The position numbers were made by a program, and so were the translations under genes. From a virus, in IMG/VR virus record IMGVR_UViG_3300034061_005594, positions 1 to 37,999 of that record: a stretch of 37,999 bases of DNA; one strand, given 5' to 3'. Positions 1-37,999 of the stretch are shown here, one piece after another. Positions within the stretch are counted from its first letter, which is position 1; each line of letters starts with the position of its first letter. The notes below the pieces were generated by a model that did not search any database, was not told where the DNA came from, and worked only from the letters and a program-made list of their open reading frames with translations.

Positions 1-1193
1 TATCAACACCAAATGGTTATGACCCAATTTATTATGAGATATATAATCAAGCAAGTAGAGGAATGAATGATTTCAAAATCTCTGAAATGTATTGGTTTAG
101 AGACCCAAGATACACAAAAGATTTATATCTTATCAAAACACAAGATGCCATTCATTATTTGTTAAATAAAGAGGAATATAATAAAGAAAATATTATCAGT
201 TGGGAAAACATTCCTTTTGAAGAAAGAAACTATGATGAACTCAAATTAATGATGGATTCAGGATATAAACCTTGTTCATCTTGGTTTGAGGGTATGGTTA
301 AGAAATTGAAATACGACAAACGTAAAGTTTCACAAGAGTTGGAATGTAATTTCTTGGGTTCTGGTGATAATGTATTTGATTCCTTATTAATGCAAAAGGT
401 AAAAGAAAATATGATTAAAGAACCCCAAAATAAAATGATTGGGAACTCTTTATGGATTTGGAAAGAACCAGTTGTTGGACACAAATATGTAATGGGTGTG
501 GATGTAAGTAGAGGGGATAGTGAAGATTTTAGTTCATTCCAAATTATTGATTTTGATACTCGAGAACAAGTTGCTGAATATGTTGGGAAGTTACCTCCTG
601 ATACAATGGCCGAAATATGTTATAAGTGGGGTAATATGTATAATTGTTTTATTGTTATAGATATTACTGGTGGTATGGGTGTATCAACATCTAGAAAACT
701 TCAAGAAATGGGTTATAAGAATCTTTACATTGATGGTGTTGATACCGCTAACAAATGGAAGTATGACCCGAAGGCTTTAGAAAAAATTCCTGGTATAAAC
801 TTCAACAACAAACGTGTACAAATTATTGCTTCTTTTGAAGAGGCTATGAGACACGAGTTTAAGATTTATAGTATGAGATTATTCAACGAAATGAATACTT
901 TCGTATATGTAAATGGAAGACCAGACCACCAAAAAGGACAACACGATGACTTGATTATGTCAGTTGCAATGGCAACCTATGTTGCAGAATCCTCTTTTAC
1001 AAATTTAGAAAAGGTTACGGAACATACGAAAGCAATGTTAGAATCTTGGTCAGTAAGTAATAATGAAGAGGCCACAAAACAAATTGATTTCAATCCAGTC
1101 ATACCTTATGGTCATGAAAGAATTAATCAAAGAAACCAAAATGTTTCCAAAGAGGATTATATGAAATATTCTTGGTTATTTGGTGGAAGATAA
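1..1193 (+). CDS. Terminase large subunit (gp17-like), 5' partial
   Basis: DNA-packaging motor ATPase/nuclease that pumps phage DNA into the prohead through the portal and cuts the concatemer. The frame is open from base 3 and enters the window as STPNGYDPIYYEIYNQA, the motif that follows Walker B in T4-type terminases, so the true start lies upstream and the ATG at base 63 is internal. The RNase H-fold nuclease is complete: first acidic residue in GVDVSRGDSEDF, second in FIVIDITGG, third in GQHDDLIMSVA. About 397 residues are present; T4 gp17 has about 610, so the N-terminal ATPase with Walker A is outside the window. It is followed by a small gene and the portal, as expected for a T4-type head module. 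The family call is secure. Confidence 0.96.
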   Translation, partial: STPNGYDPIYYEIYNQASRGMNDFKISEMYWFRDPRYTKDLYLIKTQDAIHYLLNKEEYNKENIISWENIPFEERNYDELKLMMDSGYKPCSSWFEGMVKKLKYDKRKVSQELECNFLGSGDNVFDSLLMQKVKENMIKEPQNKMIGNSLWIWKEPVVGHKYVMGVDVSRGDSEDFSSFQIIDFDTREQVAEYVGKLPPDTMAEICYKWGNMYNCFIVIDITGGMGVSTSRKLQEMGYKNLYIDGVDTANKWKYDPKALEKIPGINFNNKRVQIIASFEEAMRHEFKIYSMRLFNEMNTFVYVNGRPDHQKGQHDDLIMSVAMATYVAESSFTNLEKVTEHTKAMLESWSVSNNEEATKQIDFNPVIPYGHERINQRNQNVSKEDYMKYSWLFGGR

Positions 1194-1200
1194 TATTTAT
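1193..1200 (+). promoter_or_regulatory. Candidate late promoter box ATATTTAT
   Basis: ATATTTAT followed by AAATAAAAAT, 12 bases before the ATG at 1213 and overlapping the terminase stop codon. It is one of a set of identical boxes placed just upstream of virion genes. It resembles the Bacteroidota -7 consensus TAnnTTTG with the final G replaced by A. Confidence 0.55.
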
Positions 1201-1212
1201 AAATAAAAATAT

Positions 1213-1359
1213 ATGGGTTTAGTTATTAGAAAAAAAAGCGGGTCAAAAATATTTTCGGGTTCTAAACTTAACGTACAAGGACAAGGAATTTCTACGGTTA
1301 AGGTTCAACCCCAAGACAAGGTTCCGATAACTCAGAACACATCGAATGTAAATAATTAA
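1213..1359 (+). CDS. Small hypothetical protein between terminase and portal (48 aa)
   Basis: An unrecognised 48-residue open frame running from MGLVIRKKSGSKIFSG to a C-terminus of QNTSNVNN. It is basic at the N-terminus and rich in Gln, Asn and Ser, with no membrane segment or cysteine. Support for a real gene comes from its position in an otherwise tightly packed head module and from the ATATTTAT box 12 bases upstream, at the spacing used by neighbouring virion genes. In T4 the sheath and tube genes lie between terminase and portal; this protein is far too short to be either. It may be a minor head or packaging protein, but that is a guess from position only. Confidence 0.6.
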   Translation: MGLVIRKKSGSKIFSGSKLNVQGQGISTVKVQPQDKVPITQNTSNVNN

Positions 1360-1396
1360 CTCTTTAGTTATTGTTTATACTCATTAAATTAAATCT

Positions 1397-3175
1397 ATGG
1401 AACAAAATAAAAATAATTTTACTGTTTGGCAAAGATTGTCACACGCGTTTGGTCCTAACGCATTGTTAAATCAGGATTATCCAACTTATAAGTTTGATAA
1501 GAAAGAACTATTGAGGACAACTTCTAAACAAGAATATGAGAAGGAACTTCTCCAAGCACAACAAACCTACTATTTAGCAAATCAATGGACAAAAATAGAA
1601 GGTAATTTATACACACAAGCTGTTTATTATGAACCAACAAGATTAGCTTCATTTTATGACTATGAATCTATGGAATATACACCTGAGATTTCAGCAGCAC
1701 TAGACATTTATGGTGAAGAATCAACTACAGTTGACGAAGATGGATATATGTTACAAATATATTCTGAATCGAAACGTATAAAGGGAATTTTAGCAGACTT
1801 ATTCAATAATGTGTTGGATATCAATACTAATTTACCTATGTGGACAAGGAATACTTGTAAATATGGGGATAACTTTGTCTACCTTAAATTAGATCCGGAA
1901 AAAGGTGTTGTTGGATGTATGCAATTACCGAACATTGAAATTGAACGTTTTGAAAGGGGAATGCCTGCTCAAGCAAGTAGACAAAATGTTGAAGAGCCTG
2001 CGGAAAACAAAGGTTTAAGATTCAAGTGGAAGGCTAAGGATATGGAGTTTAATTCTTGGGAGATAGCTCACTTCCGTTTATTAGGTGATGATAGAAAGTT
2101 ACCTTATGGTACTTCAATGTTAGAAAAAGCAAGACGTATTTGGAAACAATTATTGTTATCTGAAGATGCGATGTTAATATATAGAACTTCAAGAGCACCA
2201 GAAAGAAGGGTTTTCAAAGTCTTTGTTGGTAATATGGATGATAAAGATGTTGAACCATATGTACAACGTGTTGCAAACAAATTCAAAAGAAGTCAAGTTG
2301 TCGATTCTCAAACTGGTAATGTAGATATGAGGTTCAACCAAATGGCAGTGGATCAGGATTATTTTATTCCTGTTAGAGATCCAGCTCAAGGTAGTCCAAT
2401 AGAAACTTTACCTGGTGGTACAAACTTGGGTGAAATTGCTGATATTGAATATATCCAAAAGAAATTATTAACAGCTTTACGTGTACCTAAAGCATTCTTA
2501 GGTTTTGAAGAACCAGTTGGTGATGGTAAGAATTTATCATTAATTGATATTCGTTTTGCAAGAACTATTAATAGAATTCAAAAATCTATGGTTGCAGAAT
2601 TGAATAAAATTGCAATTGTACATTTATTTTTATTAGGTTTTGAAGATGAACTTAGTAATTTCAGATTAGGTTTAACAAATCCATCTAGTCAGGCCGACTT
2701 ATTGAAAATCGATATTTGGAAAGAAAAAGTCGCCTTATACAAAGAATGTGTTACGCCTATTGGTGGTACTGCTCCAACTTCTATTACTTGGGCCAAGAAA
2801 CACATCTTGGGATTCTCTGAAGATGAAATTAAAGTTGATTTACAACAACAAAGAATTGAGAAGGCAGTTGATGCTGAACTAACTAATACCGCAACAATCA
2901 TTACTAAAACTGGTGTATTTGATATGGTTGACAAATTATATACATCTAAAAGTGGTACAACAGCTGGGGGTACACCACCTCCTCCCCCTGGTGGAGCACC
3001 ACCACTTGGTGGTGAAGTTCCAACAGGATTACCTGAAAGTGAAAAGAAAGATAATCTCAAAATATTATTAGAAAGTGATAATATTTTAGATGAAGATACG
3101 TATATCGATTTATCGAAAGCGAGAAATTACTTGGGGGAAATGGAGACACAATTGAATAAACTTATCAACGACTAA
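1397..3175 (+). CDS. Portal vertex protein (gp20-like)
   Basis: Forms the dodecameric ring at the unique head vertex through which DNA enters and leaves, docks the terminase and later joins the neck. Its 592 residues compare with about 524 in T4 gp20. Family features include an N-terminal segment with SASFYDYESMEYTPEISAAL-like residues (ordering of a bacteriophage T4 portal), MWTRNTCKYGDNFVYLKLD, and the helical stem/crown region with GGTNLGEIADIEYIQKKL and ALRVPKAFLGFEE, all typical of T4-type portals. A Gly/Pro-rich linker around residues 520-545 (TPPPPPGGAPPLGG) precedes a short acidic helical tail that ends in LNKLIND. The start ATG follows an A/T-rich leader with no Shine-Dalgarno. The ATATTTAT box is only weakly represented upstream (TATTGTTTAT near 1369). 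Confidence 0.93.
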   Translation: MEQNKNNFTVWQRLSHAFGPNALLNQDYPTYKFDKKELLRTTSKQEYEKELLQAQQTYYLANQWTKIEGNLYTQAVYYEPTRLASFYDYESMEYTPEISAALDIYGEESTTVDEDGYMLQIYSESKRIKGILADLFNNVLDINTNLPMWTRNTCKYGDNFVYLKLDPEKGVVGCMQLPNIEIERFERGMPAQASRQNVEEPAENKGLRFKWKAKDMEFNSWEIAHFRLLGDDRKLPYGTSMLEKARRIWKQLLLSEDAMLIYRTSRAPERRVFKVFVGNMDDKDVEPYVQRVANKFKRSQVVDSQTGNVDMRFNQMAVDQDYFIPVRDPAQGSPIETLPGGTNLGEIADIEYIQKKLLTALRVPKAFLGFEEPVGDGKNLSLIDIRFARTINRIQKSMVAELNKIAIVHLFLLGFEDELSNFRLGLTNPSSQADLLKIDIWKEKVALYKECVTPIGGTAPTSITWAKKHILGFSEDEIKVDLQQQRIEKAVDAELTNTATIITKTGVFDMVDKLYTSKSGTTAGGTPPPPPGGAPPLGGEVPTGLPESEKKDNLKILLESDNILDEDTYIDLSKARNYLGEMETQLNKLIND

Positions 3176-3182
3176 TATTTAT
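3175..3182 (+). promoter_or_regulatory. Candidate late promoter box ATATTTAT
   Basis: Exact ATATTTAT, 15 bases before the ATG at 3198 and overlapping the portal stop codon. It is followed by an A-rich leader. Confidence 0.55.
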
Positions 3183-3197
3183 AATAAAAAAACAATT

Positions 3198-3914
3198 ATG
3201 AAATTTGGAATTATTAAATCTAAAATAGACTATGTTTTATCTGAGTCGTTCAAAAATGAACTTCATTTCAAAGAAGAAATGAAACTATTCAAAAAAGTTG
3301 TTTTAGAGAACAAAACCTTAAGTAAACTTTTTTATCTATATGACGAATTAAGTACAAAGAAAAATGTTAACAAAAATATTGTTAATGAATATATTAATGA
3401 GTCAATTACAATTTATGAAAATTTGATTAACAAAATCAAACCAAGTGATTTGAAAAAATTAAACACTTGGTTGATTGATGTTAATGTTGAAAATAACTAC
3501 GGACAAATTGACGATTTATTTTCAAACGACATTTTGAAACTCGAAAATAAAATTCAGAGTAAAAAGACAATTGCAGAATCTCTAACTGAAATCGGTACTA
3601 GTGAGAAAGAAGTAATCAATATACCTGTTAGTTCAATGATTAAGTTAGCAAACAAAACATTAAATAACTTCATACAAGGATTGAATGAGGGTGATAAACA
3701 AGAATTAATTAAATTCCTATCACAAGATGAACAAACTATGGAAGGAGAATATAATGTGATAAAAGAAGACGTGATTGGAAAACTTAACAATCACAAAAGA
3801 GGGTCTGATGAAGATACATCAAACAAAATAGAGGAAACTATCTCCAAAATTAAAAACGAAAAATTTGACAAACTAACTTTCTTCAAGCTTAAAAATCTTA
3901 ACGAAAGTCTTTAG
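3198..3914 (+). CDS. Hypothetical head-module protein, possible prohead core component
   Basis: Not recognised by sequence. It has 238 residues, is highly charged (Lys/Glu/Asn-rich) and is predicted by eye to be almost all helical, with no cysteine and no membrane segment. It sits between portal and prohead protease, where T4 carries the small core proteins gp67 and gp68. Residues 12-16 read YVLSE followed by SF, and the extreme C-terminus reads LNESL. Both resemble (L/I)xE prohead-protease sites, which would fit a core protein cleaved during maturation. Expression from its own ATATTTAT box is likely. A core/scaffold-associated role is inference from position and composition. Confidence 0.7.
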   Translation: MKFGIIKSKIDYVLSESFKNELHFKEEMKLFKKVVLENKTLSKLFYLYDELSTKKNVNKNIVNEYINESITIYENLINKIKPSDLKKLNTWLIDVNVENNYGQIDDLFSNDILKLENKIQSKKTIAESLTEIGTSEKEVINIPVSSMIKLANKTLNNFIQGLNEGDKQELIKFLSQDEQTMEGEYNVIKEDVIGKLNNHKRGSDEDTSNKIEETISKIKNEKFDKLTFFKLKNLNESL

Positions 3915-4105
3915 TCGTTTTCATTCGATTTGTATTTTTGTGAGTAGATAGCTTTTTTTAGTTCATCCCTACGCATAACCGAATTTTTCGTAAACTCTTT
4001 TCTTTTTTTCAACTCTGTCATCAATTTAGTTTTGATGACTTTACTTTTGAAAAGTTTCAAGGCTTTTTCAATAGGGGTTTTATTGTCTACATTTACTATT
4101 AACAT
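3911..4105 (-). CDS. rpsU: Phage-encoded 30S ribosomal protein bS21 homologue
   Basis: Small ribosomal subunit protein bS21, which binds near the 3' end of 16S rRNA and influences start-site choice. The 64-residue length is normal for the family. Alignable features are an N-terminal strand MLIVNVDNK, then the two helices IEKALKLFKSKVIKTKLMTE and LKKRKEFTKNSVMRRDELKK, ending AIYSQKYK. The F-x-K-x-S-x-x-RR pattern is typical of Bacteroidota bS21, and a Tyr lies at residue 54. It is the only minus-strand gene in the first 11 kb. It overlaps the end of the upstream plus-strand gene by 4 bases and is read against the late head genes, so it may have its own timing. Its leader is A/T-rich (AAAAAAAGT before ATG) with no Shine-Dalgarno. 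Viral bS21 genes are known from metagenomes. Function on host ribosomes is inferred. Confidence 0.88.
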   Translation of the reverse strand: MLIVNVDNKTPIEKALKLFKSKVIKTKLMTELKKRKEFTKNSVMRRDELKKAIYSQKYKSNEND

Positions 4106-4192
4106 ACTTTTTTTATTAAAAATTATTTTTTTGACTATTACTATATAATTATTTATTTTTTTCGTAAGAATAAACTTAAAAAAATATTATGA

Positions 4193-4645
4193 ATGAAAAA
4201 AGGTAAAACTTCGAAGATTCAAGGATTTAAGACAACAAAAGTGGTATATGGTACGACAGACTCCTTCGAATTGAAATCAATCTATCTTAACTTACAAACG
4301 TGGGTTGAACCTAAAGATGAAGTCGAAAATTGGGAACGAATTGTATTAAATTTATCACGACAAATAAAACACACAATTTATAACCATATAAATACAAAAT
4401 TATTCGAGAAAAACTTTATTGTCGACTTAGATTTGAGAGCAAGTGGTTTAGCCCCAAACAAAAAATCCTTCCTAAATTTAGAAATAAATTTTTATTTAAT
4501 TGACAAAACATTAGATTTCAAATCAACAATTTTGAGAGAAAGTCTTAAAGATTTGACAAAAAAAATCATAACGGAAAATTTTAGTAGAAATCCATACTTC
4601 TCTTTCACACTGACTAAAAATTGTAAAGTTGGGGATAATGATTAA
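4193..4645 (+). CDS. Hypothetical protein in head module (150 aa)
   Basis: No family recognised. Basic N-terminus (MKKGKTSKIQGFKTTKV), then a region that looks like alternating helix and strand (NLSRQIKHTIYNHI; FIVDLDLRASGLAPNKKSF; NLEINFYLIDK), and a Lys-rich C-terminus. No cysteine cluster or membrane segment. The ATG at 4193 is chosen because the ATG four bases upstream (4189) runs into a stop after five codons. The nearest box-like element is TTATTTAT at 4149-4156, farther upstream than for other genes. Its place just before the prohead protease suggests a head-assembly or DNA-completion role, but that is position only. Confidence 0.75.
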   Translation: MKKGKTSKIQGFKTTKVVYGTTDSFELKSIYLNLQTWVEPKDEVENWERIVLNLSRQIKHTIYNHINTKLFEKNFIVDLDLRASGLAPNKKSFLNLEINFYLIDKTLDFKSTILRESLKDLTKKIITENFSRNPYFSFTLTKNCKVGDND

Positions 4646-4662
4646 TAAATATAAAAACTTTA

Positions 4663-4670
4663 ATATTTAT
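4663..4670 (+). promoter_or_regulatory. Candidate late promoter box ATATTTAT
   Basis: Exact ATATTTAT 17 bases before the prohead protease ATG at 4688, in the short intergenic gap after the stop at 4645. Confidence 0.55.
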
Positions 4671-4687
4671 TAAGAAAAAACACAAAG

Positions 4688-5407
4688 ATGAATTTAAGAT
4701 TAATTAAACCTGGTGAAACTGGAAAAGGTATTTTAATTGAAAACGATGGGTGGGTGTCACCAAAAACTGAAATGAATTCCTATATAATGGAACAAAAAAG
4801 TTTTTTGGATTATTCGAAACCTTTTGAATTTTATGCGGTTTTACAGAAATATAATACACCAAACAGAAATGGTAGAATATATCCTGAAAAGATATTGAAA
4901 AGAGAAGCTGAGAATTATAAAAAAATGATTCAAAAGGGAACTTCCCTATCCGAATTAAACCACCCAGAATCCTCTCTAATTGACTTAGATAGAGTATCAC
5001 ACATAATAACTGAAGTATGGTGGGAAGGTCCGATATTAATGGGTAAACTAAAGTTATTGACTTCACCAGGATTCCACGAAAGAGGGATTGTTTCAACTAA
5101 AGGTGATATGGCTGCGAATTATTTGAGACAAGGTGTTACACTTGGAATATCATCTCGTGGTGTTGGTTCTCTTAAAAAAGTTGGTGAACAAAATGAGGTA
5201 CAAGATGATTTTGAATTAATTTGTTTCGATTTAGTATCATCCCCATCTACTCCTGGTGCCTATCTTTTCTTAAATAAAGAAGATAGAGATATGTACTCAG
5301 AAAATTTAGAGGAAGATAAAAGAATTGCTATGGAAAGAAATGTTGGTGATTTCGGAAACAAATCTCTTGACTTAATGAAAAGATTAAACGATTATTTGGG
5401 ATATTAA
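4688..5407 (+). CDS. Prohead core protease (gp21-like)
   Basis: Serine protease of the T4 gp21/herpes assemblin fold that cleaves scaffold, capsid and internal proteins during prohead maturation. The 239 residues match the family (T4 gp21 about 212). The catalytic His is in SELNHPESS (near residue 97) and the catalytic Ser in LGISSRGVGS (near residue 155). The strand FELICFDLVSSPSTPGA follows, as in other gp21 proteins. The N-terminal part contains NTPNRNGRIYPEKIL, another conserved block. Gene order portal-protease-scaffold-capsid is the T4 order. Its likely substrates here carry (L/I/V)xE sites: the capsid protein at residue 60 and at least four leader-bearing proteins farther along the window. 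Confidence 0.93.
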   Translation: MNLRLIKPGETGKGILIENDGWVSPKTEMNSYIMEQKSFLDYSKPFEFYAVLQKYNTPNRNGRIYPEKILKREAENYKKMIQKGTSLSELNHPESSLIDLDRVSHIITEVWWEGPILMGKLKLLTSPGFHERGIVSTKGDMAANYLRQGVTLGISSRGVGSLKKVGEQNEVQDDFELICFDLVSSPSTPGAYLFLNKEDRDMYSENLEEDKRIAMERNVGDFGNKSLDLMKRLNDYLGY

Positions 5408-5432
5408 GTTAAACCAAAAAAATATTAGTAAA

Positions 5433-5648
5433 ATGGAAGATGGACAAAAATACTTCGTGGCTAAAATTGCTGAAGATTTAGTTGATGAAGACTCTGGTAA
5501 AGTAAAAAAGATTAAACTTGAAAAATTAGTTTTAGGTTACAATCCAACTGACGTTGAAGCAAAGGTTACCAAGATTTATGAACACTACACAATGGATTGG
5601 AGAATTACTGCAATTGTTGAGAGTAAAATAGATGAAGTAATTGAGTAA
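5433..5648 (+). CDS. DUF4494-like small protein (71 aa)
   Basis: Short alpha/beta protein: KYFVAKIAEDLVDEDSGKVK, then KLVLGYNPTDVEAKVTKIYE, then WRITAIVESKIDEVIE. The pattern of an initial strand, a charged loop, a 'v..a.s.tdAEakv...' helix and a terminal strand ending near 'v.kski.evi' resembles the DUF4494 family, which I know mainly from Bacteroidota and their phages. That match is from memory and needs a profile search. Its function is unknown. It lies between the prohead protease and the scaffold and ends just before a strong terminator, so it probably belongs to the protease transcription unit. The start follows an A-rich leader (AAAAAAATATTAGTAAA). Confidence 0.75.
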   Translation: MEDGQKYFVAKIAEDLVDEDSGKVKKIKLEKLVLGYNPTDVEAKVTKIYEHYTMDWRITAIVESKIDEVIE

Positions 5649-5667
5649 CAAAAAGTCAAAAAAAATT

Positions 5668-5705
5668 AAAAAAGGGATATCCAAAAAAGGGTATCCTTTT
5701 TTTTT
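5668..5705 (+). terminator. Rho-independent terminator after the protease unit
   Basis: A 15-bp stem (left arm AAAAAAGGGATATCC at 5668-5682, right arm from 5689, two G-U pairs) with an A6 loop, followed by a run of nine T. It separates the protease/DUF4494-like unit from the scaffold and capsid unit. Confidence 0.8.
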
Positions 5706-5717
5706 ATTCATACTATG

Positions 5718-5725
5718 ATATTTAT
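5718..5725 (+). promoter_or_regulatory. Second candidate late promoter box upstream of scaffold
   Basis: Exact ATATTTAT just after the terminator and 90 bases before the scaffold start. With the box at 5794 it forms a tandem pair ahead of the scaffold and capsid genes, which need the highest expression. No open frame starts directly downstream of this copy. Confidence 0.4.
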
Positions 5726-5793
5726 TGTTAACCTAAAAACTAATTTTTTGTGTACTGTAATTGTATCACAAAAGATTTTTTTAATAAACTAAT

Positions 5794-5801
5794 ATATTTA
5801 T
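5794..5801 (+). promoter_or_regulatory. Candidate late promoter box ATATTTAT (scaffold)
   Basis: Exact ATATTTAT 14 bases before the ATG at 5816. Its presence inside the longest possible reading frame (from 5750) is the main argument that translation starts at 5816 and not upstream. Confidence 0.6.
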
Positions 5802-5815
5802 ATATAAAAAACAAA

Positions 5816-7294
5816 ATGACAGAAAAAAAATCATTAGTTGAAGAAGCAATACTTCAAATGAAAAATTTAGAAGAAGCTGTTGCTGAAAATGCAAAAGGAA
5901 TACTTGCCTCTACTATGAGACAAGAAATCAAAGACTTGGTAAAAGAATCTCTCAAAGAAGAAGATGACGAGATTGAGGGTGATGACGAAATGGAAGACGA
6001 GAACGAAATGGAAATGGAAGACGAAGATGAAATGGAAATGGATGACATGGACATGGAAGATGAAGACGAAATGGACATGGAAGATGAAGACGAAATGGAT
6101 ATGTCAGAACCTGATATGGAGGTGGATACAATAGACCTCACTGACCAACCAACTTCTCAAGTTCTAAAAGTATTCAAACTTTTAAGCCCTGAAGATGAAA
6201 TTATTGTTACTAAAGATAAATCAGGTAACATTAATCTTAAAGACTCTGAAACTGACAAAGAATATATGATTGTTGGTGAAAGTGATATGGATTTCGCTTC
6301 TATGGAAGAAGAAGACTATGGAATGTATGATGAAGGAATGGTAGGTTACGACACTATGGAAGAATATGAAATGTCTGAAGAAATGGATGATTATTCTTTA
6401 GAGGAAGAAGAAGATGAATTTGAAGATTTCGGGATGGAAGAAACTATCTACGAAGTAGAAATGGAAGATGAAGATGAAATGGACATGGAAGATATGGACA
6501 TAGAATACCAATTGGAAATGGATGATGATTCTGATTATATGATGGAATCAAAAAAATCTATGAAACCAAAAGGTATGGATTTTGGTGATGCAAAATCATA
6601 TAAAATTTCGGGTAAACCAAATATGGAAGGCGGATTCAAGGTTGTTAAAACTAATGCTGATACTACGATGGGTACTGGTAGTGCTAAATCTTTCAAGTAT
6701 GGTAAAGGTGAAAATCTAGATGGTGAGTTCAAAATCAAACCTAAAATGAAAAAAGCCGAATCCAAAGAAGGTATGATGAAAATGCCTAAGAAAATGGAAA
6801 CAAAAGAGGCTTCACGTACTTTAGGAAACGGAAAATATTGGGGTAGAGAAGGTTTACCAAAACCAAAAGCAGCTCCACGTCATATCAGAAAAGAATCTAT
6901 TGACACTGAAGAATTTAATCTTCTTAGAGAAAAAAATGAAGAGTACAGAAAAGCATTAAACATTTTCAGAAATAAACTTAATGAAGTTGCAATCTTCAAT
7001 TCAAACTTAGCTTATGCTACAAGATTGTTTACTGAACACTCAACTTCAAAACAAGAAAAAATTAATATTCTGAAAAGATTTGATGGTGTTGAAACTCTTA
7101 AAGAATCTAAAAATCTTTATAAAGTAATAAAAGACGAATTATCAAATACGTCAACACAACAAGTTAACGAATCTGTTGAAAAATCAATTCAAAAAACACC
7201 TTCAACTGGTTCAGCTGTAAACTTAATCGAATCTAAGACATACGAAAATCCTCAATTTATGAGAATGAAGGATTTAATGTCAAAATTAAAATAA
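5816..7294 (+). CDS. Prohead scaffold/core protein (gp22-like)
   Basis: Internal scaffold on which the capsid shell assembles, normally destroyed by the prohead protease. It has 492 residues from the ATG at 5816; the frame is open from 5750, but that extension (MYCNCITKDFF...) covers the promoter box and looks non-coding. Domains in order are an N-terminal helix (SLVEEAILQMKNLEEAVAEN), a long Asp/Glu/Met low-complexity stretch with repeats such as MEDEDEMDM (about residues 45-110 and again near 220-250), a Lys/Gly region, and a C-terminal coiled-coil-like helix (LLREKNEEYRKALNIFRNKL). The acidic core and position directly before the capsid gene match T4 gp22 (about 269 aa), though it is much longer. 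Assignment is by position and composition. Confidence 0.82.
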   Translation: MTEKKSLVEEAILQMKNLEEAVAENAKGILASTMRQEIKDLVKESLKEEDDEIEGDDEMEDENEMEMEDEDEMEMDDMDMEDEDEMDMEDEDEMDMSEPDMEVDTIDLTDQPTSQVLKVFKLLSPEDEIIVTKDKSGNINLKDSETDKEYMIVGESDMDFASMEEEDYGMYDEGMVGYDTMEEYEMSEEMDDYSLEEEEDEFEDFGMEETIYEVEMEDEDEMDMEDMDIEYQLEMDDDSDYMMESKKSMKPKGMDFGDAKSYKISGKPNMEGGFKVVKTNADTTMGTGSAKSFKYGKGENLDGEFKIKPKMKKAESKEGMMKMPKKMETKEASRTLGNGKYWGREGLPKPKAAPRHIRKESIDTEEFNLLREKNEEYRKALNIFRNKLNEVAIFNSNLAYATRLFTEHSTSKQEKINILKRFDGVETLKESKNLYKVIKDELSNTSTQQVNESVEKSIQKTPSTGSAVNLIESKTYENPQFMRMKDLMSKLK

Positions 7295-7333
7295 TAAATC
7301 AATAAACTCGCTAAAAACAAAAACAAATACAAA

Positions 7334-9214
7334 ATGGGAGCATTATTAGAATCGGGTCTTGTTGGTAACATTGGTTTGAAACACCTTAAAGTTATCAAGG
7401 AAGATACTATCAACAAATGGGATAAATTAGGATTCCTTGAAGGTCTTAAAGGCCACCTAAAAGAAAACGTAGCTCAGTTATATGAAAACCAAGCTTCTTT
7501 CCTTATCAACGAAGCAACTTCTGATGGATCTTCTGGTTCATTCGAAACTGTTGTATTCCCTATCGTAAGAAGAGTTTTCTCTAAATTATTGGCTAACGAT
7601 ATCGTATCAGTACAAGCTATGAACTTACCTATCGGTAAATTATTCTACTTCGTACCTAAAATCCAAGGATATAACGGAGGTACAAGTCCTTCAGGTAACT
7701 TCAATGCCGGTCAAAGTGGTGAACACTATGCACCTGTAGGAAGCCCAGGTAACTATCCTGGTGACCCAACTACAGGTTACACTGCAGGTAATGGTACTTA
7801 CAATCCTACTTATTCAAAAAATCTTTATGATTTATTCTACGAAGGAAATGAAGCAGGTTTAGATCCAGCTGGTCTTTTCGATTACTCTAAAGGTCGTTGG
7901 TCTGCTATTACAGAAGCCGCAACTGTTATGGTATGGAGTAATAGTGCAGTTGTTTCTGCAACTACACAATACCCAGCAACAACTAATGTTAGAAAGGTTC
8001 TTATTCAAATGTGTGGTTTCCAAGATAGTGGTGTAGGTAAATTAATCGCACCTGATGGAAGTGAAATAGACACTGAAGCATTCTTATCTGATTTAAGAAT
8101 TTATGCTACAGCTGCTCAGGCTTCATCACCCTTCAGTGCAACAACTCCTTGTAATTCAATTTATACTTCTACAGGTGTAAGAAATTCTCTTCTTTTCCGT
8201 GTAGTTACACAACAATATGGTAAAGGTATTGTTCAACCAACATCTACTAATACAAAAACAACTTGGCCTTCAAATGGTGGTGGTACTTACAATGACATTT
8301 GTAATCAAAATGGTTGTATTTTATTAGAGGTTGATTTATCTTGCCCAGTTTGTGTTGAGTGTGATGCAACATCTTTAGATGGTTACACAGGTACTACATT
8401 GACTGGTGGACTTTCAGGTACAGCATTTACTGCAGTATTCAGAAGATATGAAGAACTTGAATTCGAAGATAAAATCGGTGAAGTTTCTTTCGATTTAGAA
8501 TCAGTAACTGTTTCTGTAACTGAAAGAAAATTAAGAGCTCAATGGTCTCCTGAACTTGCTCAAGACGTTGCTGCATTCCATAACATCGATGCTGAAGCTG
8601 AATTAACTGCTCTTCTTTCTGAGCAAGTTGCTGCTGAAATCGATAGAGAAATTCTACGTGACCTTAGAAAAGGCGCTGCTTGGAATTTAAGATGGGATTA
8701 CAACGGATGGAGAAGAATTTCTCAAACAACTTCTTACACTCAAAAAGACTGGAATCAAACACTTATCACAGCTATCAACCAACTTTCAGCTCAAATCCAC
8801 AAATCTACTTTAAGAGGTGGTGCTAACTGGATTGTTGTGTCTTCTGAGGTTTCTGCAATCTTTGATGACTTGGAATACTTCCACGTATCAAATGCTTCTC
8901 CTGACCAAGACCAATACAACATGGGTATTGAAAGAGTAGGTACATTAGCTGGTAGATACCAAGTATATCGTGACCCTTACTTCCCACCTAACCAAGTGTT
9001 AATTGGACACAAAGGTACGTCACTTCTTGATACTGGTTACATCTACGCTCCGTATGTTCCACTTCAATTGACACCTACAATGTATAATCCATTCAACTTT
9101 ACACCAATCAAAGGTATCATGACTAGATACGCCAAAAAAATGGTGAACAACAGGTTCTATGGAAGAATTACTGTTGATGGTGTTAGAACATTCGACTTAC
9201 AAGAATTGAGATAA
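7334..9214 (+). CDS. Major capsid protein (gp23-like)
   Basis: HK97-fold hexamer protein of the head shell; 626 residues against 521 in T4 gp23. The N-terminal 60 residues form a delta-like leader that ends in SFLINE, directly followed by ATSDGSSGS. This is where T4 gp23 is cut after residue 65 ((L/I)xE then Ala), so the mature chain should start at Ala61. The next block, NDIVSVQAMNLPIGKLFYFV, matches the T4 'GVQPMNSPTGQ' region. The C-terminus, YIYAPYVPLQLTP then GIMTRYAKKMVNNRFYG, is typical. A central insertion with Gly/Thr/Ser-rich and Cys-containing loops (about residues 120-370) accounts for the extra length and could be a surface domain. The leader before ATG is very A-rich without Shine-Dalgarno, consistent with strong translation in Bacteroidota. 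A terminator follows. Confidence 0.96.
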   Translation: MGALLESGLVGNIGLKHLKVIKEDTINKWDKLGFLEGLKGHLKENVAQLYENQASFLINEATSDGSSGSFETVVFPIVRRVFSKLLANDIVSVQAMNLPIGKLFYFVPKIQGYNGGTSPSGNFNAGQSGEHYAPVGSPGNYPGDPTTGYTAGNGTYNPTYSKNLYDLFYEGNEAGLDPAGLFDYSKGRWSAITEAATVMVWSNSAVVSATTQYPATTNVRKVLIQMCGFQDSGVGKLIAPDGSEIDTEAFLSDLRIYATAAQASSPFSATTPCNSIYTSTGVRNSLLFRVVTQQYGKGIVQPTSTNTKTTWPSNGGGTYNDICNQNGCILLEVDLSCPVCVECDATSLDGYTGTTLTGGLSGTAFTAVFRRYEELEFEDKIGEVSFDLESVTVSVTERKLRAQWSPELAQDVAAFHNIDAEAELTALLSEQVAAEIDREILRDLRKGAAWNLRWDYNGWRRISQTTSYTQKDWNQTLITAINQLSAQIHKSTLRGGANWIVVSSEVSAIFDDLEYFHVSNASPDQDQYNMGIERVGTLAGRYQVYRDPYFPPNQVLIGHKGTSLLDTGYIYAPYVPLQLTPTMYNPFNFTPIKGIMTRYAKKMVNNRFYGRITVDGVRTFDLQELR

Positions 9215-9236
9215 TCAATCTTAAGTAATACTGACG

Positions 9237-9268
9237 AGAGGGACAAAAACTTGTCCCTCTTTTTTTTT
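9237..9268 (+). terminator. Rho-independent terminator after the capsid gene
   Basis: A perfect 10-bp stem, AGAGGGACAA (9237-9246) with TTGTCCCTCT (9251-9260), with an AAAC loop, followed by eight more T. It lies 22 bases after the capsid stop codon. Confidence 0.9.
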
Positions 9269-9309
9269 ATTAATTAACATAAATAATTGATTTTATGTTC
9301 TTATTTCAT

Positions 9310-9317
9310 ATATTTAT
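9310..9317 (+). promoter_or_regulatory. ATATTTAT box at HNH gene start
   Basis: Exact ATATTTAT only 5 bases before the ATG at 9323, closer than the 12-19 bases seen elsewhere. It may be fortuitous or may give a near-leaderless transcript. Confidence 0.3.
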
Positions 9318-9322
9318 ATTAT

Positions 9323-10003
9323 ATGAAAAGAATAGAATTAGATAAAACCTTTATTGATGAGATTATAAGACTATACAACGAGGAAATGTTGGGTAGTCCA
9401 TCCATATCCGAGAAATTGGGTATAAATAAACATATTGTTTTACGAGTTCTTAAAGAAAACAATATTAAGGTTGGAGTACCAGGGAAAAAGTTCAAAGGTG
9501 GAAAGAAAACAACATACAAAAGAACTTATGAGAAATATAAAGAAAGAAAAACTGAATACCACAAAGAATGGTCAAAACAAAATAGGGAAAAATTAAACGA
9601 ATATCATAAAGAGTGGAGAGAAAAGAATATTGATAAACACAGAGAAACTAAACGTACTTACCAAAAAGAAAAAAGACATACTGACCCCATCTACAAACTA
9701 ATCTCTAATTTCAGAACGGCAATTTATATTGTCTTAAAAGAAAATAAGTTAGACAAATACACTAACTATTTCAATATGGTTGGATATTCTGCTGAACAAC
9801 TAAAAGAACATTTAGAGAAACAATTTAATGATGGTATGAGTTGGGAGAATTATGGTGAATGGCATATTGACCATATTAAACCTATATCTTCATTTGAATT
9901 TGATAGTTCTGACGATGAACAATTCAAAGTGTGTTGGTCTTTGGATAATTTACAACCTATGTGGGGGATTGAGAATATAAAGAAGGGAAATAAGATATTA
10001 TAA
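9323..10003 (+). CDS. HNH homing-type endonuclease
   Basis: Free-standing DNA endonuclease of the HNH superfamily, 226 residues from the ATG at 9323 (frame open from 9287, but that extension is hydrophobic and overlaps the ATATTTAT box). The N-terminal 45 residues look like a helix-turn-helix (PSISEKLGINKHIVLRVLKE). A long Lys/Glu/Tyr-rich basic helix follows (repeated YHKEW-like units near residues 80-115). The HNH motif is C-terminal: WHIDHIKPISSF, then WSLDNLQPMWGIENIKKGNK. Such genes are selfish mobile elements in T4-like phages and often sit beside conserved structural genes, as here after the capsid terminator. The target site cannot be read from the window. Confidence 0.9.
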   Translation: MKRIELDKTFIDEIIRLYNEEMLGSPSISEKLGINKHIVLRVLKENNIKVGVPGKKFKGGKKTTYKRTYEKYKERKTEYHKEWSKQNREKLNEYHKEWREKNIDKHRETKRTYQKEKRHTDPIYKLISNFRTAIYIVLKENKLDKYTNYFNMVGYSAEQLKEHLEKQFNDGMSWENYGEWHIDHIKPISSFEFDSSDDEQFKVCWSLDNLQPMWGIENIKKGNKIL

Positions 10004-10022
10004 TATTTTTATCTAATTACTG

Positions 10023-10030
10023 ATATTTAT
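10023..10030 (+). promoter_or_regulatory. Candidate late promoter box ATATTTAT
   Basis: Exact ATATTTAT 18 bases before the ATG at 10049, in the gap after the HNH gene. Confidence 0.55.
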
Positions 10031-10048
10031 AAGTAAAATACTTTTTAT

Positions 10049-10780
10049 ATGCAAAAGAAACTATATTTCCTAAATGAGGAAGAGAAAAATAGAATATTAA
10101 GTCTACACGAAAGTAGAACAAAAAGTCAATATTTGTTGAGTGAGGCTATTGATAGAAAAACTTTTACAAAGAAGGTGGACGATATATGTACTACAGGAAC
10201 TTATGGTAAAGGTAATTTAACGGATGAAAAAATTAAAAAAGACGCTGAAGTTATGGTAAGAAACTTCACTGGTACTCGTAAAAGTAATGAAAGTCTTAAA
10301 GTTATTGCTGATAATATTAGAAAATTAAATAGTATTGGTAATTATTGTAAGGTAGCAAAAAAATACAAAGAACTTGGTGGACGAGGTTCATCTCTTACAG
10401 ATTGGATGAGAACATTTGTTTTTATGGATAATGCTTGGGAACTATACATTAAACAACCTTTAGAAGAATTAATTAAAAATTCTGAAGCATTAAAAGAAAA
10501 AAGTAATCAAGATTATACCCAAGGGGTTGATGGTACACAAGCTAAAGATAATTCAAACAAAGATTATGCAGCATATGCTGATGCCGCAATAGCAAAATCG
10601 AAAGTAGGTGGTGGAACAAACCAAGTAGCAGGGGGAACAATTTTACCTCAAGTGGTTACACCTGATGTGGTGAAACAATTAAGAACTATGGGGGGATTAA
10701 CTGATACTGCCGCAACATTAACACAGAAAGACATAAACGACCTATATGCCTTATTCTTTCATAATTTACCAAAAAAATAA
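10049..10780 (+). CDS. Putative internal capsid protein with (L)LSE-A cleavage leader
   Basis: Function unknown, 243 residues. The N-terminal 32 residues (helical LNEEEKNRILSLHESR, then QYLLSE followed by AIDRK) resemble the leaders of the next gene and of 12994-13461, and end in the (L/I)xE|A pattern cut by T4-type prohead proteases. After the predicted cut the protein is basic and helical (FTKKVDDICTTGTYGKGN; a DWMRTFVFMDNAWELYIKQP segment), with a Gly/Ala/Thr-rich linker around residues 170-200 and a final helix ending FHNLPKK. Two cysteines lie at about residues 45 and 104. Its own promoter box suggests late expression. The internal-head assignment is inference from the leader. Confidence 0.72.
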   Translation: MQKKLYFLNEEEKNRILSLHESRTKSQYLLSEAIDRKTFTKKVDDICTTGTYGKGNLTDEKIKKDAEVMVRNFTGTRKSNESLKVIADNIRKLNSIGNYCKVAKKYKELGGRGSSLTDWMRTFVFMDNAWELYIKQPLEELIKNSEALKEKSNQDYTQGVDGTQAKDNSNKDYAAYADAAIAKSKVGGGTNQVAGGTILPQVVTPDVVKQLRTMGGLTDTAATLTQKDINDLYALFFHNLPKK

Positions 10781-10790
10781 TTTTATCAAT

Positions 10791-11270
10791 ATGAAAAGAT
10801 TTAATATAACTGAAAGTGATAGAAATGAAATTTTAGATTTACATAGAAAAGCTATGATAAATGAAGCTAGTACTGGGGTACAAGTACCTGTAAGTACCGC
10901 TGAATTGGTTGGTGGAAAGACTGTGGTAAATGCACCTGCAGCTCAAACAACAAATTATACGATTATACAATTACAAGATTTATTAAATCAGAGAGGTTAT
11001 AATCTTGGTAAAGCAGATGGATACTTAGGTAAAAATAGTTTGGCTCAAATACAAGCAGCTTTGACTGCAGCTAAAACATCTCAAGCAAATCTTGCTCAAC
11101 AACAAGCGGCGCAAGCTGTTACAACAACTACTACAACTATATCACCAGTCGCAGGTCTACCAGTACCTCCGGCACAACAATCGAATGAACCTGAAATTAA
11201 GATACCGAAACCATTTGTAAGTGGACAAGTAACTGATAAGTTTGGGACAAATCCATTCCAATTAAAATAA
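10791..11270 (+). CDS. Leader-bearing protein with peptidoglycan-binding-like domain
   Basis: 159 residues from ATG 10791; this start is preferred over 10746 because it removes the overlap with the preceding gene and begins with the recurring leader MKRFNITESDRNEILDLHRK. The leader ends AMINE followed by ASTG, matching the (L/I)xE|A prohead-protease pattern (residue 25). Residues about 58-90, TIIQLQDLLNQRGYNLGKAD then GYLGKNSLAQIQAAL, match the PG_binding_1 repeat (three-helix peptidoglycan-binding domain) in spacing and in the conserved GY...G..DG..G pattern. A Gln/Ala/Thr-rich linker and a Pro-rich end (EIKIPKPFVSGQV) follow. Possible roles are an ejected virion protein that touches the host cell wall, or a non-enzymatic structural repeat. 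No lytic residues are seen. Confidence 0.75.
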   Translation: MKRFNITESDRNEILDLHRKAMINEASTGVQVPVSTAELVGGKTVVNAPAAQTTNYTIIQLQDLLNQRGYNLGKADGYLGKNSLAQIQAALTAAKTSQANLAQQQAAQAVTTTTTTISPVAGLPVPPAQQSNEPEIKIPKPFVSGQVTDKFGTNPFQLK

Positions 11271-11492
11271 TTAATCAGTAATTTCTGATTTACTTAGTAT
11301 TCTAATTGATTTGGATATTACCTCTGATTCACCAAGTGAATAAACACCACTATGATATGCGTGTTTAATTGCTTGTACTAATAGATATATTGCTTGTTCT
11401 TTATCCATTACATCCAATATTGTTTGTAAATGGTCTTCAGTTAATAGTGGGACTGAATTAAATAGTTTTCCGTATATTTTTTCTTCTTCCAT
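11271..11492 (-). CDS. Small hypothetical protein, helical (73 aa)
   Basis: Minus-strand gene filling the gap between two plus-strand genes; its stop abuts the stop of the preceding gene. The sequence is helical and acidic at the N-terminus (MEEEKIYGKLFNSVPLLTED) with a core AIYLLVQAIKHAYHSGVYSL followed by GESEVISKSIRIL. This resembles a short uncharacterised protein type I have seen in other tailed phages (pattern 'll.qAi..a...G.f.l.Eae.i.ka'), but I cannot name a family. Its start lies 2 bases from the ATATTTAT box that serves the opposite-strand gene at 11522. On the sense strand that box reads TATAAATA, so a divergent function is possible. It is probably a real gene. Confidence 0.72.
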   Translation of the reverse strand: MEEEKIYGKLFNSVPLLTEDHLQTILDVMDKEQAIYLLVQAIKHAYHSGVYSLGESEVISKSIRILSKSEITD

Positions 11493-11494
11493 AG

Positions 11495-11502
11495 ATATTT
11501 AT
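11495..11502 (+). promoter_or_regulatory. Candidate late promoter box ATATTTAT
   Basis: Exact ATATTTAT 19 bases before the ATG at 11522. On the opposite strand the overlapping octamer is TATAAATA, directly ahead of the 11492 start. Confidence 0.5.
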
Positions 11503-11521
11503 AGTTAAATTATATTTCATA

Positions 11522-12457
11522 ATGATACGACAAATTGTTGAGAAAATCAAACAAGAATTATTAAAAGAAGCAACCTCGGATGCTTCAGGTTCAAGAGGTT
11601 CTTATGTTATGCCACTTCGACCAGGAAAAAGGATTTTTAGTAAATCTGAGTTGGGTCCTTTTACAGATACTGTGTCAAAATATTTTAGTCAACAGTTAGC
11701 TACAGATAGTTATGATGGTGAAATGGATACACCAAAGAAAGATATTAATAAAATGGAATCTAAAGCAAAAAAGTTATCAATATACCTAAAAAATCATCCA
11801 ATCAGAAATGATGACGATGGTGATGTTATAAATCCCTTTCCTGGGCACGAAGTTGAAAGACCACCGATGGAGGAAACATTACAACCATACACTAAAAAGG
11901 TAAATGAGGCAACATATGGTTATGGGGGAGAATATAATGGCCCTTTGGAAATTGGTATGAAAAAATGGAAGAACAAGTCACTTAAACCCTTTTCAGAATT
12001 TGTAGATTCAGATGTAAATCGTAATAAGTTAAAAAGCACCTTAAAAAACAATATAAAAAGAGTTGTTGGTAAATGGGAAGTGGAGAGTAAAGATATGGAT
12101 ATGGAAATCCACGATGTTCATACAATAAATGAATGGGAATTTGAGGAGGCACCAATATTAACCGAGGATTTGGCCGTGTGGTTTGGTACAAAAAAGAAAC
12201 CCAAGGGGTCATCACAACCAAAAGGACCTTGGGTTAATATATGTAGAAAGGTTGATGGTAAACATCCCCCTTGTGGAAGAAGTGAAGCTGATACAAAGGG
12301 ATATCCCAAATGTAGAGCAGTTGGTGTTGCGGGTAAGATGAGTGATTCACAGAAGCAAGCAGCATGTGCACAGAAACGTAGGGCTGAAAAAAAAGACCCA
12401 AAGGTTGGTACTGGTAACAAACCTACAATGACATCTTACAAACCAAAGAAAAAATAA
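11522..12457 (+). CDS. Putative multi-site processed internal head protein with basic Cys-containing C-terminus
   Basis: 311 residues, function unknown. The leader MIRQIVEKIKQELLKE is followed by ATSDASGS, almost the same junction as the capsid protein (LINE then ATSDGSSGS), so cleavage after residue 16 is likely. Two further matching sites lie inside: KKVNE|ATYGYGG (after 129) and ILTE|DLAVW (after 215). Cutting at all three would release a strongly basic C-terminal piece of about 96 residues (216-311). That piece contains GPWVNICRKVDGKHPPCGRS and GYPKCRAVGVAGKMSDSQKQ and ends in a Lys-rich tail. The C-W/V-N-x-C-x-K...PCGR...YP-x-C pattern recalls DUF5872, a viral domain of unknown function (from memory, unverified). 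A DNA-binding internal protein is the simplest reading. Confidence 0.75.
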   Translation: MIRQIVEKIKQELLKEATSDASGSRGSYVMPLRPGKRIFSKSELGPFTDTVSKYFSQQLATDSYDGEMDTPKKDINKMESKAKKLSIYLKNHPIRNDDDGDVINPFPGHEVERPPMEETLQPYTKKVNEATYGYGGEYNGPLEIGMKKWKNKSLKPFSEFVDSDVNRNKLKSTLKNNIKRVVGKWEVESKDMDMEIHDVHTINEWEFEEAPILTEDLAVWFGTKKKPKGSSQPKGPWVNICRKVDGKHPPCGRSEADTKGYPKCRAVGVAGKMSDSQKQAACAQKRRAEKKDPKVGTGNKPTMTSYKPKKK

Positions 12458-12892
12458 TTATTTAGAAGGGGTTAAATCAGTAATAGATTTAACCTTTTTT
12501 ATTATGTTTTCCAAAGAGTGCTCAATTTGAGACATAATTTGGTCTTCATATTCTTGTCTGATTGTTTCTACTTTTCCATCATACATTTTGGATAATCTAT
12601 CCCAATTTCTATCATTGATTGTTACATCATAATGATAGATGTGATTTGTGATACTTATAGTTCCGTGGTCTAATATACAAAACAAATCAAGTTCAGCATT
12701 TTTGATATATCGTTTTCCACTTAATGGAGCCATTAAGAATTTTGACTCGGGATGTGTAATTAGGGATCGGGCTATAGATAAACACATCTTTTGTGTTTGA
12801 GAAATCTTTTGTTCTTTGGTAGAACTATTTCTATTCCACATTAACCATTTTACATAAATTCGTTTCATTAGACGTTTGATGAATTTTTCCAT
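12458..12892 (-). CDS. Hypothetical protein (144 aa)
   Basis: No family recognised. The N-terminus is basic and amphipathic (MEKFIKRLMKRIYVKWLMWN), the middle is mixed alpha/beta (KMCLSIARSLITHPESKFLM, then GKRYIKNAELDLFCILDHG and TISITNHIYHYDVTIND), and the C-terminus is a charged helix (IRQEYEDQIMSQIEHSLENI). It looks soluble and is not a membrane protein. It converges on the plus-strand gene ending at 12457 with no gap, so the terminator of that gene lies inside the 3' end of this one. Upstream on the sense strand is TATATTTGTAC, which matches the Bacteroidota -7 box TAnnTTTG better than the phage late box. It may therefore be read by host sigma. Confidence 0.72.
   Translation of the reverse strand: MEKFIKRLMKRIYVKWLMWNRNSSTKEQKISQTQKMCLSIARSLITHPESKFLMAPLSGKRYIKNAELDLFCILDHGTISITNHIYHYDVTINDRNWDRLSKMYDGKVETIRQEYEDQIMSQIEHSLENIIKKVKSITDLTPSK
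12470..12500 (+). terminator. Terminator of the 11522 gene, inside the opposing gene
   Basis: 9-bp stem GGTTAAATC (12470-12478) with GATTTAACC (12486-12494), 7-base loop, then T6. It acts for plus-strand transcripts and overlaps the last codons of the minus-strand gene at 12458-12892. Confidence 0.65.
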
Positions 12893-12943
12893 ATTTTTTT
12901 ATTTTTTGATTGAGTACAAATATATGGATTAGAATTGATAAAA

Positions 12944-12974
12944 CAAAAAAAGGTAGAAAAAATTTCTACCTTTT
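12944..12974 (-). terminator. Rho-independent terminator after the tail-protein operon
   Basis: 12-bp stem (12948-12959 with 12963-12974, core GGTAGAAA/TTTCTACC), 3-base loop, flanked on the minus-strand 3' side by a further T run (A run at 12944-12951 on the plus strand). It lies just beyond the stop of the gene at 12994-13461 and ahead of the next minus-strand gene. Confidence 0.75.
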
Positions 12975-12993
12975 ATAATGAAAAAAATATAAA

Positions 12994-13461
12994 TTAACAA
13001 TAAGGTGGTGAACATTTCTTTTCACCATCTAACCCAGGTTTCTTTCCTTTACAAACTTGCACTCCGTAACCATTACTATAAGCACTAGGAAATACCTTAA
13101 ATTTGCCCTTGGCTGCTTTATATCCTCTTGCACATAGTTTTGTACCAGTTTCCTTTTTTCCTTCCATCATAACCATTTCTTCATCATCATAGAATTCATC
13201 AGTATATTCTGTTTCATTCATCATAAAGTCGAATACTTGGTCTAAATTTTCTTTTGCAATAGTAATGTGGTCATCAGCCCAATCGTGTCCACCTTGAAGT
13301 ATTTTTTCTACTTCCATTGGGTCTAATTCCAACAATAGTTGTGCTTGTCTAATCATTTGTTCTAAATTACTGAAGAACATATAGTTTTGTATTTTTCCGT
13401 AATCTTTTTCGTTAACTATTTTTTTAACGAGTTTGTTAAGTTGTGATTCTGTAATTCTCAT
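12994..13461 (-). CDS. Leader-bearing Cys-rich basic protein, putative internal head protein
   Basis: 155 residues of unknown function. The N-terminus MRITESQLNKLVKKIVNE then KDYG has the same ITES-helix-(I/V)NE design as the 10791 gene, so cleavage after Glu18 by the prohead protease is plausible (Lys follows instead of Ala). A helical acidic middle comes next (QMIRQAQLLLELDPMEVEKI; DDEEMVMMEGKKE). The C-terminal 50 residues are basic with four cysteines: TKLCARGYKAAKGKFKVFPS, then GYGVQVCKGKKPG, KKCSPPYC. This 'C.rG..AAk.KFkVyPSAYaN.y...vC.G' pattern recurs in marine T4-like phage proteins as I remember them, without a known function. It is the last gene of a minus-strand unit ending in a terminator. 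Confidence 0.75.
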   Translation of the reverse strand: MRITESQLNKLVKKIVNEKDYGKIQNYMFFSNLEQMIRQAQLLLELDPMEVEKILQGGHDWADDHITIAKENLDQVFDFMMNETEYTDEFYDDEEMVMMEGKKETGTKLCARGYKAAKGKFKVFPSAYSNGYGVQVCKGKKPGLDGEKKCSPPYC

Positions 13462-13467
13462 ATATTT

Positions 13468-13623
13468 TTAATTATTTAATCCGTTAGGTCCTCCTAATGT
13501 TATTGCGTTTAATTGTATTACAGCTTGTCCTTGTCCATTTGTCCAAGTTGGGTGTGGCGCGGAAACTGATGAAATTGTTTCACCTGTTGTACAAGGGCAA
13601 CAAACCACACATATTGTTGATTC
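13468..13623 (-). repeat. 156-bp direct repeat, copy 1
   Basis: Identical to 14176-14331 except one base (C at 13558, T at 14266). It encodes the shared C-terminal segment of the two Cys-rich proteins, including both stop codons. Even third codon positions match, so the two copies were made equal recently. Confidence 0.92.
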
Positions 13624-14145
13624 TGTTCCAGCTGAGAAACCAAATAAACATTCCTCGCATCCATTTTCTAAACTGAAATTTGAATGGATAATTTGGTTAA
13701 GATTTGAAAAATCGTAGTCGGTGTTATAACTAGTTTCACTAACTTGTATAACTTCAAAAACTCTGAAACATTTTGTGTAGGTGGTAAAGTCACCCCTATC
13801 ATTAAATTCAATTTCAGCATATATAACTTGGTCGATAACAGGTATATACCCAAATGTCGAAATTGGGAATACCGGAATAATGGTTCCGTCATCACAAGCA
13901 ACCAAATTAACTATAGTAAAATTATTAACTAAACAATCATAACAAGAAGAATATGTTTCTGTTGTGGCTGTTATTGTACCTAATAGTTCATCAATGTCGG
14001 TAATTTCAAAACAATAATTTATATTATCAGGTGGCGCAGTACCATCAGTTCCGGTTATGAAACTACCTATGGGTATAGATTGTCCACTAAAATTTATACT
14101 TTCTTCATTAGGACCGGTACAAAAAATTGCATTCTTAATTGCCAT
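13468..14145 (-). CDS. Cys-rich tail-type protein, twin A
   Basis: 225 residues, beta-rich by eye, no signal peptide. It begins with the block ESINFSGQSIPIGSFIT, then NYCFEITDI, then SSCYDCLVNN, a variable middle and CEECLFGFSAGTESTICVVC. The last 52 residues (SSVSAPHPTWTNGQGQAV... ending GGPNGLNN) are identical to those of the neighbouring twin at 14176-14844. Ordered Cys pairs (CYDC, CEEC, CVVCCPC) suggest metal sites or structural clusters. Position between leader-bearing and baseplate-region genes, with an ATATTTAT box, points to a late virion component. A fibre tip or surface decoration protein is possible. The DNA of the shared end is nearly identical, indicating recent duplication or gene conversion. 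Confidence 0.78.
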   Translation of the reverse strand: MAIKNAIFCTGPNEESINFSGQSIPIGSFITGTDGTAPPDNINYCFEITDIDELLGTITATTETYSSCYDCLVNNFTIVNLVACDDGTIIPVFPISTFGYIPVIDQVIYAEIEFNDRGDFTTYTKCFRVFEVIQVSETSYNTDYDFSNLNQIIHSNFSLENGCEECLFGFSAGTESTICVVCCPCTTGETISSVSAPHPTWTNGQGQAVIQLNAITLGGPNGLNN

Positions 14146-14161
14146 AATATATTTTTATTTA

Positions 14162-14169
14162 ATAAATAT
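14162..14169 (-). promoter_or_regulatory. Candidate late promoter box (ATATTTAT on minus strand)
   Basis: Reads ATATTTAT on the minus strand, 16 bases before the start at 14145. It sits in a 30-base gap between the twin genes and is followed by TAAATAAAAATATATT, the same leader as at 14861. Confidence 0.6.
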
Positions 14170-14175
14170 CTTTCT

Positions 14176-14331
14176 TTAATTATTTAATCCGTTAGGTCCT
14201 CCTAATGTTATTGCGTTTAATTGTATTACAGCTTGTCCTTGTCCATTTGTCCAAGTTGGGTGTGGTGCGGAAACTGATGAAATTGTTTCACCTGTTGTAC
14301 AAGGGCAACAAACCACACATATTGTTGATTC
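14176..14331 (-). repeat. 156-bp direct repeat, copy 2
   Basis: Partner of 13468-13623 with a single mismatch. Outside this block the twins diverge strongly at the DNA level. Confidence 0.92.
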
Positions 14332-14844
14332 AGTACCAGCAGAAAATCCGTATAAACATTCATCACACGTAGTGTAATTTGAGAAAAATATTTGTACCAA
14401 TGTGGCTTGTTGATTTGTTGGTAGACCATTGTAATCGTCCTCGGATAATTGTTCCAAACCTTCAAACTCAAAACAACCACTGTAAGTTTCAGTACCAGAA
14501 CCACCTTCGATTGTGAATTCTAAATTGAAAATACCTTCTTGTACTATATAACCGAAATCAGTTATATCAAAAACCGGTCTGTCATATGGATAATTTGAAT
14601 CACAAGGTGACAATATAACAACAGCATAATTATTTGCCAAACAATCATAACAAGAACTAAAAGTATTTGTGGTTGCTGTATATGTTCCAGATGCACTAAC
14701 GTCTGTTATTTCAAAACAATAATTAATAATATCATTTGCAGGTGGTGAATCAGTTGCGGTTATGTAACTCCCAATTGGAATAGTTTGACCACTGAAGTTT
14801 ATAGTTTCGGATGAATTATCTTGACAATAGAGAGCATTAGCCAT
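14176..14844 (-). CDS. Cys-rich tail-type protein, twin B
   Basis: 222-residue paralogue of the 13468-14145 protein. Same architecture: ETINFSGQTIPIGSYITATD, NYCFEITDV, SSCYDCLANN, a diverged middle (about residues 75-155), CDECLYGFSAGTESTICVVC, and an identical C-terminal 52 residues. Conservation is moderate at the N-terminus and absolute at the C-terminus, so the middle third is the variable part, as expected if it faces host or environment. The promoter leader is also duplicated. No recognised domain. A trimeric fibre or head decoration role would fit but is a guess. Confidence 0.78.
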   Translation of the reverse strand: MANALYCQDNSSETINFSGQTIPIGSYITATDSPPANDIINYCFEITDVSASGTYTATTNTFSSCYDCLANNYAVVILSPCDSNYPYDRPVFDITDFGYIVQEGIFNLEFTIEGGSGTETYSGCFEFEGLEQLSEDDYNGLPTNQQATLVQIFFSNYTTCDECLYGFSAGTESTICVVCCPCTTGETISSVSAPHPTWTNGQGQAVIQLNAITLGGPNGLNN

Positions 14845-14860
14845 AATATATTTTTATTTT

Positions 14861-14868
14861 ATAAATAT
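14861..14868 (-). promoter_or_regulatory. Candidate late promoter box (ATATTTAT on minus strand)
   Basis: 16 bases before the start at 14844; box plus leader closely match those at 14162-14169. Confidence 0.6.
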
Positions 14869-14875
14869 TTACTTT

Positions 14876-16339
14876 TTATTTATAGTTCACAATTTGGAAC
14901 TTTATTTGTCTTTTATATGTGTTTACCTCCCCACTACTTTCAACTTTGATATCAATAAAATACTCATTAGGTATTTTATCCCTTGTGTCAAATATGAAAT
15001 AGTATTCATTTGGAGTTCTATTAATTGCAGTCCAATCTTGAACTTGAACTTCTGTTTGACCTTCTCTTACATACACACGATAATAAGCACTTACTTTTGG
15101 TAACAATCTATTTGTTGTATATGCTTGTTTGATAATAACCCCAACTTTTCTAACATCAGTATTAAATATTTTCTCATCTTGTTTGATTCCATAATAATCG
15201 AATCCATATATTTTTGGTTCTACTGAATTTGTTCCAATTGTAAATCCATTTTTAAATGGTTGTAATGTAAAGTCATTTAGTACATTTGGAAGTGGGAATC
15301 CATTATAAGTTAAACCAGTCCATCTATCTGAAAATGTACAAGGGGTCTTATATCCGAAAAGTGGGGGTACACTTACCTCATAAACACCTTGAGTTCTCTG
15401 ACACACGGTTAAACCAGTAGGATTTATAACTACATTACCTGAATTGTCTAAAATGGTTACGCTTGGTAATGAATCTAAATTGATTGGGTTACCATCTTCA
15501 AATAAGTATAGGTATAATTTGTTGACCCTTCCCAAAACAAAATTGTTTCTATCATCTTCTATCAGGTCATCAAATGATGTTTCCAAATATGGTTCGTAAA
15601 ATGTTTGAGTGTGTCTTGTAAAGAATTGTACTTCGTAAGTATCTGTAAGACCTGATAATAATTCAACTTGAGGTTTGTATGCAATAATCCAACCTGTAAC
15701 ACCTGAAATCCCCCCATTTAGTAAGTCATTAATTTCTGAACTCATATCAAGTTCGATATTTTCATCACCAAATTCGAAGTGTTGTTCAGTCACTAGTGTG
15801 AGTCCTGTATATGGATATGAACCAAAGTTTCTATTATTGTAAATTCCTTCTTCTTGCCATTGACTTATAGTTGTAGTTTCAAACCAATTTGAAGGTCTTG
15901 TTGAGAAGTTTCTATCGAAAGGACTATATTGATAAATTAAATCAGCAAAATCATATCCAACACCCTCGTCCCATAGTTGTGGTGTACTTTGGTCAAAATT
16001 AATTGGGGGAATTCTCAGTAAAACTAAATCAAAGGATGTTGCTCTTTGTCTTCCTTGAGATGTTGATGTATTTAATAATTCTTTATTAAAGGTGGATGTA
16101 TTAACCATTCTCAAGGTATGTTTCATAGTTGAACAAGTTGAGGAAATGGTTCCGTTTGAAATCTTTTCTCTTAAAGCATCTAAATCTAAATCGAAAATGA
16201 ATCTACTATAACCCAATGGATATTGTGTTACTACGGTAGTACCAAAAAATAGTTCAGTTACTGGGTTTCTTCCAGTATTAGTGTAACTATTCGATATAAT
16301 GGTATTATTTCTACTAAAGTATGATTTGTGAATTGACAT
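14876..16339 (-). CDS. Large virion protein, adhesin/tail-type, unknown family
   Basis: 487 residues, rich in aromatic and polar residues and beta-like throughout. Residues 1-240 resemble a DNRLRE-type beta domain as found in surface proteins (LDLDALREKISNG; TLRMVNTSTFNKELLN; SFDLVLLRIPP; WDEGVGYDF), seen by eye only. The middle, NKLYLYLFEDGNPINLDSLP then SVTILDNSGNVVINPTG, looks like an Ig-like beta sandwich, and the C-terminal 90 residues form another beta domain (VSAYYRVYVREGQTEVQVQD). It starts 15 bases after its own ATATTTAT box and lies between baseplate and Cys-rich tail genes. Probably a tail-fibre, neck or baseplate-attached protein. The exact role cannot be read. Confidence 0.75.
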   Translation of the reverse strand: MSIHKSYFSRNNTIISNSYTNTGRNPVTELFFGTTVVTQYPLGYSRFIFDLDLDALREKISNGTISSTCSTMKHTLRMVNTSTFNKELLNTSTSQGRQRATSFDLVLLRIPPINFDQSTPQLWDEGVGYDFADLIYQYSPFDRNFSTRPSNWFETTTISQWQEEGIYNNRNFGSYPYTGLTLVTEQHFEFGDENIELDMSSEINDLLNGGISGVTGWIIAYKPQVELLSGLTDTYEVQFFTRHTQTFYEPYLETSFDDLIEDDRNNFVLGRVNKLYLYLFEDGNPINLDSLPSVTILDNSGNVVINPTGLTVCQRTQGVYEVSVPPLFGYKTPCTFSDRWTGLTYNGFPLPNVLNDFTLQPFKNGFTIGTNSVEPKIYGFDYYGIKQDEKIFNTDVRKVGVIIKQAYTTNRLLPKVSAYYRVYVREGQTEVQVQDWTAINRTPNEYYFIFDTRDKIPNEYFIDIKVESSGEVNTYKRQIKFQIVNYK

Positions 16340-16354
16340 CTATGTACTTTATAC

Positions 16355-16362
16355 ATAAATAT
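16355..16362 (-). promoter_or_regulatory. Candidate late promoter box (ATATTTAT on minus strand)
   Basis: 15 bases before the start at 16339; overlaps the last base of the preceding baseplate gene. Confidence 0.55.
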
Positions 16363-17948
16363 CAATTAATTCGGATATTTTGATTAAGTATCAAACTTTC
16401 GGCATTGTTAAGTAAAGTTTCAATATCCTCTAGTCTTTGTCCGTTACCACTTGCAGTTTTTGCTGGTTTAATTATAGCAATAGGATGAACATGACCTTCT
16501 AAGAAAGCATACATCTTTCTCAATAATTCAATTAGGACTTCACCCCTCACACTTGAATAGGTAAGATTTTGTAATGAGTTTTTACCTCTAATAAAAGCAT
16601 TTTGAGGAATCCCATAAATGGTATCCTGAAGATTAATTTTAGTTTTTTTACTTGTGGAGTCTTGCGATAGTAAATATATTTTTTGAGCTCCCATAACACC
16701 ATAACTTACTGGTTCAGATTTGAATGAACTTGGGAATATGGTTTGTCGTACAAGGTCGTATTGACTACCATAAATTGGTTTTTCTCCTTTTTTATTAAAG
16801 ACTAAAAAATAACCAGATTCTTTGGAAGCTTTTTCTAAACTGATTGCACCAAGAAATTTACTATAATTACGTATTTCGATAGCATCTGTAAGACTATTTG
16901 CCGCGTTGAATTTATTACCCACTTCATAGGTAAGTTTTGATGGTGTAACAACAAATGGGAAGGGGTTTTTGAAAACTTGTTGTTCTTGTGATGTATAACC
17001 ACTGAAAGTCAAAAATTCATCAAAAACACCTCTTATAAAAGTGTTTATTATATAAATGGTATCCTCAAAAGTATTACCTGTAAACTCTATTTTTGTACTG
17101 GTTTCCCTTATGTCAGTACCTATAGTAATTTTAGTTATTGTTTCTGAATCAAAATTGGAAGTGTTAAATTCGGTACTACTTTCGTTCCATTTGTAAAGTT
17201 TAACATATCCCGTAAACATATTTGGTGTTACATCGTTATCCAAATTATTAATATGCCACTCAACAACAGTATTAATTAATTTACTTACTTCTTTGAACGA
17301 GGTACTTGTTTGTGCCGTATCCTGAACTTCTTGTATTGGAAAATATGATAATTGTAAAAATGCTCTTTTGGTGTTTGGTGTTGGTAGTCTATTGTAAACT
17401 AATTCAGGTGTTTTACCCGCACGAAGTAATACATCATTTTCTTTTATAATCACATCCGCAGTTCCTCTTCCTAAAATACCAACATCTTCAGGTTTAGGAA
17501 AAATACCTTCAGTACTACCCCCTTCAGTAATTATATAACTACCATCTTGATTTCTCAAAGATATTCCTTGTTCATATCTTGAACCAGTTGCCAAAAACTT
17601 TTTTGCGCCTTGGAAATTTTCAAATGGACTTAATAAAGGACTTGAAAAAGGTCCTTGGATGTAAAACTGATTTTCCCTTTTGAATTTTTTATTCATATAG
17701 ATTATATGAACATATTCATCATTCTGTGGGGTTTGATTTATAAAAAAAGGAAGAAGTGGTAAAAACAAAATAGGATCTTTACTTGTCCATTTCATTTTCT
17801 CCTCATCCCAATCAGGAATAGAGCCAATAATAGCGGTATAATCATCTGTTTCAGGTATTACACGAAGTCTACCTAACATCATAGGGTCTTGATTATCAAA
17901 AACCGTACCTGCAAAAATTATTTGATATTCATTAGGTGGGGTACTCAT
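16362..17948 (-). CDS. Baseplate spike/hub protein with gp5-like OB domain
   Basis: 528 residues. The N-terminal ~110 residues look like the OB-fold of T4 gp5/gpV/VgrG spike proteins: IIFAGTVFDNQDPMMLGRLR, then VIPETDDY, then KDPILFLPLLPFFINQTPQN and DEYVHIIYMNKK, that is 'LGR(v/l)RV...' followed by the conserved inner strands. Downstream are Gly-rich strands (GSYIITEGGS; VGILGRGTADVIIKENDVLL) like a small beta-helix or OB repeat, and a helical C-terminus containing the HVHP motif (FLEGHVHPIAIIKP) seen in many phage spike and baseplate proteins. No lysozyme domain is apparent. Its start overlaps the preceding gene by ATGA (17945-17948), so translation is probably coupled. Confidence 0.8.
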   Translation of the reverse strand: MSTPPNEYQIIFAGTVFDNQDPMMLGRLRVIPETDDYTAIIGSIPDWDEEKMKWTSKDPILFLPLLPFFINQTPQNDEYVHIIYMNKKFKRENQFYIQGPFSSPLLSPFENFQGAKKFLATGSRYEQGISLRNQDGSYIITEGGSTEGIFPKPEDVGILGRGTADVIIKENDVLLRAGKTPELVYNRLPTPNTKRAFLQLSYFPIQEVQDTAQTSTSFKEVSKLINTVVEWHINNLDNDVTPNMFTGYVKLYKWNESSTEFNTSNFDSETITKITIGTDIRETSTKIEFTGNTFEDTIYIINTFIRGVFDEFLTFSGYTSQEQQVFKNPFPFVVTPSKLTYEVGNKFNAANSLTDAIEIRNYSKFLGAISLEKASKESGYFLVFNKKGEKPIYGSQYDLVRQTIFPSSFKSEPVSYGVMGAQKIYLLSQDSTSKKTKINLQDTIYGIPQNAFIRGKNSLQNLTYSSVRGEVLIELLRKMYAFLEGHVHPIAIIKPAKTASGNGQRLEDIETLLNNAESLILNQNIRIN

Positions 17949-18157
17949 TTTTTGGTTCTACTTTCGAATTCTTTTAAGATTGTATTATATGTTAACTCTA
18001 GTTTATCCAAGTGTTCAGTCAATTTTACTAAAGTTTCCTTTGTAAACTTAAAATCTTCTTGGATAAAATCCATAACAAAAATCAAATCTTTATTTGGTGA
18101 AGATTTGAAATCTTTGATAACTCTTATTGCTTTTTCTGCTTGTTCTTTTTTATTCAT
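17945..18157 (-). CDS. Small hypothetical baseplate-region protein (70 aa)
   Basis: 70 residues, Lys/Glu-rich and helical (MNKKEQAEKAIRVIKDFKSS; LTEHLDKLELTYNTILKEFE). It is sandwiched with 4-base ATGA coupling to the gp5-like gene and 2 bases after the large gene upstream, so it is almost certainly translated. No family recognised. It might be a chaperone or a small structural partner of its neighbours. Confidence 0.75.
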   Translation of the reverse strand: MNKKEQAEKAIRVIKDFKSSPNKDLIFVMDFIQEDFKFTKETLVKLTEHLDKLELTYNTILKEFESRTKK

Positions 18158-18159
18158 AA

Positions 18160-20100
18160 TTAAAAATATAAACCAGATGCTGATAAAGGAACTGTAACCC
18201 CCGCAGGTGTTATTGTTGTTGGTTTGATAGCAACTTGAACTTTTCCGTTTTCTGTTTTTTCTTTTTCTGCCGCTTTTAATTGACTATACATAGCTAAAAC
18301 TGTTAAATTAGGTGTACCATCAGGTAAAGGTCCTGTAGGAATACCTAGTCTCTGAAGTTCTTCTATTGTACCAATAAATGCTCTTGATTCAGAATATCCA
18401 CCAAGAAACTCTGAAGCAAACAGAAGAGGGAGAGGAACTTGACTAGTCAAAGCACCAAGTATATCTTGAGCTATTTGTCCTCCAACACTCATAATTTGTA
18501 TTAATTCATCAATAATACTTTTACACTTTCGCCAATCGGTTATTAATTGTGCAACCACAAAAAGTATTTGAATTAATTTTAATATAATTGCTGTTATTTT
18601 TCTAACTCTTTCATTGTTAATGTCTTGTAGTGCTCTTTGAACTAATTGAAGTAAGTCTCTTCTTATAGTTTCAAACAACTCTTGTACAAATAATGCACTT
18701 ATTTTTGAAATCAAATTTACAACAAATTTTTTGAAGTTCTTTGCAAAATCAACTAAGTTTTCAATTAAGGCTAATGCTTGTTGTCCCAAAGATACCAACA
18801 TAGCAAAAATAGGTAAAAGAACTTTAGGACTTAATAAAGAAAAAGTCACACCTTGAGCTAACAACTTTAAGAAGTTTGTATCTACAGCAACGTTAATATT
18901 ACCATTTGGTATGTCTACATTCCAAGCTGGATTGTTGATTAAAGATTGTGTAAGTTGACTTGCGGCATTTACCTTATCGTTATCAGGAACAAATCTCAAA
19001 CTATCCAAAGCAGAAATAATACTATCAACATCAACTGGTAATAATACATCACCACAATTTTCATATTGTACTACTCCATTTTTCAAATTGGAGATTGTTA
19101 AATCGATATTCCTTAAATCAATGTCGGTGAACTCAAAAAAGGAGTCGTCTATCGGGTCATCAACTGGGACTTTAGCAACCCCACTTACATTTATTTCATT
19201 ATTACCATTATCAGTATCAAAACAAATACCCAAAATTCTTTTAATTATTATAGCAAACTTAGTGTCAATTTCTGCTTGTTTAGTACCTATATTACCCTTA
19301 ATCGATAAGGCACCAGTCAACCCATTCATTATGTTAGCCATAATAGTTTCAAACTCAACCAATTTAATTGATTTATAATAATCAATTAAAAACTGAGAAA
19401 TTGTGGTTGCGTTGTTTGCACGTTGTGAAAAGGTGACCTTAAACCAAGGTCCAGTTTGATTTGAATTGTCTACTTCAGTGTACTCAATATCGAAAAGATT
19501 TTGACCTGAACTACCTTTGTAAGGACTACCATTCGATGATGAATATGAAACATTTGGGGCTTGAGTTCTGTTATATAACTCTTTATTCATTGAAAATGGG
19601 AAATCTTGAATTACTACAGGATTGTTCTCATATAGTAATTTACCATCCACACTTTCGGGTTCTTTTTTTAATAAACCCAATAAATCAACTGAAGAAACTT
19701 TAAGGTAAACAACTTGACCTGGTAGATAGGTTTGTTGTTGGTCACAACCAATTGCATTGATAGCTTCCTCAAACAATATGTCAGCCAGTTTGGGTTCTAT
19801 ATTTTTTATAGTTTTAAGAAGCAATTTTTTTATAAAAGAGACTGAGCCAGAACCACCGCCTTTAGTTACGGATCCAACATCCAAAAGTCTATCAAATTGA
19901 TTTTTCAAATCTTTTTGATACTTCTTATTCTTTTTAATTACTTCTGAAAGTCTATCACTCGATTTTGTTTTGTCTTCTTCTTGAGTGTCACCAGCCTTTT
20001 TAATAACATTAAGATATTCATCTTTTAGTTCATTAAAAGCTTGGGTTGCTGATATTTTTTCTTTAAGTTTGTTGTAGTCAAAATTTAAGTCTAACCCCAT
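18160..20100 (-). CDS. Large virion protein with hydrophobic helical region, baseplate/tail region
   Basis: 646 residues, no family recognised. The first 90 residues are charged and helical (coiled-coil-like). A Gly/Ser spacer (VTKGGGSGSVSF) leads to a mixed region with YLPGQVVYLKVSSVDLLGLL. Residues about 420-560 form a series of hydrophobic or amphipathic helices (LLPIFAMLVSLGQQALALIE; AIILKLIQILFVVAQLITDW), which could be membrane-active or packed against the tail tube. The C-terminal 60 residues are polar. The gene lies directly upstream of a small gene and the gp5-like spike gene in one operon. Baseplate wedge, hub or an ejected protein are all possible. Confidence 0.72.
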   Translation of the reverse strand: MGLDLNFDYNKLKEKISATQAFNELKDEYLNVIKKAGDTQEEDKTKSSDRLSEVIKKNKKYQKDLKNQFDRLLDVGSVTKGGGSGSVSFIKKLLLKTIKNIEPKLADILFEEAINAIGCDQQQTYLPGQVVYLKVSSVDLLGLLKKEPESVDGKLLYENNPVVIQDFPFSMNKELYNRTQAPNVSYSSSNGSPYKGSSGQNLFDIEYTEVDNSNQTGPWFKVTFSQRANNATTISQFLIDYYKSIKLVEFETIMANIMNGLTGALSIKGNIGTKQAEIDTKFAIIIKRILGICFDTDNGNNEINVSGVAKVPVDDPIDDSFFEFTDIDLRNIDLTISNLKNGVVQYENCGDVLLPVDVDSIISALDSLRFVPDNDKVNAASQLTQSLINNPAWNVDIPNGNINVAVDTNFLKLLAQGVTFSLLSPKVLLPIFAMLVSLGQQALALIENLVDFAKNFKKFVVNLISKISALFVQELFETIRRDLLQLVQRALQDINNERVRKITAIILKLIQILFVVAQLITDWRKCKSIIDELIQIMSVGGQIAQDILGALTSQVPLPLLFASEFLGGYSESRAFIGTIEELQRLGIPTGPLPDGTPNLTVLAMYSQLKAAEKEKTENGKVQVAIKPTTITPAGVTVPLSASGLYF

Positions 20101-20103
20101 TTC

Positions 20104-20478
20104 TTATTTTTTCATTTTGTATTGGTTGTCTGACTTTGAAATATCCCTCTCCATTAAGTCTTTAATAACATCGTCATCCATATCTAAGTCAGATATTGAA
20201 AATGATTCTTTTGACGAATTTGTTTTTTCCCAAATTGATGCTTGTAACTTTGATAGTGATAATTTCTTTTCAACACAATCGTTGATTATTTTTTGTTGTT
20301 TTTCGATTACAGGACCTATAAGTGTCATATCTTCAGGTTCTTTCATCATTGTCAACATTTTATTTTGTATTCTAAGGGCAGTGTTTCTCTGTTCTACGAG
20401 TTCATTGTAGATTTCTTGCATCAAGGATAAAATCGATTCCTTGGATAGATTAATTTCTTTTTTTAGTGGTCTAGGCAT
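20104..20478 (-). CDS. Hypothetical helical protein next to the late sigma gene (124 aa)
   Basis: 124 residues, all helical by eye, basic N-terminus (MPRPLKKEINLSKESILSLM), long coiled-coil-like middle (EIYNELVEQRNTALRIQNKM; VIEKQQKIINDCVEKKLSLS) and acidic C-terminal part (SISDLDMDDDVIKDLMERD). First gene of the tail/baseplate unit; the upstream sequence carries CTATTTAT, a variant of the late box, 4 bases before ATG. It lies 12 bases after the gp55-like gene. T4 gp33, the late co-activator, has a similar size, but I see no convincing sequence match, so no name is given. Confidence 0.7.
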   Translation of the reverse strand: MPRPLKKEINLSKESILSLMQEIYNELVEQRNTALRIQNKMLTMMKEPEDMTLIGPVIEKQQKIINDCVEKKLSLSKLQASIWEKTNSSKESFSISDLDMDDDVIKDLMERDISKSDNQYKMKK

Positions 20479-20490
20479 ATAAATAAATAG

Positions 20491-21243
20491 TTATCTAACC
20501 ATTTTTTCCACCATAGAGATATATATGAACTTAAATTTTTTAAGGGAGCTTCTAATTTCCTTGGTACTTAAATTTGTCATTTCTCTGAGTGAAAGAAGTA
20601 TTATGTTTTTGTTGAATTTATTATTTGAAGTACCAATAAAAATCTTGTCATAGTTTTCAAAAATGTCGTATAAGGCTTGACCTAATTTTAACTCATTTTC
20701 ATTCAAACTATCTTCTTTGAACAAATTGTCTAATTCTCTAAGAAAATTTTTAATAATATCTTCAGGTTCAACAACATCATTATCTATATTGTAAGAAAAG
20801 TGTTCATCGTTTTCTAAATCACTTGAAATATCCTCATAGGATATTTTTCTGTTAGTTTCTTTTTGGTCTTTAAGAATTTGACCCATAAGGTAATTCTTAC
20901 AGATTGTACCAAAATATGAATAGGCCTTCTTTTCTTTGGATGGCTTAAACTTATCAATTTTGGTCATTAAAAAAGAATGAGTATCTTGATGAATTTCTTC
21001 AAATTCAATGTCTTTACGATATAGTTTGTAAGTTCTAATGATTGATGAAATCATCTTATCGATTGGTAACCTCAAAAAGTCATTATATATTTTATTCTTT
21101 TCTTCAAAAGAGTCAGCAATTAAAAATTCTCTAACTGCCAACTCTTCTCTTTCACCAAAATACATTTTTTCTTTCTTAGGTTTTCTACCCTTCTTCTTAG
21201 ACTCTAAATTAATATCTTCGGACAAATTTTTAATATCTGTCAT
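20491..21243 (-). CDS. Late-transcription sigma factor (gp55-like)
   Basis: Directs host RNA polymerase to late promoters, the role of T4 gp55. 250 residues (T4: 185). A basic N-terminal patch KKKGRKPKKEKMYFGEREEL is followed by sigma region 2-like helices: NDFLRLPIDKMISSIIRTYK, then HQDTHSFLMTKIDKFKPSKE, then KKAYSYFGTICKNYLMGQIL and KDQKE. The 'fd.skgkaYSYF.ti.kny' block corresponds to the T4 gp55 segment with HAYITQACFNAF. The C-terminal region (ILLSLREMTNLSTKEIRSSL) looks like a weak region-4-type helix-turn-helix. The conserved ATATTTAT boxes in this window are the obvious candidates for its target. It heads the short gap to the tail operon and is probably expressed before it. Confidence 0.88.
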   Translation of the reverse strand: MTDIKNLSEDINLESKKKGRKPKKEKMYFGEREELAVREFLIADSFEEKNKIYNDFLRLPIDKMISSIIRTYKLYRKDIEFEEIHQDTHSFLMTKIDKFKPSKEKKAYSYFGTICKNYLMGQILKDQKETNRKISYEDISSDLENDEHFSYNIDNDVVEPEDIIKNFLRELDNLFKEDSLNENELKLGQALYDIFENYDKIFIGTSNNKFNKNIILLSLREMTNLSTKEIRSSLKKFKFIYISMVEKMVR

Positions 21244-21251
21244 TAAGTTTT

Positions 21252-22046
21252 TTAAGCTTCATATTTTATGGCTCTATCAACAATGAAGAATGATTCTTTT
21301 TTTGCTGATTCAATCCAAAATTTGACTTCTTCTTTTGAAAGAACTTCATCTCCATTTTTATAGTTCCAAAAAATAGAACCTTGTCTCAAATTCGTATGTT
21401 TGTATCCGATTCTTGGGATAGTCATTATTTTTATTGAGTTATGAGTTAGTCTTAAAAATAATTCATAACCAAATGTTAACTTAAATGATGACTTTAATAA
21501 ACCAAAGTCAACGAATGATGATTTTTTTATAACCATACCTGACATTTGGAAATTTTGAAATGTTTGAAGGGTTTCATTGTCCAAGATTCCCATTTCACTT
21601 GAAATATTTACGGCAAAAGTTGCCTCATTTGTGAATCCAGCAAAATTTCCATTTTCTGTAACATCAATAACTATTGGTAAAAAACAATCAACATCAGGGT
21701 ATGCTTTTGAAAATTTACTAACATTATCAAACCAAATTTTTGAGTACTCATCATCAAATTCAAAAAAAGTAACCCATTTTGAGTTAGCTATTCTTGCACC
21801 ATGATTAACTTGTTCTGCAAAATTTGGGGTTTTTGTCCAAACAACTTTATTAACATTTAATCCACTAAATTCATATTTATCCAAAAATTCTACTAAGGAT
21901 GTTTCATCTGTGTGTACAATTATAAGTTCATTTACTTGAACTTTCTGAGTTACAATAGATGTAATCGCTTTTTCGAAATAATCTTCAAACCAAGGATGTG
22001 TTGAAGATTTAATTGGTAATATTACCGATACGTCAAATTTTTCCAT
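21252..22046 (-). CDS. Glycosyltransferase, GT2-like (GT-A fold)
   Basis: 264 residues. The N-terminus DVSVILPIKSSTHPWFEDYF, then AITSIVTQKVQVNELIIVHT, is the classical GT2 nucleotide-sugar-binding start. NHGARIANSKWVTFFEFDDE supplies the DxD-like acidic motif (FDDE) for the metal and diphosphate. The C-terminal half is specific and unassigned. One base separates it from the GT-B gene upstream. Both lie between the sigma factor and PhoH, away from the main glycan island. Targets could be a virion protein or host surface; nothing in the sequence decides. Confidence 0.8.
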   Translation of the reverse strand: MEKFDVSVILPIKSSTHPWFEDYFEKAITSIVTQKVQVNELIIVHTDETSLVEFLDKYEFSGLNVNKVVWTKTPNFAEQVNHGARIANSKWVTFFEFDDEYSKIWFDNVSKFSKAYPDVDCFLPIVIDVTENGNFAGFTNEATFAVNISSEMGILDNETLQTFQNFQMSGMVIKKSSFVDFGLLKSSFKLTFGYELFLRLTHNSIKIMTIPRIGYKHTNLRQGSIFWNYKNGDEVLSKEEVKFWIESAKKESFFIVDRAIKYEA

Positions 22047-22047
22047 A

Positions 22048-23106
22048 TTATTCTATAGTTTGTAGTTTGTTTAATTGTTCTTCGAAAGAAAGTAATCTTT
22101 TTTCAAGATATCCTTCGAAATGGTTTATTACACTTTGTTTGAAGGTTTCTGGTGAAGTAAGTTTTTCTACAGTTTTTTCCATTTCAATTAGTAGATTTTC
22201 ATTAATATTATCCTCCAACCAATTCTGTAAAAAGTCTGCAATGTAATCTACAATTTCGTTTTTGTTATTAATCCATAGACCATTATCCTCACTCATCCAT
22301 TCAGGTATCATTCTTGGTACAATACCCATACAAGGAACACCACATTTCATTGATTCTAATGGAAATGTTCCGAAGGAACTAACATCGTCTAACCAAACGG
22401 ATAAGAAACACTTTTGTAAATTATCTGCAAACTCAGATTCACTCATACCTCTCATATCTCTAAATGTAACCCATCTATATTGTGGGAATTTAAGGTAAAA
22501 TTGTTTGATAACATTTAACCCTTCTCTTTGATCTCTAGAGTGGATTCCGATAATTGGATTTGCAGGTAAAGAATTCTTTTTGAATTTGTCTGATATTACT
22601 GGTGGGACAACATCAATTGATACATTCTTCATCAAGTTAGAAAGATATTCTTTTTGTTGCTCTGATGTTGTTATACATTTTAAGAAACCTAATTGATTCC
22701 AAGATTGTCCTGGTTGTAAAGTTTCTAAAACATAATCGTATGATTGTGATAATACAATTTTACCACAAGGTAAGTTACTGATTTGACTCATTACAAATCC
22801 ATATAACTCAGGTACAACAATAAAGTCTTCAGGTGCAACTTGAAGTTTTTGACCATCGATTGAAATGTGTGGTATTTTCATAAAATCAGAATCTAACCAA
22901 GTTGAGACACCGGTATAATCCTCTTTTTCATGTAAGATAAATACGTTGTAATCCTTATCAAATAAAGTTTTAGCCATTTGATAAATGTAAGCTATTGAAG
23001 CTTTTGCATTTCCTTTAGTATCTTGTACTAAAAAATAAATTCTGGATTTTTTTTCTTTGAGATTCAATATTGAATTCTCAATTTTTTCAATTTGTTCGCT
23101 ATTCAT
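22048..23106 (-). CDS. Glycosyltransferase, GT-B fold (GT4-like)
   Basis: 352 residues. The N-terminal Rossmann half (SRIYFLVQDTKGNAKASIAY) and a C-terminal half with the GT4-type donor-binding pattern (FLSVWLDDVSSFGTFPLESM, then KCGVPCMGIVPRMIPEWM), where the acidic residue and 'P.E.M..G.P' block are diagnostic. The middle block NPIIGIHSRDQREGLNVIKQ corresponds to the usual 'v.G.l...KG' start of the second domain. Spacing to both neighbours is 1-2 bases, so it is one operon with the GT-A gene. Acceptor and donor sugar unknown. Confidence 0.82.
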   Translation of the reverse strand: MNSEQIEKIENSILNLKEKKSRIYFLVQDTKGNAKASIAYIYQMAKTLFDKDYNVFILHEKEDYTGVSTWLDSDFMKIPHISIDGQKLQVAPEDFIVVPELYGFVMSQISNLPCGKIVLSQSYDYVLETLQPGQSWNQLGFLKCITTSEQQKEYLSNLMKNVSIDVVPPVISDKFKKNSLPANPIIGIHSRDQREGLNVIKQFYLKFPQYRWVTFRDMRGMSESEFADNLQKCFLSVWLDDVSSFGTFPLESMKCGVPCMGIVPRMIPEWMSEDNGLWINNKNEIVDYIADFLQNWLEDNINENLLIEMEKTVEKLTSPETFKQSVINHFEGYLEKRLLSFEEQLNKLQTIE

Positions 23107-23108
23107 AG

Positions 23109-23378
23109 TTAAATTTTGTTTATCAATTTTTTATATAATAAGGAATTAAATGCCAATCTAAATGGTATAGATAGTTCTGTACTTTTCATACCCAAGGTTT
23201 CATCAGCTTCTTCATTTTCAACAATTAGTGTTTCAATCATCATTTTAATCATTTCATATTTGACAACACTAATATGATTTTGAGGATTACCTGTGTAGTC
23301 AGTAGGTGGGTCGACATTAATATACTTTTCGATGGTATCAATATCGAAATAATAGTTTTCTCCGAGTATTTTTAACAT
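23109..23378 (-). CDS. Hypothetical protein (89 aa)
   Basis: 89 residues, acidic: MLKILGENYYFDIDTIEKYI, then NVDPPTDYTGNPQNHISVVK, YEMIKMMIETLIVENEEADE and a basic end. Resembles short uncharacterised T4-like phage proteins with the 'YYfDid.i..yi' opening, but I cannot name a family. Two bases separate it from each neighbour, so it is a real operon member. Confidence 0.72.
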   Translation of the reverse strand: MLKILGENYYFDIDTIEKYINVDPPTDYTGNPQNHISVVKYEMIKMMIETLIVENEEADETLGMKSTELSIPFRLAFNSLLYKKLINKI

Positions 23379-23380
23379 TA

Positions 23381-24025
23381 TTATAAATTTTTTAGAATTA
23401 TATCCAAATCCTTTAATTTTTTTATTGTGTGGTACATTTTAATATCTTTATTATAGTCCGTTTCGAACTTAATTAAGATTTTGTCATTTGGATGATTTAA
23501 TAATAAGTTAGGATTTGCCGTAAGTAAAACATCAAATTCATCCCAAATCTTATTTTGTGTAACATTTGAATAAAAAACAACCTTCTCTAATTCACAACCA
23601 AATTTGGATAAAAAGAAAAGGGATGCTGGTTTTGATTTTCCTATTTCATCAGACACAATTAAAAAATCAATAGTATCTCTATATTTTACATAAGTTTCAT
23701 TCAAGTCACTGAACGTTGACATTTCTGTAGAGGGTGCATGACCAAATAACTCCATACAATATTCTTCATACATAAATGAAAAATACTCTTCTCTACTTTG
23801 AAATGCGAAATGTGATTCTAAATCAATAGATGTGATAGGTGATAATAGTTTGTATTCAAATGGTTCAGGTAACGTTTCCATTTCGGTGTTACCAGACAAA
23901 TCTATTGTGTACGTTGGATTTGAAACATCACTTTGATTTCCATCAATTAAATGTTTTTCATATAAATGTTTGAATTTTCCAATGGTATCTCTAAGTACAC
24001 CATTAATTTCAATTGCTATTCTCAT
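23381..24025 (-). CDS. HAD-like protein with altered motif I
   Basis: 214 residues. The fold looks like a haloacid dehalogenase: an N-terminal strand then NGVLRDT, and a C-terminal series (FLIVSDEIGKSKPASLFFLS, then VVFYSNVTQNKIWDEFDVLL, TANPNLL). The usual nucleophile motif DxDG(T/V) is IEINGVLRDT here, with Glu and Asn in place of the two aspartates, so phosphatase chemistry is doubtful. It overlaps the PhoH stop by one base. It could be a degenerate nucleotidase, a binding protein or a structural relative. Confidence 0.68.
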   Translation of the reverse strand: MRIAIEINGVLRDTIGKFKHLYEKHLIDGNQSDVSNPTYTIDLSGNTEMETLPEPFEYKLLSPITSIDLESHFAFQSREEYFSFMYEEYCMELFGHAPSTEMSTFSDLNETYVKYRDTIDFLIVSDEIGKSKPASLFFLSKFGCELEKVVFYSNVTQNKIWDEFDVLLTANPNLLLNHPNDKILIKFETDYNKDIKMYHTIKKLKDLDIILKNL

Positions 24026-24753
24026 TATTCTTCGTATCTTTTAAGAATTTTTCCGATTAAAGGATTCCTAACAACATCTTTAGTATCAAATTCAAAAACA
24101 CCAACATCATCCAAATCCTTGAATTTTTTTATTGCATCATATAAACCCGAATGTGTTTTATCTTTGTATCTATCAGTTTGTTCTAAGTCACCACTGATAA
24201 AAAATTTACTATTGAAACCAATCCTAGTCAATAGAAGTTTCATTTGATTTGGGGTTGAATTTTGAGCTTCTTCAAATATTAAAATTGAGTTGTCAATGTT
24301 CATACCTCTCATATAAGCCAAGGCAAATACTTCAATAACATCGATTTCTTTAAGTTTTTCTCTTGTTTCCTTCCCTATTATTTTGTTCATTAAATAGTAT
24401 GATGGAAAAATATAAGGGTCTAATTTTTCTTCTACATTACCAGGAAGAGATCCCAATTTTTCTTCAGCCTCAACTGCGGGTCTAACTATTATTATTTTCT
24501 CGTAAGGTGAGTTTGGGTCAGCTAAAATATCTATTGCAGCTTTCATTGCAATATACGATTTACCAACACCTGCGGGACCTGAACAAATAGTTATCTGATT
24601 TTTTTTGAGTAAGTCATAATATAATTTTTGATTATCAGATAAAAATTTTTCTTTTGATTTTTTTTTAATAATTTCACAAATTATTTCCTTTCTTGTCTTT
24701 CTTGGTTCCTCGTTATTTTGAGGTTGTGTTGGTTTTTTTCTTGTTGCCATCAA
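24025..24753 (-). CDS. phoH: PhoH-like ATPase
   Basis: P-loop ATPase of the PhoH family, very common in phages and of uncertain role (RNA metabolism or stress are proposed). 242 residues. Walker A SGPAGVGKSYIAMKAA near residue 60, conserved IIIVRPAVEAEEKLGSLPGN (the PhoH signature 'RP.v..ge.lGflPG'), Walker B ILIFEEAQN, and FISGDLEQTD followed by RNPLIGKILKRYEE at the end. The N-terminal 35 residues are Lys-rich and probably flexible. One base after Gmd upstream and overlapping the next gene; part of a long minus-strand transcript. Confidence 0.94.
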   Translation of the reverse strand: MMATRKKPTQPQNNEEPRKTRKEIICEIIKKKSKEKFLSDNQKLYYDLLKKNQITICSGPAGVGKSYIAMKAAIDILADPNSPYEKIIIVRPAVEAEEKLGSLPGNVEEKLDPYIFPSYYLMNKIIGKETREKLKEIDVIEVFALAYMRGMNIDNSILIFEEAQNSTPNQMKLLLTRIGFNSKFFISGDLEQTDRYKDKTHSGLYDAIKKFKDLDDVGVFEFDTKDVVRNPLIGKILKRYEE

Positions 24754-25728
24754 TTATTTATTTTTATAAAAATCTAACCAGTATTCAATCATTTCGTCTA
24801 ACATAGTTTCAAATGTGTAGTTATGACTCCAACCAGTTGTTTTAATTAATTTAGATGAATCACCTTTCAAGTTGTGTAATTCTTCAGGTCTTAAAAACTT
24901 TTCATCAACTTTAACATAATTATTATAATCCAAATCTAAATAGGAAAATACATATTCACATAAATCTCTAACTGAGTGTGAAATACCCGTAGCACAAACA
25001 AAATCATCAGGTTTTTCCAATTGCAAAATTTCCCACATAGCGTTTACATAATCTTTAGCGTGTCCCCAATCTCTAGTTGCATCTAAATTACCTAGTTTTA
25101 ATTCATTAGATAATCCTAGTTTAATTTTAACAGCTTCTTTACATACTTTGTTTGTGACAAAATTTGTTCCCCTTCGAGGTGATTCATGGTTAAACAAAAT
25201 ACCATTAGAAATGAACATCTTGTAAGAATTTCTGTAGTTTCTACAAATGTTGTAACTAAAAACTTTTGCACAACCATAAGGTGAGACTGGATTCATAGGT
25301 GTTGTTTCCCTTTGATATCCATCACTATCAACCGAATTTCCGAACATTTCAGAGGATGATGCTTGATAAATCTTTGTGTCAGGTTTGATTAATTTTACCG
25401 CTTCTAGTAAATTTAGAGTCCCTAATCCAGTTGTATTACAAGTGTAAATGGGTTGTTCAAACGAAATTTTTACATGTGATTGTGCAGCGAGATTATAAAT
25501 TTCATCTGGTTGAACTTTTTGAATAATATTAATTATTGAGGACAAGTCAGTCAAATCAGCATAATATAAAGTAATTTTGTCATAAACTTTATTTAATCTC
25601 ATTGTCTGATTTTCGGTTATTGAGTTTCTTTTTAACGTACCATACACATCATAACCTTTATCTAACAATAATTCTGTTAAATATGAACCATCTTGTCCAT
25701 TTATACCTGTGATTAAAGCTCTTTTCAT
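24754..25728 (-). CDS. gmd: GDP-mannose 4,6-dehydratase
   Basis: Converts GDP-D-mannose to GDP-4-keto-6-deoxy-D-mannose, the branch point for GDP-fucose, rhamnose and dideoxy sugars. 324 residues, normal length. The NAD(P) motif is ALITGINGQDGSYLTELLLD at residues 4-23. DVYGTLKRNS follows; the active-site SSEMFG supplies the Ser/Thr, and the YxxxK pair lies in VSPYGCAKVFSYNI. NHESPRRGTNFVTNKV and DATRDWGHAKDYVNAMWEIL are Gmd signatures. Downstream partners on the same strand include a GDP-fucose-synthase-like SDR and a ColD-like enzyme, both able to use its product. Confidence 0.95.
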   Translation of the reverse strand: MKRALITGINGQDGSYLTELLLDKGYDVYGTLKRNSITENQTMRLNKVYDKITLYYADLTDLSSIINIIQKVQPDEIYNLAAQSHVKISFEQPIYTCNTTGLGTLNLLEAVKLIKPDTKIYQASSSEMFGNSVDSDGYQRETTPMNPVSPYGCAKVFSYNICRNYRNSYKMFISNGILFNHESPRRGTNFVTNKVCKEAVKIKLGLSNELKLGNLDATRDWGHAKDYVNAMWEILQLEKPDDFVCATGISHSVRDLCEYVFSYLDLDYNNYVKVDEKFLRPEELHNLKGDSSKLIKTTGWSHNYTFETMLDEMIEYWLDFYKNK

Positions 25729-25729
25729 T

Positions 25730-26407
25730 TTATGAAATAAGTTTGAAAGTTAAATTTGGATTTATTAATATAGAAAAAGTTGATAAATTAGATTTACTAC
25801 AAATAAAAGTTTTTGTTTTAGATAAAGTAAAAACACCGAATATTAATTCATTTATATGATTTTTATTTTCTTTGAAAAAGGGTAAAGCACCATTAATTGA
25901 AGTAAAATCGTCATATGTGATTATCATATTACCATATCTTTTTTTGAACTTTAAGGTGTCATCTGAATTATCACACATCAAGAAAATGTTTTTGAAATTT
26001 TGACTTTCAATAGTATTAAATATTTTTTGCAAATCAACTACTTTGTGATGTTGGTATATATCTGTTGCACGTCTATGAACACCTATTGTATTATCAAAAT
26101 TTATTTCCAAATGTCTTTTTGCTAAAAGTAACTTGAATTCATCATTCGGAATAAAAAAATTATCGATGACATATTTAGAAAATTGTCTAACTTCAAAATC
26201 ATAAGAAAATGGATTATAACAATCCAAATTTAGAATATTTTGAGTTAATTCGATATTTTCATATAAGTGTTTTTGATTTATAAAGTCAAAATTACCTTGC
26301 ATGAAACTAATTTCAAACAAATTATTATTACCATAACCAGGAATATCAACTAAATCATGATAATACTTAATGTCTTTTTTTCCATTAATTTTTACATAAT
26401 TTATCAT
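25730..26407 (-). CDS. Fucosyltransferase-like protein (GT23/GT11-type fold)
   Basis: 225 residues from ATG 26407 (a GTG at 26416 is also in frame but less likely). Motifs: IGVHRRATDIYQHHKVVDLQ resembles the basic HxRR donor-binding loop of alpha-1,2/1,6-fucosyltransferases, and FLMCDNSDDTLKFKKRYG then TLSKTKTFICSKSNLSTFSI resembles their C-terminal 'D......l..sd..i.s.SSfs' block. It lies between Gmd and the ColD-like gene. A transferase for the GDP-sugar made by its neighbours is the natural reading, but the subfamily is uncertain. Confidence 0.65.
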   Translation of the reverse strand: MINYVKINGKKDIKYYHDLVDIPGYGNNNLFEISFMQGNFDFINQKHLYENIELTQNILNLDCYNPFSYDFEVRQFSKYVIDNFFIPNDEFKLLLAKRHLEINFDNTIGVHRRATDIYQHHKVVDLQKIFNTIESQNFKNIFLMCDNSDDTLKFKKRYGNMIITYDDFTSINGALPFFKENKNHINELIFGVFTLSKTKTFICSKSNLSTFSILINPNLTFKLIS

Positions 26408-26479
26408 ATTTAGCACCGACTCAGTTAAATATGAAACAATCCTCTGAATTGTTGTTTCCCCCTTGCCGGTTTATATAAT

Positions 26480-27631
26480 CTATTCATTATTTATAATTTT
26501 ACTTATGAAATTTATATCATCTATTTTTAAGTCTTGGTGGTTTGGGATATAAAATCCGAACTCATTTATTTTTTCACAATTGGGTAACTCTACGTAACCA
26601 AACTTTTCATACCACATAGGTTTTTTTGACATATTACCAGCAATAAGAGGTCTTACTTCAACATTACCTGAGATTAATCTACTTACAATTTCCTTTTTGT
26701 TAACTGAAACTATGGGTAATGCGAAATTGGAAACAAAGTCATCTTTTTTTTCTGTTAGATGAATTTCATTTATTTTAATAGAATTAATGTAATGCTTAAA
26801 ATTTTTATTTCTCTTAGTTGAGAAATCGTCAAGTTTATCTATAGCTCTAATACCGATGAAGGCTTGTAAATCTGTAGATCTCAAGTTAAATCCGGGTACG
26901 TAAAAATTATACAAAGAGTCAAAATCAGAAACATTGTATTTTTCCCTTAGTTCTACTTGTTTACTAATTGGTAAGTCCCTATCCCATCCGTGACTTCTCA
27001 TCATCAAAAGTAGATGATAGAAATCCTCATCATTAGTATTAATAAATCCACCTTCAATCGTACTCAAATGATGTCCAAAATACATAGAAAAAAAAGATGC
27101 GAAACCAAATGACCCTAAATATTTTCCTTGAAATTTAGAACCCATACTTTCACAAACATCTTCAAATAATAATACGCCATACTTTTCACAAAGAGAAATA
27201 ATTTCATTCATATTTGGTACTAATCCTAATGGTGAAACTAAAATCATACAAGAGGGTGAATGTTCCTTAAAAATTTTTTCTAAATGGGTTAAATCACATG
27301 ATAAGTCTTCTAAATTACAATCACACATAATTGGTTCCATACCTAATAAAATTGGTGAACTTACATCCGTAGCCCAACTTAAACCTGGTACAACTATTTT
27401 TTTGTTCCTTAACTTACCTAATTCTAAAATAGCCGCCAGAGTCAATAAAATAGCCGATGAGCCAGAATTAACATAGACAGAATATTTTGTACCAATTTTT
27501 TTTGCCCACTTTTTTTCTAATTCAAAGGTTAAATTTCCTTTTGTTAATTTGGGTATTTCATCTTGATTCAACCAATCTATAAGATATTTGATATCTTCTT
27601 TATCTATTGTGTCACTAACTAATTTAATCAT
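26480..27631 (-). CDS. DegT-fold PLP enzyme with His-His in place of catalytic Lys (ColD/RfbH-like dehydratase)
   Basis: 383 residues, sugar aminotransferase fold. Typical blocks: VNSGSSAILLTLAAILELG (PLP phosphate), LLFEDVCESMGSKFQGKYLG, PGFNLRSTDLQAFIGI and VEVRPLIAGN. In normal DegT aminotransferases a Lys in 'SFH..K.ittGEGG' binds PLP; here the segment is SMYFGHHLSTIEGG (residues 182-195), with His187-His188. The same replacement defines the 3-dehydratases ColD (GDP-4-keto-6-deoxymannose) and RfbH (CDP sugar). With Gmd nearby, a GDP-4-keto-6-deoxymannose 3-dehydratase giving a colitose-type 3,6-dideoxy sugar is the best guess. RSHGWDRDLP and the C-terminal GFYIPNHQDL also match ColD. Overlaps the next upstream gene by 8 bases. 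Confidence 0.8.
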   Translation of the reverse strand: MIKLVSDTIDKEDIKYLIDWLNQDEIPKLTKGNLTFELEKKWAKKIGTKYSVYVNSGSSAILLTLAAILELGKLRNKKIVVPGLSWATDVSSPILLGMEPIMCDCNLEDLSCDLTHLEKIFKEHSPSCMILVSPLGLVPNMNEIISLCEKYGVLLFEDVCESMGSKFQGKYLGSFGFASFFSMYFGHHLSTIEGGFINTNDEDFYHLLLMMRSHGWDRDLPISKQVELREKYNVSDFDSLYNFYVPGFNLRSTDLQAFIGIRAIDKLDDFSTKRNKNFKHYINSIKINEIHLTEKKDDFVSNFALPIVSVNKKEIVSRLISGNVEVRPLIAGNMSKKPMWYEKFGYVELPNCEKINEFGFYIPNHQDLKIDDINFISKIINNE

Positions 27632-28526
27632 AATAACTTTTATAAACTAACTTTATTCCTTCAGCTAATTTTAATGGTGAAAAGTTAGGTAGTAAAGTCT
27701 TTATTTTTTCAATTGACACATCTTTTCTGTATTGACCATTAGGTTTGGTTTTATCCCAAAAAACTTTTATGTGCTTGGCATCACAAGATTCTAGTGCAAT
27801 ATCAACCATTTGTTTTATGGATAAATTTTCTTCTACGGCAACATTAAAACTTTCAAAAATGTCTTCCGTTAAAACTTTGTAAATCACTCTTGCGAAATCT
27901 TCTGCGTACATAAACTGACGAAGAGGAGAACCATCACCATATAAAGTAATAAATTCATCATTATTTTTTTTAGCTACATAAATTTTTTTAATCAATGCAG
28001 TTATAAAATGACTATTCACTTCATCGTCTTTATCCCCAACACCATATAAATTACATGGTGTTAAATATTGATATTTTGTACCATATTGTTTGTTGTAACT
28101 ATCTATTTGAACAGCTAAGTTTCTTTTAGCATATCCATAAGAAAAATTAGTATGAGTTGGTGGTCCTAAATGTAAATCACTTTCACTCATTGGGTAACTT
28201 TCTACAACATCTGGGAATATACAAGTACTTAAAATACCAATAAAACGTTCAACATTATTTTTTCTTGCATAATCAACAATAAGAGTATTCATTAAAACGT
28301 TTTGGGTGAAATATTCGGCAGGAAAATTTATATTATCTATAATACCTCCTACTTTAGCTGCTAAATGTATTATAGTTTGAGGTTTTTCAACCTCAAACAT
28401 TTTTTTTACTTCAATTTCAGATGTTAAATCATAATCTACAGACGACAAATATTTCGCATTGGGTAATAATTTTTGGAGTGCTTTACCAACTAAACCCGAA
28501 CCTCCTGTTACTACAATTTTTTTCAT
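27624..28526 (-). CDS. fcl: GDP-L-fucose synthase-like (or ColC-like) epimerase/reductase
   Basis: 300 residues from ATG 28526, which places MKKIVVTGGSGLVGKALQKL at the N-terminus (Rossmann GxxGxxG) and avoids overlap with the gene before. IIHLAAKVGGI, the active-site SSTC-like GILSTCIFP, the YxxxK pair in NFSYGYAKRNLAVQ, and LYGDGSPLRQFMYAEDFARV are hallmarks of GDP-fucose synthase. It would turn the Gmd product into GDP-L-fucose. The colitose reductase ColC has similar fold and chemistry, so with the ColD-like gene directly downstream it could instead finish GDP-colitose. Gene symbol given for the family. Confidence 0.88.
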   Translation of the reverse strand: MKKIVVTGGSGLVGKALQKLLPNAKYLSSVDYDLTSEIEVKKMFEVEKPQTIIHLAAKVGGIIDNINFPAEYFTQNVLMNTLIVDYARKNNVERFIGILSTCIFPDVVESYPMSESDLHLGPPTHTNFSYGYAKRNLAVQIDSYNKQYGTKYQYLTPCNLYGVGDKDDEVNSHFITALIKKIYVAKKNNDEFITLYGDGSPLRQFMYAEDFARVIYKVLTEDIFESFNVAVEENLSIKQMVDIALESCDAKHIKVFWDKTKPNGQYRKDVSIEKIKTLLPNFSPLKLAEGIKLVYKSYYD

Positions 28527-28527
28527 A

Positions 28528-29322
28528 CTATATTTTAATCCACTGTTCACAATACAAATCATTTGTATTATGGTTTTTTAATTTTTCACCAAACCATTTT
28601 TTTGGTGCGACTACTTTTTTATTTTCATTTTTATTTAACCACGCACCCCACCAACTGAAACTTGAATTTGCAATTATATTATGGTCACATAAGGACATCA
28701 AATACAACTCTTCAAAATCATTGAATCCACTTACAAAAGTTTTATTTTTAAGAAAAGAAAAGTTGTCTTTACACCAATTGATATCGTCAGAAAAAATTAA
28801 GTAATTTGTATCTTGACCAATAATTTCAGTAGCTTTTTTATAATAATTAATATCTAACAAACAATGATAATCACTCAAGTGAACGTAATCACCTCTTCTG
28901 ACATGGATTGAACAAGATTTTATATTGGGAAATTTTTCAAGGAAAAAATTTACTTTATTTATGGTGTTTTTATTAGGTTCAAACAATTCTAAAATGTTTT
29001 TTCTATATACATTAAAATATTTTTCACTTTGGAAATACCCTCTTATTTCTAAATTGTTAGTTGTATTTGGTATTGGTACAAATGAAAATTCCTTTTCAAC
29101 ATAAACATCATCTATGTTTGTTTTTTTCTGAAAAGGAATTTTTCTTAATAAATCTTCTTTGTAAAATGAAAAATGTTTGTGTGGAGTATTGTCCATAATT
29201 TCATCACAATAAAAATATTTACCATCCCTCATTGCCACAGAATATCCTGCAGCAATTTGAAACATCATATTTCCCAAACCTCCCATCAATTTTGTGATAA
29301 TACTATAATTATTATTTTCCAT
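28528..29322 (-). CDS. Alpha-1,2-fucosyltransferase-like (GT11), copy 1
   Basis: 264 residues from ATG 29322, chosen because it aligns with the start of the paralogue at 35167. GT11 motifs: MGGLGNMMFQIAAGYSVA at the N-terminus, SIHVRRGDYVHL (the HxRRGD basic motif that binds GDP-fucose), LIFSDDINWCKDNF, and LMSLCDHNIIANSSFSWWGA with the conserved SxFSWW. It transfers fucose, or a related GDP-linked deoxy sugar, onto a glycan. Paralogous along its full length with 35167-35961 (more than half the residues identical by eye). Just downstream of the HAD gene, overlapping it by 11 bases. Confidence 0.92.
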   Translation of the reverse strand: MENNNYSIITKLMGGLGNMMFQIAAGYSVAMRDGKYFYCDEIMDNTPHKHFSFYKEDLLRKIPFQKKTNIDDVYVEKEFSFVPIPNTTNNLEIRGYFQSEKYFNVYRKNILELFEPNKNTINKVNFFLEKFPNIKSCSIHVRRGDYVHLSDYHCLLDINYYKKATEIIGQDTNYLIFSDDINWCKDNFSFLKNKTFVSGFNDFEELYLMSLCDHNIIANSSFSWWGAWLNKNENKKVVAPKKWFGEKLKNHNTNDLYCEQWIKI

Positions 29323-29617
29323 CCTTAAAAAAATCTGAATCATTAATTGATTTATCATCTACTAAAACATCAAAATTTAATTTAATTCCTGTTCTTAGTA
29401 AATGAAATTTAACACCCCATTGATTTAATTGTTTTTTTGTAAATTCATACCAATCAATTTTTGTAGTACTACCTCTTGCAGTATCTATCAATATAACATT
29501 TCCATCATCGTATAATTTATTAACCACATAAATTCTTTCAAAAAAAGGATTTGCGTGTTCATAATTACCATTAGTATTAGTACATAAAGTCCCATCCAAA
29601 TCAAAACAATATATCAT
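29312..29617 (-). CDS. Small HAD-family phosphatase-like protein
   Basis: 101 residues. Motif I CFDLDGTLCTN is intact, ILIDTARGSTTK gives motif II, and VLVDDKSIND the acidic motif near the C-terminus. This is a minimal, cap-less HAD as found in polysaccharide loci, where it may remove a phosphate from a sugar intermediate. Its start overlaps the end of the NeuB-like gene by 17 bases and its end overlaps GT11 copy 1 by 11, so the three are coupled. A KdsC/NeuB-pathway phosphatase role is possible but unproven. Confidence 0.82.
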   Translation of the reverse strand: MIYCFDLDGTLCTNTNGNYEHANPFFERIYVVNKLYDDGNVILIDTARGSTTKIDWYEFTKKQLNQWGVKFHLLRTGIKLNFDVLVDDKSINDSDFFKDGK

Positions 29618-30437
29618 TTACTTTCCTAAGTTTTTTAATTATTGGTTTTTCATTATCATAAATAACTTTTACACCATCCCCTAAAACTAATTCCATTTTT
29701 CTTATTCCTGAAACTAGTTCTTCAATATTTTCTATCGAGGCCGATTGATCTGAACCATACATAGTTCTGTCTAAAGTTATGTGGAACTCAATACATTCAC
29801 TACCAATAGCAACCGCACCAAAACAAGGAATCATTCCACTAGCATGATTAGAAAATCCAACTTTTAAGTTAGGGTATTTTCTTTTAAGTGTTAAAATATA
29901 ATTCAAATTTATTTCCTCATCTTTCGTAGGGTAAGTACTTGTACACGCCAAGACGTATTCAACATTTGTTAAAATTGATAATGCCTTGTCTATTTCATCT
30001 TGGGAACTCATACCAGTTGAAACTATTAAAGGTTTATTAGTTTTATTTAGTGCAAGTAAAAAACTTTTATCAGTTAAAAGGGCTGATGGTACTTTGTGAT
30101 ATTTTACGTTACAATTGTTCTCAATCAACTCTAAACTGATTAAATCCCAACAAGATACAATAAAGTCTATACCCAAATTTTTGGTGTAAGTCTCCAATTC
30201 TTTGTATTGTTCAATTGAGAATTCAATTCCTTCTTTTTGTTCTCTAAATGTAGTACCCCAAGGTGATTCTCTAAAACTATTTAGTTCTTCACTAGTATAA
30301 ACTGAATCAATATCTCTTTTTTGGAATTTTACAGCATCACAACCACTTTTTTTAGCTAAATCTATTAATTTTTTTGCTGTAGATAATTCACCATTATGGT
30401 TTATACCAATTTCTGCAATAATGTAATTTTTTTTCAT
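29601..30437 (-). CDS. neuB: NeuB-family nonulosonate synthase, lacking SAF domain
   Basis: Condenses a hexosamine-type sugar with phosphoenolpyruvate to give a nine-carbon sugar acid such as sialic or legionaminic acid. 278 residues. Blocks: IIAEIGINHNGELSTAKKLI, GCDAVKFQKRD, YHKVPSALLT, STGMSSQDEI, YVLACTSTYPTKDEEI, VGFSNHASG, and EFHITLDRTMYGSDQSAS. The TIM-barrel catalytic domain is complete, but the usual C-terminal antifreeze-like (SAF) domain of about 60 residues, found in most 340-350 aa NeuB proteins, is absent. The stop is followed at once by the HAD gene. Substrate specificity is not readable. Confidence 0.9.
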   Translation of the reverse strand: MKKNYIIAEIGINHNGELSTAKKLIDLAKKSGCDAVKFQKRDIDSVYTSEELNSFRESPWGTTFREQKEGIEFSIEQYKELETYTKNLGIDFIVSCWDLISLELIENNCNVKYHKVPSALLTDKSFLLALNKTNKPLIVSTGMSSQDEIDKALSILTNVEYVLACTSTYPTKDEEINLNYILTLKRKYPNLKVGFSNHASGMIPCFGAVAIGSECIEFHITLDRTMYGSDQSASIENIEELVSGIRKMELVLGDGVKVIYDNEKPIIKKLRKVNDILF

Positions 30438-30464
30438 TTTTTTTTATTTTTTTATTTTTTATTT

Positions 30465-31283
30465 TTACCAAACGGTTTTACCACCATCAATTATTAAATT
30501 AGTTCCAGTCATATACGAACTCGCATCTGAACACATAAAAACAATAGCTCCTTTATATTCATCGATATCTGCCATTCTACCCATTGGTATAATATTAGAT
30601 AACTTATTAACAAAATCAATCGGATGGTCATTATAAACCCCAGTCGGACTTAAACAATTTACTCTAATATTCTTTTTAGCAAAATATGTTGAAAGATATT
30701 TAGTCATACCTACTATTGCCCACTTAGCTGCCGAATATGTTATTGGTTTTACATTCTGTTCATTTTCTAATTTTGTTTCATCTCTGTAAATTCTTTGGTC
30801 TGGTGCAATTACCCCTAAATCAGATGATATGTTTAATACAACTCCACCACCATTTTCTAACATTTTATTACATATTACTTGTGAAGTTATAAATGTTCCA
30901 TTTATAATAGCATCAATACCCTCTTTGAAGTAAGATTCAGTCATCACCTCAAATCTAGTCTCAGGTGTCAAACTTTTACTGTCTTTAGTAACTTTAGGAT
31001 CTTTAGCTGCATTATTAATAAGAATGTCAATCTTATCGTATTTTTTTGAAACATTACTTACACTAATTTTATCTGTAACATCCATATATTCAACAAAAAC
31101 ATTTTCTTTCCCATACATTAAAGAAATTTCTTTATACTTGATTGATAGTTTGTCAATATCAATATCAGTAAGAATTACTTTTGCACCATATTCTAAAAGA
31201 GCTTCAGCATGTTTTGGACCTAATAAACCTGCTGCACCTGTAATTAAAGCAGTTTTACCATCTAAATCAAATAGATTTCTCAT
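30465..31283 (-). CDS. Short-chain dehydrogenase/reductase (PtmA-like)
   Basis: 272 residues, classical SDR: NAD motif TALITGAAGLLGPKHAEALL, NNAA, catalytic Ser in VVLNISSDLGVI, and YSAAK in ITYSAAKWAIVGMTKYL. The 'AGLLG.KHAEAL.E.GAkVIltDI' opening resembles SDRs that sit beside NeuA/NeuB genes in flagellin and LPS loci (PtmA type). Overlaps the TIM-barrel gene by ATGA (31280-31283). It probably oxidises or reduces a sugar precursor of the nonulosonate branch; the exact step is unknown. Confidence 0.88.
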   Translation of the reverse strand: MRNLFDLDGKTALITGAAGLLGPKHAEALLEYGAKVILTDIDIDKLSIKYKEISLMYGKENVFVEYMDVTDKISVSNVSKKYDKIDILINNAAKDPKVTKDSKSLTPETRFEVMTESYFKEGIDAIINGTFITSQVICNKMLENGGGVVLNISSDLGVIAPDQRIYRDETKLENEQNVKPITYSAAKWAIVGMTKYLSTYFAKKNIRVNCLSPTGVYNDHPIDFVNKLSNIIPMGRMADIDEYKGAIVFMCSDASSYMTGTNLIIDGGKTVW

Positions 31284-32050
31284 AATAAATTTTTTATTTT
31301 TTCGTATGTGTTTTTTATATAATTTATTTCGTCATCATCAACACCTCTTGCCAATTGTAATATAATATTTTCATTGTAGTTAATATTTTTTAATGAATCA
31401 ATTATAGTTTTGAAGTCAGTGTCACCTAAACCAAATTGTTTTGTTTGACCTTTGTAAGTTCTATCTTTGAAATGGACATTTTTTATTTTAGAACCAAAAA
31501 AGGATATTAATTCTTTATGGTTTATTTTTTCTTTATATACTGAGGTAAAATTACCAGTGTCGTAAGTTATATAATAATTTGGTTGGTTTTCTACGAATTC
31601 TTTTACTATTTCCTTATTACATTCAAATTCAAAACAGAAATTAATTATTGGATATTTTTTTGTAATAGGTATTAAGTTGTTGAGAAATTTGTATCTAATG
31701 TTTTCGTCTTCTATTGAACTATCTTCCAAAAGTGGAATTACAATTTTACTTAATTCCAATTCTAACATTCTGTCCAAAACGGGTAACAAATTTTCGTTCA
31801 GAAAATCATATTCATAAAACGAACTATTAACCATTGTATCCATACACACTGAAAGTATCTTTGATGATAATATTTTTTCAGTAAAAAAGGGATTATTAAA
31901 ATTAAATTCAGGTGTTATTAACCATTCAATACCACTAAGTTCAACTTCAGTCAAATCCAAAAATTCTTTTTCCCAAGTTAAAAATGGAAACTCTTGTATT
32001 TTATTATTAATTGGTTTACTCAATCTACCTTGTAAAATCCCAAAAATCAT
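31280..32050 (-). CDS. Sugar phosphate isomerase/epimerase-like TIM-barrel protein
   Basis: 256 residues. Opens MIFGILQGRLSKPINNKIQE, a pattern of the AP-endonuclease-2/xylose isomerase-like TIM barrels. Candidate metal ligands are Glu in NFCFEFECN, Asp in YYITYDTGNF, and His/Asp in IKNVHFKDRTYKGQTKQFGL followed by GDTDF. Coupled by ATGA overlaps to genes on both sides (31280-31283 and 32047-32050). In this setting it would epimerise a sugar intermediate of the nonulosonate branch; substrate unknown. Confidence 0.8.
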   Translation of the reverse strand: MIFGILQGRLSKPINNKIQEFPFLTWEKEFLDLTEVELSGIEWLITPEFNFNNPFFTEKILSSKILSVCMDTMVNSSFYEYDFLNENLLPVLDRMLELELSKIVIPLLEDSSIEDENIRYKFLNNLIPITKKYPIINFCFEFECNKEIVKEFVENQPNYYITYDTGNFTSVYKEKINHKELISFFGSKIKNVHFKDRTYKGQTKQFGLGDTDFKTIIDSLKNINYNENIILQLARGVDDDEINYIKNTYEKIKNLL

Positions 32051-33015
32051 TTTTTCCCAAAATTATAAGGTGTTGGTGCTGAAGAAGATAATTGAAATTC
32101 AGTGTTAAAATCTTTAATTTGTTTTTCAATATCTATTCCAACATTTTCACTCCATTTATTTAACAATTTTCTTGTAATTTTACCCATACCATTTGTTAAT
32201 TCAATGTAATTAATTGATGTCATTGGAAGAATACAAAATGGGGTTGCAGTCATAAAACATTCATCTGATGTGTACGCATCATAAAGAGTTAAGTCGGTTT
32301 CAATACATTCAATATTAAGTTCTTCACATAAATCAAATATATAATCCCTACTAATACCTCTCAATATATTATGTCCTTTTGGTGTTAAAACTCTACCATT
32401 TTTTACAAAAAAAACATTGTCACCACTACCTTCAGCTATATAACCATTTTCATCTAATAATATAGCCCAATTGTTTTCCCCTTTATAAAACGAGGCTTCA
32501 ATATTCGCCATTTGATAGTGTAACCTACTTCTATTTTTTATTCTTGGGTCTAATAAATTATTACTAATAGCTCTTTGGGGGGTAATCACACCATTTATAC
32601 CCCCATCAAACAACTTACCCATACCATTTACTGTCCATTTAAGTGGAAAGTCAGCAATAATTACAGTGGGTTGTGGATTATCAAAGAGATGAGAATATAA
32701 ACCTAAAGGTCCCCTACTGATGTTTATCATTAGTCTATGTTCATCGGTAGCTAAAAAACTTGGTTCATTGACTTCAACAACTAAATTACAAAAATCAATC
32801 ATCTGTTCTTTGGTATATTGAATTGGAATTCTCAATATTTTTAATCCATTAAATAGTCTGTCAATATGTTCTTCTAACTTAAATTGTTTTTTATTAAATG
32901 ATCTAGTCATTTCAAAAACCATATCACCAAACATTAAAGCCGAATCATAAATAGAAATTTTAGCATCCATTTCATCGACAAATTCACCATTATAAAAAAC
33001 TTTTCTAATTGACAT
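32047..33015 (-). CDS. Class IV aminotransferase (IlvE/D-amino-acid transaminase fold)
   Basis: 322 residues from ATG 33015, which sits one base after the methyltransferase stop; the open frame to 33099 would overlap that gene. Motifs: KVFYNGEFVDEMDAKISIYD then SALMFGDMVFEMTR (N-terminus of the fold); the likely PLP Lys in DPRIKNRSRLHYQMANIEA; NGYIAEGSGDNVFFVKNGRV; and LTPKGHNILRGISRD. All are IlvE/DAAT family blocks. Such enzymes normally act on branched-chain or D-amino acids and are not usual in sugar loci, so it may supply an amino-acid substituent or aminate an unusual keto acid. Coupled by ATGA to the TIM-barrel gene. Confidence 0.88.
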   Translation of the reverse strand: MSIRKVFYNGEFVDEMDAKISIYDSALMFGDMVFEMTRSFNKKQFKLEEHIDRLFNGLKILRIPIQYTKEQMIDFCNLVVEVNEPSFLATDEHRLMINISRGPLGLYSHLFDNPQPTVIIADFPLKWTVNGMGKLFDGGINGVITPQRAISNNLLDPRIKNRSRLHYQMANIEASFYKGENNWAILLDENGYIAEGSGDNVFFVKNGRVLTPKGHNILRGISRDYIFDLCEELNIECIETDLTLYDAYTSDECFMTATPFCILPMTSINYIELTNGMGKITRKLLNKWSENVGIDIEKQIKDFNTEFQLSSSAPTPYNFGKK

Positions 33016-33016
33016 A

Positions 33017-33625
33017 TTATTTAATTTTACCATAAAAATAGTTCCTAATTGAACCATTATTTTTTTTATTGAAAAAACTTCCATATTCTTGAATATCAAT
33101 AACGTCTGAAAAATATTCCATCACTCCATTATTGTCTGTAAAATATTCTTTACCATATTCTTGAATACCATTAGGATATGTGTTTAATGTGTGAAAAAAA
33201 CCTTTCCCTTTGTGTTTTGATAGTATTTCTTTGAATTCTTTTAATTTTTCTAAAACATACCAAGTTACTTCAATCATCATAATACAATCAACATTATTGT
33301 ATAAATGTTCATTAGTTATGTCTGATACGATAAAATTACATTTAGGATAAAGTTTTTTTGCTTTATAAATTGCATTCTTTGATATATCAACACCTACAGA
33401 TACATCACATAGTTCTTTTATTCTGTTTGTATAATGACCATGACCACAACCTAACTCAATAACGTTTTTATAATTGTTTTTTTTAATTATTGATAAACCC
33501 AAAGTTTTCTCATGACTATATATTTCTCTCGTTGACTGTTCCCATGGGTCATCAAATAAACGATACATTTCATCAAATTCCCCAACAAATTTTCCCCCTT
33601 TAATTACAAAATCTTGGTATTTCAT
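33017..33625 (-). CDS. SAM-dependent methyltransferase
   Basis: 202 residues, class I methyltransferase: motif I VIELGCGHGHYTNRI near residue 55, SVGVDISKNAIYKAKKLYP, and the acidic DITNEHLYNNVDCIMMIEVT block. The N-terminus (EMYRLFDDPWEQSTREIYSH) resembles sugar-locus methyltransferases of the NodS type. It overlaps the NeuA-like gene by ATGA (33622-33625), so it probably methylates a sugar made by this operon, but a glycan or protein target is equally open. Confidence 0.87.
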   Translation of the reverse strand: MKYQDFVIKGGKFVGEFDEMYRLFDDPWEQSTREIYSHEKTLGLSIIKKNNYKNVIELGCGHGHYTNRIKELCDVSVGVDISKNAIYKAKKLYPKCNFIVSDITNEHLYNNVDCIMMIEVTWYVLEKLKEFKEILSKHKGKGFFHTLNTYPNGIQEYGKEYFTDNNGVMEYFSDVIDIQEYGSFFNKKNNGSIRNYFYGKIK

Positions 33626-34293
33626 TTCATTTTGTTTTTATAAATAATTTCACAAAGTTCCAAATCCTCTAAACTATCAATCTCAAACATTTTCCAATTT
33701 TCCATTAATGAAAAACCAATTTTTCCAAATAATCTGTTTTTACTCTCTAAAAAACCTTTTTTATTAAAAACATAGATTGAGCCGTTCTCAACATATTGTT
33801 TTTCAGAATCTTGTCTTCTTTTTCTATTTTGGTGGTCATAATTAACACTTCTCAATTTACCATTATTAGATTCCCAAATTAACATATCTTCTAATTCTGA
33901 TGCCGAAAATACAGAATCAAAACCACCATCAATTAAAGTTTTTATACAATTATCAATATCATAACTACTTCTTAAAGGTGAAGTCACTTGTAAAAAAACA
34001 ATGTAATCATATTCTTCATCCAAAGTTTCAATTACATGAAGTAACGCACTTTCACTTGTTGAAGTATCCGTTGAAAGATAATTTGGTCTGATTAATATTT
34101 CAGCGCCATAGGACTTAGATATTTTTAATATTTCTTCACAATCACTACTTACAACAACCTTATTTATATGTTTTGATTCTATTGCTTGACTTATTGTATG
34201 ACCTATTAAATGTTTGTTCGCAAATTGAATAATATTCTTTTTAGGTATTCCTTTACTTCCACCTCTCGCCGGAATTATACATAAAATATTCAT
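33622..34293 (-). CDS. neuA: CMP-nonulosonate cytidylyltransferase (NeuA-like)
   Basis: Activates a nonulosonic acid with CTP to CMP-sugar. 223 residues, typical. The signature IIPARGGSKGIPKKNIIQFA is intact; VVVSSDCEEILKISKSYGAE, TSTSESALLHVIE and YIVFLQVTSPLRSSYDI follow as in NeuA/PseF/LegF. Coupled by ATGA to the genes on both sides. The substrate would be the product of the NeuB-like enzyme about 4 kb downstream on the same strand. It cannot be assigned to Neu5Ac, Pse or Leg from sequence alone. Confidence 0.92.
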   Translation of the reverse strand: MNILCIIPARGGSKGIPKKNIIQFANKHLIGHTISQAIESKHINKVVVSSDCEEILKISKSYGAEILIRPNYLSTDTSTSESALLHVIETLDEEYDYIVFLQVTSPLRSSYDIDNCIKTLIDGGFDSVFSASELEDMLIWESNNGKLRSVNYDHQNRKRRQDSEKQYVENGSIYVFNKKGFLESKNRLFGKIGFSLMENWKMFEIDSLEDLELCEIIYKNKMK

Positions 34294-35006
34294 AATTTCT
34301 CAGTATTAAATATTGTTGATAGTGGTGAATCCTGACTTAAATTAATAATTTGTACCCCAACTTTTTCAGCACTCTCAAGAATAATCTTGAAATCATTTAA
34401 TATATTTTCTAAATAAGGGTCAAACGAATCCGAATTAATTGTTTTAGAATTAAAATAACCTTTTTTATAATTTAAGTCAACACCTGTTAAATATATTTTT
34501 TTACAACCCAAAAGTATCGATAATGCTAACATATGTAAGGCAACCGTGTCTCCAGAACCATACCTTGATGGGTTACCAGTATAGTTTTGTAATTCTTCTT
34601 GAAGAGTTAATCTATTTTCAACAAAGTTGTTGCAATTGTTTGGGCAATTACTACATTTTTTATTATCAAAGTGTCTTTGATCATAACCAATATATTTTAC
34701 GTTAATTAAATTTTTTTCAATCCATTCTATTGGTGTTGTGTCAACAGAATCTGAATGAACTATTACACTATCCTTGTATTTGATTATTCTTTCATACATA
34801 GAAACTATAGTTGATATTGAATTAGCAAAAACCCAATAATCTGGTATGATATCACAAACTAAATCAATATCATTACAAGATATAAAAACTATATTTGTTC
34901 TATTTTCATTTATAAATTTAATTGAATCTCCAAGTGAAGGTCCTAAACCACAAACAAATGCAGTTTTATTGGCTTCGATGTTTATGATTTTTTTTATAGA
35001 TGACAT
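34290..35006 (-). CDS. DUF115/Maf-like Rossmann protein, putative nonulosonate transferase
   Basis: 238 residues. Opens with TAFVCGLGPSLGDSIKFINE (a nucleotide-type Gly motif 'v.G.GPSL') and has a conserved C-terminal block RYGSGDTVALHMLALSILLG then CKKIYLTGVDLNY. Both recall DUF115/Maf proteins, which transfer pseudaminic or legionaminic acid to flagellin in other bacteria. A four-Cys cluster KKCSNCPNNCNNF near residue 115 could bind metal. It is coupled to the NeuA-like gene by ATGA. A sugar-transfer or sugar-sensing role is inferred from context. Confidence 0.68.
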   Translation of the reverse strand: MSSIKKIINIEANKTAFVCGLGPSLGDSIKFINENRTNIVFISCNDIDLVCDIIPDYWVFANSISTIVSMYERIIKYKDSVIVHSDSVDTTPIEWIEKNLINVKYIGYDQRHFDNKKCSNCPNNCNNFVENRLTLQEELQNYTGNPSRYGSGDTVALHMLALSILLGCKKIYLTGVDLNYKKGYFNSKTINSDSFDPYLENILNDFKIILESAEKVGVQIINLSQDSPLSTIFNTEKL

Positions 35007-35011
35007 AAAAG

Positions 35012-35170
35012 TTAATTTTCAGATATAACCCATTTAATAAATTTAGACAAACCATATTCTAAATCGTACTTTGGTACCCAATTTAATTCAGTTTTTATTT
35101 TATAAATATTACCTTTTGCATATAATATATCACCTGGTCTATGATAATCAGTTACAATAATTTTTTTCAT
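35012..35170 (-). pseudogene. Relic of an SDR sugar epimerase with large internal deletion (52 codons)
   Basis: A short frame reads MKKIIVT, the classical start of an NAD-dependent sugar epimerase, directly joined to DYHRPGDILYAKGNIYKIKT and ELNWVPKYDLEYGLSKFIKW, a normal C-terminal end of such enzymes. The catalytic middle of about 250 residues, including the Gly motif and YxxxK, is missing. The frame is intact and starts in an ATGA overlap with GT11 copy 2, as intact neighbours do, so it may still be translated. In-frame internal deletion of a UDP- or GDP-sugar epimerase is the best explanation. A real mini-protein is the alternative. Confidence 0.7.
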
Positions 35171-35961
35171 ATCACAAACCAATTTTTACAATACAAGTCA
35201 TTTGTGTTATAGTGGCTTAATTTTCTACCAAACCACAAAGATGGGGCTATAACTTTTTTGTTTTCATTTTTATTCAACCATGTCCCCCACCAACTAAAGG
35301 TTGAGTTTGCTATAATATTGTGTGTGCACAAGGACATTAAATATAGTTGTTCAAAATCCTCGAATTCATTAACAAATGTTTTATTTTTTATAAAAGAAAG
35401 ATTGGATTTACACCATTCTAAATCGTCTGAAAAAATTAAAAAATTAATATTTTGTCCAACAATATTTATTGCCTTCTCGTAGTAATTTATATCAAGTAAT
35501 GGGTGGAAGTCACTCAAATGAGTGTAATCACCTCTTCTAATATGAATGGAACAAGTTTCTGAAAGTGAGTGTTGATTAAAAAATTCATCTACCTTTTTTT
35601 TCGTTTTTTCACTTGGTTGGAACAATTCTAAAATATCATTTCTATTTTCGTAAAAGTATTTTTCACTCTGAAAATAACCTTTTAATTCTACATTTGATTC
35701 TAAATTAGGAATTGGACTAAATGAAAAATTGTTTTCTGGATAAACAACTTGAACATTTGTTTTTTTGTCAAACGTAATTTTTCTCAATATGTTTTCAGTG
35801 TAATAAGTATAAGAACGATGAGGACAAACTCCCATCATCTCATCACAATAAAATTTTTTATTTTGTTTGAGGGCAGTCGAAAATGTTGTTGCTATTTGAA
35901 ATAACATATTTCCCAACCCACCATTTAGTTGGATTGTAATATTGTATTGTTTATCATCCAT
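35167..35961 (-). CDS. Alpha-1,2-fucosyltransferase-like (GT11), copy 2
   Basis: 264 residues, paralogue of 28528-29322. Motifs: LNGGLGNMLFQIATTFSTAL, SIHIRRGDYTHL (HxRRGD), LIFSDDLEWCKSNLSF, LYLMSLCTHNIIANSTFSWW and the shared end ending NTNDLYCKNWFVI. The conserved LKGYFQSEKYF block is also common to both copies. Divergence is spread along the length, so the duplication is not recent. Two copies suggest two acceptor positions or two sugar donors (fucose and a colitose-like sugar). Confidence 0.92.
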   Translation of the reverse strand: MDDKQYNITIQLNGGLGNMLFQIATTFSTALKQNKKFYCDEMMGVCPHRSYTYYTENILRKITFDKKTNVQVVYPENNFSFSPIPNLESNVELKGYFQSEKYFYENRNDILELFQPSEKTKKKVDEFFNQHSLSETCSIHIRRGDYTHLSDFHPLLDINYYEKAINIVGQNINFLIFSDDLEWCKSNLSFIKNKTFVNEFEDFEQLYLMSLCTHNIIANSTFSWWGTWLNKNENKKVIAPSLWFGRKLSHYNTNDLYCKNWFVI

Positions 35962-35983
35962 TTTTATGTGTTTTAACTTATTT

Positions 35984-36793
35984 TTAATGAAGTACAGTTT
36001 TATTAAGAAGTAAATTTATTTCTTCACTTAATCTGTTTCTAAAATCACAATAATCAAACGATTTTTTGTAATTAATCTCAACATATGTTATCATTTCTTG
36101 ATAAGTTGTGGTTTTAATATTATTACATACATCAACCATCTCATCTAAGTTTTTTATATGAAACATACCTCTTAAATCGAAATAGTCACCAATGTTTTTA
36201 CATCCGATATATATAGGAATTGTTTTAGTTTGGAAACAATCTATTAATTTTTCAGTAAACAAATTATTATAAGTAATATTTTCAATAACAATATGGTATT
36301 GTGAATAAAATAACTCGTTTTTCCATAAAGTACTTTTTATTTTTTTCATTTCTGGATATCCAGTTATGGGAAAGTTACTACTATTGTATAAATGTAAAGG
36401 TATTGAGTTAATAAATTTACTTTTTTCGAGTAATGAATGTCTTAATTTGTGACCTTCACAATTAGACTTTCCACCAATCAATGTTGTTATACAAAATTCT
36501 TTTTCTATAGTCAAATCAAAGTTGTTTATCCATGTTGTACCATATGGAAAAAGTTTTGTATTCGGACACGAAGAAATAATGAATTGGTCATAGGTTAGAA
36601 TTAAGTCGAACTGATTGTAATTTTTTATAATATTTTCCCTTAAATTAGAAATTTCATTTGGTTCTATAACCCATAAAACTCTGACACAATTTTTAGATGT
36701 CGATGGAATTCTATCAACATATAATTCACAAGGTTTTTCTGTTTTGTAGTTAAAATCTAATCCAAAATTAGATAATATTTTCAAATCATACAT
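35984..36793 (-). CDS. Alpha-1,3-fucosyltransferase-like (GT10)
   Basis: 269 residues. The C-terminal half carries the GT10 signature: YHIVIENITYNNLFTEKLID, then CFQTKTIPIYIGCKNIGDYF, with the acidic Glu-Asn and Glu-Lys of the nucleotide-binding site. The N-terminal half (VLWVIEPNEISNLRENIIKN; LILTYDQFI; KLFPYGTTWI) is the matching acceptor domain. About 200 bases downstream of the Glf stop, with the severed Glf tail in between. It would use GDP-L-fucose, or a similar GDP-deoxy-sugar made by Gmd and its partners. Confidence 0.85.
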   Translation of the reverse strand: MYDLKILSNFGLDFNYKTEKPCELYVDRIPSTSKNCVRVLWVIEPNEISNLRENIIKNYNQFDLILTYDQFIISSCPNTKLFPYGTTWINNFDLTIEKEFCITTLIGGKSNCEGHKLRHSLLEKSKFINSIPLHLYNSSNFPITGYPEMKKIKSTLWKNELFYSQYHIVIENITYNNLFTEKLIDCFQTKTIPIYIGCKNIGDYFDLRGMFHIKNLDEMVDVCNNIKTTTYQEMITYVEINYKKSFDYCDFRNRLSEEINLLLNKTVLH

Positions 36794-36797
36794 TTAT

Positions 36798-36992
36798 TTA
36801 ACTTGTTAAAATTTTAATCGTGTCAAATGCACTTTTTATTACTTGGTGCATGTCAAAATATTTGTATTGTCCAAGTCTCCCACCAAAAATATATTTATTT
36901 TGATTGTCGGTTAATTTTTTATACTTTGAATATTTTAAGTTATTTTCAGAGTCGTTAACTGGATAGTATGGTTCAGTAATTTCTACCTTATA
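36798..36992 (-). pseudogene. Severed C-terminal end of UDP-galactopyranose mutase
   Basis: In the same frame as the Glf gene and immediately after its TAA stop. It encodes YKVEITEPYYPVNDSENNLK and ends with IFGGRLGQYKYFDMHQVIKS plus a short tail, stop at 36798. The GGRLGxYxYxDMH motif is the conserved FAD- and substrate-binding C-terminus of UGM. With this part the protein would be about 364 residues, the family's normal length. No start codon is well placed to express it alone. Confidence 0.85.
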
Positions 36993-37892
36993 TTAATAAT
37001 GGGTTTCGTAAGTTATACAAGTTACATTCGAATCAGAATTTTCGAAATGTTTGTGTTCAATCGTTCTTGTATAAGGAATATCAACATCTGTATAGTTTAT
37101 TATTGCAGTTCCTTGGAAGTTTTCGACATCGTACTTTATATGTTCAAATTTAGTAGTTTTATATTCTAACTCACCATAACAATAATTATAAAATTTGTCA
37201 ATAGGTCCTGTATAAATAATTTGATTAGCAATATTATCCCAATATTCCTTGTTATCAAAATAATCAACATTTAATTTTACCTCTATCCCTTGTAAAAGTT
37301 TTTCAAAAATTGCTGTATATCCACCAATTGGAATTCCTTGGTATGTGTCATTAAAATAATTATTATTATATGTAAATCTTACTGGTAATCTTTTGATGAT
37401 TTCTTTTGGTAACTCGTTTGGTGGTTTTCTCCATTGTTTTGTAGTGTATCCTTTTATTAATTTTTCATAAACATCAAAACCTACCAACTTTATAGCTTGT
37501 TCTTCCAAATTAGTTGGTTCACCTACACTGATAGATTGTTTTTTTATAATTTCTTGTGCTTCCGATGGTGTTTTTACATTCCATAATTGATTGAAAGTCC
37601 ACATATTGAAGGGTAAAGAAAAAAATTCATCTTTGTAGTTTGCTATAGGGGTTAACACAAAATTATTGAATTTTGTATATTGATTAATCCACTTCCATAT
37701 CTCTTCATCAGAGGTATGGAAAATATGTGGACCATAATAATGGATATTTATATTATCTTTTTTTTCGGTGTAACAATTTCCTCCAATATGATTTCTTTTA
37801 TCAATCACGACACATCTAAATCCCTTGTCTGTTAATTCTCGTGCACAGATAGACCCAAAGAAACCACTTCCAACAATCAAATAATCAAACAT
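36993..37892 (-). CDS. glf: UDP-galactopyranose mutase, cut short by an in-frame TAA
   Basis: Flavoenzyme that interconverts UDP-galactopyranose and UDP-galactofuranose. 299 residues before the stop. FAD motif YLIVGSGFFGSICARELTDK at residues 4-23, VVIDKRNHIGGNCYTEKKDN, YGPHIFHTSDEEIWKWINQY (active-site His), GYTTKQWRKPP and RFTYNNNYFNDTYQGIPIGG are all normal. The chain ends TCITYETHY, where the family continues to YYPVN and GGRLGxYxYxD; that remainder is encoded in frame directly after the stop (TAT TAA TAT). So the C-terminal 64 residues are lost unless the stop is read through, and activity is doubtful. Confidence 0.9.
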   Translation of the reverse strand: MFDYLIVGSGFFGSICARELTDKGFRCVVIDKRNHIGGNCYTEKKDNINIHYYGPHIFHTSDEEIWKWINQYTKFNNFVLTPIANYKDEFFSLPFNMWTFNQLWNVKTPSEAQEIIKKQSISVGEPTNLEEQAIKLVGFDVYEKLIKGYTTKQWRKPPNELPKEIIKRLPVRFTYNNNYFNDTYQGIPIGGYTAIFEKLLQGIEVKLNVDYFDNKEYWDNIANQIIYTGPIDKFYNYCYGELEYKTTKFEHIKYDVENFQGTAIINYTDVDIPYTRTIEHKHFENSDSNVTCITYETHY

Positions 37893-37999
37893 TCAATATC
37901 AAATCTATTTTAACGTTACCTTTATTACCTTCATTCCAAAATAAACTTATTAAATGATTTCTTTTATTGAAAATTTTATCCCAACCAATAAAATCAGAT
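37885..37999 (-). CDS. C-terminal end of an unidentified gene (partial)
   Basis: Open frame entering from the window edge and stopping at 37885, overlapping the Glf start by 8 bases. The visible 37 residues include SDFIGWDKIFNKRNHLISLF then WNEGNKGNVKIDLILNV. No family can be named from this length. Its overlap with Glf suggests the same operon. Confidence 0.6.
   Translation of the reverse strand, partial: SDFIGWDKIFNKRNHLISLFWNEGNKGNVKIDLILNV

Follow-up and report, generated by a model that had tools for sequence, protein, structure and literature searches.

A constant C-terminal module on variable, exchanged bodies in a family of putative display proteins of uncultured phages

Phage tail fibres combine a constant anchor with an exchanged recognition part, with homologous recombination at the conserved edges. 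Usually, the N-terminus of a phage fibre is kept and the C-terminus varies, but there are also phage fibres that differ in their bodies and share a conserved C-terminus. PMC10385173 describes T4 Hoc and Hoc-like proteins as a conserved C-terminal particle-binding domain preceded by small beta domains whose number varies, with some phages encoding a long and a short Hoc-like copy of up to 1174 aa. The proteins analyzed here resemble T4 Hoc, as described there (PMC10385173), in their plan of a constant C-terminal domain and a variable domain string, and in that long and short copies sometimes occur together. Unlike Hoc, which has a 96-aa alpha/beta domain, they end in a module of ~54 aa with an invariant Cys and a GGPNGLN end, and their units are of a Cys4 type and not Pfam Ig; moreover, their genes lie near hub and tail genes, whereas Hoc binds the centre of the major capsid hexamers. 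Comparison of the module alignment (A2) with residues 281-376 of T4 Hoc using hhalign yielded a probability of 0.1% over 2 columns, the whole Hoc sequence likewise showed no relation to alignment A3, and PHROG gave no match either. Bodies consist of one to five or more units of ~75 aa in a row, with no Pfam Ig match and no clear PDB fold match for the body model. Judged by the comparisons with the T4 Hoc sequence and the PHROG scan, the module proteins are Hoc-like in plan, but not Hoc by sequence. With tail fibres carrying exchanged receptor-binding parts they share a constant and a swapped part and recombination at conserved edges, but here it is the C-terminus that is constant. With the C-terminal chaperone or foldon domains of fibres they share a constant C-terminus on varied bodies, whereas stand-alone modules occur here.

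We consider it probable that these genes encode Hoc-like display proteins, in which a constant C-terminal anchor would attach to the virion and recombining bodies would bind a ligand. Each gene would then specify a virion decoration or adhesin protein, of which the constant ~54-residue C-terminal module would fasten the protein to one site of the particle, and the variable N-terminal body, usually a Cys4 string and sometimes a propeller or leucine-rich-repeat domain, would be displayed. Homologous recombination between phages would swap the bodies by way of the leader and start codons that they share at one end and the module at the other, and such swaps would presumably be of benefit to the phage. 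By the same homology, neighbouring genes could convert each other's module, or one gene could be lost through a deletion between the modules; in the twin genes described below, which have two units each, one module would recently have converted the other. This would add, in uncultured phages, a family of probable surface-display proteins that is absent from the profile libraries searched. Since the exchanged and the constant parts are cleanly separate, recombination products become predictable and an anchor-driven exchange of bodies becomes testable.

The window, i.e. the whole stretch of DNA analyzed, comprises the 37,999 bases of an IMG/VR virus record. Based on profile matches of its proteins to portal, head maturation protease and major head protein, it is classified as DNA of a T4-like phage. 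Among the 2,483 named phage records that gave a match to its major head protein, none reaches 60% identity; the best matches in named phages include Flavobacterium phages (40%) and, going by distant kinship only, the host of these uncultured T4-like phages may belong to the Bacteroidota. The twin genes, referred to as A and B, and their surroundings are listed in Table 1. Neither of the two twin proteins had a match in PHROG or Pfam.

Table 1. Features of the twin-gene region, given as positions in the window.
Feature	Description	Position	Strand
Gene A	225 aa; C-terminal module preceded by two Cys4 units of ~75 aa	13468..14145	-
Gene B	222 aa; C-terminal module preceded by two Cys4 units of ~75 aa	14176..14844	-
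Gene A C-terminal module	55 codons and stop	13468..13635	-
Gene B C-terminal module	55 codons and stop	14176..14343	-
Homogenised tract, copy A	1 difference	13467..13623	-
Homogenised tract, copy B	1 difference	14175..14331	-
Gene A body	variable part, 170 aa	13636..14145	-
Gene B body	variable part, 167 aa	14344..14844	-
Gene A leader and start	85% like that of gene B	14141..14181	-
Gene B leader and start		14840..14880	-
Conserved upstream neighbour	487 aa; Ig-like/beta-sandwich domains in the model of residues 260-487	14876..16339	-
Conserved 528-aa neighbour	weak match of one homologue to the gp5 baseplate hub profile	16362..17948	-
Conserved downstream neighbour	155 aa	12994..13461	-

The sequence-only reading of the window had pointed to relatives as the place to look for more copies of the module, and a viral contig scan found the ~54-residue module in 79 further viral contigs, with the 80 best matches kept out of 105 relatives. 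A second viral scan, using the alignment, gave the same 79 loci. The counts of module genes and of their neighbours in this survey (the best 80 of 105, 79 loci) refer to 80 contigs, namely these 79 and the window; L001 and L002 are the window itself, and L003-L010, being second fetches of L011-L089 contigs, were left out. These 80 contigs, from the best 80 of 105 relatives and the window, carry 108 module genes (52 contigs with one and 28 with two), and the module is C-terminal in 107/108 of them: no residue follows it in 91 genes, one in 16 and 23 in a single gene. This exception is found in L060 (5358-6032) and is the same in its other fetch, L009 (6001-6675); the extended gene overlaps the next module gene, and the 23-residue tail is probably the result of a small deletion or frameshift. 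C9, P27, LGG (47-49) and GLN (52-54) are the same in each of 31 module sequences. Named phages gave no tblastn match with a window protein, two module variants or the 487-aa neighbour as queries; a profile scan of cellular genome contigs with the module alignment gave 7 pattern stretches, none of them a relative; PDB profile searches gave nothing below E 0.09; and no description of this module was found in the literature at the level of titles and abstract openings.

One alternative explanation could be that the module is not an anchor but a C-terminal folding or trimerising piece of fibre proteins, of the foldon or intramolecular-chaperone type, which is constant since it folds many bodies. 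The conserved C-termini of varied phage fibres would fit this role, as would the large proteins located between two module genes in L046, which look fibre-like (seen by eye; no PHROG match). In addition, much of the body is confident in the structure model of gene B, and the module blocks reach a pLDDT of about 36-66 as a monomer; this lack of a confident monomer fold, which a trimeric piece might show, was counted against the anchor reading. Pfam gave no match to a foldon or peptidase family. What makes the folding role unlikely in our view is the occurrence of stand-alone modules, about 54-61 aa long and preceded by just 4 to 18 residues, which would be needless for a cis-acting piece; the module is therefore kept without a body.

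Regarding the bodies, the best 80 of 105 relatives yielded 83 distinct module proteins after identical ones had been collapsed, 75 of them with a complete 5' end. Their complete bodies range from 4 to 1139 aa, which, together with the C-terminal position in 107/108 genes, bears out the exchangeable C-terminal module on variable bodies that had been proposed from the window. More than nine in ten bodies of at least 40 aa (61/66) are linked by similarity, and most bodies are strings of ~75-aa units, as recognized by an iterated profile. Bodies of 72-78 aa contain one unit, those of 147-170 aa contain two, and longer ones reach six, so that the body lengths form a ladder of 0, 1, 2, 4, 5 or more units. 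In an alignment of 152 body units, Cys makes up 98-100% of four columns, and the final two of these form a CxxC; no Pfam or PHROG model matched the Cys4 unit in the scans made. A fold search with the 222-aa gene B model gave no clear PDB match (best Z 5.3 over 58 residues), and a second search gave no match below 0.001. Besides that, the body of L086 contains a DUF5122 propeller (Pfam), the bodies of L025, L027 and L066 show propeller-type matches below Pfam's cut-off, and L048 (2073-4253) combines a leucine-rich-repeat body with the C-terminal module. One viral record of 153 kb encodes two separate module proteins of 1188 and about 851 aa (L086 2587-6153 and L091 2810-5365 (-)), the first with DUF5122 propeller repeats.

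The module genes are found in a syntenic order of a hub-like gene, the 487-aa protein, one or two module genes and the 155-aa protein. Among the best 80 of 105 relatives, the 487-aa homologue lies upstream in 62/80 contigs and the 155-aa homologue downstream in 70/80, and neither is present in 9/80. A weak match to the gp5 baseplate hub profile (E 5e-4, 24 residues) was obtained for one homologue of the 528-aa neighbour, and in L086, which is a distinct lineage, the module gene is placed between tail sheath and tail tube matches, with a baseplate hub match further on. From this one weak gp5 match and the gene order of L086, we infer that the module proteins may be a tail component; by gene order, the tail or baseplate is a more likely location than the head. 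Fold searches with the 487-aa neighbour reached Z scores of up to 11, mostly to Ig-like/macroglobulin chains and with high rmsd; this arrangement is a common one, and the C-terminal half matched it with modest scores. The neighbouring hub-like, sheath and tube genes, the binding-type folds and the analogy with Hoc all suggest bodies that putatively face the host or environment.

The exchange of bodies was followed in close pairs, defined as genes of different contigs with both flanks at least 85% identical (16/168 pairs, after 111 genes had been reduced to 75 by collapsing identical ones). Bodies could be compared in 13/16 of these pairs; with flanks and module alike, the body was replaced in five and kept in eight. 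In the same pairs, the hub gene was kept in 7/7, the 144-aa gene in 12/12, the 487-aa gene in 8/8 and the 155-aa gene in 10/13 with three partial cases, of which two control neighbours supply the flanks and are thus partly circular as controls. For example, L024 and L050 share 98% upstream, 100% in the module and 92% downstream, but their bodies of 872 aa and 545 aa show only 28-35% likeness in pieces. In most pairs, the replaced bodies show 25-40% amino acid identity, so part of their difference could be due to fast evolution; based on this sequence likeness, exchange appears to stay inside one broad body family. Strains differ in the number of module genes, with one each in L040 and L042 and two each in L044 and L039. 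In L040, the first body of L044 is joined to the second module and its flank, and 11/14 informative sites of this module, counted by eye, are of the second type; in L042, the upstream flank is joined to the second body inside the first codons. Junctions are found both at the start codon and at the edge of the module, and one case is a deletion between modules that turns two genes into one; the structures of L040 and L042 are the products expected of recombination at module and leader. A constant part with a body exchanged among close relatives is a trait of phage domain-swapping adhesins and is found here. The swapping of domains that the sequence-only reading had suggested is therefore supported between close relatives, by 5/13 replaced bodies and by the junction places. 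A store within the genome for the cassette system that it had suggested was not supported: all 17 whole viral records, which may be fragments (the window record has only 38 kb), contain just one or two modules each, and no archive of silent donor copies was found in these records. As no internal body store was seen, the donors appear to be other phages.

In the window itself, positions 13468-13623 and 14176-14331 contain a single mismatch in 156 nt (13558/14266). Reading of the sequence shows identity extending one base beyond the stop codon (break at 13466/14174) and ending upstream just after 13623/14331; the tract end coincides with the end of the homology between A and B, and a repeat search returned a direct repeat of 213 nt at 91% across the twin genes. 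Outside the tract, 275/489 nt of the bodies are identical, with the N-terminal unit reaching 77% over 111 nt, so near-identical ends, diverged middles and moderately similar N-termini are all found as first described. In the segment-wise comparison of substitutions that had been proposed, the same codon is used at 49/50 conserved degenerate positions of the tract versus 45/78 in the bodies (Fisher p = 7e-8); silent sites are therefore homogenised too, and protein constraint alone is insufficient. Codon constraint alone was also ruled out by the module of the closest relative (L003), which keeps just 27/41 conserved codons relative to the A and B modules alike; both are equally far from it, so that neither stands out as the donor. 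The tract is best explained, on these codon figures, by recent gene conversion or module transfer, in agreement with the original interpretation.

In the 17 contigs with two distinct modules, within-genome module identity ranges from 0.56 to 0.98 and is at least 0.76 in 10/17, compared with a between-genome median of 0.57 and a 95th percentile of 0.72 (2,758 pairs). The two modules are not homogenised in 7/17 genomes, which speaks against a general rule. In L025 and L027, the modules within each genome (0.87, 0.86) are more similar than those of the matching long genes (0.76). As a tentative extension, module and leader could act as a plug-and-play socket, in which conversion would keep the module DNA of a genome uniform, phage populations could slot any binding scaffold, be it a Cys4 string, a beta-propeller or leucine-rich repeats, in frame onto one virion site, and a stand-alone module would be an empty plug.

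All sequences are metagenome assemblies, including the window, and the module is a repeat; an assembler might have copied one module into both genes or joined haplotypes at the repeat. Indeed, the 6175 nt downstream in L023 are 100% identical to L050, whereas its body is that of L024, and this contig end could be chimeric. For the twin genes we regard such an artefact as very unlikely: the two copies are distinguished by a base in the middle of the tract, leaving no exact repeat longer than about 91 nt, and homogenised pairs occur in 10/17 contigs with clear divergence in most. A recent tandem duplication with bodies diverging fast by selection, without conversion or swapping, would agree with the two-unit plan and the N-terminal likeness shared by A and B, but is scarcely credible and was rejected on silent sites, since the bodies of A and B (45/78) are about as diverged as those of gene B and another phage (58/101 codons kept), yet 49/50 codons agree in the tract, and relatives have a replaced body between conserved flanks.

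The leaders of A and B are indeed alike (85% over 41 nt), as had been noticed, but their interpretation as a special duplicated promoter of the twins was rejected. The A/T element TATTTATWAAATAAAAA recurs ahead of several window genes (7 sites versus 1.2 expected) and is therefore a general leader, not specific to the twins; examples are found at positions 3176, 4664, 14152, 14851 and 35092. TATAAATA, the T4 late-promoter sequence, occurs 18 times in the window versus 8.8 expected.

Apart from this locus, the window carries a long run of sugar-nucleotide/glycan genes on the minus strand (24754-37892), comprising GDP-mannose dehydratase, DegT aminotransferase, epimerase, NeuB, cytidylyltransferase and UDP-galactopyranose mutase genes. 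NeuB was found in 0/17 related viral records. The run also includes two family 11 glycosyltransferases in this one phage fragment, at 28528-29358 and 35167-35961 (-).
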